Positions 1 to 64,000 of a DNA stretch of 64,000 bases are shown one piece after another. Under the pieces are notes generated by a model. It was given only the letters and a program-made list of their open reading frames with translations. It ran no database searches and was not told where the DNA came from. Location: contig JABLWW010000013.1 in NCBI GenBank assembly GCA_013178295.1, positions 1 through 64,000 on the forward strand, written 5' to 3'. Both the position numbers and the translations under genes were made by a program. Within the stretch, counting starts at the first letter, position 1; each line of letters starts with the position of its first letter. This stretch comes from Anaerolineae bacterium (lineage in GTDB: Bacteria; Chloroflexota; Anaerolineae; Anaerolineales; Anaerolineaceae).

Positions 1-93
1 GGGGACGGGGCAAGCCCCTTCCCCCAGACCCCCTGCCCCAGATTCAGAAATTCAGAATCCAGCATCCAGTATATCAGAATCATGGCGAGCCCC

Positions 94-2028
94 CTACGGG
101 GATGTCCCAAGCGCGCAACGGAAGCCGTCGTTGCTGATGGTAACGGATGGCCCGAGCCTGAAGCGGCAGGCAGCCCGCACGTAGTCATCGTTGTGGTTCC
201 ACGAGCCGCCGCGCACCACACGATACCCCCCAGATGACGCTCCCGGCGGGTTCTCACGCGGCGATCTGCCGTAATAGTCTGCGTCATACCAGTCCGCCAC
301 CCACTCCCACACGTTCCCCGCCATGTCCAGCGCTCCATACGGACTCGCCCCCTCCGGGTAGCTCCCCACCGCTGACGTATCCCCTACACAGTAATTCCCA
401 GCATCATAATTCGCCAGGTCGCACGACGGCGCACCATCCCCCCACGGGTATTCCCGCCCGTCCGTCCCACGCGCCGCCTTTTCCCACTCCGCCTCGCTCG
501 GCAGCCGCCTCCCCGCCCAGCGGCAGTAGGCATCTGCCATGAACCAATCCACGTTGATCACCGGATAGTCGGCATAGCGGCTGTTACCGTAGTAGTCGCT
601 GCGCGTGGCAGATCCCCTGCTTTTCGGCTCGTCGCATGCCCCATCCTGCACGCATTTGGCATACATGGCATTCGTCACCTCCGTACGGTCAATCCAATAG
701 GCATCCAGATACACCCTGTGCACCGGGCGTTCATCGCTCTCACCCTCCTCCGACCCCATCGCAAATTCCCCCGCCGGCACATACACCAGCTCCATCCCGT
801 CTTTCTCCGCTATCATCGTCGAGCCCACCCCCAGCGTCGGCGTCGCTGTGGGGGTCATGGTCGGCGTCGCCGTCAGCGTGGGGGTTATGGTCAGCGTGGC
901 GGTGAATGTTGCCGTCGGCGTGGTTGTTGCTGTCGGTGCGGTGGCGGCAAACAACCCCAGCAGTGCCCGCCCGCTCAAAAAGCATATCCCCATCAACCCC
1001 ACCAGCCCCCCAGCCCCTAACGCCCACACCCAGCGCGCCAGCCCCCCACTCCCACCCCCGCCTGGCGCCGCCGGCGCCTTCAGGCGCTCTTCTGCCAGAT
1101 CGTCGCGCGTCTCCTCTTCCCCACCCAGCACGGGCGTCTTCTGCTCCGCTACCACCACAGGGCGCGGCATCGTCTCCGTTCTCTCCACTTCCTCACCGCG
1201 CAGCGCACGCTCCAGCGCAGACGCAAATTCCTCCATGCTCGCAAAGCGCTGGCTCACATCCCGCGCCAGCGCACGCTCCACCAGCGCCGCCCCAGCCGCA
1301 TTCAGCCCCTCCGCCTTCTGGCGCACATCCGGCAGCGGCTCGCTCAACTGCTTCAACAGCACCTCCCCCGGCGTCTTCCCCGTGTACGGCTTCTCCCCGC
1401 TCAACAGCTCATACAGCACCACCCCCAGCGCATACACATCCACCTGCGGCGTGATCTCTCCCTGCCACTGCTCCGGCGCCATGTACTCCGGCGTCCCTAC
1501 TCCCATCCCCGTGCTCGTCAGGTGAGTTGCCTCCGCATCTTCCAGCAGGCGCGCAATCCCAAAATCCGCCAGCTGCGGCTCACCGCTATCGCTCAATAAG
1601 ATATTGCCCGGCTTGACGTCGCGGTGCACCACACCCTTGCCGTGCGCATACCCCAGCGCACGCATCAGCGGCAGCAGCAGACGCCCGGCTTCCTCCAGCG
1701 TCATCTTGCGCCCCATCCTCTGCCGCAGCGTCCCACCTGCCAGATAGGGCATCACCAGATACGGCGAACCGTCATACTCGCCGTAGTCAATCACCGGGAT
1801 GATGTTGGGATGCGTCATCTGCGCCAGGGCAAAGGCTTCGCGCTCAAAGCGCTTGCGCACCTTTGCCATCACCTCGGCGCCAAACGCCGTGTGGCGGATA
1901 AACTTGAGCGCCACTTTGCGCCCCAGTTTGATCTCCTCCCCCAAATACACGCTTGCCATGCCCCCCTCGCCCAGCTTTGCGATAATGCGATACCGCCCGT
2001 CAATGACCGTACCGCTCAAATCTTCCAT
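94..2028 (-). CDS. Membrane Ser/Thr protein kinase with C-terminal FGE-sulfatase-like domain
   Basis: PknB-type kinase domain at about residues 10-270, with glycine loop GEGGMASVYLG, lysine in VALKF, catalytic HRDVKPGN, DFG and APEQW. A transmembrane segment follows near residue 335 (WALGAGGLVGLMGICFLSG), then a low-complexity Thr/Pro linker, then about 230 residues resembling formylglycine-generating enzyme/SUMF1 (starting LVYVPAGEFAMGS, with GRRLPSEAEWEKAAR, ending NDGFRCA). In the family the kinase is cytoplasmic and the FGE-like domain lies outside; here the latter may be a sensor or binding domain and not an active FGE. An in-frame TTG exists at 2043, but the ATG at 2028 follows GAGGGG at a good distance and is preferred. 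Substrate unknown. Confidence 0.9.
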   Translation of the reverse strand: MEDLSGTVIDGRYRIIAKLGEGGMASVYLGEEIKLGRKVALKFIRHTAFGAEVMAKVRKRFEREAFALAQMTHPNIIPVIDYGEYDGSPYLVMPYLAGGTLRQRMGRKMTLEEAGRLLLPLMRALGYAHGKGVVHRDVKPGNILLSDSGEPQLADFGIARLLEDAEATHLTSTGMGVGTPEYMAPEQWQGEITPQVDVYALGVVLYELLSGEKPYTGKTPGEVLLKQLSEPLPDVRQKAEGLNAAGAALVERALARDVSQRFASMEEFASALERALRGEEVERTETMPRPVVVAEQKTPVLGGEEETRDDLAEERLKAPAAPGGGGSGGLARWVWALGAGGLVGLMGICFLSGRALLGLFAATAPTATTTPTATFTATLTITPTLTATPTMTPTATPTLGVGSTMIAEKDGMELVYVPAGEFAMGSEEGESDERPVHRVYLDAYWIDRTEVTNAMYAKCVQDGACDEPKSRGSATRSDYYGNSRYADYPVINVDWFMADAYCRWAGRRLPSEAEWEKAARGTDGREYPWGDGAPSCDLANYDAGNYCVGDTSAVGSYPEGASPYGALDMAGNVWEWVADWYDADYYGRSPRENPPGASSGGYRVVRGGSWNHNDDYVRAACRFRLGPSVTISNDGFRCALGTSP

Positions 2029-2074
2029 GGCACAACCCCTCAAGTTTCAATATCTGTCTTGCCGCTTGTGCAAT

Positions 2075-2102
2075 ATTATACCTGTTTTCTTTTCGCAAGC
2101 AA
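2075..2102 (-). promoter_or_regulatory. Putative promoter of the kinase gene
   Basis: On the minus strand a perfect TATAAT (2075-2080) is preceded by TTGCTT (2097-2102) with a 16-bp spacer, about 45 bases before the ATG at 2028. The -35 matches consensus at only three positions, so this is a -10-driven prediction. Confidence 0.45.
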
Positions 2103-2293
2103 GCGCGCAGTGCAGCACAGAGCTTTTCCTTACGCCACGCTAAATTCTACCCCCCTCCCTTTGGGAGGGGCCGGGGGAGGGCAACCCCGCAACCCAACAC
2201 CATGCCGATGCGGGGACGATGGGGCAAGCCCCAGCCTACGACGCCGCGCGAGGCACGGGATGGAGTTAAGGGATTCACAGCGTGTGGGGCATA

Positions 2294-2326
2294 ACAAAAA
2301 AACGCAGAGGGGGTATCCCTCTGCGG
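2294..2326 (-). terminator. Intrinsic terminator of the hsp20 operon
   Basis: Read on the minus strand, the nine-base arms CGCAGAGGG and CCCTCTGCG (2303-2325) form a hairpin followed by a run of seven T. It sits about 40 bases after the stop of the last hsp20 gene. Confidence 0.8.
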
Positions 2327-2362
2327 CGTGTGCGGATATTGCCACAACGGCTGCGGCGCGGT

Positions 2363-2860
2363 TTACGACTTCTTGACCTGCACGCGCTTGACGTTTTCGA
2401 TTGCCTCGGGGCGTTTTGGGGCGGTGATGGTCAGCACGCCCTTGTCGAAGCGGGCTTCCACCTTGTCCTCGTCAATCTCCATGCGCAGCGGAATATCACG
2501 ATGGAAGGAGCCAAACGAGCGTTCCACATGGTAGTAGTTGCGCCCTTTCTCGGTCTTTTGGGCTTCTTTCTTGCCGCTGATGGAGATGACGTTGTTGGAG
2601 ACGCTGACCTCGATGTCCTTATCATCAATGCCGGGCAAATCGGCGGTGATGGTGAATTCTTTATCGGTCTCGCTGATGTCAATCTGCGGCATGAACTCGC
2701 CCTCGCTCTGCCACAGGCTCTCGAACGGCGCCAAACTGAAGGGGTTGGCGTAGAATTCGTCAAAGAGGCGGTTCATTTCACGGCGCAGCGTCAGGAATGG
2801 GTCGCTTTCGCGGCGCACCGCCAGGCTTTTACCACGGTTCCAAGGAAGCAGCGCTTTCAT
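2363..2860 (-). CDS. Hsp20/alpha-crystallin small heat-shock protein (third in operon)
   Basis: 165 residues with the alpha-crystallin fold: N-terminal FLTLRREMNRLFDEF, core ADLPGIDDKDIEVSVSNNVISISG, VERSFGSFHRDIPL, and end motif GVLTITAPKRP. The protein should be an ATP-independent holdase that oligomerises and binds unfolding proteins in the cytoplasm. The ribosome site GAAAGGAGGTGACACATC is excellent. It is the last of three tandem hsp20 genes, with a 47-base gap to the preceding one and a terminator behind it. A strongly basic tail (RVQVKKS) ends the protein. Confidence 0.95.
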   Translation of the reverse strand: MKALLPWNRGKSLAVRRESDPFLTLRREMNRLFDEFYANPFSLAPFESLWQSEGEFMPQIDISETDKEFTITADLPGIDDKDIEVSVSNNVISISGKKEAQKTEKGRNYYHVERSFGSFHRDIPLRMEIDEDKVEARFDKGVLTITAPKRPEAIENVKRVQVKKS

Positions 2861-2907
2861 GATGTGTCACCTCCTTTCAGAAAGTTTCTGTTCTCCGCGT
2901 GTTTTGA

Positions 2908-3312
2908 TTATCCTTTTTTGACCGTGATCTTGCGTGCAATCGCCGGGCCGACCTTGGGCAGTTTGAGGCTGAGCACGCCGTCTTTGACGCTGGCTTCAAT
3001 TTTCTCGCGGTCAATCTCATTGGAAAGCACAAACTTGCGCTCATAATCGCCCACGCCGTACTCAAGATACACCGGGCGGTATCCCTGCGGGGCTACAGCA
3101 TCCACTTCACCGCGGATGGTGAGGACGTTCTTATCCAGGGTGATATCCACCGAATTCTCGTTGACGCCCGGCATGTCGGCGGCAACATAGACGCTGTCAT
3201 CGGTTTCGTAGATATCCGCCAGCGGGACAAACAGGCTGCGGTCGCGGGCGCGCTCCTGACCCTCGGCGGGGGCAATTTCTTGTTTTTTCTTGACCTCAAT
3301 TTCCTTGCTCAT
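2908..3312 (-). CDS. Hsp20/alpha-crystallin small heat-shock protein (second in operon)
   Basis: 134 residues. The alpha-crystallin core is clear: FVPLADIYETDDSVYVAADM, PGVNENSVDITLDKNVLTI, then DYERKFVLSNEIDREKIEAS and VKDGVLSLKLPK. The N-terminal arm is short and charged (MSKEIEVKKKQEIAPAEGQE), unlike its neighbours, so it may form different oligomers. Ribosome site GGAGGTGTGCG precedes the ATG. It lies between two other hsp20 genes in one transcription unit. Confidence 0.95.
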   Translation of the reverse strand: MSKEIEVKKKQEIAPAEGQERARDRSLFVPLADIYETDDSVYVAADMPGVNENSVDITLDKNVLTIRGEVDAVAPQGYRPVYLEYGVGDYERKFVLSNEIDREKIEASVKDGVLSLKLPKVGPAIARKITVKKG

Positions 3313-3348
3313 CGCACACCTCCTGAACAGATGGTTTAATGGTTGAGA

Positions 3349-3786
3349 TTATGCGCTTTTGACGGTGATCTTGCGCGGTTTGTCGGCTTCGGCGCGCGGC
3401 AGTGTGATGCGCAGTACACCTTCCTCCATCACGGCTTCGACCTTGTCGGCATCCACCGGATAGGGCAGCGAAATGGTGCGGCTGAAGCTGCCACATTCGC
3501 GCTCCTGGCGGTGATATTTGCCGTTTCCGGCGGGTTCCGCCGTTTCGCGCTTGCCGCTGATGGTAAGGGTGTCGTTGACCACCGAGATATCCAGGTCATC
3601 CATTTTGACGCCGGGCAGCTCCGCGGTGACCACCTGACCCTCCTCGTTCGCCCAAACGTTGACCGCTGGGAAGCAGGGCGCCGGACGCATCCACCCCGGC
3701 GAAAAGGCGTTGAAGAGGCGGTTCATCTCGCGCTGCAAGCGCTCCATCTCACTCCAAACAGACGGGGTATACAATCGATCAAACAT
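3349..3786 (-). CDS. Hsp20/alpha-crystallin small heat-shock protein (first in operon)
   Basis: 145 residues. N-terminal MERLQREMNRLFNAFSP is typical of class A bacterial sHsps; the core contains TAELPGVKMDDLDISVVND, then RQERECGSFSRTISLPYPVD and GVLRITLPRAEADKPRKI. Ribosome site GAAAGGAGG lies nine bases before the ATG. It heads the three-gene operon and is divergent from the dehydrogenase at 3952. No CIRCE-type element was found in the shared upstream region. Confidence 0.95.
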   Translation of the reverse strand: MFDRLYTPSVWSEMERLQREMNRLFNAFSPGWMRPAPCFPAVNVWANEEGQVVTAELPGVKMDDLDISVVNDTLTISGKRETAEPAGNGKYHRQERECGSFSRTISLPYPVDADKVEAVMEEGVLRITLPRAEADKPRKITVKSA

Positions 3787-3951
3787 AGTTTAACGCCTCC
3801 TTTCTTAATAAACCTGTTGTTTTTTCAGCCTGGATGATAGGCAAAAAGCGTTAAAAAATCATCAGAGAAAGGTTATAGAAAGATAAGAAAAGCGCGCCGT
3901 CGCAACATTTTTGCCACTTAAGGTACAATGAAACAAAAACAGGAGGAAGGG

Positions 3952-5229
3952 ATGCAATACGAAACGGCATTTCTTATGGATACCTCAAGCATCAAGTTCG
4001 GTGCCGGGGCAACGCGCGAGGTGGGGTTCGATATGAAGTCGCTGGGGGCACGGCGGGTGATGGTGCTGGTGGATCCCAACCTGGTGCACAGCCAAACCTG
4101 CGCCACGGTGATGCAAGCGCTGAAGGACGAGGGGATTGATGCGGTGCTCTACAGCGCAGTGCGCATCGAACCCAGCGATGCATCCTTCAAGGAAGCGATC
4201 CGCTTTGCCAGCGACGGCAAATTTGACGGCTATGTGGCGGTGGGGGGCGGCTCGACGATGGACACCGCCAAAGCCGCCAATCTATATGCCACCTACCCGG
4301 CGGATTTTTTGACCTACGTCAACGCGCCGATCGGCAAGGGGCAGCCGCCGCCGGGCAGGCTGCAGCCGATGATCGCCATCCCCACCACCGCTGGGACGGG
4401 GAGCGAAACGACCGGCACCGCCATCTGCGACCTGCTGGATATGCACGTCAAAACCGGGATTGCGCACCGCTTTTTGCGTCCGCAGTTGGGGATCATTGAC
4501 CCGGAGAACACACGCAGCCTGCCGCGCATGGTGGCGGCGTGCAGCGGGCTGGATGTGCTGTGTCATGCACTGGAATCGCTGTTGGCGCTGCCCTACAACC
4601 AGCGTCCCGCGCCCGAGACCCCCGCCCAGCGTCCGGCGTATCAGGGGGCTAACCCCATCAGCCACATTTGGGCTTCAAAGGCGATCGAAATCTGCACCAA
4701 ATTTCTGCCGCGCGTGCTGGAAGACCCCAACGACGACGAAGCGCGCGGGCAAATGCTGCTGGCGGCTTCGTTTGCGGGGATCGGTTTTGGCAACGCGGGG
4801 GTCACGCTGCCGCATGGGATGTCGTATCCCATCTCGGGCAAGGTGCGCAATTACTACCCGCCCGATTATCCGCACGATCACCCCATGGTGCCGCACGGGA
4901 TGTCGGTGATCCTCGGCGCTCCGGCGGCGTTCCGCTTCACAGCGCCCAGCAACCCGCGGCTGCACCTCTACGCCGCCAGTTTGATGGGCGTGGACACCCG
5001 CGGGGCAAGGGATGAAGACGCCGGAGACCTGCTGGCAGGAGCGGTGATCGAGATGATGAAAAAGACAGGGATGCCCAACGGGCTGAAAGCCGTCGGATTT
5101 GGCATGGAAGATATCGAAGACCTGGTGGCGGGCGCCCTGCCGCAGCACCGCGTGCTCAAACTTTCGCCGCGCGCGGTGAGCGCCGAAGACCTGACACGAT
5201 TGTTTATGGAGACGATGACCCTTTGGTAA
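3952..5229 (+). CDS. Iron-containing alcohol dehydrogenase, hydroxyacid-oxoacid transhydrogenase type
   Basis: About 425 residues of group III (iron) alcohol dehydrogenase fold: nucleotide motif VGGGSTMDTAKAANLYATYP, IPTTAGTGSETTGTAICD, and metal-site histidines in HALESLLALPYNQ, TLPHGMSYPISG and PHGMSVILGAPAAF. The opening (SSIKFGAGATREVGFDMKSLGA) and end resemble ADHFE1/HOT, which couples 4-hydroxybutyrate oxidation to 2-oxoglutarate reduction without free NAD. That substrate is an inference; other iron ADHs remain possible. The ATG at 3952 directly behind AGGAGGAAGG is preferred over the ATG at 3928, which has no ribosome site. Confidence 0.85.
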   Translation: MQYETAFLMDTSSIKFGAGATREVGFDMKSLGARRVMVLVDPNLVHSQTCATVMQALKDEGIDAVLYSAVRIEPSDASFKEAIRFASDGKFDGYVAVGGGSTMDTAKAANLYATYPADFLTYVNAPIGKGQPPPGRLQPMIAIPTTAGTGSETTGTAICDLLDMHVKTGIAHRFLRPQLGIIDPENTRSLPRMVAACSGLDVLCHALESLLALPYNQRPAPETPAQRPAYQGANPISHIWASKAIEICTKFLPRVLEDPNDDEARGQMLLAASFAGIGFGNAGVTLPHGMSYPISGKVRNYYPPDYPHDHPMVPHGMSVILGAPAAFRFTAPSNPRLHLYAASLMGVDTRGARDEDAGDLLAGAVIEMMKKTGMPNGLKAVGFGMEDIEDLVAGALPQHRVLKLSPRAVSAEDLTRLFMETMTLW

Positions 5230-5247
5230 TCGGTCTGTGCAACAATC

Positions 5248-6093
5248 TCATTCCTGCAACGGGTCTTCAAACTCGGGCGAGTACCACACTTCCTCTTCAA
5301 CCAGGTTGTGCTCCTGCTGGTCTTTGGGGGTGAGGGGGTCGTCCATACGCACCTGCATGACAATGCCGGCAGTGCGGACGCCGTTTTCGGTTACGACGCG
5401 GCGCACCTTATAGCGCAAAAAGTATTTCTGCACATCCTCGTTCTTCATCACATCTTTGACCGTGCGCACGCTGACGGAGGCTTTGCGGGCAAGCTCGCCC
5501 ATTTCGGTTTCCACCGTGTTGCGCAGCTGCCCGGTCATGGGGTTCCAATAGCACATCGAGCGGGCAGCCATGATGACTGCCATGGCAGAGTGCCCCAGAA
5601 TGGGCAGCCAGTTGAAAAAGAAATACTGTGTTACCAGAAGGGTGCGGTCGGGCTGAATGATGGCGGCGCGTTTGCTGCCGTAAGCGCGCTGCAACATCAC
5701 CTTGCGGCTGCGCGGTTCGGGTTTGCTTTCCTCTGCCAATGCCGACGGCGCGGGCGGCGGGGCAGATGGGGCTGCCGGGCGCTGATCGGCAGCCGGGCGG
5801 TAGTAGGCATTGACCACCTGCACCTCAAGCGTCAAGGTGGCGTTGAGCATGCCTTCGAGGATGTGGGTGATGCGGCTTTTGAGGCGGTCGTTGACCCAAT
5901 CACGTGCATAGGGGCTGACGGCGCCGACATAAAAAACACCGTCGCGGTAATCCAACGGCTGGAGCGGCTGTACCCAGTTTTCAAAATCAACCCGCGACAT
6001 TTCCATGCGCAACTGGCTGAGCACCATCTGCCATGCCTGATGAACATTGTCCGGCGATGCGATCAGAAATGTTGAGGGTACAGTTGACTCCAT
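5248..6093 (-). CDS. DnaA N-terminal-domain-like protein with C-terminal winged-helix-like region
   Basis: 281 residues. Residues about 18-105 follow the DnaA domain I pattern: AWQMVLSQLRMEMSRVDFEN, then WVQPLQPLDYRDGVFYVGAV and SPYARDWVNDRLKSRITHIL. There is no AAA+ ATPase domain and no DnaA domain IV. A proline/alanine-rich linker (about 115-130) leads to a region like replication-initiator helix-turn-helix domains (MGELARKASVSVRTVKDVM). In DnaA, domain I binds helicase and partner proteins, so this may be an initiator or regulator of a plasmid-like replicon. It is the last gene of a minus-strand cluster, 28 bases after the antirepressor-like gene. The call rests on pattern recognition. Confidence 0.6.
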   Translation of the reverse strand: MESTVPSTFLIASPDNVHQAWQMVLSQLRMEMSRVDFENWVQPLQPLDYRDGVFYVGAVSPYARDWVNDRLKSRITHILEGMLNATLTLEVQVVNAYYRPAADQRPAAPSAPPPAPSALAEESKPEPRSRKVMLQRAYGSKRAAIIQPDRTLLVTQYFFFNWLPILGHSAMAVIMAARSMCYWNPMTGQLRNTVETEMGELARKASVSVRTVKDVMKNEDVQKYFLRYKVRRVVTENGVRTAGIVMQVRMDDPLTPKDQQEHNLVEEEVWYSPEFEDPLQE

Positions 6094-6121
6094 CTGGGTT
6101 CCATTTTCAACGCGACAAGGG

Positions 6122-6976
6122 CTACTTCCTGTCTGCGACAGTAAGGGCTTTCACCTGACGTTCAAGAAACTCAACCACCTGGGGGAAGTCCTCCTGACGG
6201 ATGTCCTCCGAGCGGCTGACGCCGGTCAGGCGGGTGATATCCATGTAGATGCCGGGGTAGGGTTTGGCAACGCCGCGCTCCTGTAGCAGCGTGCCCAATG
6301 TGGCAACCAGGATGCGCAGCTGACCAAGCTGCTCAGGGGTCAGGCGCGCTTTGGGGACGGCAACCGCTTCGAGACGTGCCACCTGCTGGCGCAGCTCGCT
6401 GAAGGCTGTGCGGATTTGCTGCACTTTTTCTTCATGTGCCTGACGGATTTCAGCCAGCTGCGCCTCCACTTTTTTTGCAATGGCTTCCTCATAAGACTCC
6501 TGCTCAACAACCATGCGGGCAATGGCTTGACGCATGAATTCGATCTCGCCGCGCTCGCTGATGCCAAAATGCTCCGCCAACACCGCCTGCCCCTCTTCCA
6601 TGAAGGCCTTGAGCAGGGAACGCGCCTGATCGTCCTTGACACGCTCCAGTTCAACGCCCATCAGAAAAGCGGGCACCGACCAGCACATCAGACACAGGGT
6701 CGGCTGTGCCCCGCCGGGGGTGGACATGAGGATCATGGCGGTATAGGGGGCAAAGAAACCCTGCTGACGCATCAGCCGTTTGCGCTGCGAGCGCTGCTCA
6801 AGACCAAATGCCTCGCACAGCGAACGGACGGAAACGTATCCTTTGCCATCTTTGAGGTCGGCGGTGGCAATTTCTTTGCCTCTAAAGAGAATTTTTCGTT
6901 CACGCTGGGGAGAAAAAACAGCTGGTTGATAAGACATGATGGGGTTTTTGCTTCCTTTCCGGGTGGGTGGGGTCAT
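6122..6976 (-). CDS. Phage antirepressor-like protein (P22_AR_N type) with coiled coil
   Basis: 284 residues. N-terminal part (about 25-140) resembles the P22 antirepressor N-terminal domain: GYVSVRSLCEAFGLEQRSQR, MILMSTPGGAQPTLCLMCWS, VPAFLMGVELERVKD. A long charged coiled coil follows (about 165-220), then a C-terminal domain (LTPEQLGQLRILVATLGTLL). In phages such proteins bind and disable repressors; in plasmid-like elements they may act as regulators. The ATG at 6976 sits behind GGGGAGGTCATC, a strong site, so it is chosen over the inner ATG. The start lies 16 bases from the DnaA-box cluster. Confidence 0.65.
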   Translation of the reverse strand: MTPPTRKGSKNPIMSYQPAVFSPQRERKILFRGKEIATADLKDGKGYVSVRSLCEAFGLEQRSQRKRLMRQQGFFAPYTAMILMSTPGGAQPTLCLMCWSVPAFLMGVELERVKDDQARSLLKAFMEEGQAVLAEHFGISERGEIEFMRQAIARMVVEQESYEEAIAKKVEAQLAEIRQAHEEKVQQIRTAFSELRQQVARLEAVAVPKARLTPEQLGQLRILVATLGTLLQERGVAKPYPGIYMDITRLTGVSRSEDIRQEDFPQVVEFLERQVKALTVADRK

Positions 6977-6991
6977 GATGACCTCCCCTTT

Positions 6992-7022
6992 TTATCCACA
7001 GGTTATCTACAGGTTTTCCACA
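6992..7022 (+). promoter_or_regulatory. Three tandem DnaA boxes
   Basis: TTATCCACA (6992-7000, the exact classical DnaA box), TTATCTACA (7003-7011) and TTTTCCACA (7014-7022) stand in the same orientation at exactly 11-bp spacing, about one helical turn. They lie directly beside the AT-rich repeat at 7026-7076 and between replication-type genes. Best read as initiator-binding sites of an origin, or as DnaA control of the antirepressor-like gene. Confidence 0.7.
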
Positions 7023-7025
7023 GAC

Positions 7026-7076
7026 AAAAATTTTTTCTTCCGTAAAATATGGGCTTTTTTGGAAGAAAAAATTTTT
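7026..7076. repeat. AT-rich perfect inverted repeat, candidate unwinding element
   Basis: Arms 7026-7041 (AAAAATTTTTTCTTCC) and 7061-7076 are perfect reverse complements of 16 bases around a 19-base spacer. The right arm touches the stop of the gene at 7076. Its AT content and position next to phased DnaA boxes suggest a duplex-unwinding element; a bidirectional terminator is the alternative. Confidence 0.55.
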
Positions 7077-7405
7077 CATTCTCTACCGATCATCCGATCA
7101 ACCAGGTCGGCAAGGTTTTCCTGGTTCTTTCCATTGGTGATGTATTCAAGACGGGCTGAACAGACACGGGCAAGGATACCGGCAGTCTCGCCAAGTGAGA
7201 CTTTGCGGCGCAAGAGGCTGGAAAAGCGCTCCTGCCACTGCTCCAGCTCGTGAATTTCCCCTTGCGAGAGGGTCAATCCAATTTTGCGGCGCGGCACCGG
7301 CGCTGGAGGGCGTCCCGGCGTGCGGGTTTTGACCTCTCCCGAAGGGCGGCGTGCTTCATAGAGCTGCACCCAGGCAGGCTTTGCGGAAGATGGGTTGGGT
7401 GTCAT
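7076..7405 (-). CDS. Small basic protein of unknown function in the replicon module
   Basis: 109 residues, not recognised. The N-terminal half is Pro/Arg/Lys-rich and likely disordered (RTPGRPPAPVPRRKIGLTLS). The C-terminal half is helical and charged (EIHELEQWQERFSSLLRRKV), possibly a DNA- or partner-binding module. Its ATG overlaps the stop of the upstream ATPase gene (ATGA type), so the two are probably translated together and may form one complex. Confidence 0.6.
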   Translation of the reverse strand: MTPNPSSAKPAWVQLYEARRPSGEVKTRTPGRPPAPVPRRKIGLTLSQGEIHELEQWQERFSSLLRRKVSLGETAGILARVCSARLEYITNGKNQENLADLVDRMIGRE

Positions 7406-8226
7406 GTTTGCAATACCTCTTCGACAACTTGACGGGTGATCATGGTTTCATCGCTCTGCAGCAGATAGTCGGTGGCTTGGGCACACAGACGGATGATTTC
7501 CCGCGGGACGCCGCGCGAATGTTCAAAAAGAAGTTCAAAAGCATCGTCATCAATCAGGGGTTCGTTTCGCCCGGCGACCTGCAGACGGAAGAGCACCATC
7601 TGCAAGGCGCTGGCAAGGGTGAGCGGCGGTAGCACCAGCCGCACAAAGACACGGGCATTGACGGCTTTATTGGTGGCAAAAAGGGCTTCCATTTCCAGCT
7701 GCCCAAAGGCGAGGATTTGCACCACCTTGGCATCGTAATCAAAGTTGTAGAGGCGGTGAATGACCTCCAGCGCCTCGCTTTCCATCAGCTGGGCATCATC
7801 CAGAAGAACAACCACGTTGCGCCCGGCGGTGAAGGCATCCGCCATGGCTTTTTCCAATCCTTCCATCTGGCGCTGAAAGCTGCGTTGCGGTCCAACGCCC
7901 AGGGAGGAAGAAATTTGACGGGCAGCGTCCATTGCCGATTTAAAGGCAGCAGTGTGAATGTAACACATATCAATGCCCTGCTCGTTGGCGTAAATATCAT
8001 ACAGCCGCCGGGCAAGCGAACTTTTCCCCATTCCCATATCCCCATTGATCAGCGCCAGCCCGCGCCGTCTGGAGATGACATTCTGCGCCTGACGATACAC
8101 CGCCAAGTGCTCAGGACCAAGATACAAATAGCGCGGGTCTGCGGACAGCTTGAAAGGATCCTCTTTTAAGCCAAAGCGGTCAAGCCGTGCCTGCCGCCAT
8201 TCCTGATTGCTGAGACGATCATACAT
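7402..8226 (-). CDS. ExeA/TniB-like AAA ATPase
   Basis: 274 residues. Opening FGLKEDPFKLSADPRYLYLG is typical of the ExeA/GspA-like AAA family. Walker A GDMGMGKSS, Walker B VVVLLDDAQ, and a C-terminal AAA lid (DAFELLFEHSRGVPREIIRL). Such ATPases serve in transposition (TniB), type II secretion (ExeA) or DNA loading; beside ParA/ParB and DnaA boxes a DNA-maintenance role is more likely than secretion. Ribosome site AAGGAGGAATAAT precedes the ATG. First gene of the leftward cluster, divergent from parA. Confidence 0.75.
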   Translation of the reverse strand: MYDRLSNQEWRQARLDRFGLKEDPFKLSADPRYLYLGPEHLAVYRQAQNVISRRRGLALINGDMGMGKSSLARRLYDIYANEQGIDMCYIHTAAFKSAMDAARQISSSLGVGPQRSFQRQMEGLEKAMADAFTAGRNVVVLLDDAQLMESEALEVIHRLYNFDYDAKVVQILAFGQLEMEALFATNKAVNARVFVRLVLPPLTLASALQMVLFRLQVAGRNEPLIDDDAFELLFEHSRGVPREIIRLCAQATDYLLQSDETMITRQVVEEVLQT

Positions 8227-8524
8227 GTATTATTCCTCCTTACAACCATCATTATCACACAAATCAAGTTTAAAATCAATATATTTACGGTAATTTGTAT
8301 ATAAAACCACGATAATTGGGGTATTTATATTGATTAAGAGGGTATTCTGTGCTAATATCATGTGTAGTCGCCTGTATTTATGTTTTTGGTATAATGAAGA
8401 TGGTTTTGATCATTTTTTGGGTCACAGGATACAAAACCTTTCTACAACATTTTAGAACAAATGTCAATATGTCCTTTTGGACAATATTTTGCCATAGGGT
8501 GGATAGTATCCCCCCTAGGAAAGG
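8227..8524. promoter_or_regulatory. Divergent AT-rich control region between ATPase and parA
   Basis: 298 bases without a gene. An extended -10 promoter, TGGTATAAT (-10 at 8390-8395), points toward parA. Farther down, GTCC-TTTT-GGAC at 8471-8482 is the core of a wider near-palindrome (AATAT on the left, ATATT on the right, one base inserted), a candidate operator. ParA-type partition operons are commonly autoregulated at such sites. Confidence 0.45.
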
Positions 8525-9373
8525 ATGAGAAAAACAATGGCGGTGACCATTTCGATTGCCAACGAAAAAGGTGGGGTAGGGAAAACCACCACAGCGGTCA
8601 ACCTGGCAGCCGGTCTGGCAATGCGCTTGCGGGCAGACGGCAGGGGTGACCGCCGTATCTTGCTGGTGGACATTGACCCGCAGGGACATGCGCTGCTTTC
8701 CACAGCGTATGGTCGGCATACCGCCGAAGCGGGCGAATCGCTGGCGGCTCTGCTGACTGAAACCCCCCCGCCCTCCGTTCAGCGCATGATCCGCCAGAGT
8801 GTGCACCACCCCAATTTGTATATCATTCCCGGCAACCGGGCAGCCATGAGCCGCGCAGCGCGGCTGTTGCCTTCTCTGATCGCCAACGAAAGCCGCTTGC
8901 AGCGCGCCCTGGCGCCGGTACAACCTCTTTTTGAATACATCATCATTGACACACCGCCCAACATCGGCGACCTGCTGGTCAACGCTCTGGTGGCAGCCAC
9001 ACATGTGCTGATCCCGGTTGAGACCAGCTATTTGGGTGTCTCGGGGCTGCGCGAGCTGCAACAGACCATTCAGTCTGTCTGTTTTCATCTGCGCCCAGAC
9101 CTGCAGATTCTTGGTTATCTGCCCACGCTGTGCGATGAGCAGCGCAGCGAAACGCACGAAATCCTGGCAGAGCTGCAAAATCGTTATGGAGGGCAGGTGT
9201 TTGATCCCATCCACAAAGCCACCGATCTGGCTTACGCGCATTCCAGTCACATGGATGTTTTTACCTACCGCCCGGCGAGACAACGCGATCAGCTGGCATC
9301 CAGTTCGCGCGCCACGCAGGAATATGCCGCTCTGGTTGAAACTATTTTGCAGATCACCGGGCAGCCCGCATAG
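8525..9373 (+). CDS. parA: ParA/Soj-family partition ATPase (first copy)
   Basis: 282 residues with the deviant Walker A motif KGGVGKTTTAVNLAAGLA, LLVDIDPQGHA (A') and YIIIDTPPNIG (Walker B). It should bind DNA non-specifically in the ATP form and be stimulated by ParB. Followed after 34 bases by parB with its own strong ribosome site. AGGAAAGG lies right at the first ATG; the ATG at 8537 (MAVTISIANEKGG) is an equally good start and fits family length better. The window has a second, divergent ParA at 10797. Confidence 0.88.
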   Translation: MRKTMAVTISIANEKGGVGKTTTAVNLAAGLAMRLRADGRGDRRILLVDIDPQGHALLSTAYGRHTAEAGESLAALLTETPPPSVQRMIRQSVHHPNLYIIPGNRAAMSRAARLLPSLIANESRLQRALAPVQPLFEYIIIDTPPNIGDLLVNALVAATHVLIPVETSYLGVSGLRELQQTIQSVCFHLRPDLQILGYLPTLCDEQRSETHEILAELQNRYGGQVFDPIHKATDLAYAHSSHMDVFTYRPARQRDQLASSSRATQEYAALVETILQITGQPA

Positions 9374-9407
9374 GGTTTACCTCATTCTCACCTAAGGAGG
9401 TACTGAG

Positions 9408-10565
9408 ATGGCAAATCCGCGCAAACGCTTCAGCGCCTTTGAGGATTTTCCTGACGCCACGAAAATCGGAGAGTCAAAGCCGGTAGAAGGCATCCTCTCA
9501 ACCCAGACAAAGCCGGTTGAAACGGCAGCCGTGGAGCGCATCGAACGGCTGAAACCCAGCCAAATGATGCCAGACCGCTTTCAGCCGCGTCATCTCCTGC
9601 CAGCTTCGATCCGCAGCGCCTTCTTTACAGGCAAGATTGACTGCTACGAAGCTGCAAGGCGCTGGATACAGACCGCCCGACAGGATATGGGATACCAGAC
9701 GGAGATTGACAGGCTGGTTGCCATGGGTGACTCGTTTGAAGAGCACGGTCAGATCAAGCCTATTACGGGGTCGTGGGTTGCCGCACAGCAGGGACAGTTT
9801 ATCTTTCTCATCGAAACTGGCGAGCGGCGTTTTTGGGCAGCCTGTTTGCGCCGGGTGATACAGAACCTTGAGGAAGAACCCTTGCTGCGTGTGGAGGTGG
9901 TGGCAAAGCCCAGCCGTCAACGCCAGGTGCTGGAAAATCGCCACGCTGAACCGCCATCAGCAGTGGGACAGGCTTGTGAAATTGCCGCCTTGATCCTGGC
10001 GGAGATGGGTATCCATCCGGACGAAACGACCGCAGATACCTTCGATTATTTCCGCCTGGCGCGCGCCCAGCGGATGCCAGCCGGTCTGTGGGAACAGATC
10101 ACACCCATCATGCAACTGACGCGCCCGCGCATGGTGCAGCTGCTCAATGTGCTGCAACTGCCTACACCCCTGCTGGAACTGGCAGACCGCTACCGGCTGC
10201 CGGAGCGTGTGCTGCGCGAGGTGCTCTCGATGCCGCGCGAACAATGGGAGCGTATGTTACACATCAGTATCCAGCAAAATCTGACATCCAGCGATGTTGC
10301 TGAACTGGGTGAAACGCTCAAACCGCAGGAGAAACAAAGCGCGACAACAACCACGCGCTCATCCCAGCCGCGCTTTCCGGGCAAGACGGCTATCAGCGGG
10401 CTGCGCCGGTTTGCCAATGCGCTCATGGCGCTGGATGAATTCGCCCAGGCACAGGCTCTTGACGAGGTAGCCGACGAGCTGGTCAGCACCGGCGAGGCAG
10501 ACGGTATGAGTTTTTTGTTGGGGGAGCTGGCACACCTGCTGGACGCCCGCCTCAGCCGCCGTTAG
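9408..10565 (+). CDS. parB: ParB-like centromere-binding partition protein
   Basis: 385 residues. Early basic segment (RKRFSAFEDFPDA), then a ParB/Srx-like core with IKPITGSW and GERRFWAACLRR, matching the GERR CTPase motif. A helix-turn-helix region follows (around ITPIMQLTRPRMVQLLNVLQ). The C-terminal helix bundle (ALDEFAQAQALDEVADELVS) may be the dimer domain. The region before the core has an unusual insert (RSAFFTGKIDCYEAARRWIQ). Ribosome site AAGGAGGTACTGAG. It is longer than chromosomal ParB (about 290) and closer to plasmid types. A perfect palindrome starts seven bases after its stop. Confidence 0.8.
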   Translation: MANPRKRFSAFEDFPDATKIGESKPVEGILSTQTKPVETAAVERIERLKPSQMMPDRFQPRHLLPASIRSAFFTGKIDCYEAARRWIQTARQDMGYQTEIDRLVAMGDSFEEHGQIKPITGSWVAAQQGQFIFLIETGERRFWAACLRRVIQNLEEEPLLRVEVVAKPSRQRQVLENRHAEPPSAVGQACEIAALILAEMGIHPDETTADTFDYFRLARAQRMPAGLWEQITPIMQLTRPRMVQLLNVLQLPTPLLELADRYRLPERVLREVLSMPREQWERMLHISIQQNLTSSDVAELGETLKPQEKQSATTTTRSSQPRFPGKTAISGLRRFANALMALDEFAQAQALDEVADELVSTGEADGMSFLLGELAHLLDARLSRR

Positions 10566-10571
10566 GCACGC

Positions 10572-10593
10572 AAGTGTAACCGCGGTTACACTT
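10572..10593. promoter_or_regulatory. 22-bp perfect palindrome after parB, candidate parS or operator
   Basis: The core GTGTAACCGCGGTTACAC (10574-10591) is extended symmetrically by AA and TT. It resembles LacI-type operators in style but is wider, and it does not match chromosomal parS. TTTT follows, so a weak terminator role is an alternative. A 16-of-18 match lies at 15986-16003. Confidence 0.5.
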
Positions 10594-10661
10594 TTGCAAC
10601 CCCTCGTACAAATTTATTCCTCTCTTGAAAGACAACAATATTTGAAGGCATTGTCGGGGTT

Positions 10662-10758
10662 AAGGGGCGACCCTTCTTTTTGTGTAGGGTCGCCCCTTAG
10701 GGTCATCGCTTGACAATTAATGAGGCGACCCTGTATAATTTCAAGGGTCGCCCCTATA
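10662..10758 (+). promoter_or_regulatory. Near-consensus promoter embedded in four GGCGACCC repeats, upstream of parA2
   Basis: TTGACA (10710-10715) and TATAAT (10734-10739), both perfect, are separated by 18 bases. The motif GGGGCGACCCT or its complement occurs at 10662-10674, 10686-10698, 10722-10732 (inside the spacer, lacking one or two G) and 10743-10755 (just after the -10). The first two form a 13-bp inverted repeat. Such a promoter without repression would be very strong, so the repeats are probably operator or centromere sites bound by ParA2 or its small partner. Confidence 0.7.
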
Positions 10759-10796
10759 CACGATTCACTCTTAATTCTTCTTCCATCCTTTCCAAG

Positions 10797-11564
10797 ATGA
10801 AAATCATTTCGTTTGCAAATCAAAAAGGTGGTGTCGGAAAGACCACTTCGGTTGTAACATTGGGCGAAGGGCTGGCAAGACACGGGTTCAAAACGCTCCT
10901 GGTGGATCTCGATCCTCAAGGGCATGTGGGATTCTCCTTTGGGCTGGAAAAGCAGCCCGGGTTGTATCGTCTCATCTGCGCCGAGGAACCTCTGGAGCGT
11001 GTGATTATCAACGCGCGTCCCAATCTTGACATCCTTCCCAGCGACAAGCACACCGAAAAGGTCAAACGGCAAATCACCATTGCCGATTTCCGAGAAACCG
11101 TCCTTCTCGACCACCTGCGTCAAACAACGTACGATGTCATCCTTATTGACATGGCGCCCTCAATGGACGTGCTTCACATCAACGGTTTGTTCGCCAGCGA
11201 CTGGGTGATCATTCCCACCCGGCTGGATGCGATGGCTGTTGACGGCGTGCGTGAAATCCTTTTCACTATGGGAGAGATTGCACGCCAGGGACATGCTTTT
11301 GAGGGCTATACAATTCTCCCTACATTTTTTGATCGCATTACCCGCGAAACGCTGGCACAGATCAAAGACCTGGTAGAGGCGTTCGGCGCCCGCGTTTGGC
11401 CGCCTGTGCCGCAGGATACGCGCGCCCGTGAGGCGGCTGCTTATGGAAAAACGTTATGGGAATACGCCCCTCACTGCAGGGCAATTACCGGCTACCGGGA
11501 GAACCGCCAGTTGCTAGGTGGGTACGCACAAGTGTTGGAAAGATTAATCGAGGTGATCGCATGA
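10797..11564 (+). CDS. ParA/Soj-family partition ATPase (second copy)
   Basis: 255 residues: FANQKGGVGKTTSVVTLGEG (deviant Walker A), LLVDLDPQGHVGFSFGL, VILIDMAPSMD (Walker B), and end motif YAQVLERLIEVIA. It is only distantly similar to the ParA at 8525. Chosen start is the ATG at 10797, because open frame farther upstream runs through the promoter at 10710-10739. No clear Shine-Dalgarno sequence precedes it. The stop overlaps the next ATG, so it is coupled to the small ribbon-helix-helix-like gene, the usual layout of type Ib partition pairs. Confidence 0.88.
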   Translation: MKIISFANQKGGVGKTTSVVTLGEGLARHGFKTLLVDLDPQGHVGFSFGLEKQPGLYRLICAEEPLERVIINARPNLDILPSDKHTEKVKRQITIADFRETVLLDHLRQTTYDVILIDMAPSMDVLHINGLFASDWVIIPTRLDAMAVDGVREILFTMGEIARQGHAFEGYTILPTFFDRITRETLAQIKDLVEAFGARVWPPVPQDTRAREAAAYGKTLWEYAPHCRAITGYRENRQLLGGYAQVLERLIEVIA

Positions 11565-11947
11565 ACGAAAACAAGCTTCTCCGCCGTCAAATTATTGATC
11601 CGGCTGTTGCCGACCTGATCAGCGGAATGGATCAGAAACAAGCCGAAATGCAAATGCCGCGCCGTGAAAGGATGAAGAAAAAACGCGAGCAGGCAAAGAT
11701 CTTTGCCCGCCGCGAACAGCGAGCCACGTATGATCTGCCCCCTTCTTTGCGCCAGGAGGTGAAACAAATTGCCGAACGCGAACGTGTACCCGCCAGCCAG
11801 ATCGTAACCCTGGCGCTGATCCACTTTGTCAATCAGTATACATCCGGACAGATAGACCTCAGTCTGTACAAACAGCCCTCGCGCAGCCCGCGCTATGACT
11901 GGAATTTGATACTCCCTATCAGCTTGATTAAAAAGTTAGAACAATAA
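11561..11947 (+). CDS. Small ribbon-helix-helix-like protein, candidate partner of ParA2
   Basis: 128 residues. Very basic N-terminal half (MPRRERMKKKREQAKIFARR). A ribbon-helix-helix pattern follows: strand RATYDLPPS, helices LRQEVKQIAERERV and ASQIVTLALIHFVNQY. The C-terminal tail ends ILPISLIKKLEQ. In type Ib partition systems such proteins bind the centromere repeats and repress the promoter, which fits the repeats at 10662-10758. The ATG overlaps the parA2 stop; longer open frame upstream is shadow. Family assignment is by pattern only. Confidence 0.65.
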   Translation: MNENKLLRRQIIDPAVADLISGMDQKQAEMQMPRRERMKKKREQAKIFARREQRATYDLPPSLRQEVKQIAERERVPASQIVTLALIHFVNQYTSGQIDLSLYKQPSRSPRYDWNLILPISLIKKLEQ

Positions 11948-11969
11948 CTTGACCGGAGAGAAACATCCC

Positions 11970-12695
11970 ATGACCCGAGAACGTTTTCTAACCCTGCGTG
12001 CCTGGATGGTGCATTTCTACACCAGCCTAGGCATCATTGCTGCCCTGCTCGCCCTGATGGCTATCTTTAAGGGCAATATTCAGGAGATGGTCATTTTTCT
12101 TGCCGTAGCCAATATCATTGACGCAACAGATGGAGCACTGGCGCGGCGCTGGAATGTCAAACGTTTTGCCGCCAGCTTTGACGGGCGCAAACTGGACGAT
12201 ATTATTGATTACATTAACTATACCTTCCTGCCAGTTTTCTTCTGTTATCGCTTCGGTCTTGTCTTAGAGACAGTTGGGGTTGTTATCCTCGGTATTGTGT
12301 TGATCTTTTCAATTTATGGCTTTTGTAATCAGTCAGCAAAAACATCTGATGGCTTTTTTACTGGCTTTCCGAATTTCTGGAATGTGTTGGTGGTCTATTT
12401 ATATCTGTTTGGATTTTCACCCGAAGTCAACACACTCATCCTGTTATTCTTTGCCCTTATGATTTGGGTGCCGATTAAGTACGTGAGCTTCAGCACGATT
12501 CCTTTCCGTCGCCTGACCATCTTTATGAGTGTTGTGTATGCGGTCATATCAATTATCATCGTGATTACCTTTGATCAGGTAGATATGCGCCTTGTCTGGC
12601 TCTCGCTGATTGGTCCTATATACTATTTTGCGATTTCGTTCTATCTGCACTTCAAGGAACAGCGTTTGTCCGCCCTGGGAGAGATTTCAAAATGA
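11970..12695 (+). CDS. CDP-alcohol phosphatidyltransferase, phosphatidylcholine-synthase-like
   Basis: 241 residues with about eight membrane helices. The CDP-alcohol transferase signature reads DATDGALARRWNVKRFAASF then DGRKLDDIID, holding the DG, AR, G and D-x3-D residues. The longer gap between AR and G and the sequence around FDGRKLDDIIDYINYTFLPV recall bacterial Pcs, which joins choline to CDP-diacylglycerol at the inner membrane. The TTG at 11949 is less likely than this ATG, which follows GGAGAG. It overlaps the next gene by four bases. AT-richer than the surroundings, suggesting transfer. Confidence 0.75.
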   Translation: MTRERFLTLRAWMVHFYTSLGIIAALLALMAIFKGNIQEMVIFLAVANIIDATDGALARRWNVKRFAASFDGRKLDDIIDYINYTFLPVFFCYRFGLVLETVGVVILGIVLIFSIYGFCNQSAKTSDGFFTGFPNFWNVLVVYLYLFGFSPEVNTLILLFFALMIWVPIKYVSFSTIPFRRLTIFMSVVYAVISIIIVITFDQVDMRLVWLSLIGPIYYFAISFYLHFKEQRLSALGEISK

Positions 12696-13006
12696 GCTGG
12701 ATCTACCTGACTCTTGCCATCCTTTTTGAGGTGAGCGGTACCACAGCGATGAAATTTTCAAAAGGATTTACAAAGCTGCTTCCCTCACTGCTCGTATTCC
12801 TGTTTTACGTCATCAGTACTGGTTTTCTGAACCTGGCGGTAAAACGGCTAGATATCAGTTTGATCTACGCCATCTGGTCGGGGGTTGGAACAGCATTGAT
12901 CACTATAATAGGTATCCTGTGGTTTCGCGAACCCGGAACCACCTTAAAACTTATTTCAATTTTTCTTATCATTATTGGCGTCATTGGTTTAAACCTGAAC
13001 AAATAA
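12692..13006 (+). CDS. Small multidrug resistance (SMR) family transporter
   Basis: 104 residues, four membrane helices. The essential SMR glutamate is present at residue 13 (LTLAILFEVSGTTAMKFSKG), with the loop KRLDISLIYAIWSGVGTA typical of EmrE/QacC. Works as a dimeric proton antiporter for cationic compounds. Its coupling (ATGA overlap) to a phosphatidylcholine-synthase-like gene suggests that the natural substrate could be a quaternary amine such as choline or a derivative, an inference only. Confidence 0.9.
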   Translation: MSWIYLTLAILFEVSGTTAMKFSKGFTKLLPSLLVFLFYVISTGFLNLAVKRLDISLIYAIWSGVGTALITIIGILWFREPGTTLKLISIFLIIIGVIGLNLNK

Positions 13007-13009
13007 TTT

Positions 13010-13780
13010 ATGAATACAAACCCATTTGCAATCGCTGAGATTATCTCAACAACCATTCTCCAAGCAGTATCAGAGTCCAATACCCAAACAGAATACCGCC
13101 GTCCGCTCATTGCGTATACGCCAGCCGACAACCCTCTTTTCAATCGCTTGCGCGAGCTGGTTACTCCACAACACATGCTTCCGCAAGATTTGCTTCCCGA
13201 CGCTGTTTCTGTGGTTTCATTTTTTATTCCATTTGCACCCTGGGTGGTGATTTCCAACACCGGAGACAAAGAAAAAGCCTCTCCCGAATGGGCAAAAGCA
13301 TACATTGAAACCAACGCTCTTATCGGGCATATTACCATGCAAATCATAAATACCCTCGCAGAACAAGGTATACAGGCGGCAACTGTACCTGCCACACATA
13401 ACTTTGATCCGGTAACATTAATCAGCAAGTGGGGACACAAAAGCGTGGCTGTTGTTGCCGGGCTGGGTAGCTTTGGACTAAATCAACTTGTCATCACTGA
13501 TGCCGGATGTGCTGGACGATTTGGCAGCTTGGTGCTAAACGCAGAACTACCCTATACAAACTTGAAACCCAGGCAACGTTGTCTTTATTTCTATGATGGT
13601 AGTTGTCAGGAATGTATCTGGAGTTGCCCGGTTGGAGCACTACATCAAGAAAATTATTTGGATAAACAGCTTTGCTGGCAACAATGTCAGAAAAATGAAC
13701 GGGGATATTTATATTTAGGCAAAGCAGATGTCTGTGGAAAGTGCTCTACAGGTCCATGTGCTTGTGAATCTCCGATTTGA
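13010..13780 (+). CDS. QueG-like Fe-S protein
   Basis: 256 residues, shorter than QueG epoxyqueuosine reductase (about 350-380). Middle part WGHKSVAVVAGLGSFGLNQL and GCAGRFGSLVLNAEL match the QueG-like family. C-terminal cysteines: C-x7-C-x2-C-x3-CP (around CQECIWSCPVGAL), then CWQQC, CGKC and CAC at the end, enough for two clusters. Starts three bases after the SMR stop and probably depends on translational coupling. Because the protein is short, true QueG activity is uncertain; a redox protein linked to the lipid or transport genes is possible. Confidence 0.65.
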   Translation: MNTNPFAIAEIISTTILQAVSESNTQTEYRRPLIAYTPADNPLFNRLRELVTPQHMLPQDLLPDAVSVVSFFIPFAPWVVISNTGDKEKASPEWAKAYIETNALIGHITMQIINTLAEQGIQAATVPATHNFDPVTLISKWGHKSVAVVAGLGSFGLNQLVITDAGCAGRFGSLVLNAELPYTNLKPRQRCLYFYDGSCQECIWSCPVGALHQENYLDKQLCWQQCQKNERGYLYLGKADVCGKCSTGPCACESPI

Positions 13781-13837
13781 TATTAAATTTGTTTTTCTCT
13801 GTAGCTTAGTTAGCTTTAAAGTAGTTAAATTGAATCA

Positions 13838-14010
13838 CGTGCAAATTTTGCACGCACAAGATGGGCAGGATTTGCATGCTTAACACGTGCAGATTTTGCA
13901 CGCTGGCTGCCAGCGGGTAAAAATTGCACTCTTGCCAGAAGGCAAAAAATGCCTCCTGGCGTACATGTGAAAATTGCACCCTGGCCAGAATGCAAATTTT
14001 GCATTCTGGG
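13838..14010. repeat. Array of four palindromes phased at 48-50 bases
   Basis: Hairpins lie at 13838-13854 (CGTGCAAATTTTGCACG), 13886-13902 (CGTGCAGATTTTGCACG), 13936-13960 (CCAGAAGGC arm) and 13986-14010 (CCAGAATGCAAA with a perfect 12-base partner). Starts are 48, 50 and 50 bases apart. The last two units also share the flank AAAATTGCAC. The rest of 13781-14065 holds no gene. Function unknown: protein-binding array, RNA hairpins, or a degenerate mobile repeat. Confidence 0.7.
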
Positions 14011-14065
14011 TGGTGTATAACGGGTATCAATCCAATTTTTTTTGGCAAATTGGGATGCAGACCAG

Positions 14066-14722
14066 CTAATTCAGATGTGAAATTCGGATCGCTTCCGGCT
14101 CGCTTATGTCGAGCAGCCGTTGGTTAACGGCCACCTCGCGGCGATAGAGGCGCTGTGTGTTTTTGATCAGCTCTGTGATATTCTGAGAAGATAGCAGAGG
14201 CTGTTTCTCTGTTGCGGGAATCTGGAGGAAGGACGCGGAAAGGTATGTTAACGCCACAGGGTCTTTGGGCAGGTGCACACGGCTGAGATCAAGATTTGCT
14301 GTTCTTACCTTGTTTAGCATTTCGAGGTATTTTGTGACCTGATGGCTGAGCTTTTTTACCTCTTCCGACCACGCTTCGGGGGGCTGCTCTTCAAGTGTCA
14401 AAAATTCCACCTCGCCGCACAGGTAAGGGCGGTCAAACAGCAGATTTTTGATCACGAAGCGCTGCTCTCCAATTGCCACCAGGTTGAGATGGTTATCTGG
14501 AAGTGGCTCGAGGTGAATGATGCGTGCAACACATCCGATAGGGTAGGGGATCGCGCCTCCACCTGCCTCACTTCCCTGACGGATCAGCACCACCCCAAAC
14601 CGGCGGTCAGTTTCCAGACAATGGGTCACCATTTCCCGGTAACGTCTTTCAAAAATATGCAGATAGATTGGCGTTCCCGGAAAAAGAACTGTGTGAAGTG
14701 GAAAGAGAGGCAATTCAAACAT
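14066..14722 (-). CDS. LON substrate-binding (N-terminal) domain protein
   Basis: 218 residues matching the stand-alone LON N domain: MFELPLFPLHTVLFPGTPIY, HIFERRYREMV, RFGVVLI, GCVARI. No AAA or protease domain. In Lon the domain recognises substrates; stand-alone forms have unclear roles. The C-terminal helical part is LSHQVTKYLEMLNKVRT onward. No Shine-Dalgarno sequence is seen; the promoter lies so close that the message may be leaderless. The 3' end abuts the hairpin array. Confidence 0.88.
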   Translation of the reverse strand: MFELPLFPLHTVLFPGTPIYLHIFERRYREMVTHCLETDRRFGVVLIRQGSEAGGGAIPYPIGCVARIIHLEPLPDNHLNLVAIGEQRFVIKNLLFDRPYLCGEVEFLTLEEQPPEAWSEEVKKLSHQVTKYLEMLNKVRTANLDLSRVHLPKDPVALTYLSASFLQIPATEKQPLLSSQNITELIKNTQRLYRREVAVNQRLLDISEPEAIRISHLN

Positions 14723-14733
14723 ATCTGCTATCT

Positions 14734-14761
14734 ATTTTACATATTTGTGGTGTATATTCAA
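14734..14761 (-). promoter_or_regulatory. Promoter of the LON-domain gene, probably leaderless message
   Basis: Minus strand TTGAAT (14756-14761), 16-base spacer, TAAAAT (14734-14739). The -10 ends only eleven bases before the ATG at 14722, so transcription should begin about five bases before the start codon. Confidence 0.5.
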
Positions 14762-14808
14762 TAATAGATAAATTAACAAATTGTTAGAGATGAAAAGGAG
14801 AGAAGGAT

Positions 14809-15303
14809 ATGGGCAGTATATTGATCATTGCGTTGATTTTTGCCATTATTTTTGGCATCCTGGGCGTGGTTTTTATTATTGTCGCACAATCGGCAAAAAA
14901 GAAAGCCGCTGCCGCGGCAGCCTGGCCAACTGTAACTGGGAGGGTCGTCTCGGTAGAGGTGCGCGAACACAGACACTATGACTCCGAAGACCACCGTACC
15001 GAGTACAGTTACGAACCCATCGTCGAGTATACATACACGGTGGGCGGACGTCAGTACAACGGCAGTAAAATCAGCTTTGGCGCCAACCGCTTTGACCGAA
15101 ATACTGCCCAGAGAAAAGCCGCCGCTTACCCGCAAGGGGCAAGCGTCACGGTGTTCTATGACCCTTCTGACCCCGCCAAAGCTGTTCTGGAGCCCCAGGC
15201 TGCTGGCTCGAAGGTTTTTCTGATCATTGGCATTGTATTTGCGGCAATTGGCTTGTTGGCTTGTTGCGGGGGGGGCTTAGCAGCGCTGCTCGCACAGAGC
15301 TAG
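14809..15303 (+). CDS. DUF3592-type membrane protein
   Basis: 164 residues. An N-terminal membrane helix (ILIIALIFAIIFGILGVVFI) and a C-terminal one (VFLIIGIVFAAIGLLACCGG) frame a beta-rich outer domain with WPTVTGRVVSVEV, YEPIVEYTYTVGGRQYNGSK and VTVFYDPSDPAKAVLEP, the DUF3592 pattern. Function unknown for the family. Ribosome site AAAAGGAGAGAAGG. Convergent with and overlapping the next gene by four bases. Confidence 0.88.
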   Translation: MGSILIIALIFAIIFGILGVVFIIVAQSAKKKAAAAAAWPTVTGRVVSVEVREHRHYDSEDHRTEYSYEPIVEYTYTVGGRQYNGSKISFGANRFDRNTAQRKAAAYPQGASVTVFYDPSDPAKAVLEPQAAGSKVFLIIGIVFAAIGLLACCGGGLAALLAQS

Positions 15304-15959
15304 TTGTTGTTTAGCCGTTCAACAGCTTCTTTTGGCGTTAAATCGCTCAGACGATGCAGAACGAGATTTGCCGCCCGCAGCGCATTGGGCGGGTTGGTTG
15401 TTGCCACGCCGATACACCTCATCCCGGCGCGACGGGCGCCCTCAATTCCTACGGGGGTATCCTCGATCACCACGCACCTGCCAGGTGGTATTCCAACCAG
15501 GGAGGCTGCTTCTAAGAAGACATGCGGCTCGGGTTTGCTGGGCAAGGCGCTGGCGGAGACGGTTGTATCAAAGAATGGCCGTAACCCGAGCGAATGAACA
15601 ATGGCATCAATGTTCTCACGTGGTGCCGAGGAAGCAATTGCCTGAGCAAACCCATTGGAGCGGAAGTATTCGAGCCACGTCTTGACGCCCGGCAGCAGAA
15701 GCTCCTTTTCGCAAAGCATTTGACGGAAAAGAGTTTCCTTTTGCTCGCTTAGAGCGTCCTTAAAGTCGTCTGTCAGATGTTCCCCGCCGAGAATGGCAAT
15801 TGCCTGACGGTTGTTCATGCCGTATATAAATTGGAATTTCTCACGCGAGAAGGGGATATGATGTTGTGAAAATACCCGCGCCCATGTCAAAAAGTGGAGT
15901 TCGGTCGTATCTACCAACACCCCGTCCATATCCCAAAGAATTGCCTGTATCTGATCCAT
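15300..15959 (-). CDS. HAD-superfamily phosphatase / beta-phosphoglucomutase-like
   Basis: 219 residues with HAD motif I DMDGVLVDT, motif II IASSA, motif III lysine in LPSKPEPHVFLEAA and motif IV VVIEDTPVGIEGARRAGM. A helical cap lies at about residues 18-85. The DxD of motif I and the cap type fit beta-phosphoglucomutase or sugar-phosphate phosphatases, which cannot be separated by eye. An 18-base near-palindrome lies 27 bases before the start, so sugar-dependent control is plausible. Confidence 0.85.
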   Translation of the reverse strand: MDQIQAILWDMDGVLVDTTELHFLTWARVFSQHHIPFSREKFQFIYGMNNRQAIAILGGEHLTDDFKDALSEQKETLFRQMLCEKELLLPGVKTWLEYFRSNGFAQAIASSAPRENIDAIVHSLGLRPFFDTTVSASALPSKPEPHVFLEAASLVGIPPGRCVVIEDTPVGIEGARRAGMRCIGVATTNPPNALRAANLVLHRLSDLTPKEAVERLNNN

Positions 15960-15985
15960 AAGCCGCTATTCTACCATCAAATAAA

Positions 15986-16003
15986 GCGTTACCGCGGTTA
16001 CAC
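15986..16003. promoter_or_regulatory. Near-palindromic operator candidate before the HAD gene
   Basis: GCGTTACCGCGGTTACAC differs from the palindrome core after parB (10574-10591) at two of 18 positions. The location just upstream of a sugar-phosphate-type HAD gene suits a LacI-family operator; a second partition site is the alternative. Confidence 0.4.
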
Positions 16004-16037
16004 ATGCTATGCGTATAGGTATAGGTTTGTTGTAAAA

Positions 16038-16790
16038 TCACCCTGATAATACCTCTTGTGCAATTCTCTCAATCAGCGTTTTCATGCGCTGGTAATGTGT
16101 CCCTTTCCAGTATATCTGGCCGCATACATTACAGGTGTAAAATAGATCGTAATACTTTCTGGTATTGGCGGGTAATTTTCCCTCGATAGCGCCCTTGTCC
16201 ACCTGACGCATCAGCCCATTGCATTTCAGACAGCGTTCAAATGGCTTTATCTGCCCCTCCAGCTGAAAGCGCCGCAGCACCTCGACTGCCTGCTGGTGGG
16301 CACTCGTCTCGCGCACATAGTAGCCATGTGAAACCATCTTGCGCTTGAGCAAACCGCGGTCGCGGGTGAGCAGGACGCGTTTCTCTTCGCAGGAGATGCG
16401 CGCCAGTTCCTCGTCTTTGTAGTCATTGCGGTAGAGCGTATCGAACCCCAGCATGCGCAGGTATGCTGCCAGCCTGCCCAAATGTGTATCCAGTACAAAA
16501 CGCGTCTCGCGTAACGGCTTGGGGCGCAGGTGGATGATTGGCGAAATATCCATAGACTCAAACTCGGGATACACGCTGATGTGGTCTCCATCCTGCGGCT
16601 GAAAAGAAAACCCTACCGATACGCCGTTCACCACGATCAGATCAACTTCAGTATGCGGCACGCCCAGCGATTCGATCAGATGCTTGACCGTCGTGCCCTC
16701 TCCAATCCAACATACGAACTCCCGCTGGCGTTTTTCGGCAGGCAGCAGACGGTTGAGTTCGGCGTAGAAGCGGATGTGAACCTGTTTCAT
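16038..16790 (-). CDS. Mut7-C RNase domain protein with N-terminal ubiquitin-fold domain
   Basis: 250 residues. Residues 1-80 resemble a ThiS/MoaD-like ubiquitin fold (VHIRFYAELNRLLPAEKRQR, VNGVSVGFSFQPQDGDHISV). The Mut7-C PIN-like RNase part carries FVLDTHLGRLAAYLRMLGFD, LLTRDRGLL and a zinc ribbon (CLKCNGLM and CNVCGQIYWKGTHYQRM). This fusion is a known bacterial architecture, presumed RNA-cleaving. Its ubiquitin-like part is internal and not a free modifier. The stop of the upstream EamA gene overlaps its ATG. Confidence 0.88.
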   Translation of the reverse strand: MKQVHIRFYAELNRLLPAEKRQREFVCWIGEGTTVKHLIESLGVPHTEVDLIVVNGVSVGFSFQPQDGDHISVYPEFESMDISPIIHLRPKPLRETRFVLDTHLGRLAAYLRMLGFDTLYRNDYKDEELARISCEEKRVLLTRDRGLLKRKMVSHGYYVRETSAHQQAVEVLRRFQLEGQIKPFERCLKCNGLMRQVDKGAIEGKLPANTRKYYDLFYTCNVCGQIYWKGTHYQRMKTLIERIAQEVLSG

Positions 16791-17734
16791 CTGTCTGACT
16801 TCACCGACTGCGTAGCTGTCTCTCTCCCTCTAACGCGAAACACGCCGGTAACCCCCAGCAGAACCAGCGCTGCCCCCAGAAGGGTATAAACGGTGATGCG
16901 CTCTCCCAGAATAGCCCAGCCGAGCGCCACCGCGATAATCGGGTTGACGTAGCTGTATGTTGCCACAATGCGCATAGGCAATAAATCGATTGCCTGAATA
17001 TAAGAAGTAAACGCAATCAGCGATCCAAACACCACCAGATATCCCCACGCCAGCCATGCCTCAGGGATGGGGTGGGGCAGGGGTTCTCGCAATACCAGCG
17101 CTGTGAGCGCAAAGCCTATCCCTCCTGCCAAAAGCTGATAAGCGGAGGTAACCGTTGGTGTCAGCCGCAAACGACTGCGGCTCTGCAACATGCTGCCCAG
17201 CGACCAGCAGATCGAGGCGGATAGCAGTAGCACGACTGAGAGCACATCCGCCCGTATGCCCGAGCGTAACAATGGCAGACTGAGCAGTGCAATTCCTGCT
17301 AGACCGATCAGCAGCGAAGCCGCCGCCAGCAACGACGGACGCCGCCGATCCAAAACAGCCTCCATGATCATAACCCAAATGGGAACGCCGGAAATAATCA
17401 GCGCTGTGATGCCCGAATCGGCGCGCACCTCTGCCAACATCACCAGACCATTGCCGCCCCACCACAACAGCAACCCCGAACCCGTCAGCGCCAGATACTC
17501 GCTCGCTTTCAACCGCAAACGCTGTTTTCCAATCCATGCCAGAGCCAGAAGGATGACCCCAGCCGTCAGCGAGCGCATTGCCCCCAGCATAAAGGGGGTG
17601 AACCCTGAACCTTCTCGCACCCCCACCCGAATGGCAAGATAGGTGCTGCCCCATACGACATATACAATGAACAGATGAAACAAACCACTGCGATTGAGAG
17701 ACTGTCTTTGTTCGCCTGAGGATGTTGTAGACAA
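16787..17734 (-). CDS. EamA/DMT-family transporter
   Basis: About 315 residues and ten membrane helices in two EamA repeats: FHLFIVYVVWGSTYLAIRVG opens repeat one, and ICWSLGSMLQSRSRLRL with YSYVNPIIAVALGWAILGER marks repeat two. Likely exports metabolites or amino acids; substrate not predictable. The longer frame starts with TTG at 17788, but a TTG at 17734 behind GGGAG (17742-17746) is the better start. Couples to the Mut7-C gene by a four-base overlap. Confidence 0.85.
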   Translation of the reverse strand: MSTTSSGEQRQSLNRSGLFHLFIVYVVWGSTYLAIRVGVREGSGFTPFMLGAMRSLTAGVILLALAWIGKQRLRLKASEYLALTGSGLLLWWGGNGLVMLAEVRADSGITALIISGVPIWVMIMEAVLDRRRPSLLAAASLLIGLAGIALLSLPLLRSGIRADVLSVVLLLSASICWSLGSMLQSRSRLRLTPTVTSAYQLLAGGIGFALTALVLREPLPHPIPEAWLAWGYLVVFGSLIAFTSYIQAIDLLPMRIVATYSYVNPIIAVALGWAILGERITVYTLLGAALVLLGVTGVFRVRGRETATQSVKSDR

Positions 17735-17795
17735 AATGATGCTCCCTGTTTGTGATGATGTGGGGTTTAATTGTATCTCATAAGCCAAAACCCGT

Positions 17796-17824
17796 TTGAC
17801 ATAAGATTCAAATCATCGTATATT
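17796..17824 (+). promoter_or_regulatory. Promoter of the corrinoid/MtaA/kinase operon
   Basis: TTGACA (17796-17801), 17-base spacer and TATATT (17819-17824). It lies inside the upstream open frame of the corrinoid gene and therefore argues that translation starts downstream, near 17876. Confidence 0.75.
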
Positions 17825-17875
17825 GTTTACATCAAATTAGCAAATTTTATTTGCGCCGCCAAGCGAGATACTGCA

Positions 17876-18514
17876 TTGAATATTTCCCTACAAGCTGAAG
17901 CATTTGAAGAAAAGCTACTGGCTCTTGACCGGCTCTCAGCGCGGCAGATTCTTGAAGAAACGTTGACGGAGTATTCCGTTTTGCAAGCTGTCGAGGCGCT
18001 AATTGTGCCTTGTTTGGAGCGTATTGGCAGCGGCTGGGAGCAGGGCAGGGTTGCCCTGTCACAGGTGTATTTGGGCGGACGCATCTGCGAAGAGCTGGTG
18101 GATGAATTTCTTCCCCCGGCTGCCCCCCAGCGCATTGACCAGCCGCCGATGGCGATCGCCGTCCTGGAGGATTATCACCTGCTTGGCAAGCGCATTGTCT
18201 ATTCCTGTCTGCGCGCCAGCGGGTTTGAGCTTCTGGATTACGGACATGCTTCCCTGGAAGACCTGGTGCTGCGCACTTCCAAAGACAGGGTACGCATCCT
18301 GCTGGTTTCGGTTCTGATGCTGCGTTCAGCGCTGCGCGTCAAAGCCCTGCGTGAGGCGCTCGAGCATCTGTCTCCCGTGCCGCGCCTGGTAGTTGGCGGG
18401 GCGCCGTTTCGCTTTGACCGCAACCTGTGGCAGGAAGTTGGCGCGGATGCCGTGGGAATGAACGCCGCAGAGGCTGTTGAGGTTGTCTCACGGCTGATCA
18501 AGGAGATAGCATGA
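17876..18514 (+). CDS. Corrinoid (B12)-binding protein of methyltransferase type
   Basis: About 212 residues. Helical cap (ARQILEETLTEYSVLQAVEA, VPCLERIGSGWEQGRVALSQ) followed by a Rossmann-like domain with the cobalamin motif D-x-H-x-x-G (LEDYHLLGKRI), SVLML and GG (LVVGGAPF). Such proteins carry methyl groups between a substrate-specific methyltransferase and an MtaA-type protein. No substrate methyltransferase (MtaB or MttB) is adjacent. The start is the TTG at 17876, downstream of the promoter; the frame runs open from 17771. Overlaps the next gene by four bases. Confidence 0.85.
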   Translation: MNISLQAEAFEEKLLALDRLSARQILEETLTEYSVLQAVEALIVPCLERIGSGWEQGRVALSQVYLGGRICEELVDEFLPPAAPQRIDQPPMAIAVLEDYHLLGKRIVYSCLRASGFELLDYGHASLEDLVLRTSKDRVRILLVSVLMLRSALRVKALREALEHLSPVPRLVVGGAPFRFDRNLWQEVGADAVGMNAAEAVEVVSRLIKEIA

Positions 18515-19575
18515 GCCAAACCATGACCTCGTTGCAGCGTATCCTCACCGCTCTGGGGCAAAAGCCGCCCGATCGCGTGCCTTTTGTTCTCCCAGTCACC
18601 ATGCACGCCGCACGTCAGATGGGGCTTTCGCTGCGCGAGTATTTTTCAAAAGCGGAGTATGTGGCTGAGGGGCAGTTGCGCGCCCGCGACCAGTTTCGTC
18701 ATGACGCTGTGGTTGGCTTTCTCTACGCGCCGGTGGAGGTGGAAGCCTGGGGCGGGGAGGTGATTTTCTTCGATGACGGTCCGCCAAACTCCGGCGAGCC
18801 GTTCATCCGCAAACCTGAAGATATCAGCCATTTGCAGTCCCCCCAGATTGAGAATTGCCCCAGCATGATGCGCACGATAGAGGTGCTTCGTCTGCTTAAA
18901 GAACGCATTGGCGATGATGCTCTTATCCTTGGCGTGGTCATGTCGCCTTTCTCTCTGCCGGTTATGCAAATGGGCTTTGACCACTATTTGCAAGTGATGT
19001 ATGAATGCCCGCACTTGTTTGAGCGTTTGATGCAGGTGAACGAGGCTTTCTGCGTTGATTGGGCGAATCGCCAGGTTGCAGCTGGGGCAATGGCGATTGT
19101 GTATTTTGACCCCGTTTCTTCCACAACCATCATCCCGCGCGAGAAATACCTGCAAAGCGGCTTTCTCATTGCACAGCGTGTCATTGCGCAAATCAAAGCC
19201 CCGGTGGTAACCCATTTTGCCTCTGGACGCTGCCTGCCCATTCTTGCGGATGTTGCCCAAACGGGCACTGTGCTGGTGGGCGTCAGTGTGGAGGAAGACC
19301 TGCGCGCCCTAAAAAGCGCCGCCGCAGGCAAAGTTTCACTATTGGGCAATCTCAACGCCATCGAGATGCGCCGCTGGACGCCGCAGCAGGCGGAGGTAGC
19401 GGTCAAAGATTGTATTGCCCGCGCCGCGGAGGGCGGGGGGTATATCCTTGCCGATAACCATGGTGAGATACCCTATCAGGTGCCAGAAGAAGTCTTGATG
19501 GCAATTTCGGAAGCTGTTCACCGCTGGGGAAATTATCCGCTCGACTGGGTCAAAGGCGATGCCGCGCCGCATTAG
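18511..19575 (+). CDS. Uroporphyrinogen decarboxylase-family (MtaA/CmuA-like) protein
   Basis: 354 residues of the URO-D/MtaA fold: LTALGQKPPDRVPFVLPVTM at the start, DDGPPNSGEPFIRKPEDI, THFASGRCLPILADVAQTG, LLGNLNAIEMRRWTP and GGGYILADNHGEIPYQVPEE. In MtaA a zinc site binds coenzyme thiols. Here the Cys expected before the final GxIP segment is replaced (DNHGEIP), so ligands may differ or the protein may be a sensor partner. It sits between a corrinoid protein and a histidine kinase with which it overlaps by 17 bases. Confidence 0.85.
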   Translation: MSQTMTSLQRILTALGQKPPDRVPFVLPVTMHAARQMGLSLREYFSKAEYVAEGQLRARDQFRHDAVVGFLYAPVEVEAWGGEVIFFDDGPPNSGEPFIRKPEDISHLQSPQIENCPSMMRTIEVLRLLKERIGDDALILGVVMSPFSLPVMQMGFDHYLQVMYECPHLFERLMQVNEAFCVDWANRQVAAGAMAIVYFDPVSSTTIIPREKYLQSGFLIAQRVIAQIKAPVVTHFASGRCLPILADVAQTGTVLVGVSVEEDLRALKSAAAGKVSLLGNLNAIEMRRWTPQQAEVAVKDCIARAAEGGGYILADNHGEIPYQVPEEVLMAISEAVHRWGNYPLDWVKGDAAPH

Positions 19576-21331
19576 CCTGCTGGTTTGCGAGAACTTCGCC
19601 GCAGAACTGCAAGCGGTGCTCAAAGACCTTCCCCACGAGGGAGTAGAGGTGCATTGCTTCCCCTCCGATTGCACGCAAAGCGCATTTGATTTGCAGTGCG
19701 TAGACCGTCTGATTGCCACGCATCACGATGCCGCTGTGGATGAGGTGCATGTACTTGGCGCTTGCTGTCTTGCGGGAGTGCAGCGTTCGCTGTTCCCTGA
19801 AGACTGGCGTATGCATTATTTTGACCAGTGTTTTTATATGTTCGTCAACCGCACACTGGTGGATTTTCTTATTCAGCAGCGGGCTTACCTGCTTTCGCCC
19901 GGCTGGCTGGCAAACTGGCAGGAAAATTTACAAAAACTGGGCTTTGATCAGCAGACCGCCCGTCAGTTTTTTGCCGAGACGACCCAAAAACTGGTGCTGC
20001 TTGATACGGAAACTGACCCAAACAGCCCTGCCTATTTGCAGGAGATGGCGCACTACCTGGATTTGCCCTGCGAGATTCTCCCTGTTGGTTTGGATTGCTT
20101 TCGCCGTTATGTGCAAAATATTCTCGAAAAAGGCAGTCGCAGCGCAGACTTGCGCCAGGCGGATTACGCCATGGCGCTGGATTTAGCCGCCCAGATGACC
20201 GGGCTGATCCACGAAAATGAGGTCATTGAAAAGACTTTTGACATTTTCTCCATGCTGTTTGCGCCTCAACGGCTGGTGTTTTATCCCCTGCTTGATTTTG
20301 CCTTTGGCGCTGTTCATTCCCGTCCGCCGCAGATGAGCGTCTCCCCGTCGCAGATAGAAGAACGCATCCGCTGGGCGGCTGAAAAACGCGAGTTTCTTGA
20401 AATGGAAGATGGTTTCCTTTTTCGCCTTCACCAACAGGATGAGACCATCGGCGTTTTAGAAGTTGCCCAAATTGCCCTGCCGCAGTACCGCCACCGCTAT
20501 TTGAGCGCCGCCCTCAACGTGGCAAGGATTTGCGGCGTCGCCGTTGCCAATGCCCGCTCGCTGCAAAGAATGATCGCCATGCAGAAAATGGCAGATTTGG
20601 GCACGCTGGCGGCGGGGGTTGCCCATGAGATCAATTCGCCCTTGCAGGTCATCACCGGTATCACTGATACCCTGTTTGAGCGTTTTATCAAAAGCCGCGA
20701 TGAGCAATTTCTCAAACAGCGGCTGGAACTGCTTTCGCATAGTGCCTGGCATATCGCTGAGATTATCCACTCACTTTTGTCCTATGCATCGCCCCAGCAC
20801 CTTGAGCTTGGTTTGCACGACCTCAACAGCATTGTGAGCGACGCGCTGTTGATTGCCGCCAACCAGGTGAAGGATTGGGCGAACATACAGGTGCAGACCG
20901 AGTTTGCGCCGCACTTGCCGCCGCTGCCATGCGACCGATCCAAAATCTCTCAGGCGCTGCTGCATTTGCTTTCCAACGCCTGCGACGCTGTGAGCGGGAG
21001 AGGGGTCATTGCCATTCGCACAGGCTATGATGCCAAACGCCGCCGCTTGCTGCTTTCTGTCAGCGATAACGGTAAGGGTATCCCCAAGGAGTTGCAACCC
21101 AGAGTGTTTGTCCCCTTTTTTACGACCAAAGGGATCGGCAACGGTACTGGTTTGGGGCTTTCAGTGGTGCAGGGGATTGTCAGCGCACACGGCGGCGAGG
21201 TGGAGCTGGTCAGCGCCAGCGGGCAGGGAACAACCTTTACCCTTTACCTGCCCGATACTCCCCCCCAGCCGCACCCCGAGACTTCTGCTGAGGACGCCGG
21301 GCGTTTTGATGATCTGCCAACTGAGGGTTAA
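19559..21331 (+). CDS. Histidine kinase fused to a DUF1638-like N-terminal domain
   Basis: 590 residues. Residues 1-200 resemble DUF1638 (ISLLVCENFAAELQAVLKDL, VHVLGACCLAG, LLDTETDPNSPAYLQEMAHY), a family found beside corrinoid methyltransferases. A GAF-like region follows (about 215-335). The kinase core has the H-box GTLAAGVAHEINSPLQVITG with phospho-acceptor His356, N-box LLHLLSNACDAV, SDNGKGIP and GTGLGLSVVQGI. No transmembrane helix, so cytoplasmic. No response regulator adjoins. The overlap with the MtaA-like gene suggests that corrinoid or methyl status is its input. Confidence 0.8.
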   Translation: MPRRISLLVCENFAAELQAVLKDLPHEGVEVHCFPSDCTQSAFDLQCVDRLIATHHDAAVDEVHVLGACCLAGVQRSLFPEDWRMHYFDQCFYMFVNRTLVDFLIQQRAYLLSPGWLANWQENLQKLGFDQQTARQFFAETTQKLVLLDTETDPNSPAYLQEMAHYLDLPCEILPVGLDCFRRYVQNILEKGSRSADLRQADYAMALDLAAQMTGLIHENEVIEKTFDIFSMLFAPQRLVFYPLLDFAFGAVHSRPPQMSVSPSQIEERIRWAAEKREFLEMEDGFLFRLHQQDETIGVLEVAQIALPQYRHRYLSAALNVARICGVAVANARSLQRMIAMQKMADLGTLAAGVAHEINSPLQVITGITDTLFERFIKSRDEQFLKQRLELLSHSAWHIAEIIHSLLSYASPQHLELGLHDLNSIVSDALLIAANQVKDWANIQVQTEFAPHLPPLPCDRSKISQALLHLLSNACDAVSGRGVIAIRTGYDAKRRRLLLSVSDNGKGIPKELQPRVFVPFFTTKGIGNGTGLGLSVVQGIVSAHGGEVELVSASGQGTTFTLYLPDTPPQPHPETSAEDAGRFDDLPTEG

Positions 21332-22032
21332 CTCCTGGAAGAGCAGTGAATTGCCATCGTGCCAAACATGCGGCGCATAAAGCGCACATTGGCAAAACCG
21401 CAGTCTTGCATGCGTTCGGCAAGCTTTTCGGCGCTCAGAAAGCGGGTTGTCGAATCGGGCAGGTAGGTGTACGCTTCGCTGTTACCGGCAAAGAGGCGTC
21501 CCATCAGCGGGATAATCCGCCGCAGGTAGAAGTGAATGAAAGGTTGTAAGAACCCACTGGGCGGGGGCGTGGTATCCAGCGAGACCATACGCCCGCCGCG
21601 CTTCAGCACGCGCCGCTGTTCCAAAAGCGTCTCGTCCAGGTCGCCGACGTTGCGCAGCAGATAGGCGGAGATGACGCCATCGAAGTGCTGACTGGCAAAC
21701 GGCAGATGTTGGGCGTCGGCAATCACCCAATGCACGCTCTCGCTGTGCGCTCTGCGGCGGGCGCGGGCGATCATCTCGACGGTGATGTCGCAGGCAACAA
21801 TCCGCGCTTTTGGATACATGTTGCGCATCGCTAGGGCAACGTCGCCTGTCCCTGCGCCTACATCCAGTGCCAGACCATCTTCAGGAAGGTTAAGCTGCCG
21901 AACTGCCTCGCGCCGCCAGCGCAAATCCTGCCCGCCGGTCATCAGGCGGTTGAGTAGGTCGTAACGCGGGGCAATTTGGGCAAACAGACGGCGCACATAG
22001 CGTGTGCGCTCTGCTCCGTGAAGTGTGCTCAT
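21328..22032 (-). CDS. UbiE/MenG-type class I methyltransferase
   Basis: 234 residues. Opening YVRRLFAQIAPRYDLLNRLM, SAM motif LALDVGAGTGDVALAM, acidic loop VACDITVEMIARAR, then ADAQHLPFASQHFDGVISAY and a C-terminal YTYLPDSTTRFLSAEKLAER. This is the pattern of demethylmenaquinone or 2-methoxy-benzoquinol methyltransferases of respiratory quinone synthesis. Other C-methylations cannot be excluded without neighbouring men genes. Convergent with the kinase gene, overlapping by four bases. Confidence 0.82.
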   Translation of the reverse strand: MSTLHGAERTRYVRRLFAQIAPRYDLLNRLMTGGQDLRWRREAVRQLNLPEDGLALDVGAGTGDVALAMRNMYPKARIVACDITVEMIARARRRAHSESVHWVIADAQHLPFASQHFDGVISAYLLRNVGDLDETLLEQRRVLKRGGRMVSLDTTPPPSGFLQPFIHFYLRRIIPLMGRLFAGNSEAYTYLPDSTTRFLSAEKLAERMQDCGFANVRFMRRMFGTMAIHCSSRS

Positions 22033-22050
22033 GAGTAGCGGTTGCTGGTT

Positions 22051-22266
22051 TTAGCTTTCGTCCTCTACTGTGAAGCCCACCTTGATCGTTACTTGCCAGT
22101 GAGCTACCTTCCCGTTTTCGATATACCCGCGCGTCTCGACCACCTCAAACCAGCGCATGTTGCGCACCGTCTCGGCGGCTTTGCTCAGCGCATTTTGCAC
22201 CGCGTCCTCTATTCCGTTGGGGGATGACCCCACCAGTTCAATCTTTTTATAGACATGGTTGCTCAT
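22051..22266 (-). CDS. Dodecin flavin-binding protein
   Basis: 71 residues, the full dodecin length: [20 protein letters not shown], then the helix [20 protein letters not shown] and [20 protein letters not shown]. Forms a dodecameric shell that stores or buffers flavins. The conserved Trp in the RNMRWFEV segment is the flavin-stacking residue. Ribosome site GGAGGAAATCA. Confidence 0.95.
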
Positions 22267-22296
22267 TGATTTCCTCCATAAAGAAGTTTGCTTTGA

Positions 22297-22938
22297 TTAT
22301 GCTTTTTCCGCCGCTTGGGTGCCAAAGACCATATCCCAAACTGGAGAGGTAACACCAAAACGGGCGTTGGGCGTTTTGTAATGATGGTTCATGTGATAGC
22401 GTTTGAGAAATTTGTAATACGCAAATGGCAATGGCCAGTGATGGGTAGCGTAGTGCGTCAGATCATACAGCAGATAACCAATGATAAACCCGCTGAAGAC
22501 CGCCGCCGTCCAATGCGGCAGGGCAATTAAGCCGAAGATCAGCCGATAGAGCAGATAAAACAACACTGCCAGCGGGATACTGACCGCCGGGGGCATTACC
22601 AGGCGCGTCTTGATGCGCGGTTGATAATGATGCACGCCGTGAAAGAGGAACGAAACCCGTTCCTGCCATGCATTTCTGGGCTTAAAATGGAACAAAAAGC
22701 GGTGCAGCATGTATTCTGAGAACGTCCACAGGATTAATCCCAGCAGAAAGGCTGGCAGAATGACCAGCGGGTTTGAAAAAGCCGCGCGGTTGGTAATGGC
22801 AACCCCGAGAAAGATGAGCGCCACCGGCAGCCAGATGATCGTTACCGCCAGCGGGGTAATGTGGGTGAAAAATTCCAGCACATCCGATTGAAACAGACGC
22901 ACCGGGGTTGGATCATTGCTGATTTCATGTGGATCCAT
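22297..22938 (-). CDS. Fatty acid hydroxylase-superfamily membrane protein
   Basis: 213 residues, four membrane helices and the di-iron histidine boxes HRFLFH, HGVHH, HYATHH and HMNHH. The order and spacing fit the fatty acid 2-hydroxylase/sterol desaturase superfamily, and the short form resembles bacterial Scs7-like enzymes acting on membrane lipid chains. The frame is open to 23034, but a promoter (TATAAT near 22978-22983) lies within it, and GGAGAG precedes the ATG at 22938, which is preferred. Confidence 0.85.
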   Translation of the reverse strand: MDPHEISNDPTPVRLFQSDVLEFFTHITPLAVTIIWLPVALIFLGVAITNRAAFSNPLVILPAFLLGLILWTFSEYMLHRFLFHFKPRNAWQERVSFLFHGVHHYQPRIKTRLVMPPAVSIPLAVLFYLLYRLIFGLIALPHWTAAVFSGFIIGYLLYDLTHYATHHWPLPFAYYKFLKRYHMNHHYKTPNARFGVTSPVWDMVFGTQAAEKA

Positions 22939-22977
22939 CGCTGCGCTCTCCGTTTTTTTATGGTTGGTTAAGGGTGT

Positions 22978-23006
22978 TTTCATTATAATACAGGAAGATG
23001 CGGATA
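22978..23006 (-). promoter_or_regulatory. Promoter of the fatty acid hydroxylase gene
   Basis: Minus strand TTGCTA, 17 bases, TATAAT (about 22978-22983). It points to a transcription start near 22971, about 33 bases before the chosen ATG. Confidence 0.55.
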
Positions 23007-23048
23007 GCAAAAAACCGGGCAGGGTCTCGGACACCTGCCCCGTTTTTT
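23007..23048 (-). terminator. Intrinsic terminator of the xylose operon
   Basis: On the minus strand the arms ACGGGGCAGG and CCTGCCCGGT pair around a short loop and are followed by TTTTTTG, about 40 bases after the xylA stop. Confidence 0.8.
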
Positions 23049-23083
23049 CTGAAGACTTTTTTGCAACTTGATCAGGGTTTCTG

Positions 23084-24253
23084 TTAGCGAATGCCCATCA
23101 TCAGGTCAGTTACCAGCTGGTCGAGGCGTTCATACTGCAGACCGCGGCGTGCAATGGCAGAACGATCAAAGGGATACTCTTTGAGCGCATTGGCTTTTTC
23201 AGGGGTGAACTTGCCTTTGAAGGCGTCCATCGAGCCGTCATCGGCGTTGATTTCTGCCAGCAGAGATTGGATTTCCTTGTCCTGGTTAAACTGGCGCGCT
23301 TTTTCTTTGAAGATCAGATAGGTACGCATGCAGCCGCGGGCAAAATCCTTGACGCCTTCGTAGTCCTCGGTGCGCAGGGCGTGGGCGTCAAAATGGCGGC
23401 TGCCCTGATACCCAACGTCCTCAAGGAATTTGACCAGGAAGAACGACTGTTTCCAGTTCTGCATCCCAAAGCGCCAGTCCTGATCAAAGCGCACGTAATT
23501 CTGGTCGTTGAGGTCAATATGGAACAGCTTTCCGGCGTCCCATGCCTGCGCCACAGCGTGGAGGAAATTGAGTCCTGCCATGTGTTCGTGCGCCATTTCC
23601 GGGTTGACGCCGACCATCTCGGGATGGTCAAGGGTAGCGATGAAGCCGAGCATAGCGCCGGTTGTGGGAAGGTAAATGTCGCCGCGCGGCTCGTTGGGTT
23701 TGGCTTCCAGGGCAAAGCGATAGCCGTACCCCTGATGGAGGTTGTATTCACAGAGGAAGTTGAGTGCCTCGCGAAAGCGTTTAAGCCCGTCCAGCGGGTT
23801 TTTGGCGGCGTCAGTTTCCACGCCCTCACGTCCGCCCCAAAAGACAAACACCTTTGCTCCCAGCTCAGCGCCGGTTTCCATGCAGCGCATCACCTTTTGC
23901 AGCGCGTATGTGCGCACGCGGGCATCGTTAGAGGTGAATGCGCCATCCTTGAAAATGGGGTCGCCAAAGAGATTAGTGGTCGCCATGGGCACCACCAGCC
24001 CGGTTTCTCTCAGCGCCTGCTTAAAGTCTTTGAGGATTTTTGCAGCTTCCTGTGGGGTGGCGTCAATGGGGATGAGGTCGTTGTCGTGATAGTTGACGCC
24101 GTAGGCGCCGACCTCGCCCAGCAGATGGACAATTTCCACCGGGCTGAGCGGCTTGCGCACCGGCTCGCCAAAGGGATCGCGCCCAATGCTGCCCACCGTC
24201 CACAAGCCAAAGGTAAATTTATGTTCTGGTTTTGGTTGAAAAGAATCGGTCAT
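23084..24253 (-). CDS. xylA: Xylose isomerase
   Basis: 389 residues of the short (class I) xylose isomerase: [20 protein letters not shown], catalytic region [24 protein letters not shown], metal ligands in [33 protein letters not shown] and HFDAHALRT. Converts D-xylose to D-xylulose. It closes an operon of regulator, binding protein, ATPase and permease. No xylulokinase is in the window. The ATG at 24253 is preferred to upstream alternatives by fit to the family start. Confidence is very high. Confidence 0.96.
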
Positions 24254-24272
24254 AACATTCCATCCTTTACGT

Positions 24273-25484
24273 TTACTTATTTTTCTTGAAATATACATCT
24301 CCGAAAACAGCCAGCACTAAGACCATCCCTTTCAACAGATATTGCCACGCAGGTGCAACGTTTAGCATTTGAAGGCCAGTGGTCAGGCTGGACATGATCA
24401 ATGAACCTGTTAGAGCGCCAAAGATGGTTCCCACACCACCCAAGGTGGAAGTACCGCCCAGGATGGCGCTGGCAATCGCGTCAAGCTCATAGCCCTCGCC
24501 AGCAGCAATAGTGCCGTAGCCGACGTAAGAAGCCAGCACAACCCCGGCGACGCCGCACAGAAAACCCATTAACACAAAAACCAAAAAAACATTTCGTTTG
24601 ATGTTAATACCTGAGAGCCTGGCAGCTTCGCGATTGCCCCCAATGGCATAGGCATAACGGCCAAAGCGTGTGTTGTTTGACATATATGACATAATGATTG
24701 CTGCGATCGCCAATAGCAAAACTGGCATCTGAATGCCGTTGTATTGGTTGACTACATACACGTATACAACCACCAGGATTGAAAAGAAGATAGTTACTGA
24801 AAGATCGATGTAAAAATTTTGAAGTTCAAAACCGTATTTTCGCTTGCGGCGGCGACTGTTGACCATATTAAAGAAAAGGAAAATGACCACCAACGCTGCT
24901 GCAATCCATCCAAATGTAGGCGAAGCGTATCCCTGCGCAATGAAGGAAAACCCTGGCTGGTTTGCTGGGATTGTTTTGCCTTGGGTAACTAACAGAATGC
25001 CACCCCGCATGACAAAAAGCCCACCCAGGGTGACAATGAAAGCCGGGATGTTAAGGTAAGCAGTGAGGTAACCCTGAATGCAGTGAAAAAGGGTTCCTAT
25101 ACCAAGACCAATCAAAACCGAAAGCGTTGCCGCCAGGATAGGTTGGTCGGGTATCAGATGATTCCAAACGCGCGCCTGGAAGTGGGCTACCACCACCGAT
25201 ACAAACCCAGCCACTTTTCCCACAGACAAATCGATATTGCCTGTGACAATCACCAGCACCATACCGATTGCCAGAAAAGAGGTAACAGTCATCTGGCGAA
25301 AAAGATTGGAAAAGTTCTGCGCGCTTAAGTAAGCCCCTTTTGTTAGAAAGGCAAAAAATACCCAAATTGCCACTAATGCCAGGATGATCGTGTAGGTTTG
25401 GATATTTTGTCGGAAACGCTGCCCGAGCTCAGCGATGGGACCATGTGGTGCTTTTGTTGATGTTGTATCAGAAGAAACAGTCAT
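24273..25484 (-). CDS. xylH: Xylose ABC transporter permease
   Basis: 403 residues, about ten or more membrane helices, of the RbsC/XylH family: [68 protein letters not shown] and [21 protein letters not shown] central insert with charged residues ([20 protein letters not shown]) is usual in XylH. AAGGAATAAGACT precedes the ATG at 25484, 34 bases after the xylG stop. Confidence 0.93.
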
Positions 25485-25518
25485 AGTCTTATTCCTTGAA
25501 GTGAAAAATAACCTGGTC

Positions 25519-27045
25519 TCAGACAATACCTGTTGCCAATGCCATAATACGTTCCTGAGTTGCTTCTTGAATGTCCAGTATGTCACTTGAGCGCCCATTG
25601 CACATCACGATCACGCGATCACACATTCCCAAGACCTCTTCAAGTTCACTGGAGATCATGATGATGGAAACACCATGTTCGGCAAGTTCATTCATGAACT
25701 TGTAGATTTCGAATTTTGCGCCGACGTCAATTCCGCGAGTAGGATCGTCCATGATAAGGATTTTTGGTTTCGACATTAACCACTTGGCAATGACGACCTT
25801 CTGCTGGTTTCCTCCTGAAAGGGAATCACAGAGTATCTGCAAGCTTGGGGCTTTGATTCTCAGGTTCTTGGCTTGTTTACTCGCTTCTGCCAGTTCGGCG
25901 TCGCTGTTGATACGGAAAAACGAGGAGAACTGTTCCAGATTCGGTAGGGAGATGTTCTTCAAAATCGTTTGCATCAAAACGAGCCCCTGACCTTTTCGGT
26001 CTTCCGGGACAAGGCTGATACCATGTTTCATTGCCTGGCGGGCATTGGATAGTTTGACTTCCTTTCCCTCGATTTTGATAGCTCCTTTTGTGATTTTTCC
26101 ATACTCGCCAAAAATTGTGGTTACCAGTTCTGTACGTCCCGAACCCATCAATCCGGCGATCCCCAGAATTTCACCTTTGCGCAGGTTGAAACTAACTCCG
26201 TCCAACACCATACGCCCGTGCTGGTTGGGGTCCTCGGCATGAAGGTCTTCAACCTCGAGGATAATTTCTCCGGGATTTCGGTTTCCTTTTGGAAAACGCT
26301 CTTTCATCTCACGCCCGACCATATACTTGACCAGCTGGTCGCGATCTAACTCGCTAGTTGGCTGGGTGATAACTGATTTGCCGTCGCGCAGAACGGTAAC
26401 TGTATCGGTGATGCGGAAAAACTCTTCAAGCTTGTGCGAAATATAAATACAGGTAACGCCATGACTTTTGAGGGTTTTTAGAATCTCCATCAGTTTGTCA
26501 ATTTCGGCTTCAGTGAGGGCGCTGGTCGGTTCATCCAGAATCAGGATTTTGGCATTTTCTGAGAGCGCCTTGGCAATTTCTACCATCTGCATTTTCCCAA
26601 CCCCCAAATGTTTGACGATGGCTTGAGGCTGTACGTCCAGGTGATATTTATTCAAGATTTCTTTGGTATCTGCGTAGAGTTTGTTCCAGTTGATCGAACC
26701 ATGTTCCGTTGGTTCTTTGCCAAGATACACGTTTTCCCCGACGGTCATGTTGGTTACCAGGGTTAGTTCTTGGTAAACAATGGCAATGCCTTGATCCATA
26801 GCTTGTTGGATGGACCTATCTTTGAGTTGTAGCTCTTTACCGTCGTACAGAATTTTCCCATCGTAAGTGCCATAGGGATAGACACCCGACAGAATTTTCA
26901 TCAAAGTTGACTTACCGGCGCCGTTTTCTCCGCATATACCGTGGATTTCACCGCGCCGAATTTGGATAGAGACATTGTCCAGCGCAGTAACGCCGGGAAA
27001 ACGTTTTGTAACATTTTGAATATCTAAAATGATGTCATCGCTCAC
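25519..27045 (-). CDS. xylG: Xylose ABC transporter ATP-binding protein (two ATPase domains)
   Basis: 508 residues. First cassette: GENGAGKSTLMKILSGVYP (Walker A), LGVGKMQMVEIAKAL signature and LILDEPTSAL (Walker B). Second cassette: GLMGSGRTELVTTIFG, LSGGNQQKVVIAKWLMSKP and LIMDDPTRGIDVGAK, with the usual degenerate second Walker A of sugar transporters. Start is the GTG at 27045 behind GGAGGGG; the open frame continues to 27180 but overlaps the mRNA hairpin. Energises import with XylH. Confidence 0.94.
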   Translation of the reverse strand: MSDDIILDIQNVTKRFPGVTALDNVSIQIRRGEIHGICGENGAGKSTLMKILSGVYPYGTYDGKILYDGKELQLKDRSIQQAMDQGIAIVYQELTLVTNMTVGENVYLGKEPTEHGSINWNKLYADTKEILNKYHLDVQPQAIVKHLGVGKMQMVEIAKALSENAKILILDEPTSALTEAEIDKLMEILKTLKSHGVTCIYISHKLEEFFRITDTVTVLRDGKSVITQPTSELDRDQLVKYMVGREMKERFPKGNRNPGEIILEVEDLHAEDPNQHGRMVLDGVSFNLRKGEILGIAGLMGSGRTELVTTIFGEYGKITKGAIKIEGKEVKLSNARQAMKHGISLVPEDRKGQGLVLMQTILKNISLPNLEQFSSFFRINSDAELAEASKQAKNLRIKAPSLQILCDSLSGGNQQKVVIAKWLMSKPKILIMDDPTRGIDVGAKFEIYKFMNELAEHGVSIIMISSELEEVLGMCDRVIVMCNGRSSDILDIQEATQERIMALATGIV

Positions 27046-27127
27046 GTGGTACCCCTCCGCAAAAAAGATCTCCATTTTACATAGTAATTGCGGGGCATGG
27101 AAAATCGTAGCTGAGGTAATTTTTGCT

Positions 27128-27166
27128 TCCAGTTCCCTCAAGATACTTTCTCTTGAGGGAACTGGA
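27128..27166 (-). repeat. Long hairpin between xylF and xylG
   Basis: Arms 27128-27143 and 27151-27166 are perfect 16-base complements (TCCAGTTCCCTCAAGA) around a seven-base loop. No T-run follows on the minus strand, so it is not a simple terminator; a stabilising 3' end that keeps binding-protein message in excess is the common role of such hairpins. Confidence 0.75.
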
Positions 27167-27183
27167 GTGGGTTGTAACACTAT

Positions 27184-29352
27184 TTATGGCTTGGGGGGGC
27201 GGTCTGCTTCGGGGATGTCGCGATAGACATCATCGTAAGACTGAAAACCACTCTTCACCACCAGCTCATAAACATTATCTTTGGTGACCTGTTGAACAGG
27301 CAGGAAGTGGCAGGGCACTTCACCGGTCTTGGAGGGATCGTTGGTGAGTTCAGCCATGGTGTACATCTTCAAGTCGGTGGGTGCGCCTTTGAGGAGTTTG
27401 TCAGCCAGGTCAACCGCCAGAGGGGACAGATTGCGGATGTCCTTGAGGATGGTAACGGTCAGTTCTCCCTTGACGATGCTGTTGCAGCCATCGGCGGTGG
27501 CATCCTGACCGGAGATGGGCACTTTGCCAGCCAGGCCCTGGGCTTTCATTGCCTGGAGGGCGCCCAGTGCAGTGCCATCGTTGGAGGCGACCACAGCATC
27601 AATCTTGTTACCGGCAGCAGTGAGGATGTTTTCCATGAGCTTCAGGGCATTGGCAGCATCCCAGTTATCCACCCACTGGTCTGCCACGACTTCGATTTTG
27701 TCCTTGTATTTTTCAAGGACTTCATCCTGCCCCTGGCGGAAGAGGATGGCGTTGTTGTCGGTGGGGCTGCCGCCGAGCTTGACAAGGCGCAGTTTGCCCT
27801 TGCTGTTGACGTCCCAGTTTTCGATATCAACAGCCTTCATGACGCCGTCCGCCTGCTGGCGTCCGACCTCGACGTTGTTGAAGGAGACATAAGCGGCGAT
27901 CTTGGTGGTCTTGATAAGGCGGTCATAAGCGATGACCTTCACGCCAGCATCAGCAGCTTTGTCAACGGAGGTGACGATGGCATCACCGTCTTCGGCGACC
28001 ACGATGAGGGCTTTGACACCCTGGCTGACCATGTTGTCGATCTGGTCATTCTGGAGCTTGACGTCGTGATTGGCTTCCTGTGTGAGGACTTCGTAGCCTT
28101 TCTCTTCCAGAAGCTTGCGCATGAGCACTTCTTCGTTTTTCCAGCGCTCGGTAGCGAAGTCGGAGAAAGAAAGACCTACTTTGATTTTTTCCCCAGAGGG
28201 TGCGGCTGCTGCGGGTTCTTCACCGGTTTTTGGGGGGCGGTCTGCTTCGGGGATGTCGCGATAGACATCATCGTAAGACTGAAAACCACTCTTCACCACC
28301 AGCTCATAAACATTATCTTTGGTGACCTGTTGAACAGGCAAGAAGTAACAGGGCACTTCACCGGTCTTGGAGGGATCGTTGGTGAGTTCAGCCATGGTGT
28401 ACATCTTCAAGTCGGTGGGTGCGCCTTTGAGGAGTTTGTCAGCCAGGTCAACCGCCAGAGGGGACAGATTGCGGATGTCCTTGAGGATGGTAACGGTCAG
28501 TTCTCCCTTGACGATGCTGTTGCAGCCATCGGCGGTGGCATCCTGACCGGAGATGGGCACTTTGCCAGCCAGGCCCTGGGCTTTCATTGCCTGGAGGGCG
28601 CCCAGTGCAGTGCCATCGTTGGAGGCGACCACAGCATCAATCTTGTTACCGGCAGCAGTGAGGATGTTTTCCATGAGCTTCAGGGCATTGGCAGCATCCC
28701 AGTTATCCACCCACTGGTCTGCCACGACTTCGATTTTGTCCTTGTATTTTTCAAGGACTTCATCCTGCCCCTGGCGGAAGAGGATGGCGTTGTTGTCGGT
28801 GGGGCTGCCGCCGAGCTTGACAAGGCGCAGTTTGCCCTTGCTGTTGACGTCCCAGTTTTCGATATCAACAGCCTTCATGACGCCGTCCGCCTGCTGGCGT
28901 CCGACCTCGACGTTGTTGAAGGAGACATAAGCGGCGATCTTGGTGGTCTTGATAAGGCGGTCATAAGCGATGACCTTCACGCCAGCATCAGCAGCTTTGT
29001 CAACGGAGGTGACGATGGCATCACCGTCTTCGGCGACCACGATGAGGGCTTTGACACCCTGGCTGACCATGTTGTCGATCTGGTCATTCTGGAGCTTGAC
29101 GTCGTGATTGGCTTCCTGTGTGAGGACTTCGTAGCCTTTCTCTTCCAGAAGCTTGCGCATGAGCACTTCTTCGTTTTTCCAGCGCTCGGTAGCGAAGTCG
29201 GAGAAAGAAAGACCTACTTTGATTTTTTCCCCAGAGGGTGCGGCGCCTGGGGCTTCTGTTGACTGGGGTGGTGTGGCACAGCCAAGCAGCATGCTGACGC
29301 TGACGAGGAGAGCCATACCGACCATAACGATACGATACATCTTTCTACTCAT
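27184..29352 (-). CDS. xylF: Xylose-binding lipoprotein with two nearly identical tandem binding domains
   Basis: 722 residues, twice the usual length. Lipoprotein signal with lipobox LLGC (Cys25), then a complete XylF-type domain (KVGLSFSDFATERWKNEEVL to IPEADRPP), a short TGEEPAAAA linker, and a second complete copy. Domains repeat every 346 residues and differ visibly at one residue (Tyr or His in the PC-FLPVQQ segment). Each has the sugar-site pattern SNDGTALGALQAMKAQGLAG and ISGQDAT. Anchored outside, it would feed XylGH. AGGAGGAACCA precedes the ATG. Either a genuine double-headed receptor or a recent, unstable duplication. Confidence 0.9.
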   Translation of the reverse strand: MSRKMYRIVMVGMALLVSVSMLLGCATPPQSTEAPGAAPSGEKIKVGLSFSDFATERWKNEEVLMRKLLEEKGYEVLTQEANHDVKLQNDQIDNMVSQGVKALIVVAEDGDAIVTSVDKAADAGVKVIAYDRLIKTTKIAAYVSFNNVEVGRQQADGVMKAVDIENWDVNSKGKLRLVKLGGSPTDNNAILFRQGQDEVLEKYKDKIEVVADQWVDNWDAANALKLMENILTAAGNKIDAVVASNDGTALGALQAMKAQGLAGKVPISGQDATADGCNSIVKGELTVTILKDIRNLSPLAVDLADKLLKGAPTDLKMYTMAELTNDPSKTGEVPCYFLPVQQVTKDNVYELVVKSGFQSYDDVYRDIPEADRPPKTGEEPAAAAPSGEKIKVGLSFSDFATERWKNEEVLMRKLLEEKGYEVLTQEANHDVKLQNDQIDNMVSQGVKALIVVAEDGDAIVTSVDKAADAGVKVIAYDRLIKTTKIAAYVSFNNVEVGRQQADGVMKAVDIENWDVNSKGKLRLVKLGGSPTDNNAILFRQGQDEVLEKYKDKIEVVADQWVDNWDAANALKLMENILTAAGNKIDAVVASNDGTALGALQAMKAQGLAGKVPISGQDATADGCNSIVKGELTVTILKDIRNLSPLAVDLADKLLKGAPTDLKMYTMAELTNDPSKTGEVPCHFLPVQQVTKDNVYELVVKSGFQSYDDVYRDIPEADRPPKP
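27193..29244. repeat. Tandem direct repeat of about 1.01 kb inside xylF
   Basis: Copies at about 27193-28206 and 28231-29244, offset by exactly 1038 bases (346 codons). Comparison by eye finds three base differences, near 27303-27310 against 28341-28348; elsewhere the copies look identical. The 24 bases between them encode the linker. Confidence 0.9.
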
Positions 29353-29505
29353 TGGTTCCTCCTAAATACATAACAGTCTATTAGCAAACCTGGGCTTACA
29401 TAAGATAAAAGAGTTTATTTTTGTATATCCTTTCTAACGTTTTTACCTCCTTTGCAGTGAACTCAACCCAATACACACTTTGTTGCTTAATGACTAGGGT
29501 TGGGG
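29353..29505. other. Gap between xylR and xylF
   Basis: 153 bases, AT-rich. A Shine-Dalgarno-like AAAGGAGGTAAAAACG (minus strand, near 29440-29455) has no start codon after it. No clear operator of the 30785-30807 type was found, so xylF may be read through from xylR or use a weak promoter. Confidence 0.4.
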
Positions 29506-30762
29506 CTAAATGGAATACAGCGGCTCGCGAACGATGTCGTCCAGGACAAGCGTGGCTGCACCCAAAGCGCACGCATCCAATCCTTGGACAGAAGCTTCAA
29601 TGCGTAGACTGCCGCGTAATGGTGGAAGTAGATTTTTGTTGGTGTATTCCCGAATGATAGGGATTAGCCATGGGCCGCACAGGCTCAGCGCGCCGCCTAG
29701 AACGACCATCTCGGGGTTGAAAATGTTGGCGAGGTTGGTGATTCCAATTGCCAGATGTCTGCCGACTTCTTTGAGCGCATTGAGCGCCACCTCATCTCCA
29801 TGCCGTGCGGCATCCACAACATGCTGGGGGGTGATTTGCTCGATCTCGCCGTTGACCATGCCCAAAAGAGGGCTTTGCGCTGCGCTGGCGGTGTCCATGT
29901 GTTGCAGAACCTGACGCACACGGTGCAAAAGGGCGCGCGGTCCGGCATACGTCTCCCAGCAACCGCGCCTGCCGCAGCCACACACCTCGCCGTCTTCGTA
30001 GATGGTGGTATGTCCGATCTCACCTGCATAGCCGCGCGCGCCTTTGAACAGATGTCCGTTGAGCATGATCCCGCCGCCCAGCCCGATGCCGGTGGAGATG
30101 TGGATGAAATCATTGACATCGTGCGCCACGCCGTAATAAAACTCTCCTAGGGCGGCGCAGTTGGCTTCGTTTTCAACAAAGACTGGAAGATTGAAACGGC
30201 GCGTCCACATCAGGCGAATAGGGGTATCCTGCCACTTCAGGTTGGGCGCAAAAACCAGCTTTCCCTGGTTGGCGTCCACCAATCCGGGCACGCCTACCCC
30301 GATTCCCAGTGGGCGCAGGTCGAGCGTTTTACCAAATTCCAGCGCTTCACTGATCATGGTTTCGGCGCGCTCAAGGACGGCGATCTGCCCCCTGAGAGGG
30401 TCTGAGACGTCGTTCACTGTGTGGGGAACGCGGCGCTGCCAGAGGATGCCTGCGGTGAAGTTGGTCAGAAGAACCAGGAGGAAATCTACACCGATCTCGA
30501 CGCCGACGGCACAACCGCCCTGCGGGTTGAACTGAAGCAGGATGCCCGGGCGTCCGATTTTGCTATCCTGGAGCATGGTTTCATGCACGTATCCCTGGTC
30601 AATCAGATCGTCAACGATGCTGGAGATGGTGCTGCGGTTAAGACCGGTTTTGACAGAAAGCTCGGCGCGCGAAAGCGGGGCATGGCGGCGCAGACAATCC
30701 ATCACGGTGGTGGTGTTGAGTTTGCGCATCAGCGCCAGGTCAGCTGTTTTGGGTCTGCTCAT
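29506..30762 (-). CDS. xylR: ROK-family transcriptional regulator, XylR type
   Basis: 418 residues. N-terminal winged helix (LSRAELSVKTGLNRSTISSI, GRPGILLQF) and a ROK sugar-kinase-like domain (GVEIGVDFLLVLLTNFTAGI, GVGVPGLVDANQG, NEANCAALGEFYYG, STGIGLGGGIMLNGHLFKGA) with the zinc motif CGCGRRGCWE. Expected to repress xylose genes without sugar. Located directly upstream of xylF with 153 bases between; a consensus promoter and an operator palindrome precede it, so it is probably autoregulated. Confidence 0.92.
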   Translation of the reverse strand: MSRPKTADLALMRKLNTTTVMDCLRRHAPLSRAELSVKTGLNRSTISSIVDDLIDQGYVHETMLQDSKIGRPGILLQFNPQGGCAVGVEIGVDFLLVLLTNFTAGILWQRRVPHTVNDVSDPLRGQIAVLERAETMISEALEFGKTLDLRPLGIGVGVPGLVDANQGKLVFAPNLKWQDTPIRLMWTRRFNLPVFVENEANCAALGEFYYGVAHDVNDFIHISTGIGLGGGIMLNGHLFKGARGYAGEIGHTTIYEDGEVCGCGRRGCWETYAGPRALLHRVRQVLQHMDTASAAQSPLLGMVNGEIEQITPQHVVDAARHGDEVALNALKEVGRHLAIGITNLANIFNPEMVVLGGALSLCGPWLIPIIREYTNKNLLPPLRGSLRIEASVQGLDACALGAATLVLDDIVREPLYSI

Positions 30763-30784
30763 TTTGGGTGTTTGGGTAAGGGAA

Positions 30785-30840
30785 TAGTTTGTTGTCAGGA
30801 CAAACTAAATAGATTATACAAAATTTCACACGTCTGTCAA
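30785..30840 (-). promoter_or_regulatory. Consensus promoter with XylR-type operator upstream of xylR
   Basis: Minus strand TTGACA (30835-30840), 16-base spacer, TATAAT (30813-30818), both perfect. Just downstream, TAGTTTGT (30785-30792) and ACAAACTA (30800-30807) form an inverted repeat with a seven-base spacer. The half-site resembles xyl operators of Firmicutes. Bound regulator would block the promoter. Confidence 0.8.
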
Positions 30841-30881
30841 GTGGGAAAATTCATGCAAGAGGGGGGCACGGTCAGGCGGCG

Positions 30882-32099
30882 TCAGCTTTGCTGCGGCATC
30901 TCTTCCCAGTGCAGATTGGAAAACAGATTGGGGTTAAAATTGGGGTCTTCGGTTACGATGTATTCGCCCAGATTGTTTGCCCAGGCATGACCATAGCCGG
31001 AGGGCAGTTCAACCACTTGCTCGCGGTGCGGGTCGTAAAAGCCTTCCACACCGCGCATGGCGCGGCTCCATTCCAGGTTCTGGCGGTCTTGCACTTCTTG
31101 GCGATGATACCAGCTTTGCAGGTTCTGCTCGCGGATTTCGCGGCTGGTTTGCGCCAGGATCTGGCTGATTTGCCCGATGTGGTGGATGCGCTGAATCTGC
31201 TGCCGGGCAAGATATTGAATAATGGACTGATAGGCGGCATACCAGTGCGGGTTGAGTCGGAAAGAGTATGCCATGACACCAAACAGCTTGGACGCCGCAT
31301 CCATACGACCCGGCGCAGTGCGGAAGGAGAACAGATAATCAATAAACCAGAAAAACACCTCGGCAGCGGCGAGCATGGTGATCATCGGGGCACGGAAGAC
31401 CTCTACCACGCCGTACATGTCTTCTTCGTACGCACTGCCTTGCCATCCATAGCGGATGCGTACCCTGCCGCCTTCTGCCCACCCTCCGCTGGCGGCGGCT
31501 TCGGATTTGACCAGGCGCGGCAGATCGGGTTGTGGAGAAAAATCAACCACCTGCAGATTTTGCATCTGTGAGCGGTAGCGCGGCAGGACAAATTTGAACA
31601 TCGCCTCCTGGATGTTCACCGGCTGATGCACCTCGGCGCCAAAGTAGCGTGAACCGGGCGGGAACATCATCTGGGTGAGGGGGGCGGTATTCCAGGTAAA
31701 GTTCATATTGGGCAGTACCTCGAATATCTCTGCCCCCTGCGGGTTCCATACCTGAAAAGCTGCGACTGCCGGCATGCCCGGGTTATCCAGTGCCCAGCGG
31801 CACCCGCCGCGAAAGTCCCACCCGACCGGAATGAGCATGCGGAACATTTCCAGCCCGGTGCCTTCACGGTCGGTGTAACGCAGTTCTTTCAGACGCATGC
31901 CCAGTGCGGCGTTGACTTCCGCCTCCTGTGAGCGGGAATCTGGCGCGCTGTGGGCGATCACCACGCTCGAGCCGCAGTACTGGCAAATCACATAGGCTTC
32001 TGCGGCGGGGGTAAGGTTGGCGCCGCATTGCGGACACTGAAGCGCTGTGGGGTGAAATTCATGAGGTGAGGCTTGGTGCATGCAAAACCCTGTCTGCAT
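30882..32099 (-). CDS. Zinc-ribbon protein of unknown function
   Basis: 405 residues, not recognised. A zinc ribbon opens it (CPQCGANL at 22-29 and CQYCGSS from 39). The bulk looks globular and soluble: FRMLIPVGWDFRGGCRWALD, PGSRYFGAEVHQP, a helical part QRIHHIGQISQILAQTSREI, and a final segment (LPSGYGHAWANNLGEYIVTE). Aromatic-rich loops may bind a ligand. It stands alone between xylR and a flavodoxin gene, so context gives no function. The ATG at 32081 is an alternative start. Confidence 0.75.
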   Translation of the reverse strand: MQTGFCMHQASPHEFHPTALQCPQCGANLTPAAEAYVICQYCGSSVVIAHSAPDSRSQEAEVNAALGMRLKELRYTDREGTGLEMFRMLIPVGWDFRGGCRWALDNPGMPAVAAFQVWNPQGAEIFEVLPNMNFTWNTAPLTQMMFPPGSRYFGAEVHQPVNIQEAMFKFVLPRYRSQMQNLQVVDFSPQPDLPRLVKSEAAASGGWAEGGRVRIRYGWQGSAYEEDMYGVVEVFRAPMITMLAAAEVFFWFIDYLFSFRTAPGRMDAASKLFGVMAYSFRLNPHWYAAYQSIIQYLARQQIQRIHHIGQISQILAQTSREIREQNLQSWYHRQEVQDRQNLEWSRAMRGVEGFYDPHREQVVELPSGYGHAWANNLGEYIVTEDPNFNPNLFSNLHWEEMPQQS

Positions 32100-32272
32100 G
32101 TATCATCGCGCTTTTGTGCTGCGGCTTCAAGCCTTTTGAGTTTCCGGTTTTGATCTTTCTCTGAATGGGAATTCGTCGCTGCCCCTGGTCTTCGTATGCG
32201 GTCGTGCTAGGGATATTGTTCTGGTGGTTGTTGCGTGTAGCCAAAATATCGCCAATTAGTCAACACGAGGTA
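32100..32272. other. Short gap without gene
   Basis: 173 bases between the zinc-ribbon gene and the flavodoxin gene; no feature seen beyond ordinary AT-rich sequence. Confidence 0.4.
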
Positions 32273-32749
32273 TCAGCCCGTCATCAGCCCACTTGCCCAG
32301 CGTGCGGCGCGTTCCAGTTCGCCCTCTTTCAGCGGACCTTCGGTATCGGTGATGAAGAAGCCTTCGGGCGGGGCAACCAGTTGCCCGCCTTTGCGCTGCA
32401 GCTGTTTGGCGATTGGCTCGGCGGCATAGCCAAACAGCTTGACGAAAAATGTCAGAACGGCTGACCCCACTGTTTCGATCTCTGCCCGCGTGTCAAAAGC
32501 TGCCACCTTCACGCCTTTGAGACCGTTTCTGGGGATGCTGCCCAGCAGTTTTTTGATTTCCGGTGTGGGCTGAAATGCCCGCGTCGGCGAGCCGACCACC
32601 AGCAGAGCGGCTTCCATCATATCGTCCACAGTTGCCTGCTCCACTTTGAGCACGCTGACCGCTTCTTTTGCCCTCAGGGCGTCTCCGATTGCCAAAGCAA
32701 TTTTCTCCGTGTTGCCAAAAACCGAATCATAGATAACAAGCGCTGTCAT
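32273..32749 (-). CDS. Flavodoxin-like protein
   Basis: 158 residues of flavodoxin fold: FMN phosphate loop VIYDSVFGNTEKIA (T/S-x-GNT), VVGSPTRAFQPTPEI, and VAAFDTRAEIETVGSAVLTF. An electron carrier or an oxygen-insensitive redox regulator. Residues usual for FMN ring stacking cannot be confirmed by eye. Monocistronic and not close to an evident partner reductase. Confidence 0.85.
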   Translation of the reverse strand: MTALVIYDSVFGNTEKIALAIGDALRAKEAVSVLKVEQATVDDMMEAALLVVGSPTRAFQPTPEIKKLLGSIPRNGLKGVKVAAFDTRAEIETVGSAVLTFFVKLFGYAAEPIAKQLQRKGGQLVAPPEGFFITDTEGPLKEGELERAARWASGLMTG

Positions 32750-32833
32750 TGGGGTATGCCTCCATTGGGTGGTGTTATCAGTGTAGCATCATTTGTGCAA
32801 AGTTTTAATTGGGTTGGTGGGAAACATGAGTTC

Positions 32834-32956
32834 ATGGTCAGGGGCAACCTGCGCCTGGTGCTGCCTAATCTGCATCAGGACGAAATGGGTAGCCCCCTGC
32901 TTGCCCGGGTGATAAGACAGGCTGGTCTCGATCGTGAGACTTGGGAAAAACTTTAG
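32834..32956 (+). pseudogene. Remnant of a HicA-family toxin
   Basis: About 40 residues from an ATG at 32834 (an open frame runs from 32756). MVRGNLRLVLPNLHQDEMG then SPLLARVIRQAGLDRETWEK matches the C-terminal half of HicA mRNA interferases (pattern RGN-R-x3-P-N-H and RQAG-R-E-W). The preceding GKHEF stands where GSHH, with the catalytic His, is expected. The N-terminal beta strand is missing and no HicB antitoxin follows. Best read as a decayed toxin gene. Confidence 0.45.
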
Positions 32957-32998
32957 CGATGTTCTTTATGAATCAAGCTCTGTTGGCGGCAATTAGAA

Positions 32999-34420
32999 TC
33001 AGCCGCGCGGCAGGGTGATCACCATGCGTGTTCCCTTGCCCTGCGCCGATTCGGCGCGGATGCTGCCGCCGTGCGCCTCCACCAGGGCGCGCGCAATTGA
33101 AAGTCCCAACCCCGTTTCACCGTCTTCGGCATGGCGCGAGCGGTCGCCGCGGTAAAAGCGCTCGAACAGGTGCGGCAGGTCTTCAGGCGGGATGCCGCAG
33201 CCGGTATCCTCCACACACAGCAGCACTGCCTCACCTTCCTCCATTGCCGAGAGGGTGATTTCCCCACCGGCAGGCGTGTAGCGCAGAGCATTGCTGATCA
33301 GGTTGTCAAATACCTGCATCATGCGCGCCTCATCCACCATGACCTCAGGCAGGTTGTCTGCTGCTGCCACGCGGAGCTTCACCTTGTTTTGTTCGGCAAG
33401 CTCGCGGTAGGGGGCGCAGGCGCGCTCCAGCAGATAAGCGGGCGTCATGCGCTGCGGGTTGAGGGTCAATTCACCGGCATCCGCCAGCGAGAGCATACGC
33501 AGGTCGCCCACCAGGTTTTGCAGCCGTTCGATTTCGGTATAGATGAGATGCAGCCGCTCGGGAGAAGCTTCCAGCACACCATCGCGCATTGACTCGATGT
33601 AGCCCCCGATGACGGTCAGCGGGGTGCGCAGATCGTGGGCAATGTCGGCGGTCATCTGGCGGCGCAGCTGGTTTGCCCGTGCCACCTCCTGGCTCATGGC
33701 GTTGAATGACTCTGCCAGGTGGGCAATCTCGTCATCTGAGCGCACGTTCACTGTTGTGCCGTAGTTGCCCCGCGCAATGTTCTGCGCTGCCTCGGTCAGA
33801 TGGCGCAGCGGGCGCAGCATGCGCCGTGCCATCCACATACCCAGCCCCAGCGCTGCCAGCAGCGCCAGCCCGGTGGCATAGAGCAGGGCAGTGTTGAAGC
33901 GCTGCAGGTAGCGGTTTTCGGCGGCGGTGAAGTGCGGCGGGCGGCGCAGAAAGACGATGGTTCCCACCCGCTGCCCGTTCACCTCTACCGGCGTGCCGGA
34001 GGCGATCTCCTCGGCTGGCAGGGGCATTTTGACCGGAAAGCCGGGTTCAGCAGGGACGACCACGTCTCCGCTGGCATCTGCCAAAATAAACATGCGCGGC
34101 GGGTCGCTATTCTCTCCCTCCTGCGGCGGGGGGAAATTAGCGCCAGCATTGGGGGGCGGCGCTCCTCCTCCCGCAAAGGGAATCACAAAAGGCGCGCCGG
34201 GATATACCTGTGACCAGTCTTCTTCCAGTCCTTCCCACGACCCGTGCAGACTGTAATAAGTTTCCAGATTTTTTTGCAGTTCGAGGGTCTTCTGGTCAAC
34301 AATCAGACTGCTCAGGTGTTCGACGCTGCGGATGCGGATGAAAAGCACCAGCAGCCCGGCGGTGAGCAGCGCCACCAGCATAAACGCCAGCACCATTTTC
34401 CAGGCGAGTGAACGACGCAT
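32999..34420 (-). CDS. Sensor histidine kinase of an OmpR-type two-component system
   Basis: 473 residues. Membrane helices near residues 10-30 and 175-195 bracket an outer sensor with a proline/glycine-rich stretch. HAMP domain (MARRMLRPLRHLTEAAQNIA), H-box ADIAHDLRTPLTVIGGYIES, N-box VFDNLISNALRYTPAGGEI, CVEDTGCGIPPEDLP and GLGLSIARALVEAHGG. Start ATG at 34420 follows AAGGAGG. It begins four bases after the response regulator stop and the pair is divergent from the efflux operon at 35303. Confidence 0.92.
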   Translation of the reverse strand: MRRSLAWKMVLAFMLVALLTAGLLVLFIRIRSVEHLSSLIVDQKTLELQKNLETYYSLHGSWEGLEEDWSQVYPGAPFVIPFAGGGAPPPNAGANFPPPQEGENSDPPRMFILADASGDVVVPAEPGFPVKMPLPAEEIASGTPVEVNGQRVGTIVFLRRPPHFTAAENRYLQRFNTALLYATGLALLAALGLGMWMARRMLRPLRHLTEAAQNIARGNYGTTVNVRSDDEIAHLAESFNAMSQEVARANQLRRQMTADIAHDLRTPLTVIGGYIESMRDGVLEASPERLHLIYTEIERLQNLVGDLRMLSLADAGELTLNPQRMTPAYLLERACAPYRELAEQNKVKLRVAAADNLPEVMVDEARMMQVFDNLISNALRYTPAGGEITLSAMEEGEAVLLCVEDTGCGIPPEDLPHLFERFYRGDRSRHAEDGETGLGLSIARALVEAHGGSIRAESAQGKGTRMVITLPRG

Positions 34421-34424
34421 GGGG

Positions 34425-35111
34425 CTATGCCTCCTTGTGAAAACGGTAGCCGATGCCAAAGACCGTCTCGATATAGCAAGGGTGATCGGGGTCAGCTTCG
34501 ATTTTTGTCCGCAGATTGCGCACATGCACGTTCAGCGTGCGTTCCAATCCGGTGAAGCCGCTCTCCAACAGATGGTCCACCAATCGGGCGCGGGTAAAAA
34601 CCTGTCCTGGGGCGCGCATCAGGGTTGCCAGCAGATCAAATTCAATCGGCGTCAGCGCGACTGCCTTGCCGCCCAATGTAACCTGGTGGCTGCTCTGGTC
34701 AAGCACCAGTTCACCGCAGCGCAGAACCTCGGCTGGGGCAGGCTGCTCGGCGGCGCGCCGCAGCACGGCGCGGATGCGTGCCTCCAGTTCGCGCATGCGG
34801 AACGGCTTGACCACGTAATCGTCCGCTCCCAGCTCCAATCCCAACACGGCGTCGGTTTCCTCATCCCGCGCAGTGATGATAATCACCGGTGTGCGCCGCT
34901 CCTTGCGGTATTGCTTGAGGAACTGAAAACCGTCCATGCGCGGCATCATGATATCCAGCAGCACCAGGTCAGGCTGTTCGCGTCGGGCGGTGTAAAGCGC
35001 CTCCTCGCCGTCGGCTACCGTGATCACGCGGTAATTTTGCTTGCTGAGGTAATCCTGGAGCAGCTGCCGAACGCTCGATTTGTCATCAACGACCAGAATG
35101 GTTTGACTCAT
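34425..35111 (-). CDS. OmpR/PhoB-family response regulator
   Basis: 228 residues. Receiver: ILVVDDKSSVRQLLQDYLSK, phospho-acceptor Asp in LVLLDIMMPRMDGFQF, TA in VIIITARDEE, and KPFRMRELEARIRAVLRR. Winged-helix output: LTPIEFDLLATLMRAPGQVF then TRARLVDHLLESGFTGLERT. The ATG at 35111 follows AAGGTC; longer open frame upstream lacks support. It heads the TCS operon and probably controls the divergent efflux operon through repeats in the gap. Confidence 0.93.
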   Translation of the reverse strand: MSQTILVVDDKSSVRQLLQDYLSKQNYRVITVADGEEALYTARREQPDLVLLDIMMPRMDGFQFLKQYRKERRTPVIIITARDEETDAVLGLELGADDYVVKPFRMRELEARIRAVLRRAAEQPAPAEVLRCGELVLDQSSHQVTLGGKAVALTPIEFDLLATLMRAPGQVFTRARLVDHLLESGFTGLERTLNVHVRNLRTKIEADPDHPCYIETVFGIGYRFHKEA

Positions 35112-35167
35112 GACCTTTTTCCATACACTATCTCGGTTGCGTTTAAAGCGTATCACAGAATTGTTTA

Positions 35168-35246
35168 GATTTGGTTTACGAAAAATGCAGACCCTGTATA
35201 GTTTTTGGCAATTTATATGGTATCTGTACCATTTCTTAACCAAATC
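35168..35246. promoter_or_regulatory. Paired inverted sites between TCS and efflux operon
   Basis: GATTTGGTTTACGAAA (35168-35183) recurs inverted as TTTCTTAACCAAATC (35232-35246). Between them lies ATGGTA-TCTG-TACCAT (35217-35232), a perfect 6+4+6 palindrome. A -10-like GATAAT follows at 35264-35269 toward the efflux operon with a poor -35, as expected for activator-dependent transcription. Confidence 0.5.
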
Positions 35247-35302
35247 TGAACCACGCTCTTGTACGATAATGGCGAACTGCGTATGCCGGAGGTCGTGAAA
35301 AT

Positions 35303-36757
35303 GTGTTGAAACGATTAAAAATATGCAAACGCCTGTTTTTGCGCAGGAGCGTCTGGCTGATAACCGCTCTCTGTCTGACGACGATCATCAGCGGGGCGGC
35401 ATGGTGGTTTTTGAGTGGGCGGGGTACCGTCTCTCAAAAGGATGATCAGCCCAGCTATCACACTTCCGCTGTGCGGCGCGGCGATATTCGTCTTTCCGCC
35501 TCAGCCGCCGGCAGTCTGGTTGCCAGCCGTCAGGTTGACTTGAGCTTTTCCATCTCAGGCACCGTGGCTGAACTGTATGTCAAAACCGGCGAGCGGGTTT
35601 CCGCAGGGCAGGTGCTTGCCCGTCTGGCAGATACCGGCAAGCTGGAAGCAGCCGTTGCCAGCGCCGAACTGGAAGCCCTGCAGGCACAGCAGACACTCGA
35701 CGCCCTGTATGCCGATGCGGATGTAAGCCTTGCCCAGGCGTATCAGGATTATGTGCAGGCTGAAAGCGACTATGCTGATGCGCTCACCGCGTCTCAACGC
35801 ACACAATATTCGCGTTGCAGCGACTCGCTTACCATGTACTATGCCGGTCAGAGAGACCATGCCGCCAACCGTCTGAAAGAACTGCGTGCCTGCTGTTACG
35901 CATCGCAGGAGTGGGTTGAAACGGAAAACGTTTATGAGATTGCGCTGGCAAATTATACGTACTGTGCCGCTTACTCCTCCGACGAAAAAGAGGAAGCGCA
36001 GGCAAAGCTGACCCGCGCTGAGGCGAACCTGAAAGAAGCCAAAAGCAAATATCTTACCCTGAAAGATGCCGCCGGTATTGACCCTGACGCGCTTGCGCTT
36101 GCTGAAGCCAAACTCAAGGTTGCCCGTAATAACCTGACGCTTGCCCGCCAGAACCTGGAAGGCAGCCAGCTGGTGGCGCCGATGGACGGGGTGGTTATCT
36201 CAATTGCTGCCAACCAGGGCGAGGCAGTTAACACCTCTTCCACCGAATCATCCAGCAATACGCTGAGTTATTCCTCGTTTATCACCCTTGCGGATATGGA
36301 CAGCTTGCAGGTGGAAGTCAGCGTTGACGAATCTGACCTGGATAAACTTGCGCTGGGCAATCGCGCTGAGGTGGTTTTTGATTCAATCCCCGACACCGTT
36401 TTTCATGGTGTTGTCAGCCAGATTGACCCGCAGCTGGTTTCCTCCGGCGGTTATATGGTGGCAAAGGCGCTGGTTACGTTGGACGAAGATTTTGCCCGTC
36501 TTGACCGTCCGCTGTTGCTGGGTCTCAATGCCACAGTGGAAATCATCAGCCAGGAGTCAACCGATACCCTGCTCATCACCAGCGACGCGCTGCGCGATCT
36601 GGGCGATGGCGACTATGCGGTTTTTGTGCTTGGGGACGATAACCGCCTGCGTCTGCGCCTGGTAAAACCCGGCTTGATGGACGATACCTCAGTGGAGATT
36701 CTGGAGGGGCTGAAAGAAGGTGAGCTTGTCTCTACGGGCGTTGTTGAGACCAGATAA
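35303..36757 (+). CDS. HlyD/MacA-like membrane fusion protein 1
   Basis: 484 residues. N-terminal membrane anchor (VWLITALCLTTIISGAAWWF), lipoyl/barrel halves (LSASAAGSLVASRQVDLSFS; DGVVISIAANQGEAVN), a long coiled coil in between (about residues 110-290) and a beta-barrel end ([19 protein letters not shown]). Adaptor of ABC efflux systems. Start is GTG at 35303, ten bases behind GGAGG. First of three adaptors in a row; its end overlaps the next frame. Confidence 0.9.
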   Translation: MLKRLKICKRLFLRRSVWLITALCLTTIISGAAWWFLSGRGTVSQKDDQPSYHTSAVRRGDIRLSASAAGSLVASRQVDLSFSISGTVAELYVKTGERVSAGQVLARLADTGKLEAAVASAELEALQAQQTLDALYADADVSLAQAYQDYVQAESDYADALTASQRTQYSRCSDSLTMYYAGQRDHAANRLKELRACCYASQEWVETENVYEIALANYTYCAAYSSDEKEEAQAKLTRAEANLKEAKSKYLTLKDAAGIDPDALALAEAKLKVARNNLTLARQNLEGSQLVAPMDGVVISIAANQGEAVNTSSTESSSNTLSYSSFITLADMDSLQVEVSVDESDLDKLALGNRAEVVFDSIPDTVFHGVVSQIDPQLVSSGGYMVAKALVTLDEDFARLDRPLLLGLNATVEIISQESTDTLLITSDALRDLGDGDYAVFVLGDDNRLRLRLVKPGLMDDTSVEILEGLKEGELVSTGVVETR

Positions 36758-38213
36758 TCAAGCTGCCGCTGTGCACCCGCTATGGCAGATTTGCGCTTGT
36801 GTGGGGCGGCTTTTCCGCTGGCGGGCAGTCTGGTGGGTCATCGCTTCTGTTTTCGGCGGTGTGCTGCTGTATTTTCTCTTACGCATGACGGCTGCTGCCG
36901 CAGCGGATGCAGATGGGCAGCCATACCAGGTCGCCATTGTGCGGCGCGGTGATTTGGTCAGCACTTCCTCTGGTACGGGGCAGCTTGTGGCGGGAAATCA
37001 GATCAGCCTGAGTTTTTCTGTGAGCGGAACGCTTGCCCAGTTGAATGTCCAGGTGGGAGACCGCGTCTCTGCCGGGGATGTGCTGGCGAGTATCGAAGAA
37101 CTGCATCAGCTGGAGCTCACGGTTGCCACGCTGGAGGGCGCGCTCAAAACGGCGCGCAGGGATTTGGAAGACCTTTACCAGAACAGCGAGGTTACCCTTG
37201 CCCAGGCGCGCCAAAGCCTGGCGGAAGCCGAAGCTGCCTATGAGTCGGCGAAGAACGGCTTGATCCACCGCGGCGATATGCGTTGCAGCAAAGAGGTTAC
37301 CGAGGAGTATTACTACCAATATTTGCAGGCGCAGTCGCGCGTCAGCGAGTGGGAGGGCTACCTGGATGGCAACACGGGGTATGGAACAGATTTTGTTCTC
37401 ACGCGGCTGGTGTCCATGCGCGAGGAGCGCGACCTGGCATATCTCAACTGGCAGTATTGTCAATCCTTCACCGAGCAGGAGATTAGGGAAACAGAAGCCG
37501 CCCTGGCGCTGGCGGAAGCCAACATGCGGCACGCCAAGGCGTATTTGCAGCAGCTTGAGCAGAACGGCGGGCTGGATATGGATGCGGTTGAACTGGCAGA
37601 GACGCGGGTCAAAAATGCCGAGATGCAGCTTGCCGTTGCCCAGCATGACCTGGAAGGCGCCCAGATAACCGCCCCGGTGGATGGGGTGATGACTGCCATC
37701 TCAGCCGCTGTTGGCGAGCGAGTGGGCACCGCAACCGTCATGGTCATTGCCGATCTGCAACACCCGCATCTCAAGAGCACTTTTGACGAAACAGACTTGT
37801 CGGGCGTCGCGGCGGGCTGCCCCGTGCAGGTGGTGTTTGACGCTCTTCCCGACAGGGTTTTTGCGGGTACGGTGGCGCAGGTGCTGCCCCAGCTGGTGGA
37901 GTCGAACGGTCAAGAGGTGGTGCAGGCGGATATTATCTTTAGCGGCGATGACTCGCCTGCCGATGCGGGTTTGCCTTTGGGCGCCAACGCGGCGCTGGAT
38001 GTAACCTGCACGCGGGCGCAGAATGCGCTGCTCGTCCCGCTGGATGCGCTCCATCTTGATCAGAATGGCAACGATATTGTCTTCGTACTTACACCGCAGG
38101 GAAGCATTGATCAGCGCGCGGTTGAAGTCGGTGTTCAAGACCTCTCCTATGCCGAAATTCGCAGTGGTCTCAGCGAGGGGGAACAGGTGGTGGTTGGAGA
38201 TATTCAAACCTGA
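36720..38213 (+). CDS. HlyD/MacA-like membrane fusion protein 2
   Basis: Up to 497 residues. Membrane anchor VWWVIASVFGGVLLYFLL, lipoyl-like halves (LVSTSSGTGQLVAGNQISLS; ITAPVDGVMTAISAAVGERV), coiled coil (EALALAEANMRHAKAYLQQ-type repeats) and a C-terminal barrel. Divergent from its two neighbours while keeping the layout. The start is uncertain: GTG at 36720 overlaps the previous gene, and a GTG at 36771 is the alternative. Cysteines in the coiled coil (RCSKEVTE and WQYCQSF) align with similar ones in protein 1. Confidence 0.85.
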   Translation: MSLSLRALLRPDNQAAAVHPLWQICACVGRLFRWRAVWWVIASVFGGVLLYFLLRMTAAAAADADGQPYQVAIVRRGDLVSTSSGTGQLVAGNQISLSFSVSGTLAQLNVQVGDRVSAGDVLASIEELHQLELTVATLEGALKTARRDLEDLYQNSEVTLAQARQSLAEAEAAYESAKNGLIHRGDMRCSKEVTEEYYYQYLQAQSRVSEWEGYLDGNTGYGTDFVLTRLVSMREERDLAYLNWQYCQSFTEQEIRETEAALALAEANMRHAKAYLQQLEQNGGLDMDAVELAETRVKNAEMQLAVAQHDLEGAQITAPVDGVMTAISAAVGERVGTATVMVIADLQHPHLKSTFDETDLSGVAAGCPVQVVFDALPDRVFAGTVAQVLPQLVESNGQEVVQADIIFSGDDSPADAGLPLGANAALDVTCTRAQNALLVPLDALHLDQNGNDIVFVLTPQGSIDQRAVEVGVQDLSYAEIRSGLSEGEQVVVGDIQT

Positions 38214-38256
38214 TAGGACATTAACCTGTTTGGGTTTGTTGAAATCTGGAGGACTC

Positions 38257-39669
38257 ATGCAATTATTCAAGGGCAAACGTTTTGGAAGAAAGTTCTACAT
38301 TCTGGCAGCGGTTGTGCTGCTGGTTTTTGTTGGCGCAGGGGGCTACTGGGTGTGGCGGCATCAGACCCAGCGTCAGACAGCTGCGCAAGGCACCCAAAAA
38401 GTGCAAACGTCGCAGGTGCGGCGCGGTAATCTGGTCATTTCTGCGTCTGCTACCGGGACGCTGGTTTCGCGTAAGGAGGTGAACCTGAGCTTTAGCGCGG
38501 CTGGAACGGTCGCTGAACTGAACGTGCAGCCTGGCGATACGGTCAAAGAAGGCGATCTTCTTGCCAAACTAGAGGGGATAGATCAATTGGAGGCGGATGT
38601 GGTTGCCGCACGCCTGGAGCTGGTTTCGGCACAGCGCGCTCTGCAGGAGTTGGAGGACAATGCGCCTGCTGCCCTGGCGGATGCGCGTCTTGCCCTGGCA
38701 GAAGCCCAAAAAGCCTATCAGGATGCCAAAGACAGTCTCAAATCGGAGGGGATGGCGCGTGTGGATGACGACACGCTGGAGGCGTATTATGATATCTGGT
38801 ACGCTCTCCAGCAACAATATGACGCGCTCACTGCCAGCGGGGGGTACAACCCGCAGGAGTATCTTGATCTGAAAGCGAAACGGGACGAGGCGTTTGCCAC
38901 ATACGAATATTACCGAAAGTTCACCACCTATGAGATTGACGCTTCTCATGCGCAGTTGACAATCGCCGCAGCTGCCGTACAGAAAGCCGAAAAGACGCTT
39001 GCTCTGCTGGAGGCTCATGATGGGATTGACCCGGATGAACTGGAACAGGCGCAGAACAAGGTTGCCAATGCCCAGATCAAGCTCGAAAAGGCACAACAGA
39101 CGCTGGATGGCGCTACCCTGCGCGCCCCTTTTGACGGGACGATTGTTTCGGTGGCGGGGGAGGTCGGCGAGCGGGCGGGAACTTCCACGTTTATCACCCT
39201 TGCCGATTTAACGCACCCCTATGTGCAGTTTTATGTGGATGAAACGGATATGGATAAGGCTGTGCTGGGGAACCAGGCTGAGGTCGTTTTTGATGCCCTG
39301 CCGAACAACACTTATCGCGGTGTGATTGTCCAGGTGGAACCCGAGCTGGTTACCGTCAACAATTATCAAACGCTGCGCGGGCTGATCCGCATTGACGAAG
39401 GTCCCGACTTAGAAAACTTTGCATATCCGCAGGGACTGAATGCCAGTGTGGAGATTATTTCTGCCAGGGCAGAAGATGCTCTGCTCATCCCAATTGACGC
39501 GCTGCGCGATCTGGGGGATGGAGATTATGCCGTGTTTGTGGTGGGCAAGGATGGCAAACTCAGACTGCGCCAGGTGCAGGTGGGGCTGATTGGCGATATT
39601 CAGGCGGAGATTGTCAGCGGCTTGAAGATGGGCGAAACCGTCAGCACCGGTATTGTGGAGACAGAATGA
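38257..39669 (+). CDS. HlyD/MacA-like membrane fusion protein 3
   Basis: 470 residues. Anchor [20 protein letters not shown], lipoyl halves ([40 protein letters not shown]), coiled coil about 110-270 and barrel [20 protein letters not shown], the last nearly identical in wording to protein 1. Ribosome site GGAGG at 38248-38252. Overlaps the ATPase gene by four bases. Lacks the coiled-coil cysteines of proteins 1 and 2. Confidence 0.9.
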
Positions 39670-40439
39670 CAGAACAGACCAAAATTATCGAGACCATTGA
39701 ACTAAAAAAAATCTACGGCATGGGAGACGTGGAAGTGATGGCGTTGAACGGCATCAGCATCCAGATCCTCGCCGGGGAGTTTGTGGCTGTGATGGGACCA
39801 AGCGGATCCGGCAAAAGTACCCTGATGAACATTCTGGGTTGTCTGGATCGTCCTAGCGAGGGGCGTTACTTGCTTGCCGGAGAAGATGTCAGCAATATGA
39901 GCCGCGCTGAGCTGGCGCATATCCGTAATCAGCGTATCGGGTTTGTGTTTCAGTCTTTTAATCTGTTGCCCAAAATGACGGCTCTGGAAAATGTGATGCT
40001 GCCGCTCATTTACCAGCGTGAAAACCGCCTGTCGGTACATGAGCGCCGCCAGCGTGCCGAAGCCGCTCTGGAGAGCGTTGGACTTGCCGAGCGCGCCCAC
40101 CACCTGCCTAAGGAACTTTCGGGCGGTCAGCAGCAACGCGTTGCCATTGCGCGAGCGCTGATCAACGACCCTATTCTTATTCTAGCGGATGAACCGACCG
40201 GAAATCTGGATACCCGTTCCAGCCTGGAAATCATGGAACTGCTGCACGGGCTGAACGAGAGAGGCGTTACCATCGTGATGGTAACCCACGAGGCGGATAT
40301 TGCCGCACACACGCGGCGTGTCATCCGCATCCGCGATGGCAGGCTGGATTCGGACCATCACAACGGCGGCCGTTCTGAAGAAGCAAAAGCTGCTCTGCGT
40401 CAGTCGCTGGCAGCTCTCAGCGAGGAGGCGCAGCCATGA
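39666..40439 (+). CDS. MacB/LolD-type ABC transporter ATPase
   Basis: 257 residues. Walker [22 protein letters not shown]-loop [20 protein letters not shown], signature [15 protein letters not shown], Walker [17 protein letters not shown] and the H-loop MVTHEADIA. Typical partner of FtsX-like mechanotransmission permeases that work with periplasmic adaptors. Overlaps both neighbours by four bases. Confidence 0.96.
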
Positions 40440-41665
40440 ATTTCAGCGAGGTCATTACCATTGCCTGGCGCAGCATTGCTGCCAACAAATCGCGTTCCCT
40501 GCTGACGATGCTGGGTGTCATCATCGGCGTTGCGGCGGTCATTGTCATGATGGCGGTCAGCGCCGGTACCGAAGCCACCATTGCCGAGCAAATTCAGGGA
40601 CTGGGCTCCAATCTCGTTTTTATCAATGCCGCCATGGTGCGCATGGTACCGGGTCAGCCGCCGCCGCAGGGCGGGCTGGTGTTTGACGACGTGGCTGCCA
40701 TCCGCGATAACATCAAAGGCGTGGCTGGCGTTTCGGTGGAGCAGCGCTCCACGGCTACTGTCAAGTATGGCAATGTCAGTCTGGATGAGATTACTATTCT
40801 CGGCACCACGCCCGATTTCACCACCGTGCGCGATGTAGCCGTGGGCAGCGGGCGCTTTATCAACGAGAAGGAGCAGGAGCAGAAGCGCAAGGTGGTTGTG
40901 TTGGGTTCAGCGGTAGCGCAAGAGCTTTTTGGCGAGGCTGACCCCATCGGTCAGACCATCAATGCTGGGAATGTCAAATTGACGGTCATCGGCGTGCTCA
41001 AAGAAAAGGGGCTGGTTTCGGGCACCAATTTTGATGAGATGATTTATGTCCCCATTTCGGTGGTGTTTCAAAAGTTTACGCCGTCGTTCTTTGGCAGGGT
41101 AATGGGCGACCGCGTGCGCTCCATCTATGTCTCGGTTGCTGAAGGATATGACATGGAAAGCGTCATTCAGCAGATTGAGCTACTGCTTGCCAAACGGCAC
41201 GGGGTCACTCTCGAAGAGCCTGACTTTTCTATCCAGACTCAGGCGGATATTATCTCGGCGCGCCAATCCACGACGGCTTCGTTTCGCACACTGCTGGCGT
41301 GGGTGGCGGGCGTCTCGTTGATTGTTGGTGGGATTGGCATCATGAACATCATGCTGGTCAGCGTTACCGAGCGCACGCGCGAGATCGGGCTGCGTCAGGC
41401 TGTCGGGGCAACCCCCGGCGATATCCAGCTCCAGTTTCTGGTGGAGGCGCTGATGCTTTCGCTGGTGGGCGGTTTGATTGGCGTTCTGGCGGGGCTTGGC
41501 GGTGCTGTCCTGTTTGGCAAGTTCAGCGGTATGCGCACGGTGGTGGTGCCTTATTCGATTGCGCTTTCGTTCACTTCGGCGGCGCTGGTGGGCATCTTTT
41601 TTGGCTTTCTGCCCGCCCGCACAGCCGCCCGGCTCGATCCCATCGAGGCGCTGCGCCATGATTGA
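40436..41665 (+). CDS. MacB-type ABC transporter permease (FtsX family)
   Basis: 409 residues. First membrane helix [20 protein letters not shown], a large periplasmic MacB_PCD domain (about 45-285, including [20 protein letters not shown]), then three helices with FtsX signature [20 protein letters not shown] and [20 protein letters not shown]. ATPase lies in the gene before it. Likely exports peptides, lipids or drugs; substrate not predictable. Confidence 0.95.
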
Positions 41666-41702
41666 GATGTCTTTTCCATAGCGAATGATAAGGAGAAAAA
41701 CG

Positions 41703-42362
41703 ATGATGAAAAAGTATGCTGTCTTGTTGATATTTACCTTGATGGTGCTGCTCTCGCTAACCTCCTGCAGCAGTGTCAGTGCACTGCTAACCTCGATAAC
41801 GGGCGGTAATGCCCAGAACCCCCAGCTTTCGGATGAAACCCGCCTGATCATTGGCACGTTCAAGCTTGAAGGCAGCGATCAGGCAGTTACCCCCCAACAA
41901 GCCGCACAGCTTCTGCCTCTGTGGAAGGCAGTCAGAAGCCTCTCCGCCAGCGATACTGCCTCGCAGCTCGAAATTCAGGCGCTCTATGAGCAAATACGCG
42001 AGACCATGACAAGTGAACAATTGCAGGTGATTGATAGTGTCAACCTGAACAATACAAATATGCGTGAGCTGATGCAGGAATTGAACATTCAGATGCCAGC
42101 CGGTATGCAGATGCCTGTGCAAAGAGACAGCACAAACGGACAGACGCAGGGCAGCTCAACCCGTCAGGGCATCCCCGGCGGTGACATGATGATGATACCG
42201 ATGGAAGGCGGCGGTCCTCCCCCCGGCTTTGGCGGCGGCAGCCAGCAGACAGGCAGCAGCACAACCGGTACAGCTGCAAGGACAGGTGTCTGGAACTCGC
42301 CTCTTCTCACTGCGCTGATTGAGATGCTCAAGACCCGCGCGGCACAATCGGCAGCACAATGA
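41703..42362 (+). CDS. Small lipoprotein of unknown function in the efflux operon
   Basis: 219 residues, starting at an ATG behind AAGGAG (the frame opens at 41685). Signal peptide with lipobox LTSC. Helical middle part (LIIGTFKLEGSDQAVTPQQA, QLLPLWKAVRSLSASD, IRETMTSEQLQVIDSVNL) resembling CpxP/Spy-like helical repeats only loosely. The end is Gly/Met/Pro/Ser-rich and disordered. As the gene following the permease, it may be a periplasmic partner. Confidence 0.75.
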   Translation: MMKKYAVLLIFTLMVLLSLTSCSSVSALLTSITGGNAQNPQLSDETRLIIGTFKLEGSDQAVTPQQAAQLLPLWKAVRSLSASDTASQLEIQALYEQIRETMTSEQLQVIDSVNLNNTNMRELMQELNIQMPAGMQMPVQRDSTNGQTQGSSTRQGIPGGDMMMIPMEGGGPPPGFGGGSQQTGSSTTGTAARTGVWNSPLLTALIEMLKTRAAQSAAQ

Positions 42363-42507
42363 GAAACTTTTTACGGCGTTTTAACACAAGTTAAACCCGT
42401 TCTACTCTGTTTGTGAACCACTTCTAAATATCTGCCTCCGATAAACGGGTTATGTGGAGCAAACTGGCTCGTCATCCATTTCTTTTATTCACCACAGGAG
42501 GTGTCAA
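42363..42507. other. Control region before the helical repeat gene
   Basis: 145 bases. TTAAACCCGTT (near 42391) and AAACGGGTTA (near 42442) form an inverted pair, and GTGAACCACTTC near 42412 resembles CTGAACCACGCTC in the gap before the efflux operon (near 35247). A shared regulator site is possible. Confidence 0.3.
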
Positions 42508-43008
42508 ATGAACAGTATTCAAGGTTTTGGTCCCATGCAGGGAATGCAGGGCATGATGGGAATGATGGGCATGCGCCCGCCTGCTGCTTCGCTGAGCGAT
42601 GAACAGAAGGCGCAGGTGCAGTCCATCCTCTCGAATTATGACCCCGACAATATTACCCAGGAGGATGCCCAAGAAATATTCCAGCAGCTGCGCGAAGCGG
42701 GCATTCCCCCTATGCGCGGTTTGAAGGAAGCCATCGAGGAAGCCGGTTTTGACGCTGAGAAGCTGCGTCAGCTGGGCATGCCTGATCAGGGGAGTGGGAA
42801 AATGCCGCCGCCTCCCCCGCCGCAGGCAGGTTGGGGTGCTGCAAGCGGCGTGGGCGGTGTCAACCTGCAGACGCTGCAATCTCTTCAGTCCATTCTCAAT
42901 CAATATGACCTTGCAAATCTGACCGATGAACAGCAGACCAGTTTGATGACCCAATTGTGGGAGATCGGTTTGTTTAATCAAGGCAGTTTATTCGATTTCA
43001 GGGTATAA
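42508..43008 (+). CDS. Small helical repeat protein of unknown function
   Basis: 166 residues; ribosome site AGGAGG. Met/Gly-rich opening (MQGMQGMMGMMGM). Two related helical segments: LSDEQKAQVQSILSNYDPDN with QEIFQQLREAGIPP, and LQTLQSLQSILNQYDLANL with LMTQLWEIGLF, giving the pattern QSIL-x-YD-x2-N-[IL]-T. A proline run joins them. The segments resemble the helical part of the preceding lipoprotein (SEQLQVIDSV). No signal peptide. Possibly a regulator or chaperone for the efflux locus. Confidence 0.7.
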   Translation: MNSIQGFGPMQGMQGMMGMMGMRPPAASLSDEQKAQVQSILSNYDPDNITQEDAQEIFQQLREAGIPPMRGLKEAIEEAGFDAEKLRQLGMPDQGSGKMPPPPPPQAGWGAASGVGGVNLQTLQSLQSILNQYDLANLTDEQQTSLMTQLWEIGLFNQGSLFDFRV

Positions 43009-43027
43009 CCGACCTGTCCATATCTCT

Positions 43028-43059
43028 ACGGGGACTCATTGCTCCCGATGAGTCCCCGT
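43028..43059 (+). terminator. Hairpin terminator of the efflux operon
   Basis: Twelve-base arms ACGGGGACTCAT and ATGAGTCCCCGT around an eight-base loop, 20 bases after the stop. Only three T follow, so termination may be partial. Confidence 0.6.
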
Positions 43060-43140
43060 TTCGTGAGAGCAAAGTGTGGGACGGTGTTTCCCGTCTCCAT
43101 GTGGTTTGTGCTAAAATCAGGAAGAGGTACAGGCGCTGCG

Positions 43141-43446
43141 ATGAACAGCCATGTCTCTTCCCCGATTCCGCCCAGCTCGGCGGTTTTTTTCCAGGAGTAT
43201 GTGTTTGATCGTCTCGAATGTCATGCACATGCTGGTCTGATGATTGAGCGTCTGCTTGCTTTTGGTAACCGCACTGAGGTGCGCTGGCTTTTCGATCAGT
43301 ACGGCGCTGAGACGATCCGCCGTTGGGTGGAAGAAAACGGATCAAGACGTTTGCCGCGCAACAGATATCATCTGTGGTGTGTGCTTTTAAAGATTTCTGA
43401 AGAGAATTCTGAAACATACAAGGGTGGCGGAGTTTGGCAATATTGA
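43141..43446 (+). CDS. DUF6922-like antitoxin of an AbiEii-type toxin-antitoxin pair
   Basis: 101 residues from ATG 43141. VFFQEYVFDRLECHAHAGLM, FGNRTEVRWLFDQYGAETIR and LPRNRYHLWCVLLKI follow the pattern of small proteins preceding AbiEii/AbiGii toxins (DUF6922). Open frame farther upstream overlaps the terminator and is ignored. It overlaps the start of the broken toxin gene by 13 bases, the layout of an intact pair. Confidence 0.6.
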   Translation: MNSHVSSPIPPSSAVFFQEYVFDRLECHAHAGLMIERLLAFGNRTEVRWLFDQYGAETIRRWVEENGSRRLPRNRYHLWCVLLKISEENSETYKGGGVWQY

Positions 43447-43706
43447 ATTTGCATTGGGAAGCGGTGGCGCCAGCTGCACAGGGTGCACCCAACCTGCGCG
43501 CTGTGCTTGCAGCGATCCACGAAACAGACCATGCCGCTGCGGAACGTTTTATGCCCCACTTTTATCTTGCTGGCGGGACAGCCTTGGCGCTTCAACTGGG
43601 ACACCGCCGCTCGATTGACCTTGATTTTTCTCGGAGACAGATGAGCTTTCGCTCACACCCGCCAGGAGATCATTCGGCTCTGGGACGTCTCTGGTTTGGG
43701 GTGTAG
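43434..43706 (+). pseudogene. Truncated AbiEii/AbiGii-type nucleotidyltransferase toxin
   Basis: 90 residues remain of about 250. The nucleotidyltransferase core begins normally (FYLAGGTALALQLGHRRSID then LDFS), containing the GG-T, S and D-x-D-type residues, then similarity stops abruptly and an unrelated 23-residue tail follows. The next 30 bases lead into the tail of an opposing broken hydrolase gene, consistent with deletion. Confidence 0.75.
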
Positions 43707-43744
43707 TGGGTGTATGGCGGCTGGCAGATAATTTGCGGCTGCTC

Positions 43745-44090
43745 TTAATGTGCCTGTAAAAACTCGAGCAGCAGCGGGTTGACGATCTGCGGCTGTTCGT
43801 AATGCGGCAAATGCCCGGCTTCTTCGATGGGGTAAAATCTGGCAGCGGGAATTACCTGCTGCAGGGTTTGCATATCGGCTTGTGAGACGGTCTGGTCGTG
43901 ACGTCCCCATAGCAGCAGCACCGCAGTTTGCCGTTGTCCGACGGCGCGGTACTCTGCCAGTGTGTCGGTATGCGCCAGGCTGCGGATGGTCGCCAGCAGC
44001 GCCCGGCGTGTGCCTTTGTAGCGCATTTGAACGCGGTAGCGGTTTTCCCAGTCAGGAAAGTTTTCGGGGCGGTAAGGGCATTTCTTATCC
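43745..44090 (-). pseudogene. C-terminal remnant of an alpha/beta hydrolase
   Basis: About 110 residues: NFPDWENRYRVQMRYKGTRR, LLLWGRHDQTVSQADMQTLQ and FYPIEEAGHLPHYEQP, which carry the Asp and His of the catalytic triad. The N-terminal half with the nucleophile elbow is absent. The frame runs without a start into the end of the gene at 44085. No ribosome site. A gene fragment. Confidence 0.75.
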
Positions 44091-44861
44091 CAAATCCTTT
44101 GACAATCTCTCTTCCAGAGCGTGAAAATGCTCTTGAGGCACAGCGCTCAGTGCAGCTTGCAAGTGTTTGACCAGGTCAATGAAGGTGGGGTCTTTCTGCG
44201 CTGCGGCAGCGATGTCTTCGGCGCTGGGCGTTGTCGCATTGGATTCCTGCCAGCGGCGTACCAGGCGCGGGAAGAACAGACGCAGAGCGTAATTGTGCGC
44301 CAGAATGGTGCGCAGCCCCCGCCCGGCGCGCCCGGAAGCAGATTTTGCCATCCGCAGCGAAATGTGGAGCGATTCGCGCAGCAGGTGGCGGCTCTGGTCA
44401 AAGGCAGCGCTGGCAGCGCGTTTGACCAGGGTGAGGTTTGCCCCTTTGCGCACGCTGCGGATAGCAGCCCGCACCTGCGCTGCCCGCTGCACATCAGCCG
44501 GGCGGTACAGCCCCTGTTGCAGGGCGTAATCGAGCAGATGGGCGTAAGTGTATGCTTGTGCAAAGAGGTCTACCCCGCGCTGGATTTCCAAAGCGATGCT
44601 GAACTCGCTGGCAACCTCGCGCGTCGCGCGGCGAAAAAGGGAGTAGGCGGCGCGGCCGGTTAATGCCCCCAAACAGCCGTAATCCTGCATATCTGCCAGC
44701 AGGGCTACTTCAGCAGGGGTGAGCGCCGCTCCGCGCAGTTTTGCCAGCGCCAGCACCAGGCGGCGGTTAAAATATGCCACTGCCCAGTCATCCAGATACA
44801 CCAGCGGGATGATGGGGGCGATCCCGATGAGTGCACAGTGGACGAGGATGATCCAGGGCAT
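44085..44861 (-). CDS. Hypothetical protein with N-terminal membrane helix
   Basis: 258 residues, not recognised. One hydrophobic N-terminal segment (IILVHCALIGIAPIIPLVYL), then an Ala/Arg-rich helical body (ALTPAEVALLADMQDYGCLG, AYSLFRRATREVASEFSIAL, LRRVKSVRKGANLTLVKR-like basic part). No catalytic motif seen. Start at ATG 44861, four bases after the DegV stop, giving likely coupling. Its 3' end borders the broken hydrolase, so its own last residues may be new. Confidence 0.6.
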   Translation of the reverse strand: MPWIILVHCALIGIAPIIPLVYLDDWAVAYFNRRLVLALAKLRGAALTPAEVALLADMQDYGCLGALTGRAAYSLFRRATREVASEFSIALEIQRGVDLFAQAYTYAHLLDYALQQGLYRPADVQRAAQVRAAIRSVRKGANLTLVKRAASAAFDQSRHLLRESLHISLRMAKSASGRAGRGLRTILAHNYALRLFFPRLVRRWQESNATTPSAEDIAAAAQKDPTFIDLVKHLQAALSAVPQEHFHALEERLSKDLG

Positions 44862-44865
44862 CTGG

Positions 44866-45696
44866 TTATCTTGGGATGGCAACAATCCCCAGCGTGCCGG
44901 GACCGCCATGTGTGGCAATTGCCATCCCCGTCTCTACAAAGGGGATATTTTCGAGGGGCATGCCGCTTTGCTGCGCCAGGCTGGCGGCGATTTCCCGCGC
45001 TTCCTCTTCGCAGTCAACATGACCGACCAGCACCGCTTCGGCTGGGAAGTTTTGCAATGCCAGTTCGAGCAGCCGCTGTTTGGAGGCGTTTCTGCCGCGT
45101 GGTTTTTCCAGCAGGGTCAATTGCCCGTTGACCAGCGTCAGCACCGGGCGGATTTTGAGGATGCTTGCCACAATCCCGGCAAGATGCCCGGCTCTGCCGC
45201 CGCGCACCAAATACTCCAGCGTGTCGAGGATGATATACAACTTGCTGCGCTGCTGCAGATCGTTCAGCATGGCGGTAATGCTTGCGACGCTTTCGCCGCG
45301 CTGGGCAGCCTGCGCCGCCGCCCGCACCTGCAGCCCCTGACCGATGGAAAGGCTCAATGAGTCGATGACCGTTACCTGACCAGGTGGAAACTGCCCGCTT
45401 GCCAGCAGCGCCGAAGAATAGGAAGTGCTGTGCTTGCTGGTCAAGGTGATGCAGATGATCTGATCGTCGTGATCCAAACATTGGCGGAAGACGCGGTTGT
45501 AGTCGCCGGGGGATGGGGCGGAGGTGTAGGGCCAGGTTTTGCTGACCATCTCCAGAAATGTTTTCATTGGGATGGACTTATCGGCGTACTCCTCCATTCC
45601 AAAGCGAAAGATGAGCGGGACGTATTGAATATCCAGCCCGCTTTCCATCTCGCCCGGCAGGTCGCACCCGGAATCGGTAACGATTTTAATTCCCAT
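44866..45696 (-). CDS. DegV-family fatty-acid-binding protein
   Basis: 276 residues: KIVTDSGCDLPGEMESGLDI at the start, TSAPSPGDYNRVFRQCLD, VTVIDSLSLSIGQGLQVRAA, LYIILDTLEYLVRGGRAGHL and VGHVDCEEEAREIAASLAQ, the complete DegV pattern. The family (FakB) presents fatty acids to the kinase FakA; no FakA is adjacent. Start ATG 45696 is taken over the longer frame by family fit. Confidence 0.92.
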   Translation of the reverse strand: MGIKIVTDSGCDLPGEMESGLDIQYVPLIFRFGMEEYADKSIPMKTFLEMVSKTWPYTSAPSPGDYNRVFRQCLDHDDQIICITLTSKHSTSYSSALLASGQFPPGQVTVIDSLSLSIGQGLQVRAAAQAAQRGESVASITAMLNDLQQRSKLYIILDTLEYLVRGGRAGHLAGIVASILKIRPVLTLVNGQLTLLEKPRGRNASKQRLLELALQNFPAEAVLVGHVDCEEEAREIAASLAQQSGMPLENIPFVETGMAIATHGGPGTLGIVAIPR

Positions 45697-45839
45697 ACAG
45701 TGTTTCTCTTGGTTGCAAATTGTGCGCCAGAAATAATAACCCCGCTCAATCACAAGGGGCACGCATTCTGTCCGGAAAAAATCCCGCGCTTTGAATTATA
45801 GCACAGCGTTTCAAAATCGCGAGTTGCACAAGACGCTGG

Positions 45840-47042
45840 TTAAGCGCGGAGCGCCTGGTCTGCCTCAAGCCGTTTGATAAAACAGCGCCGCCGTTTGTGC
45901 TGGCGGGTGTTGAAATGCTTCCATTGCGCCTGCACCAAGTGATTGTTTTCCAGTTCGGGGTTTGTCTCGGCAAAGCGGATGCCGCGGCGGTTGCAGGCGC
46001 GCTGGATGCGGTCAATCAGCACGGCATTGACACCCATGCCCTGATATTCGGAGCGCACCGCCACCAGGTACAGGTCAAGCCGGTCGCTGCGGCGCAGCGC
46101 CCGCAGCAAATGCCAAAAGCCAAGCGGAAACAATTCGCCGCCGGATTTCTGCAAAGCGCGTGAGAGCGAAGGCATGCTGATGCCAAAGGCTACCATGCGG
46201 TCGTTCTCGTCCAGGATGACGGGCACCAGGTCTGGGCTGACAAAACCAAAATACTGGTGCACATAAGACTCAATCTGCTTCTGCGTCAGCGGAACAACGC
46301 CGTAGAGGTGCTCATATTCGGCGTTGATCAGCTCGAACAGCGCCGGGGCGTATGCGAGCAGTTGGCTTTTGCTGCGCGCCTGCAGCACCTTGAGATGACA
46401 ACGGCGCAGGACGATATCTGCCAGGCGCGCAATGCGCGGGTCGGGCTGCGGCGGAACGCTGATCTCATATTCGAGCCAGTCTATATCTTTGGTATATCCC
46501 AGTGCTTCCAGGTGGGCAGGGTAGTAGGGAAAATTGTAAATGGTTGCCAGCGTGCCCAGTTCGTCAAACCCTTCCACCAGCATCCCCTCGCGGTCAAGGT
46601 CGGTAAAGCCAAGCGGGCCATGGATGGCGGTGCAGTGCATCTCCGATGCCCAGTTTTCCACCTGCTGGAACAGCGCGGCAGAGACGTGTCTGTCGTCAAC
46701 GAAGTCAAGCCAGCCAAAACGCATGTAGCGCTGCCCCCATTTTTGAATGTGGGCGTGATTGAGGATGGCGGCAATTCTGCCCACCGGTTTTTCACCGAGA
46801 TATGCCATCCAGTAGCGCGCCTGACAATGGTCAAATGCCGGGTTGCGGTCGCGGCGCAGCGTGTTGTATTCGTCAGGGAACAGTGCTGGCACGTGGCAGG
46901 GGTTTCCGGCATAGAGCCGGTTGCCAAAGCGGATAAACACTTTCAGCGTTGCATGATCGAGGACTTCTCGAATGTAGAGATTCACAGTGTGTGTCTTTTC
47001 TGCCGCGGCAGGCGGGCGCTGGCGGATTGGGGCTGCGCACAC
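45840..47042 (-). CDS. GNAT-superfamily (YghO-like) protein
   Basis: 400 residues. N-terminal FIRFGNRLYAGNPCHVPALF and ARYWMAYLGEKPVGRIAAIL, DFVDDRHVSAALFQQVENWA, GPLGFTDLDREGMLVEGFDE, and a C-terminal acetyltransferase-like half with YLVAVRSEYQGMGVNAVLID. YghO-like proteins have two GNAT lobes of unknown substrate. The GTG start at 47042 has GGAG five bases ahead. Monocistronic. Confidence 0.75.
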   Translation of the reverse strand: MCAAPIRQRPPAAAEKTHTVNLYIREVLDHATLKVFIRFGNRLYAGNPCHVPALFPDEYNTLRRDRNPAFDHCQARYWMAYLGEKPVGRIAAILNHAHIQKWGQRYMRFGWLDFVDDRHVSAALFQQVENWASEMHCTAIHGPLGFTDLDREGMLVEGFDELGTLATIYNFPYYPAHLEALGYTKDIDWLEYEISVPPQPDPRIARLADIVLRRCHLKVLQARSKSQLLAYAPALFELINAEYEHLYGVVPLTQKQIESYVHQYFGFVSPDLVPVILDENDRMVAFGISMPSLSRALQKSGGELFPLGFWHLLRALRRSDRLDLYLVAVRSEYQGMGVNAVLIDRIQRACNRRGIRFAETNPELENNHLVQAQWKHFNTRQHKRRRCFIKRLEADQALRA

Positions 47043-47143
47043 TGTGTCTCCACAGTGCGCCTCTTGCGCATGCTCTTAAGAATACCACAGCTTCACAGAT
47101 ATAAAGGCTTTTCCTTTCCTCCTGGTTGGCAGAGCAGGTGCGC

Positions 47144-47737
47144 TTAAGGTTTTCTATCAAGTCCCTCAAAGAAAAGACTTTCAAGCAGGCATAATATGTG
47201 TTCGGCGTCGTTTTGTTGTTCTGCAAGGGGGCGGGTGAAGAAAGGGTACATGATGCCAAGGAATGCCCATGTGCCAAGGGCTGGAGGGATGTTGCGAAAT
47301 TCGCTGTTCTCGATTCCACTTTGAATCAGAGACTCGATGCGACGGATGAAGCGCGCTTCATACTGCTGCTGGAATTGGCGTCTGACTTCAGGCTGTACTT
47401 TGGCAATATCCTGTGTCGCCAGCCGAATGATCGCCCGGCGATCGGGCGGGATGCGGACCAGAATGGCGCGCATGAGCGCGGAGAGACGGCGGCGTGCGTT
47501 GCCGGGCAGAGCTTCTGCCTCGTCTAACAGGTTGGAGAGTTCTTCTAAATGCTCTTGCAGAATAGCCATAAAGAGGGCTTGTTTGTCCTCAAAGTGATAA
47601 TATAGTGCGGCTTTTGAGAGACCGCACGCCGCGCTGATCTCGCGGATGGAAACGCCATCGTAGCCGCGCTCTGCAAACATCTGAGCGGCAATGTTTAAAA
47701 TTTGTGGGCGCATCTTGACCTCGTTCGACGTTTCCAT
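47144..47737 (-). CDS. TetR-family transcriptional repressor
   Basis: 197 residues. Helix-turn-helix: ILNIAAQMFAERGYDGVSIR then EISAACGLSKAALYYHFEDK. C-terminal ligand domain is of the common helical type, no specific ligand predicted. The ATG at 47737 follows AAAGGAGAAGGCGG. It lies 35 bases after the MFS stop, in one operon; an operator palindrome upstream of the MFS gene probably binds it, so both genes are de-repressed by a drug or metabolite. Confidence 0.92.
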   Translation of the reverse strand: METSNEVKMRPQILNIAAQMFAERGYDGVSIREISAACGLSKAALYYHFEDKQALFMAILQEHLEELSNLLDEAEALPGNARRRLSALMRAILVRIPPDRRAIIRLATQDIAKVQPEVRRQFQQQYEARFIRRIESLIQSGIENSEFRNIPPALGTWAFLGIMYPFFTRPLAEQQNDAEHILCLLESLFFEGLDRKP

Positions 47738-47772
47738 CCGCCTTCTCCTTTGTGTGTTATTGTAATGAGGGC

Positions 47773-49191
47773 TTAGCTTATAGACTGCGCTGTCGCCTGA
47801 TTTGCCCGAATGGTTTCCTGCTCGTTTTGGCGGTTCTTTAAACGCAGTGCCATGAGCATCAGCAAAAAGCTGATGACGGCGATGACCAGAAAGGCAAATG
47901 TGTAACCGGAAGCAGCGCCAACGCCCAGTACCTGCGAGGAAGCCATTGCTCCGGTCAAGGCGCTGCCCAGCAACTGCCCAGCGCTGGTGAAGATGGCAAC
48001 CACGCCTTGCGCAATGGAACGTTCTTCCACACGGGCTTCGTTTAGCATGATATACCTGAGCGGCGCGCCCAGCAGAGCAGACAAACCCAAGCCAATCAGC
48101 GCCGTTGAGAGGATAAACATCGCCAGACTGCCCGCAGACAGCCCGACCAATGCCATCCCGAGCGTTAATAAGAGAGTCCCACTGACAATCACCGTCCGCG
48201 AACCCAAACGATCGAGCAGGCGACCGGAAATCGGTGCCCCGACAGCCATTGCCAGCACCACCGGCAGAAGCATCCACGAGGCGTTTTTCTCGTTGACCCC
48301 TGATTGCGCCAGCGAGACGACCGCCAGCAGCGGCAGGAAAACGAGCGAGGCTTCGGCAAAGCCAGCCCCCGATGAAAGCGCGTACGTCAGCCGTAGCTGT
48401 GGGCGGTCAAACAGCGTTGGCGGGACAATCGGGTTTTGGACGCGCTTTTCGATCCTTTGAAGGATGAGGAATAGGATCAAGGCAGCAGCGAGGAAGGGTA
48501 AAACCCTCATAGAAATGAGGCTGGCAAAGAACGATTGGGCTTCTAAGCGGTTGAACGCCAGTGCCAGACCTGCCAACATGGCAGTCAACACAAGTCCGCC
48601 TGCCCAGTCGAAACGCGCCTCTGCCGCATGGCGGGTGGATGGCAGCAGACGCAGGCTGAGCGCGATCACAAAGAGCGCAACAGGCAGATTGATCAGGAAC
48701 AGCCAATGCCAGGTGGCAAGGGATAAGATGATCCCGCCGAGAATTGGACCGATCAAAAACGCCAGACCAAAAACCGCCCCAATCAAACCCAGCGCGCCGC
48801 CGCGCTTTTCGGGTGGAAAGGTATCGCCGATGACTGCGCTGGCAACCGGGAAAATCCCGCCTGCGCCGAACCCCTGAATGGCGCGCCCCACCAGAATCAC
48901 GCTAAAACTGGGAGAGAGTGCCACAATCAACGATCCGATGGCAAACAGACTGACATCCAGGATATAGATGCTGCGCCGCCCAAATTGATCCGAAAGCTTT
49001 GCCATGAGAGGAGTACCGATCAAGTTGAAAAGGACATAGACGCTGAAAATCCACGCGAGCGCTCGCTCGGATAACTGGTATTGGGAGCGAATCGCGGGTA
49101 ATGCCGGGCCAACGATGGCAATGTCCAGCGCGCCCATCAGCACACCAATAAACAGAACGATGAGGGTAATATTACGTTGTCGGGTTTCCAT
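47773..49191 (-). CDS. MFS drug-efflux transporter of the DHA2 type
   Basis: 472 residues and about 14 membrane helices. Motif A region LSDQFGRRSIYILDVSLFAI, motif MGALDIAIVGPALPAIRSQY and motif C-like GPILGGIILSLATWHWLFLI fit EmrB/QacA efflux pumps. The ATG at 49191 follows GGAGGTCATATC. First gene of the operon with tetR, driven by the promoter and operator at 49211-49269. Confidence 0.92.
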   Translation of the reverse strand: METRQRNITLIVLFIGVLMGALDIAIVGPALPAIRSQYQLSERALAWIFSVYVLFNLIGTPLMAKLSDQFGRRSIYILDVSLFAIGSLIVALSPSFSVILVGRAIQGFGAGGIFPVASAVIGDTFPPEKRGGALGLIGAVFGLAFLIGPILGGIILSLATWHWLFLINLPVALFVIALSLRLLPSTRHAAEARFDWAGGLVLTAMLAGLALAFNRLEAQSFFASLISMRVLPFLAAALILFLILQRIEKRVQNPIVPPTLFDRPQLRLTYALSSGAGFAEASLVFLPLLAVVSLAQSGVNEKNASWMLLPVVLAMAVGAPISGRLLDRLGSRTVIVSGTLLLTLGMALVGLSAGSLAMFILSTALIGLGLSALLGAPLRYIMLNEARVEERSIAQGVVAIFTSAGQLLGSALTGAMASSQVLGVGAASGYTFAFLVIAVISFLLMLMALRLKNRQNEQETIRANQATAQSIS

Positions 49192-49210
49192 GATATGACC
49201 TCCAAATATC

Positions 49211-49269
49211 AAATAAACTTACCGGACGTTCGGTAAGTTTATTTTAATAAACTTTGTCTGTTTTGTCAA
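49211..49269 (-). promoter_or_regulatory. MFS/tetR promoter with overlapping TetR operator
   Basis: Minus strand TTGACA (49264-49269), 17-base spacer, TAAAAT (49241-49246). The operator arms AAATAAACTTACCG (49211-49224) and CGGTAAGTTTATTT (49231-49244) are perfect 14-base complements around six bases with central ACGT. It overlaps the -10, so binding would block transcription. Confidence 0.88.
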
Positions 49270-49351
49270 GATAGAGAAATAATTGCAGGAAGATGGTGGA
49301 TGCTTTGAGCGAAACCTCGAAGAACGTGCTTAACAGCGCATGCCGCAGACA

Positions 49352-49381
49352 AAGAACACCCCCGCTAAGGAGGGTGTTCTT
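49352..49381 (-). terminator. Hairpin at the end of the ubiquitin-like operon
   Basis: Ten-base arms AAGAACACCC and GGGTGTTCTT around a ten-base loop, 25 bases after the stop of the vWA gene on the minus strand. T-run is weak (TTCTTTG), so efficiency is uncertain. Confidence 0.55.
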
Positions 49382-49405
49382 CAATGCTGCTGTAATGGGG
49401 CGGCG

Positions 49406-50611
49406 TTATTTGAGCCTGATGCCGGGTTTGCGTCTGTTGTTTGCGGCGCTGCGCGGCGGCGGGGGAGGGGGGCTGAGTTTGATTCTCCCAGCAGGTTTTG
49501 CCGCTTTGGCAAAAGCGGGAGAAAAACGGTGCAGCAGTGTGGGCAGCGCCAGCAGAAGCAGCAGCCCGAGCAGCAGCCCGGCAAACAATCCCCAGGTATT
49601 CTTTTCAGCCACTTCGGGCACCAGCCCGCCGGGGTTGTAAGAGGAGTCGAACTTCTGAGAGGAAGAAGCTGGCTGGGCAGCTTCGCTGGTCAGGGCGATG
49701 GTCAATGAGCGGCGTACGCCGTCGCGCAGGGTGGAAGGCGAGGTGTAAGTCAGGGCATATTCGCTCTGCAGGGCGCGGCTGTAGAGGGCGTAGATATCGT
49801 GCAGGGCGCGATAATCTTTCGCATAGCCATAAAACCCTCCTGCCCGCTGCGCCAGGTCTTTGAGCGCCTTTTCATCAATAGACCACTGTGGGGCGGTGGT
49901 CTGGCTGTACTCACCCAGCCCAACGGTCGAGATGCTCAGCCCGCTGCTGCCGATGTTGTTGATGACGTCATCGGCGCTGTAGCGGCTGCGGTTGTCAATC
50001 CCGTCAGTCAGGACGATGATGGCTTTGCGCCCTTCCAGCGGCTCCAGGATGCGCACGGCTTCGATAAGGGCGTCATACATGGCGGTGTCGCCGCGGGCAC
50101 TGAGGCTGTCCACCGCTTTACTGAGCAGGTCGCGGTCTGTGGTAACCTCCTGCACCAGGCTGACCTGCGTGTGAAAACTGATCAGCCCGGCGCGGTCTTC
50201 GGGGCGCATTTGGGCGATGTATTCCTTCGCCACCTTTTTTGCCGATTCCAGTTTTTGGGCGTGCATCATGCTGCCCGAAACGTCCATGACCAGCAGGGTG
50301 GTCAGCGCGCCAACATCGCCCACGCCCTGTACTGCGCTGGGGTTGATGGCTTTGCCGTTTTCGATGATCTGCAAGCGGCGCGGGTTCACTTTCAGCGGCT
50401 CGCCGTTTGCATCCGTTACCGAAACGTACACCGTGACGCTGGGAAAGTGGGTCGTATCCACCTGGGTGATGTGCACCTGTGGCTGTGCATCTGGCGGCGG
50501 CGTGCCCTGCAGGGGGGCAAAGGCGCTGGTCGCCAGCAGCGCAAGCAGGAGGGATAGGATGATCGGCAACCGAGTGCGCCGCGCCGGAGTAAATGAAAAC
50601 AGTATGTTCAT
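49406..50611 (-). CDS. Membrane vWA-domain protein of the ubiquitin-like operon
   Basis: 401 residues. Signal peptide or anchor (LPIILSLLLALLATSAFA), a beta-rich domain (45-100), a von Willebrand A domain (104-290) with complete MIDAS: D110-V-S112-G-S114, Thr176 (GDTAMYD) and Asp203 (LTDGID), a membrane helix (340-360) and a 40-residue cytoplasmic tail. The tail carries KPAGRIKLS, a proline run and the end RKPGIRLK; similar doubled motifs end the E2 and E1 of this operon. Last gene, four bases after the FHA gene. Binds a metal-dependent partner outside the membrane, role unknown. Confidence 0.85.
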   Translation of the reverse strand: MNILFSFTPARRTRLPIILSLLLALLATSAFAPLQGTPPPDAQPQVHITQVDTTHFPSVTVYVSVTDANGEPLKVNPRRLQIIENGKAINPSAVQGVGDVGALTTLLVMDVSGSMMHAQKLESAKKVAKEYIAQMRPEDRAGLISFHTQVSLVQEVTTDRDLLSKAVDSLSARGDTAMYDALIEAVRILEPLEGRKAIIVLTDGIDNRSRYSADDVINNIGSSGLSISTVGLGEYSQTTAPQWSIDEKALKDLAQRAGGFYGYAKDYRALHDIYALYSRALQSEYALTYTSPSTLRDGVRRSLTIALTSEAAQPASSSQKFDSSYNPGGLVPEVAEKNTWGLFAGLLLGLLLLLALPTLLHRFSPAFAKAAKPAGRIKLSPPPPPPRSAANNRRKPGIRLK

Positions 50612-50615
50612 CGTC

Positions 50616-51473
50616 TTACCTCTTTTCGTGATACACCATCTGCGTATTGCCCATGCGGATGGTCTGCCGGTTGCTCAGGCGGGCGACCTCGATTTTCTTG
50701 TTGTTGATGAATGTGCCGCTGAGGCTCATATCTTTGAGGGTGAAGTGCGATCCATTGCCCTTGAGCATGGCATGTTGCGGGGCGATATCCGGGTCAGGAA
50801 GGACAATATCGGCTTTGAGTGCGCTGCTGCCGATGAACGCCGAGGGTCCATCCGGCTTAAGGAACTTATCCAGGATAAATTCGCTGCCTTTGAGCTTGCC
50901 GGAGGTAACCTCAAGCCAGGCGCGTGAGAGCAAAAAGACGATCAGTGCAATGCACACGCCGGTGGATGCGCCCAGCAGGATCAGACCGGCAGCCTTGCCG
51001 AGCAGTGAGCTTGCCAGTGCCATGCGGGCGGCTTCGAGCAGCAAACCGCCCAGCGTCCCGCCTAAAAAGCCGCCCAGTCCGCCCTTCCACATCTGTGCGC
51101 CGCCTTTGAAAGCCGCCGCCAGCCCGATCAGCAGACCAAAAAGACCCCAACCCAGCGGGCGCAGCCACACCTGCCCGCCGAGAAGCTGGTACATCCCCTC
51201 GGCAATGGGCAGCCCCAGCGCCCCGCCTGCCGCCCCCAGCAGGGCGCTGAAGAGCGCCAGACGCAGGGCGTGCAGCAGGTTGCGCGTGACCAGCCCTTCG
51301 CTGAGACCGATGAGCGCCCCAATGCACAGCCCGATGAGCGCCCCGACAATGATTTCACTCAGATACAAATTGGGTGTGAACGAAAGCCCCAGCAGGTTGC
51401 TTAACTGCCAGCCAAACAGCCCGCCGATTCCGCCCAACACGCCGTAATAGTACAAACGCATCAAACGATTCAT
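50616..51473 (-). CDS. Membrane FHA-domain protein of the ubiquitin-like operon
   Basis: 285 residues. The first 190 are glycine-rich and membrane-embedded (about six helices, such as LGGFLGGTLGGLLLEAARMA). The FHA domain (about 205-285) contains FIGSSALKADIVLPDPDIAP, QHAMLKG, LKDMSLSGTFINNKKI and TIRMGNTQMVYHE, with the GS, S/H-type and N residues that read phosphothreonine. Kinase partner not in this operon (the kinase at 94-2028 is 48 kb away). Three bases after the JAB gene. Confidence 0.87.
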   Translation of the reverse strand: MNRLMRLYYYGVLGGIGGLFGWQLSNLLGLSFTPNLYLSEIIVGALIGLCIGALIGLSEGLVTRNLLHALRLALFSALLGAAGGALGLPIAEGMYQLLGGQVWLRPLGWGLFGLLIGLAAAFKGGAQMWKGGLGGFLGGTLGGLLLEAARMALASSLLGKAAGLILLGASTGVCIALIVFLLSRAWLEVTSGKLKGSEFILDKFLKPDGPSAFIGSSALKADIVLPDPDIAPQHAMLKGNGSHFTLKDMSLSGTFINNKKIEVARLSNRQTIRMGNTQMVYHEKR

Positions 51474-51476
51474 GGG

Positions 51477-52130
51477 TTACATTTCTCCTTCTGCCGATCC
51501 GGGAGCTTGCACAGGCAGCAGGTTGCTCCAGTGCACCACGCTGCGCTTTTTTACCCGGTGGAGCAGTTCGTAAAAGCCATAGTAGCGGCGCTGATCAAGG
51601 GCGCCGTTTGCCTGGCGGATGAAAAAGCCGCCGCTTTTGCTGTGTGGTTCCATCACCAGCGCTACCTGCCATGGCTCCGGAAAGAAGTTGTTGTGCAGCC
51701 AGGCGTCCCACATCGAAAAAAAGATGCCCATGCGCGGGTGGGTGTGATACCAGCCGAGGATGCGTTTTTGCGCATCTTCCTCTTGCAGCCGATCGTGAAG
51801 CGCCAGCATACTTTCTGGGGTGAAGGTGATATATGCCGCACCGTTGTTGACATGCTGGGCGGGGATGGCTGTCTCAATCACGATGAACTGCTGGTCGGTT
51901 TGCGGGTCGCGGCACCATTTGCCAGCCAGCCAGCCGCCCACCTCGTTTTCCAGGTCAGAGCCAGCAGACGCGCACAGGCGGATATAGGCGCGCTGGGTTA
52001 CAAAGACGGGCATGGGCGGGTCTTCTTCTTCCCATGCGGGCTTCCATGCCAGCGCGCGCCGGTATGGAATGCGCGCCGGGTGCGGGGCAGGCGTTTCGCC
52101 AGCGGTGAGACGAACCAGGCTGGGTTGCAT
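51477..52130 (-). CDS. JAB/MPN+ (JAMM) peptidase of the ubiquitin-like operon
   Basis: 217 residues. Complete JAMM zinc motif: Glu63 (ENEVGGWLAG) and H129-x-H131-P-x6-S139-x2-D142 (GWYHTHPRMGIFFSMWDAW). Expected to remove or process Ubl from targets, like deubiquitinases such as Rpn11. The free Ubl already ends at its glycine, so recycling is likelier than maturation. The first 40 residues are Pro/Arg-rich and atypical. Starts two bases after the Ubl stop, hence coupled translation. Confidence 0.92.
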   Translation of the reverse strand: MQPSLVRLTAGETPAPHPARIPYRRALAWKPAWEEEDPPMPVFVTQRAYIRLCASAGSDLENEVGGWLAGKWCRDPQTDQQFIVIETAIPAQHVNNGAAYITFTPESMLALHDRLQEEDAQKRILGWYHTHPRMGIFFSMWDAWLHNNFFPEPWQVALVMEPHSKSGGFFIRQANGALDQRRYYGFYELLHRVKKRSVVHWSNLLPVQAPGSAEGEM

Positions 52131-52132
52131 GA

Positions 52133-52399
52133 TTATCCGGCGGTGATATCAGCGGTGATCATCAGACGGTCTTCAGCAGGCACACCGGCAGCTTCCAGCG
52201 TCTCATTTTCCTGCAATTCCCTGCCAAGCGCTTTGCTATCCAGGCGGTAGCTGATCGGTCGCCCGTCAGGACCGGTGGTGGGCAGCTGCAGCGAGGTGGT
52301 CAGTTCGGGGATGAGTTCGGCAATCGGCACGTCGCCGGGAATTTCTGCGGTGCGGCTTCCGCCGGAAGGAAGGACGAGGGTTACATTTTTGTCGGACAT
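52133..52399 (-). CDS. Ubiquitin-like modifier protein (YukD-like fold)
   Basis: 88 residues: VTLVLPSGGSRTAEIPGDVP, LIPELTTSLQLPT, and ALGRELQENETLEAAGVPAE leading to DRLMITADITAG. Beta-grasp pattern with a short terminal Gly (ITAG) instead of GG. Sixty of 83 aligned positions match the N-terminal domain of the E2 fusion at 52463. Likely activated by the E1 and transferred by the E2 of this operon to unknown targets. AAAGGAG precedes the ATG. No WXG100 or EccC gene is nearby, so an ESX role is unlikely. Confidence 0.88.
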   Translation of the reverse strand: MSDKNVTLVLPSGGSRTAEIPGDVPIAELIPELTTSLQLPTTGPDGRPISYRLDSKALGRELQENETLEAAGVPAEDRLMITADITAG

Positions 52400-52462
52400 T
52401 TTGGTGACTCCTTTTTTGAAACTGGTTGGGTCGAATTTTTCTATCCAATTTGAAAGAGCGCT

Positions 52463-53305
52463 CTATTTGAGTTTGACGCGCGGCTTGTTCTGCGCTGGGG
52501 GAGCGATTTTGACCCGCTCCGGGCGCAGCAGCTCGCGCCGGTCTACTGGAAAGATATCGGGGTACTGCATCCGGTAGGCGCGGCACCAGCGCGCAGCCTC
52601 CGGATCCCATGGGAAGGGTGGTTTGGTGGGGTCGTCGTGAAAATTTTTGTATTGTAGCATCTCGCCCAGCATGATCACCAGCCGGTCTAAACTGCGGCTG
52701 GCTGCCCACCAGGCGGCGTCAATGCACACGCTGCCGTTGAGGTGGTTGATGTTGGGATGCCAGATGGGGGTAAGCCACTTCATCCCAGGCCAGCGTTGCG
52801 GATACTGGCTGTGGAGATAAATTTCCACCTGATGATGCTCGCCGTATTTTGGTTTTCCGCTGCGCTCCACGCCGATGATGCTTTTGCACTTAAATGTGAT
52901 GATATAGCGTTCGGGGGGCAGCCCGGGGCGTGCGGATTCGGCTTTGACCTGGATCAGGTCGCTGCGGGCGGCAAGTTCCTGCATCAGCTGGTGGTCGGCA
53001 CGCAGACGGCGCATGCGCGGGCTTTGGTCGAGCGGCGTGGCTCCGGCGGTGATGTCGGCGGTGATCATCAGCCGGTCGTCGCGCGGCACGCCTGCCTGGG
53101 CGAGGGTCTCGTTCTCGGTCAGCTCACGCCCCAGCGCTTTGCTGTCCAGACGGTAGCCCATCGGACGCCCGTCCGGCCCAACCGTAGGAAGCTGAAGCAG
53201 CGAAGCCAGTTCTTCGATGAGGTCGCGGACGGCGACGTCATCGGGCATCTCTGCCCGGCGCGCCCCGCCGTTGGGTAAAATGATGGTGACAGGTATTTCG
53301 GGCAT
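52463..53305 (-). CDS. Fusion of ubiquitin-like domain and E2 (UBC) enzyme
   Basis: 280 residues from ATG 53305 behind GGAGATACG. Residues 1-88 are a Ubl ending DITAG but continuing directly, so not free. Residues 105-245 form a UBC domain: LMQELAARSDLIQVKAESA, VEIYLHSQYPQRWPGMKWLT, TPIWHPNIN with the HPN motif (183-185), and GSVCIDAAWW with candidate catalytic Cys194. The usual W after the Cys is kept. Tail RPERVKI then KPRVKLK. The cis Ubl could load, mask or template the E2. It ends 63 bases before the free Ubl gene. Confidence 0.92.
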   Translation of the reverse strand: MPEIPVTIILPNGGARRAEMPDDVAVRDLIEELASLLQLPTVGPDGRPMGYRLDSKALGRELTENETLAQAGVPRDDRLMITADITAGATPLDQSPRMRRLRADHQLMQELAARSDLIQVKAESARPGLPPERYIITFKCKSIIGVERSGKPKYGEHHQVEIYLHSQYPQRWPGMKWLTPIWHPNINHLNGSVCIDAAWWAASRSLDRLVIMLGEMLQYKNFHDDPTKPPFPWDPEAARWCRAYRMQYPDIFPVDRRELLRPERVKIAPPAQNKPRVKLK

Positions 53306-53318
53306 ACGTATCTCCAAT

Positions 53319-54290
53319 TCACTCGTGATTGTGCGGCACCTGGCAGGCGCCGGTGATATCCCAGCAATCCTGGTGGTGATGTGCGCCGCAGATGGCGCAG
53401 ACTACATCGCCGCGCGGGTCATCGGGCAGTACCAGGTCGAGACAGTAGGGGCAGCGGTGTTCTTCCATGCCCAGCAGCTGCACGGTGGCGTTTTTGTGGT
53501 GCCGCTGCCGGGCGGGTTGAACGGATAGCGGCTTTTGCACCGCGGAGCGGATGCGCAGCGCAGCCTGAGGCGGGGTTGGCGCAAGGGGAGTAGAGTTCCG
53601 CCGCAAGGGGGATGGCGGGGCTGGCACGCGGGCAGGTGCCGGGGAAGACGAACGCCGGGCAGCCGGGGCAGGCGCCGAGCGAAAAACACGCTGCACAAAA
53701 GCCGACAGCTGGGTAAATGGACTCTGCAATTCATGCACAAACGCGGCCGTGTTGCGCAGCGCCGTCTTCCAGGCGCGTGTGCACCCGCTGCGCCGCGACT
53801 TTGGCGGGCGGGATGCCCGCCGCCGTGTTGAGCGCCGGATGCGCATCCCGCTCCAGGCGAACAGCGGCAGGCAAACCGCAGCCCCGCCCAGCGCAAGCTG
53901 CCACAGGCTGTGCCAGTCGGGGGCAGAGGTATTGGCGCGCAGCAGCGCAATTCCCATAAACCCCTGGCTCCAGATGCCCAGCACCGCCAGAATTGCCAGC
54001 AGTGTGCCGAGCGCGGTCATCAGTCGCAGCAAGGGGACACTGCCCCGCAACAGCCAGCGGGCAGAAAAACCTGCTGCCAGACCGATGGCGGCGATGGATA
54101 TCGCTTTGAACAGCAGGGGGTGAAGCGCCGTGCGGCGTGAGAAGAGCAGCACAAAAGCGCCCGCCGCAGCAGCGGTAAAAATCACCACCAGCAGCATACG
54201 GCTGAAAAGATCGGAGATGCTGCTCCACGTGGTGGGTTTGCGTTTGCGTTTTCTCGGTGTGCTGTGTACTGACATGGTTAGCGTGGTCAT
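53319..54290 (-). CDS. Membrane-anchored prokaryotic RING-type protein (candidate E3)
   Basis: 323 residues. Four membrane helices (about 32-50, 58-78, 85-106, 128-146), a basic Pro/Arg/Ser-rich cytoplasmic stretch, and a C-terminal zinc domain: C280-PY-C283, C298-AI-C301, His304-306, C309-W, C316 and H320. The order C-x2-C-x14-C-x2-C-x4-H-x2-C with trailing Cys and His fits prokaryotic RING/treble-clef families. It could hold the E2 at the membrane beside the FHA and vWA proteins. Seven bases after the E1 stop. Confidence 0.82.
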   Translation of the reverse strand: MTTLTMSVHSTPRKRKRKPTTWSSISDLFSRMLLVVIFTAAAAGAFVLLFSRRTALHPLLFKAISIAAIGLAAGFSARWLLRGSVPLLRLMTALGTLLAILAVLGIWSQGFMGIALLRANTSAPDWHSLWQLALGGAAVCLPLFAWSGMRIRRSTRRRASRPPKSRRSGCTRAWKTALRNTAAFVHELQSPFTQLSAFVQRVFRSAPAPAARRSSSPAPARVPAPPSPLRRNSTPLAPTPPQAALRIRSAVQKPLSVQPARQRHHKNATVQLLGMEEHRCPYCLDLVLPDDPRGDVVCAICGAHHHQDCWDITGACQVPHNHE

Positions 54291-54296
54291 GGAAGC

Positions 54297-55964
54297 CTAA
54301 TCTTTGAGCAGCGAGATGCGCCCGCGGGTGATTTTTTCGGCAGGGCGCACACGCAGCGGAACATTCTGCAGAGGAACATCATCCACCAGACGGATAGCCG
54401 CGCGGCGTTCGGCCTTTTCGGGTGGTGTGGTCTTCTCAAAGCTGCGGAAGTGCAGTGTCTCGGGTAGGTCACCGCTCAGCTCGTAAAAGCGGTACTCGCT
54501 GGCGTTGCAGGCGCGCAGGATGTGCAGCGGCGGCACGCCCACGCTGGCGAGGGTAAGGTGAAGAAAAGCCTCCTCGCCGGTGATGATATGGGTCATATCA
54601 ATCTCGCGCAGCGTGCCGCAGGTGGGGCAGTGGGCGGCTTTGAAGCTCATCTCGCCAATGGGGCGCATGACGCCTTCCATCGTTTTGCATTCCGGGCATT
54701 TGAGGTTGAGGATCAGTTCCTGATCCAATTCGATGATTGCATCATTCCCTAGATCGCTGCGCACAATGCGCATCATTTCAGCCAAAGTGGTCACGCTGGC
54801 GCGGGCGGGTAATTCGCGCACCTCGCCGTATATCCAATGGCTTTCGCAGTCTTCGCGCGGCTGGTAGGCGGTGGTGTGCATGTCGTTGGTCAGCCCATTG
54901 ACGTGCACCACCTTGCCCGCCTCAACCGGCATGGCGTGGATGAGTTTGAGTGCCTCCTGCGCCTGCATGGCGCCGATGATCGAGGCGATGGTGGGGGTGG
55001 TGGGCACTTTGCCCATCAGGACGTTTTCGCGCGCCAGCAGCGGACAGGAATAGCGCAGCGAGAGGTCGCGGCGTGCCTGCTCGGTGAGCGTGCACTCAAA
55101 GCAGGCGCCCTGACCGGGGACAAAGACGCGCATCAGACCCAGAAATTCTTGAATGGCGCCGTCCACCCAGGGCTTGTTCATCCAGTAAGCAAAACGGTTG
55201 ACTGCCAGGCGCGCCTCACGGTTATCCAGACAGCCGACGATGACATCCATGCGGCGGAAGACCCCCAGCCCAAGCTGGCTGGTTACGTCGCCGTGAAAGT
55301 ACTGCACCTTGACCGCCGGATTGAGCTCCTTGACGCGGGCGGCAGCCATCTCGGCTTTGCGCCTGCCCGAGTCGCTCTCGCGGAAGAGCACCGAGCGGCT
55401 GAGATTTGCCATCTCGATGGTATCGAAATCAACGATGAAGAGATGCCCGACGCCCATCAGCGCCAGGTTTTTGATGACCTCGTTGCCCAGCGCCCCGGCA
55501 CCAACCACCATAACCTTTGCCGCTTCGACCTTTTCGCGCTCCCACCAGGAGATGAGACGGAAGGTGCCCAGCCGGTCAGTACGCAGATTGGGGATGTGCA
55601 GCGGTTTTTCAGGCGCAGCGGGCAGACGGCGCGGTCCGGTGGGCGGTTCGCCAGCCGCGGGGCGCGGCGGGGCAGGTGTTTCTTCGCGCGCCGTCCCGGC
55701 AAGCTCGTGCAGGCGGGCAACGTTTTCCTCGTCCACCGAACAGACAAACCACCCTACGCCCTGGCGTCCGTCAATCACGCCGCTGTCGGCGAGCAGTTTG
55801 AGCGCCTCACGCAGCGTTGAGCGGCTGATGCCGAACTGCCTTACCAGCACCCGCTCGGCAGGCAGCTGGCTGCCAGGGGCAAAGGTATGGTCGAGGATGG
55901 AAGCCGCCAGTTTTCCGGCGACAATATCGGAGAGCGACTTGCGGGAGATAAAATTGATCGTCAT
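54297..55964 (-). CDS. E1-like ubiquitin-activating enzyme with N-terminal GntR DNA-binding domain
   Basis: 555 residues. Residues 8-76 are a GntR winged helix (FGISRSTLREALKLLADSGV). A Pro-rich linker leads to the E1/ThiF core: VMVVGAGALGNEVIKNLALM, Asp179/181 (VDFDTIEMANLSRS), Lys203, CLDNREAR (Asp247), Cys291 (FECTL) and candidate catalytic Cys307 (YSCPLL), placed as in MoeB/Uba4, then TIASIIGAMQAQEALKLIH. Zinc pairs C423/C426 and C446/C449 follow. Tail RPAEKIT then GRISLLKD. AGGTG precedes the ATG. It heads the operon and probably both activates Ubl and binds the palindrome at its own promoter. Confidence 0.9.
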   Translation of the reverse strand: MTINFISRKSLSDIVAGKLAASILDHTFAPGSQLPAERVLVRQFGISRSTLREALKLLADSGVIDGRQGVGWFVCSVDEENVARLHELAGTAREETPAPPRPAAGEPPTGPRRLPAAPEKPLHIPNLRTDRLGTFRLISWWEREKVEAAKVMVVGAGALGNEVIKNLALMGVGHLFIVDFDTIEMANLSRSVLFRESDSGRRKAEMAAARVKELNPAVKVQYFHGDVTSQLGLGVFRRMDVIVGCLDNREARLAVNRFAYWMNKPWVDGAIQEFLGLMRVFVPGQGACFECTLTEQARRDLSLRYSCPLLARENVLMGKVPTTPTIASIIGAMQAQEALKLIHAMPVEAGKVVHVNGLTNDMHTTAYQPREDCESHWIYGEVRELPARASVTTLAEMMRIVRSDLGNDAIIELDQELILNLKCPECKTMEGVMRPIGEMSFKAAHCPTCGTLREIDMTHIITGEEAFLHLTLASVGVPPLHILRACNASEYRFYELSGDLPETLHFRSFEKTTPPEKAERRAAIRLVDDVPLQNVPLRVRPAEKITRGRISLLKD

Positions 55965-56129
55965 CGAATCACACCTGTTGTATGTTGGTCAGACCACTAC
56001 ACAATACAGTGTAATCCGTTTGCGCCGCGAGTCAATAGGCGTTTTGCGTATTTTTGGGGGGAGGCTGCGTTTTGGAGCGGGGTGATCCGCCGATTTGGCT
56101 GCAAAACCCGACGGTGGGGGCTGTACCCT
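55965..56129. other. Gap between amidohydrolase and E1 operon
   Basis: 165 bases: the operator and promoter above, then TTGCGCCGCGAGTC and GC-rich sequence with no gene. The amidohydrolase transcript ends here without a clear terminator, so partial read-through into the E1 operon is possible. Confidence 0.4.
55986..55996. promoter_or_regulatory. GntR-type operator before the E1 gene
   Basis: TGGTCAGACCA is a perfect palindrome with one central base, 22 bases before the ATG and matching the TGGT-x3-ACCA style of FadR-like GntR sites. On the minus strand TTGTGT and TACAAC flank it at 16-base spacing, a weak promoter that would be covered by the site. Confidence 0.65.
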
Positions 56130-56975
56130 CTAGTCTTCTATCCCCAGCAATTGAAAACAATCGCGGTTGAGGATATCTGCGATCACCTCATCGGGAATGC
56201 GCGGCAGGTTTGTCCCTTCGACAAACCGGTTGATGTTTAGCAGGCTCTCTTTTGTCGCCGCAGCGGTGGTGAAGGGGTAATCTGACCCAAAGAGGATGCG
56301 TTCGGTAAGATGCCATTCATGATACATGAGGAGCTGGTTGTAAAAATCCCAGGGTCTGTAATGCACGGCGGACAGGTCAACATACACATTGGGGTATCTG
56401 CGGATGACATGCAGCGTTTCCCTTTCCCACGGATAACCCAGATGGGCGATGATGACTTTCAAATTGGGCAGGGCAACCAGCACATCGTCCAGGGTGGTGG
56501 GATGTCCGTAGCGCAGCGGGGCGCGTTTGGAAAAGGTTGAGCTCTGGTGGGTGAGGATGGGAAGACCCAGCTCATCCGCCAGGCGGAACATTTGCATGGG
56601 TCTTTCGTCTCGCGGATGGTATAAGGCGTAAATGGGAGAGGTCTTGATCCCCTTAAGCCCCATGTCAACCCCGTTGTGAATCTGGCTGACCATGTCCACG
56701 CTGTTGGGGTCAACCGCCATGAATCCAACCAGTTTTTCGGTGTGGCGGTTCACATAGTCTGCCACAAATTCATCCGGGACATTGACGCCCAGTGCTTCAC
56801 TGCGCAGACCGAAGACGATGGCTTTGCCGTCGAAATGCTGGTAATCCTGCCAGTGTTCCTCAGGCAATGCGTTCAGCCTGACGTTTCTTTTGCGTGTGCC
56901 CTCGATGGCATCCTGGAGAAAGCTCTCGCTGAAGTGTTTGTTGACATCCCATACATGGGTGTGGCAGTCAATCAT
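56130..56975 (-). CDS. Amidohydrolase 2-family TIM-barrel hydrolase
   Basis: 281 residues: metal pair in MIDCHTHVWDV, GLKGIKTSPIYALYHPRDER, LPILTHQSSTF, LKVIIAHLGYPWERETLHVI, VYVDLSAVHY and FGSDYPFTTAA with the catalytic Asp. The family hydrolyses or decarboxylates aromatic and amide substrates. Starts 15 bases after the nucleotidyltransferase stop, suggesting one operon with the restriction genes, which is odd for a metabolic enzyme. Confidence 0.85.
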   Translation of the reverse strand: MIDCHTHVWDVNKHFSESFLQDAIEGTRKRNVRLNALPEEHWQDYQHFDGKAIVFGLRSEALGVNVPDEFVADYVNRHTEKLVGFMAVDPNSVDMVSQIHNGVDMGLKGIKTSPIYALYHPRDERPMQMFRLADELGLPILTHQSSTFSKRAPLRYGHPTTLDDVLVALPNLKVIIAHLGYPWERETLHVIRRYPNVYVDLSAVHYRPWDFYNQLLMYHEWHLTERILFGSDYPFTTAAATKESLLNINRFVEGTNLPRIPDEVIADILNRDCFQLLGIED

Positions 56976-56990
56976 CGTGCCCTTCCAGTA

Positions 56991-57404
56991 TCAGCTTTGC
57001 GTGTTTCGATTTTGAGTTTTTTCGACGAACTTTGCTGCACCAAGAAGCGTGGCGTCGTTGAGAAATGTCTGACGGTCATATCTGGCAATGTCCTTGAGAT
57101 GCGACTGAGCTTCTTTCAAGTTGCATAAAAGGATGATACGCACATCGGCGCGGCGGATATTGGCATCACAGGCGACCTTATCTTCAATTTCCAACTCCAG
57201 TTCAAGACGCCGCTTTGGGTCAAAGGTCTGCGGGGACATCACCAAGGCGATATCAATGTCGCTCCACGGCATCATTTTGCCGCTGACCGCCGATCCATAC
57301 AGGTACGCGGCAGAGACCGGGTAGAGGGAAAGAACAGCCGAAAGACGCCTTTTGAGATCATCACGGTTGTTCATTTGAGCAGGCAATGGCACGAAAGGTT
57401 GCAT
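56991..57404 (-). CDS. MNT-type minimal nucleotidyltransferase
   Basis: 137 residues. Signature GSAVSGKMMPWSDIDIALVM with Gly37-Ser38 and Asp49/Asp51; a third acidic residue lies in the RLELELEIEDKVACDANIRR segment. MNT proteins usually pair with HEPN toxins and AMPylate them, but no HEPN gene is adjacent. The ATG follows the restriction endonuclease stop by two bases behind AGGG, so it is co-translated with it. May neutralise or modify the nuclease, an inference. Confidence 0.8.
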   Translation of the reverse strand: MQPFVPLPAQMNNRDDLKRRLSAVLSLYPVSAAYLYGSAVSGKMMPWSDIDIALVMSPQTFDPKRRLELELEIEDKVACDANIRRADVRIILLCNLKEAQSHLKDIARYDRQTFLNDATLLGAAKFVEKTQNRNTQS

Positions 57405-57406
57405 GC

Positions 57407-58249
57407 TTAACCCTGTTCGTTCAATAGCATTGTCTGAAAAACGAGAAAATCCCCGTTCAATGGGTGCTTGAAGCAGATCGTTTCGAATGCTTCAGGCACA
57501 TTTTCTTCTTTGCCCACAGATTGGAATTGCTCTAATAATTGTTCCCGGTTGCCATGTAGAGGTAAAATAAGGTTGAGTGAGTTTTCCTTGATCTGGGGGT
57601 ATCTTCGAGAGTCGAGAATATTCGCCTGTGCTTTGACCTCTGTCATAATCCTAAATCGAAGTTTGACAGATGCATTAGGAACATCGCGAACCCTGCGAAA
57701 ATAATCCTGCCGACTCAGTAGTTCAGTTAACTTTTGCTGAACCTCTTCTGAGAGGTGCTCGCCTGAGGTCATTAACCCCTCTTCCAGAACTTGGGCAAAT
57801 GACTGCTGTATCAAGTTTTTGATTTGGACAGTTTCGAAAAAACTTCCATGAACCAAACAAACTTTGACACAGCCTGACTTTCTGCCTCGTACCAAATAGA
57901 ACACTTGTCTTTCAGGTAAATCTTCAGGATTCTCTCCTTTTTCCCGCATTTGTTTGTAAATAAGACTGTTTGTGTTAACAATGATATCCGTGGTCTTCTT
58001 TCTACTGCTCGGAATGGTGGAGTTAAAAGAGGCGACGGAGTAAGTCTTGCTATCTTTGAGTTCTATCAACTCTCCGCCGCTATATGTCTCTCCTTGTTTG
58101 GAGATGCGAATCGCGAGGTCTGGAAAAACCCCTTTATTCCTGCAAGATAATAAACGCTCGTCAAAAGGGAAATTATCTAGGTGATCAACACGAACAAATT
58201 CGCTTTTTGTTTTCACCAGAGAAAAAAAGAAATGGTAAATGGAAGACAT
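57407..58249 (-). CDS. Restriction endonuclease-like protein with PD-(D/E)xK motif
   Basis: 280 residues. FPDLAIRISKQGETYSGGEL then IELKDSK provide Asp44, Glu63 and Lys65 in the order PD-x18-E-x-K. The rest (TSGEHLSEEVQQKLTELLSR, VKLRFRIMTEVKAQ, PQIKENSLNLILPL) is not recognised by family. Function is inferred from the motif and from the adjacent methyltransferase (11 bases upstream). No Shine-Dalgarno sequence seen. AT-richer than the window average, as transferred R-M systems often are. Confidence 0.75.
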   Translation of the reverse strand: MSSIYHFFFSLVKTKSEFVRVDHLDNFPFDERLLSCRNKGVFPDLAIRISKQGETYSGGELIELKDSKTYSVASFNSTIPSSRKKTTDIIVNTNSLIYKQMREKGENPEDLPERQVFYLVRGRKSGCVKVCLVHGSFFETVQIKNLIQQSFAQVLEEGLMTSGEHLSEEVQQKLTELLSRQDYFRRVRDVPNASVKLRFRIMTEVKAQANILDSRRYPQIKENSLNLILPLHGNREQLLEQFQSVGKEENVPEAFETICFKHPLNGDFLVFQTMLLNEQG

Positions 58250-58260
58250 CAGAATTTAGC

Positions 58261-59130
58261 TTATAAAAAGGAGGGTTGTTTGATCTTAATCTTCCCCATT
58301 GAAACGGCAATCGTTTTTCCCCATATTCTGTCCAGGTTGTGGGTGTAAAGATAGTCTTTATAGTATGTATTAACGTTATCCGCTTCCCGTTGGTTTTCCA
58401 GCCTATCCCGAATGCACTCCACATTTTCCGGGCTCTTCTCAATTCCAATTGCGTTGCGGCTCAGTTGTTCTGCGGCAACTAGAGTCGTTCCTGTTCCTGC
58501 AAACGGGTCTAAAATCCAATCGCCTGGCATTGTCGAAGAGAGAATGATGCGTAGGAGAAGTTGGATAGGGGATTGTTGTTTATGAAAACGTTCGCCTTTT
58601 GCATTTCTTATCGCTTCATCACCGGCAAAGTACCCGGAGGTTAACTCTCGAATGTCATCCCACACATCAGTAACGTACATTCCCTCGCTGCGTTCCATTT
58701 TGTAATTGGGCGGTAAAGGGGGGTCTATCCGTAAGCGGTTAAACAATCTTGGCTTCCTGCCTTTTATCGCAAAGGCAATGATTTGATAGTGTTTACCAAA
58801 TTTGTTGATGTTTGGAACCGCAGAGGTTTTCTTTTTCCAGATAATCAGATTTTGTAAATTCCACCCAGATCTTCGCAAGCAGCTTAAGACATACTCTGTA
58901 TTTTTTTCACGCTGCATGAAATACAAAGCCCCACCCTCTGAGGTCAGGAGATGTACCTTTTGGCAAATTTCTTCCATCCATTGCCAATATAAAGACTCTG
59001 GAAGATGATCGTTATGATTATGATATTCCTTTCCTTGATTAAAAGGGGGATCCAAAAAGGTGAGATCTACTGAAACGGTCAGACTGCTCAGTAGTTCAGA
59101 ACAATCACCGCATAGGATTTGGTAAGTCAT
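58261..59130 (-). CDS. Type II DNA methyltransferase (N4-cytosine/N6-adenine, beta-type order)
   Basis: 289 residues. Catalytic motif IV DPPF at 27-30 comes first, and SAM motif I DPFAGTGTTLVAA (208-220) comes later, the permuted beta order. EGGALYFMQREKNTEYVLSC and FHKQQSPIQLLLRIILSST are typical neighbouring elements. Should protect the site cut by the next gene's nuclease; target unknown. Operon: methyltransferase, nuclease, nucleotidyltransferase, perhaps amidohydrolase. Confidence 0.92.
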   Translation of the reverse strand: MTYQILCGDCSELLSSLTVSVDLTFLDPPFNQGKEYHNHNDHLPESLYWQWMEEICQKVHLLTSEGGALYFMQREKNTEYVLSCLRRSGWNLQNLIIWKKKTSAVPNINKFGKHYQIIAFAIKGRKPRLFNRLRIDPPLPPNYKMERSEGMYVTDVWDDIRELTSGYFAGDEAIRNAKGERFHKQQSPIQLLLRIILSSTMPGDWILDPFAGTGTTLVAAEQLSRNAIGIEKSPENVECIRDRLENQREADNVNTYYKDYLYTHNLDRIWGKTIAVSMGKIKIKQPSFL

Positions 59131-59246
59131 TGCCCTTAAATCATATCATCTTTTTAGGGTTTTAGGTCCACCCTATTTGTTGTAAGAAGGTGATCCTGCT
59201 CTTTGCTCTTTACCCCTTTGCTGTTTTGCGCTTTTTCTCGTGCTCC

Positions 59247-60134
59247 TTACTCCTCTTTCTCGCTGTCGGCAAAGGCGACTGCCAGGGCAAACTGGCTGAC
59301 AGCGTGGTAAGCGGGGTAGAGCAGCGATTGCAGGTCGGGCGCAAAGGGCGGGTCGCCCAGCCGTTTGAGCAGGGGCATGGTGATGGCGGGCGGCTTAATT
59401 TCTATGGGGAACGGTTCCAGCGGGGCTGCCAGACTCCAGAAACGTTCAAGGTTTTCTGTAAGGGGCGGGGATGTCTCCAATGCATCCGCTTCCTCTTCTT
59501 CGGCTTCGTCTGTCTCGCCTATCCCGGCGCGGCGCTGGCGCAGGGCTTCGAGAATTTGCTCCTGGTTTCTGCCGCGCAGACGGAAAAGCAGGAAGGGGTC
59601 TTCGTCGAATCGCTCGCCGAGGATGTAATGTGTGGCGGCGATGTGCTTGCAGGGGTTTGCCCAGTCGGGGCAGGAGCAGTGCGTTGCCAGGTCGCTGCGC
59701 CGAGCGGGGAAGAGGCTGACTCCGGCTGTCTGAAAGGCGTCTTCGATGTCGTGGGGCATCTCGCCAGCCAGAAGCTGGGCGGCAAACAGCGCCTGTTCCG
59801 CCAGAGCGTCAATCACCTGTTCCCACTGGGCGTCGCTCAGCGGTTCCACCCGAATAGTAACCGTATATGGTTTGGGGCGCGAGCCTTGTACGCGGGCGTG
59901 GATGCCGTCTTTGGTTTCTTCGATTGAAAGCACCTGCCCGCGGCGGGCATAGCTGCGCCCGCGCGCCAGGCGTCCGTAGTCCAGCAGACGCTCCATCGCT
60001 TCAATCCAGCGCGTTGCCCACCAGTTGCGGGCAAAGGCGCCGCGCCGACTGAGGGCTTTGATGCCCTCTGCGCTTTCAATCGGCTCGGGGCGTTCCGGAT
60101 AGTAATAGGAATAATTGGGTCGCCGACGTTTCAT
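59247..60134 (-). CDS. SWIM zinc-finger protein partnered with SNF2 helicase
   Basis: 295 residues. SWIM motif C-x-C-x6-C-x-H in HCSCPDWANPCKHIAATHYI. The N-terminal part (GAFARNWWATRWIEAMERLL) and DGIHARVQGSRPKPYTVTI are usual for this family. Such proteins are typically encoded beside SNF2 helicases, as here (one base from the preceding gene), and may guide them to DNA or RNA. The C-terminal helical region is variable. Confidence 0.88.
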   Translation of the reverse strand: MKRRRPNYSYYYPERPEPIESAEGIKALSRRGAFARNWWATRWIEAMERLLDYGRLARGRSYARRGQVLSIEETKDGIHARVQGSRPKPYTVTIRVEPLSDAQWEQVIDALAEQALFAAQLLAGEMPHDIEDAFQTAGVSLFPARRSDLATHCSCPDWANPCKHIAATHYILGERFDEDPFLLFRLRGRNQEQILEALRQRRAGIGETDEAEEEEADALETSPPLTENLERFWSLAAPLEPFPIEIKPPAITMPLLKRLGDPPFAPDLQSLLYPAYHAVSQFALAVAFADSEKEE

Positions 60135-60135
60135 C

Positions 60136-63100
60136 TCACGACCTCCTCAATGTAACCAGCTGACGCAGTTCGTCAGTGGAAAGCTCGGTCAGCCACTGTT
60201 CGCCGCTGCCAATGATTGCCTGACTGAGACCTTTTTTGTTTTCAATCATGTTGTCAATCATCTCCTCCAGCGTTCCCACACAGATCAGCTTGCGCACCTG
60301 TACGTTGCGTTTCTGTCCGATGCGGAAGGCGCGGTCGGTCGCCTGGTCTTCCACCGCCGGGTTCCACCAGCGGTCAAAGTGAAAGACATGACTGGCGCGG
60401 GTGAGGTTCAGCCCGGTTCCGCCTGCTTTGAGCGAGAGGATAAACAGCGATGGGGCGTGTTCATCTTCCTGAAAGCGCCTGACCATCCAATCGCGTGTTT
60501 TTACCGGGGTGCCGCCATGCAAAAACATCGCCGCGCAGCCCAGCGCCCGCGGCAGATAAGCGGCAAGCAGTTCACCCATTTCGGCATACTGGGTAAAAAT
60601 CAGGGCGCGGTCGCCTTCTGCCAGCACTTCTTCAAGCAGTTCGGTCAGACGCTCCAGTTTGCCGCTGCGTCCGTCCAGATCGTCGCTGATCTGACCATTG
60701 CCGGAAGTTTGATGCAGGTACTGCAGAGGGTGGTTGCAGATTTGCTTGAGCTGGGTGAGCATACTCAGCACCAGCCCGCGCCGCTGGATTCCTTCCTCTT
60801 CTTCGATTTTCTTCATCACGTCCTGCACAACGGCTTCATAGAGGGTGGCTTGCTCCTCACTCAGGGTGCAGTATTCCTTCACCTCCACCTTCTCAGGCAA
60901 GTCCTGGATGACGCGCGGGTCGGTTTTGACGCGGCGCAGGATAAAGGGCGCGATCAGCTTTTTGAGGCGCTGGGTGGCTTCTTCCTCGTTATAGCGTTCA
61001 ATGGGCAGGATAAACTCACTGCGGAACTTCTCGCGCGTCCCCAAATAACCGGGATTGAGAAAGTGCATAATAGACCACAGCTCGGAAAGACGGTTTTCCA
61101 CCGGTGTGCCAGTAAGCGCCATGCGAAACGTTCCCTTGAACTTGCGCACCGCCTGACTTTGTTTGGCAGAGGGGTTTTTGATGTTCTGCGCTTCATCCAG
61201 GATGATGCCATGCCACTGGACGGCTTGCAGGGTGTCTGCATCCTGGCGGGCGAGCACATAGCTGGTCAGCACCAGGTCTACCGAATGTGCCGCCTTGCGG
61301 AAATCTTCTCCCTGCAGACGGTTGGCGCCCTGATGGATCATGGTGGTGAGCGAAGGAGCAAAGCGGCGTGTCTCGCGCTCCCAGTTGGTTACAACCGAAG
61401 TGGGGCAGATGAGCAGGGTGGGGGCGGGGAGGGTGCCCAGCTGTTCTTTCTCGTGAAGCAAAAGACAAAGCGCCTGGATGGTCTTGCCCAGCCCCATGTC
61501 ATCTGCCAGACAGGCGCCCAGTCCAAAGCGGCGGTGAAAGTTGAGCCACGAATACCCAAAGCGCTGGTAGGGGCGCAGCTGACCGTTGAGACTGGCGGGC
61601 TGGGAGAGGATATCCATCTTCTCCGATCGGTCGAATTGCTGTAGCCAATCTGCCAGCCAGCCCTCCGAGGAGACATCCTGAATGGGCAGCCCGCCTTCGC
61701 TGGTGTGGGCGCCCAGCGCATATTGCAGTGCCTCGAGCATTCCCATTTGCCCTTCGGTTTGTTGTTTTTGCCAAAAGCGGATGGCGGCTTCGATTTGATC
61801 AGCATCCAGCCGCACCCATTGACCGCGCACCTGCACCAGCGGGGTTTTGAGCTCTGCCAGCGCGTTGAATTCTTCTTCGGTGAGGATGGTATCGCCCAGC
61901 GAGAGTTCCCAGCGGTAATTAACCAGGTTGCGCAGGGATAGGTCGCCTTTGGGAACCCTATCTGCTGTTTGTTTGTCTCCTGTTGGCGTGAGTCTGAGGC
62001 GCACGCCCAGCTGCGAGCCGGGCTTATTCCACCATGGGGGCACCAGCAGCCCAAAACCGGCGGATTGCAGCAGCGGTGCCGCCTCGCGCAGAAACGTGTA
62101 TGCCTCCTGTGTGGAAAGGCTGAGGTGGGTGGGGTGCTTTTCTTTCAGGCTGGTGGCGATGGGGGGGAAAAGGCGTGCAGCGTAACCCAAACCGGCAAGC
62201 AGTTTTTCCTGCGGGTTCTTAAAACGGTGGTTGAGATGGGTCAATGCGCTGCTGCGGGTTTTCCAGACCGTTTCGGCGGGGATGATCAGGCTGGGGTCGT
62301 CGCGTGCCTGGAGCATATAATCGAGCTTCCAGCTGGCGGTCGAATCACCCTGCTGATGGGGTGCCTCGAGACGGAAGGAGATGCAGAAGTTGGCGTCCCC
62401 GGCGGCATGCAGACTGCGCATCCAGGCGCGATGGCTGATGGACAGTGCGTGCAGACGGGCGGGTGGGGCTTTGACAAGCGGGTCGTCATCAAACAGGGCT
62501 GCCAGCCAGCGGTTGGCGGGGTCATCATCCTGAATAAGCAGCGAGGGGATGGCCGAGCGCGCCCAGCTGCGTACCAGAGCATCGCATATTCCATTGATAA
62601 ACGAAGAAAGCAGGGCATGCGGCGCGGGCGGCTCGCGTTTGGGTTTGTATTCAGCGCGGCAGATGGGCGGCATGGCGGCTTCGAGCTGTGCCAGCCGCTG
62701 GGCGTCGCGCGGGTCATCCAGCACCGGCAGCCAGCGGGCATGGAACACTGTTTTATCCAGCCGCGCCTGTCCGCCGTGGTCAAGCGCAATCAGCATCGGG
62801 ATCAGCTTTTGGGCGGAGAGTGCCTCCAGCGCCAGCGATGCGGCGGTGTGCCAGAAACGGGCGTCATCAGCGGCGACAAAATGGTGCGGTGTTTCCGCCG
62901 GGTTGGTGTGCAGAGGCAGGTTGATCAGCAGGATGAAAGCCTTTGCCGGGGGGAGCCAGAGCCCTTTGACAATCCACGGCGCCAGGAAGGGCTTTTTGCC
63001 GTTATCCAGCGTCCAGGTGTGCAGCAGGCGCGGTGAAGGCTGCGGTCCGTTGCGGGTGGTGGGCAGGCGCAGGGTGATCTGACGTTGATCGCCCTCGATT

Positions 63101-63279
63101 CCCAGTGCAACAGAGAGGTCATCTGGAGGCGCGCAAAAAGGGTGCGGACGGGGTCTTTGTGGCATCCGCCCACGCTGCCCACGCGGCGTCGCGCCGCTGG
63201 AAGTTTCAGCCCAAAAGAGGAAGCCTCCCGTATCCGCTGGAGTGGAAGGAGGTTTCCAGTGCGCGTGGAGAACGAGCAT
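60136..63279 (-). CDS. SNF2-family helicase/ATPase with SNF2-associated N-terminal domain
   Basis: 1047 residues. The first 500 residues form the SNF2-associated region; the ATPase core begins at ACLADDMGLGKTIQALCLL (Walker A), with VVTNWERETRRFAPSLTTMI, GIILDEAQNIKNP (Walker B) and LTGTPVENRLSELWSIMHFL. The second lobe has FLHGGTPVKTRDWMVRRFQ, LKAGGTGLNLTRA and DQATDRAFRIGQKRNVQVR. DNA translocase likely in repair, transcription or defence. A TATAAT-like box (63292-63297) ends 13 bases before the ATG, so the message may be nearly leaderless. Confidence 0.95.
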   Translation of the reverse strand: MLVLHAHWKPPSTPADTGGFLFWAETSSGATPRGQRGRMPQRPRPHPFCAPPDDLSVALGIEGDQRQITLRLPTTRNGPQPSPRLLHTWTLDNGKKPFLAPWIVKGLWLPPAKAFILLINLPLHTNPAETPHHFVAADDARFWHTAASLALEALSAQKLIPMLIALDHGGQARLDKTVFHARWLPVLDDPRDAQRLAQLEAAMPPICRAEYKPKREPPAPHALLSSFINGICDALVRSWARSAIPSLLIQDDDPANRWLAALFDDDPLVKAPPARLHALSISHRAWMRSLHAAGDANFCISFRLEAPHQQGDSTASWKLDYMLQARDDPSLIIPAETVWKTRSSALTHLNHRFKNPQEKLLAGLGYAARLFPPIATSLKEKHPTHLSLSTQEAYTFLREAAPLLQSAGFGLLVPPWWNKPGSQLGVRLRLTPTGDKQTADRVPKGDLSLRNLVNYRWELSLGDTILTEEEFNALAELKTPLVQVRGQWVRLDADQIEAAIRFWQKQQTEGQMGMLEALQYALGAHTSEGGLPIQDVSSEGWLADWLQQFDRSEKMDILSQPASLNGQLRPYQRFGYSWLNFHRRFGLGACLADDMGLGKTIQALCLLLHEKEQLGTLPAPTLLICPTSVVTNWERETRRFAPSLTTMIHQGANRLQGEDFRKAAHSVDLVLTSYVLARQDADTLQAVQWHGIILDEAQNIKNPSAKQSQAVRKFKGTFRMALTGTPVENRLSELWSIMHFLNPGYLGTREKFRSEFILPIERYNEEEATQRLKKLIAPFILRRVKTDPRVIQDLPEKVEVKEYCTLSEEQATLYEAVVQDVMKKIEEEEGIQRRGLVLSMLTQLKQICNHPLQYLHQTSGNGQISDDLDGRSGKLERLTELLEEVLAEGDRALIFTQYAEMGELLAAYLPRALGCAAMFLHGGTPVKTRDWMVRRFQEDEHAPSLFILSLKAGGTGLNLTRASHVFHFDRWWNPAVEDQATDRAFRIGQKRNVQVRKLICVGTLEEMIDNMIENKKGLSQAIIGSGEQWLTELSTDELRQLVTLRRS

Positions 63280-63321
63280 TAACTGGTGCTTATTATACTC
63301 CTGTTTTGTAAATATCAGGCA

Positions 63322-64000
63322 TTAGCGTTTCTGGTCACGGACAGCGTCGGTGTGATATTCACCGGGCTGCTCCAGCAATCTTGACTGGAGCGCTGGGCTG
63401 ACCTGTTTGTCAGTGATGGGTTTGCTGCCATTATCTTTCTGACGCATCCGTTTTTTCTCAACAGAGGTAAGCTGAGCCGGAAATAGTTGAGCAGCGTCAA
63501 TGTCGCGGATGCTTTGTATTTTGCCTAAAAAATAAGAAACGTAAAAACCTTGATAGGTTGTCTCATGGACATTTTGCAACTTTTCGGTAGCCATCTTGAC
63601 ATACTCTGCATCAAGATCAATCCCCACAAAATGACGCCCCAGAGCCTTTGCAGCAATGGCTGTTGTGCCTGTCCCCAGAAATGGATCAAGGATGATATCT
63701 CCGGGGTCAGTGCTCATCAAAACAATCCTTTCCAACAAAGGTACCGGTAACTGACAGGGATGTTCGTCGCGACGGACGTTATGTCGGATACGGTGAATGT
63801 CTGTCCACACATCGCTAACCAGAGCGCCAAATGGGTGCATCTGGTCTTTTTTGCCGCCATAATCTTTGAGATAGCTGTTGCACACCCGACAGCGCTTATG
63901 CGGGGCGCGTACCTCATAAAATTTATATCCTTTGAGTTCTTTTGTATAAAACAGAATGCCGTAATGGGCGGGCAAAAGAGTCTTTCCTAGCGGGTTACTC
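63322..64000 (-). CDS. DNA methyltransferase (partial, continues beyond window)
   Basis: At least 225 residues; the frame stays open to the window edge. LERIVLMSTDPGDIILDPFL then GTGTTAIAAKALGRHFVGID is motif I of an N6/N4 DNA methyltransferase near the C-terminal side, so the catalytic motif (DPPY-type) lies outside. HYGILFYTKELKGYKFYEVR and CRVCNSYLKDYGGKKDQMHP precede it. Unlike the enzyme at 58261 and likely belongs to another modification system starting beyond 64000. Confidence 0.85.
   Translation of the reverse strand, partial: SNPLGKTLLPAHYGILFYTKELKGYKFYEVRAPHKRCRVCNSYLKDYGGKKDQMHPFGALVSDVWTDIHRIRHNVRRDEHPCQLPVPLLERIVLMSTDPGDIILDPFLGTGTTAIAAKALGRHFVGIDLDAEYVKMATEKLQNVHETTYQGFYVSYFLGKIQSIRDIDAAQLFPAQLTSVEKKRMRQKDNGSKPITDKQVSPALQSRLLEQPGEYHTDAVRDQKR

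Follow-up and report, generated by a model that had tools for sequence, protein, structure and literature searches.

Prokaryotic tri-ligase systems built around ubiquitin-like (Ubl) modifiers were reportedly described by Burroughs, Iyer and Aravind in 2011, and the BilABCD operons, to our knowledge, contain no RING protein. In excerpts of a more recent account, tri-ligase systems comprise separate JAB, E1 and RING genes, a Ubl-E2 fusion and a vWA partner, and the authors propose that the Ubl is freed by the JAB peptidase (Kaur et al., 2020; PMC7159879). Sections of a paper on the Bil system describe an extra, inactive adenylation domain in BilD and a CEHH motif in BilB (PMC11354881), and part of a study of Caldiarchaeum subterraneum reports that the JAMM peptidase cuts both pro-ubiquitin and a Ub-GFP fusion and that the E2 is self-modified on a C-terminal lysine (PMC5654768).

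The locus compared here lies at 49406-55964 on the minus strand of the window, the whole 64,000-nucleotide stretch of Anaerolineae DNA that was analysed. It consists of seven same-strand open reading frames (ORFs), separated by 1-63 bases, which a Pfam profile search identifies as E1, RING, Ubl-E2, Ubl, JAB, FHA and vWA. The seven-gene Ubl conjugation cluster proposed in a first-pass annotation is thus confirmed ORF by ORF, on one strand and with Pfam support. As in tri-ligase systems, E1, E2, RING, JAB and Ubl occur together and the E2 is fused to a Ubl. The cluster is a variant of the bacterial E1/RING/Ubl-E2/JAB systems already predicted in print, and the novelty earlier claimed for its make-up was overstated, since the excerpts already present a bacterial tri-ligase system with Ubl-E2, RING, JAB and a vWA partner (PMC7159879). 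The genes and their parts are:

54297..55964, minus strand: E1-like activating enzyme with an N-terminal GntR domain, 555 aa, C307 the probable catalytic Cys (Pfam, structure comparison, conservation)
55743..55928, minus strand: GntR winged-helix domain of the E1, residues 13-74 (Pfam E 3.2e-17; PDB match)
54843..55559, minus strand: ThiF/E1 adenylation domain, residues 136-374 (Pfam E 1.6e-57)
54300..54326, minus strand: E1 C-terminal motif RGRISLLKD (sequence, relatives' tails)
53319..54290, minus strand: membrane RING-like protein, 323 aa, start possibly the inner ATG 54275 (Pfam, conservation, hydropathy)
53331..53453, minus strand: RING zinc domain, C-x2-C...C-x2-C...H..C...C...H (8 ligands in 89/89)
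52463..53305, minus strand: Ubl-E2 fusion; E2 Cys198 and HPN (H187, N189), residues numbered from TTG 53317 (Pfam, conservation)
53042..53305, minus strand: Ubl domain of the fusion, ending TAG and then A/G/S; possible JAB cut between 53042 and 53041
52466..52492, minus strand: E2 C-terminal motif NKPRVKLK (sequence, relatives' tails)
52133..52399, minus strand: free YukD-type Ubl, 88 aa, ending ITAG (Pfam YukD 9.7e-11, conservation)
51477..52130, minus strand: JAB/JAMM peptidase, E63, H129, H131, S139, D142 (Prok-JAB 1.1e-8, conservation)
50616..51473, minus strand: membrane protein with a C-terminal FHA domain without phosphothreonine residues (Pfam FHA 5.9e-13, hydropathy)
49406..50611, minus strand: vWA protein with signal/anchor, MIDAS domain, C-terminal hydrophobic segment and basic tail (VWA_2 5.7e-16, conservation, hydropathy)
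49409..49498, minus strand: vWA tail with GRIKL and, less exactly, PGIRLK (sequence, relatives' tails)

Eighty Chloroflexota loci were fetched, and all 52 that are long enough for the whole cluster hold the seven genes in identical order and strand, so that the grouping is not a chance one and the conserved neighbourhood that had been put forward as a check is found. Beyond the seven, conserved groups of flanking genes are common to at most 21 of the 80 loci. Across the Chloroflexota rows (full-length ORFs within set length limits, with the window and a few duplicate genomes included), the catalytic residues tested are invariant, in agreement with the earlier claim of a full E1-E2-RING-Ubl-JAB set with intact motifs. 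Relatives of the system are present in the named strains Leptolinea tardivitalis YMTK-2 and Pelolinea submarina MO-CFX1, and its distribution is patchy: this E1 occurs in 12 of 61 near relatives, own genome included, and the Ubl-E2 fusion in 10 of 400 genomes of the phylum. Overall, the earlier interpretation of the locus is partly supported; it had overlooked the E1's GntR head and the operator, as well as the common short motif and the TAG at the Ubl-E2 junction.

The E1 contains, by Pfam, a single ThiF domain and the GntR domain, and the second, inactive adenylation domain of the Bil type is not found. Its model aligns with canonical E1s up to residues 498-499 (9dqb_B: 297 residues, rmsd 3.9, Z 26.9), and the best regulator match in the PDB comparison is PdhR (5kvr). 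FadR-like GntR regulators recognise a TGGT-N3-ACCA-type operator; the E1 displays both the N-terminal winged helix and an operator of this type, binding itself being predicted. Upstream of the gene are:

56008..56035, minus strand: promoter-like -35 TTGACT / -10 TACACT (9/12, weak here)
55978..56004, minus strand: GntR/FadR-type operator, core TGGTCTGACCA at 55986-55996, with weaker outer arms TTGT/ACAA

Within 75 bases of the E1 start, TGGTCTGACCA is matched at 9 or more of 11 positions in 68 of 72 distinct upstream regions (7 duplicate pairs were found); the strict pattern is present in 61 of 72 (shuffle mean 2.6, maximum 8) and the promoter-like pattern TTGA-N15-21-TAtAnT in 45 of 72 (0.5 shuffled), where, as for the motif counts below, shuffles ignore relatedness, patterns were picked after the data were seen and shuffle counts are descriptive. 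The operator is missing from 11 regions by strict pattern and from 4 by score. The wing sequence QAARGTF appears in exactly three of 79 E1 rows (L078, L079 and L081), and the corresponding upstream regions score lowest of all for the operator, at 6-7 of 11; besides these only L014 falls below 9, at 8. The three wing variants may reflect a single evolutionary event. BirA, an adenylating biotin ligase fused to a winged helix, represses its own pathway; because the GntR domain is fused to the E1, the operator lies directly before the E1 start, and wing and operator change together, the E1 is probably, in BirA-like fashion, the repressor of its own operon.

The Ubl-E2 protein matches both YukD (4.4e-10) and UQ_con (6.4e-11), and its start is more likely ATG 53305 than TTG 53317, since conservation begins at 53305. 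TAG forms the C-terminus of the free Ubl in 75 of 76 rows and is retained by the fused Ubl in 77 of 78, where A, G or S follows, as if the junction were cut by JAB; a second Ubl is probably freed. The terminus is a single Gly rather than GG, which counts against a conjugation reading. Downstream of C198 the E2 reads IDAAWWAASRSLD, with no E/H/H at the BilB spacing. The Ubl part of the AF2 model, of middling confidence (pLDDT 71.9), is ubiquitin-like, with Caldiarchaeum ubiquitin the first match listed; the model does not support binding of the E2 tail to the Ubl of the same protein, because it leaves the tail disordered (pLDDT below 50). Free and fused Ubls are 72.0% identical within a locus and 70.6% across loci, below the free-free (80.5%) and fused-fused (75.8%) values, which points to an old duplication kept apart; concerted evolution is accordingly rejected. 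Mean net charge is -8 for the Ubl, +4 to +8 for the tails and +1.4 for the JAB head.

For the RING protein, the single-sequence match to Prok-RING_1 (4.9e-6, 26.8 bits) is slightly below the curated 29.1, and the call is secured by conservation, all 89 rows having the eight Cys/His zinc ligands in treble-clef order; by these ligands it is a predicted E3. Hydropathy alone predicts it to be a membrane protein, together with the FHA and vWA proteins, making three where the first-pass annotation had counted two. Phosphothreonine binding by FHA domains involves GR, SxxH and N(GT) residues. Here GS takes the place of GR, removing the arginine in 73 of 73 rows; the serine of SRxH is absent in 67 of 73 and the asparagine of NGT in 69 of 73. 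The phospho-reading once suggested for the locus is therefore rejected on residues.

A single short motif is common to flexible parts of the E1, E2, vWA and some JAB proteins and, more loosely, of the RING protein. It is present in 68 of 69 E1 tails (10.6 in shuffles), 66 of 67 E2 tails (10.8), 61 of 65 vWA tails (3.9) and 24 of 74 JAB heads (2.0). A looser form is found in 68 of 78 RING linkers (11.5), the strict form not being enriched there (8 of 81 versus 4.6). Within the last 12 residues the motif occurs in 62 of 84 E1, 61 of 79 Ubl-E2 and 51 of 67 vWA relatives, against a background, for 200 kb of the own genome plus the window, of 6 among 228 ORFs; these six include the E1 and E2 but not the vWA of the window.

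The gene set, its conservation, the operator, the motif and the FHA residue loss are directly observed, and the locus probably encodes a genuine Ubl conjugation pathway, located on the inside of the cell membrane and subject to feedback control of its own. As to chemistry, repression, JAB cut, docking partner, topology and targets, we infer the following course. The E1 would adenylate the C-terminal glycine (TAG end) of the acidic Ubl, which would pass via C307 to the E2 residue C198; the RING, anchored in the membrane, would direct it onto membrane or envelope-associated targets. JAB would strip the Ubl and probably also free the second one from Ubl-E2. The vWA protein, its sensor domain outside and tail inside, could form a membrane platform with the FHA protein, which would lie inside and not read phosphates. 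The basic motif, carried by the tails of E1, E2 and vWA and by some JABs, and loosely present before the RING, may dock these proteins to one partner, for which the acidic Ubl (bound in SIM-like manner) or the FHA domain is most likely. By binding the operator, which lies shortly after the -10 box, the GntR head would repress the operon, and the cascade-starting enzyme would thereby set its own supply, much as the biotin ligase BirA controls its biotin pathway supply. Possibly, though somewhat less likely than not, the E1 is a two-job protein, both activating enzyme and own-pathway transcription factor that reads its charging state as BirA does, within a membrane system of two modifiers (the free Ubl and one freed from Ubl-E2) whose parts are held by a SIM-like motif common to E1, E2, RING, JAB and the vWA receptor.

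It is unlikely that the system is instead an anti-phage defence of the Bil/Bub/CBASS kind that tags phage proteins. The E1 does match PADLOC E1-E2 models (best 1.3e-19) and BilD (2.5e-7), the JAB matches PADLOC JAB models weakly (best 1.4e-5), nearby, at 57407-59130, are a DNA methylase (N6_N4_Mtase, 1.1e-42) and a partner ORF that Pfam does not match, and presence across relatives and phylum is patchy; but PADLOC gives no match for RING, Ubl-E2, Ubl, FHA or vWA, up to 18 of 80 loci adjoin nusG/rplK/rplA/rplJ, and in 8 loci the Ubl is conserved about as ribosomal protein L11, and E1 and E2 about as L1 and NusG, which is not arms-race like. Of the 43 candidates from a pattern scan of viral contigs, none was confirmed, and a viral origin is rejected; PHROGs returned unnamed families for E1 and vWA, one weak HNH-labelled vWA match, and nothing for the other five. 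Marking of membrane proteins for degradation by FtsH, Clp or Lon is similarly improbable. E1/E2/RING cascades usually feed proteolysis, and a related Ubl system with Pup is noted in 'Thermofonsia' in the excerpts of PMC7159879. Against this, 30 of 31 genomes, the own genome included, have no proteasome-family (PF00227) match (G028 has one), Pup ligase is absent from 30 of 30, and the seven genes include no protease or AAA+ protein apart from JAB, the search scope covering proteasome and Pup components (PafA/Dop, 20S proteasome), routes that are rejected for the own genome too.

The Ubl falls in the YukD family, and B. subtilis YukD is not conjugated, according to part of PMC1779556; WXG100 matches are somewhat more frequent where the system is present (5 of 11 genomes versus 1 of 9 without it; above cut-off, 3 of 11 versus 1 of 9). 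Yet it is very improbable that there is no conjugation, the Ubl being a YukD-type factor that assembles a type VII-like secretion or membrane complex and E1 and E2 being relics, given that all tested catalytic residues are invariant and the terminal Gly is conserved; the type VII link is rejected, with no WXG100 match in the own genome or cluster, and no EccC-type ATPase is found in the seven-gene cluster. There is also little likelihood that conjugation is real but genes other than the operon's are under the control of the GntR head, or that it is an unlinked GntR regulator that uses the operator. Extra operator copies do lie upstream of lipoprotein genes, but in only three of the 12 system-bearing genomes (G016, G032 and G028), so that a general regulon is not claimed. 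Against other targets, wing and operator change together, and the operator is the own genome's sole match of the 19-base pattern at two or fewer mismatches. Sites with at most one mismatch are confined, among 24 genomes, to those with the system, at the operon in 10 of 12 (the other two have two mismatches) and nowhere in the 12 without; at two mismatches the pattern is no richer than its reversed control (57 versus 69 in the 24 genomes).

If the conjugation pathway proposed above is correct, a core conserved at ribosomal-protein level (8 loci) operates without proteasome or Pup ligase, and the system would reveal what roles Ubl tagging can have beyond immunity and degradation. Through the GntR-E1 and its operator, the control of a ubiquitin-type pathway becomes open to experiment.

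Among known systems, BilABCD shares E1, E2, Ubl and JAB in one operon, and neither the BilD-type extra domain nor the BilB CEHH motif, as described in the sections of PMC11354881, is present here. The Caldiarchaeum operon is alike in its Ub, E1, E2, small RING and JAMM, but its Ub is made as a precursor and has a GG end, and the part of PMC5654768 consulted does not mention GntR, FHA or vWA. A simpler system of the same class in G201/G423 (L139 and L140) has an E1 55-56% and an E2 45-47% identical, a YukD-type Ubl (ending TAG in L139) and JAB, with two Prok-RING proteins alongside in L140; it differs in a 393-aa E1 without GntR head and long tail, an unfused E2 and two JABs, and BLAST of the stretches fetched matched neither the FHA nor the vWA protein. 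The tri-ligase systems, in the excerpts of PMC7159879, share the separate JAB, E1 and RING genes, the Ubl-E2 fusion and the vWA partner, but have EAD1-Ubl-E2, MoxR, FtsH, a caspase-like effector and usually a beta-propeller vWA, none of which is among the seven genes; likewise, the parts of the FtsH ternary conflict system (MoxR, FtsH, EAD1-Ubl, effector) are absent from these and the four upstream ORFs. Unlike those tri-ligase systems, as excerpted, the locus has a second, free Ubl, a GntR-E1, membrane FHA and vWA proteins and common tail motifs. No description of a GntR-E1 fusion was found in open-licence literature. The protein resembles BirA, whose ligase and substrate are unrelated to those here but which likewise joins an adenylating enzyme to a winged helix and represses its own pathway, as the GntR-E1 is predicted to do.

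The cluster comprises seven leftward ORFs spanning 55964-49406, neighbors being 1-63 bases apart, and their Pfam matches (GntR+ThiF, Prok-RING_1, YukD+UQ_con, YukD, Prok-JAB, FHA and VWA) bear out the first-pass annotation of a single leftward run encoding E1, RING, Ubl-E2, Ubl, JAB, FHA and vWA proteins. The Prok-RING_1 match lies just under the Pfam cut-off. In profile searches against the PDB, the top matches of E1 are eukaryotic E1s (UBA7, Uba1), the top match of E1 residues 1-74 is PdhR, and the matches listed for the E2 are E2s, with UBE2K first. For the window's proteins, hydropathy predicts three membrane segments in RING, four in FHA and two in vWA, and none in E1, Ubl-E2, Ubl or JAB. 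With the basic flanks placed inside, the RING domain, the FHA domain and the vWA tail are probably cytoplasmic, and the vWA domain would lie outside.

This arrangement is strongly conserved. A Ubl-E2 scan of genome contigs gave 84 relatives, the best 80 of which were kept (68-79% identity; titles Chloroflexi/Chloroflexota, Anaerolineae and lower groups), and all seven genes occur in the same order and strand in 52/52 of these loci with room for the whole cluster. Residues were counted in full-length rows within set length limits, including the window and a few duplicate genomes. The catalytic motifs, earlier described as intact, are so throughout: the nucleotide-binding residues and probable catalytic C307 of E1 (79/79), H187-P188-N189 and C198 of E2 (78/78), E63/H129/H131/S139/D142 of JAB (72/72) and the RING zinc ligands (89/89). 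The vWA MIDAS is likewise kept (66/66). Median pairwise identity across eight loci that also bear nusG, rplK, rplA and rplJ is 88.6% for Ubl versus 90.1% for L11, and 79.3% for E1 and 78.9% for Ubl-E2, beside 78.2% for L1, 71.3% for L10 and 80.9% for NusG; FHA reaches 77.2%. Values are lower for JAB (58.8%), vWA (55.3%) and RING (44.2%), and thus the chemistry of the cluster is fixed while most interaction parts drift.

The free Ubl ends in TAG in 75/76 rows, one Ubl being longer by one residue, and the fused Ubl keeps TAG in 77/78, the exception (locus L089) having a badly placed start. The residue that follows the fused TAG is A in 45, G in 19, S in 12 and K in 1, beyond which the linker is variable. 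A Caldiarchaeum JAMM cleaves linear fusions of this sort (PMC5654768), and Ubl release by JAB has been proposed for related systems (PMC7159879); by analogy, these precedents suggest that the Ubl-E2 fusion may be processed here.

The flexible ends of several proteins share a short motif, [RK][IV][RKHTQSN][LIFMV], found at the end of E1 (68/69 versus 10.6 shuffled), Ubl-E2 (66/67 versus 10.8) and vWA (61/65 versus 3.9) and at the JAB N-terminus (24/74 versus 2.0). It is unenriched in the RING linker (8/81 versus 4.6), where a looser [IV]x[LF] directly precedes the RING (68/78 versus 11.5). The Ubl is acidic (mean charge -8) and the tails are basic (E1 +4, RING +5, vWA +7, E2 +8, JAB +1.4). The motif and its basic setting resemble SUMO-interacting motifs and would allow each partner to hold the acidic Ubl; no docking is visible in a structure model of Ubl-E2. 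The alternative candidate partner of the motif is the FHA domain, whose former phosphate face is conserved (G215, S216, Q233, H234, G253 and T254 in 73/73 rows) but lacks the arginine. Phospho-reading, which had been suggested for FHA, is disfavored by the missing arginine.

The GntR head of E1 retains E37, R38, R48, R52 and G71 in 79/79 rows, and a putative operator precedes the gene. Among 72 distinct regions before the E1 start, the window included, TNGTN3ACNA occurs within 150 bases in 61 (shuffle mean 2.6) and TGGTN3ACCA in 58 (shuffle mean 0.13). The aligned sites give the consensus tntggtntanTGGTCTGACCAncAtACCAca, to which at least 9 of 11 core positions match in 66/72 regions within 60 bases, the sites ending 13-35 bases ahead of the start codon, and in 68/72 within 75 bases. 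Promoter-like boxes (TTGA-N15-21-TAtAnT) lie within 150 bases upstream in 45/72 regions versus 0.5 shuffled.

Sequence matches upstream of E1 in the window
56035-56030, (-) strand, promoter-like -35 box
56013-56008, (-) strand, promoter-like -10 box
55996-55986, (-) strand, putative operator core

The pattern TGGTCNGACCANNATACCA, scanned at up to two mismatches in 24 genomes (12 with the system, 12 without), is present at the operon in 12/12 genomes with the system (at most one mismatch in 10), and genomes without it have no site at one mismatch or fewer. In total there are 57 matches, compared with 69 when the pattern is reversed as a control, and two-mismatch sites elsewhere therefore carry no meaning; in the window's own genome the only matches are both strands of the operon site. 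The wing sequence QAARGTF is found in exactly 3/79 E1 rows (L078, L079 and L081), others having forms like RPGVGWF, and these three loci rank lowest of all for operator score (6-7 of 11), with just one further region, L014 (8 of 11), falling below 9. The three variants may be one lineage. Further site copies lie ahead of lipoprotein genes in three relatives (genomes G016, G032 and G028; loci L097 ~3684-3710, L098 ~3864-3890, L100 ~3982-4000 and L099 ~3978-4004); the lipoprotein-like genes belong to a ~245 aa family in three of the four and to another in the fourth, hinting at an envelope link.

The operon directly follows the ribosomal genes nusG/rplK/rplA/rplJ in up to 18/80 loci (e.g., L026, L031). 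This neighborhood and the near-ribosomal conservation of the core make a regulatory membrane role seem likelier than degradation or defense. A degradation tag is further opposed by the absence of a proteasome-family match from 30/31 genomes, the window's own among them, and of Pup ligase from 30/30. Ribosomal-like conservation and neighbors argue against defense, but the patchy presence of the system would fit it, so a defensive role may still apply.

Other genes were noted around the operon. In 21 loci (e.g., L024) a downstream gene looks LexA-like by eye. In the window, TetR-like and MFS transporter ORFs downstream (47144-49212, by eye) have a good promoter match, TTGACA-17-TAAAAT; the third and fourth genes upstream (57407-59130), a DNA methylase (N6_N4_Mtase) and an adjoining 280-aa ORF without a Pfam match, look like a restriction-modification pair. 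Farther away, at 94-2043 and 9408-11564, are a Ser/Thr kinase-like ORF and adjoining ParB- and ParA-like ORFs (by eye).

GntR-headed E1 occurs in 12/61 near relatives, counting the window's own genome, the other 11 at 67-71% identity. Ubl-E2 profile matches occur in 14/400 genomes of the phylum: as a fusion in 10, as separate Ubl and E2 in two (G201, G423), as E2 alone in G274 and as a Ubl-like stretch alone in G379. The G201/G423 clusters (loci L139 and L140) are simpler, with a 393-aa E1 lacking the GntR head of the window's E1, an unfused E2, two JABs and, within the stretches fetched, no match to FHA or vWA. Like the window's, their Ubl ends in TAG (read in L139), and Prok-RING proteins adjoin the cluster in L140. 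We infer that the GntR head, Ubl-E2 fusion, FHA, vWA and tails were added later or else disappeared from G201/G423. Two JAB-like stretches also lie between Ubl and FHA in L078 and L084. An ORF adjoining the simpler system (L139 6345-6992; L140 5994-6542) has three stretches like LQITAEDI / LTIRPEDV / LLITSEDV (by eye), perhaps another short docking motif, and a RING protein in L140 bears SIRITASDI (by eye).

A 2011 paper reportedly proposed that YukD-like Ubls act in conjugation alongside RING partners, so this kind of system is already known; the open-licence literature searched yielded no text on GntR-headed E1 or its operator. Among the published accounts, Iyer 2006 (PMC1779556) places YukD with ESAT-6 export, and a 2014 survey (PMC4327156) describes the complete Ub toolkit as absent from the bacterial genomes analyzed there. 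Kaur 2020 (PMC7159879) describes the tri-ligase Ubl kind with a Ubl-E2 fusion, as in the window, and a relative with Pup in 'Thermofonsia'.
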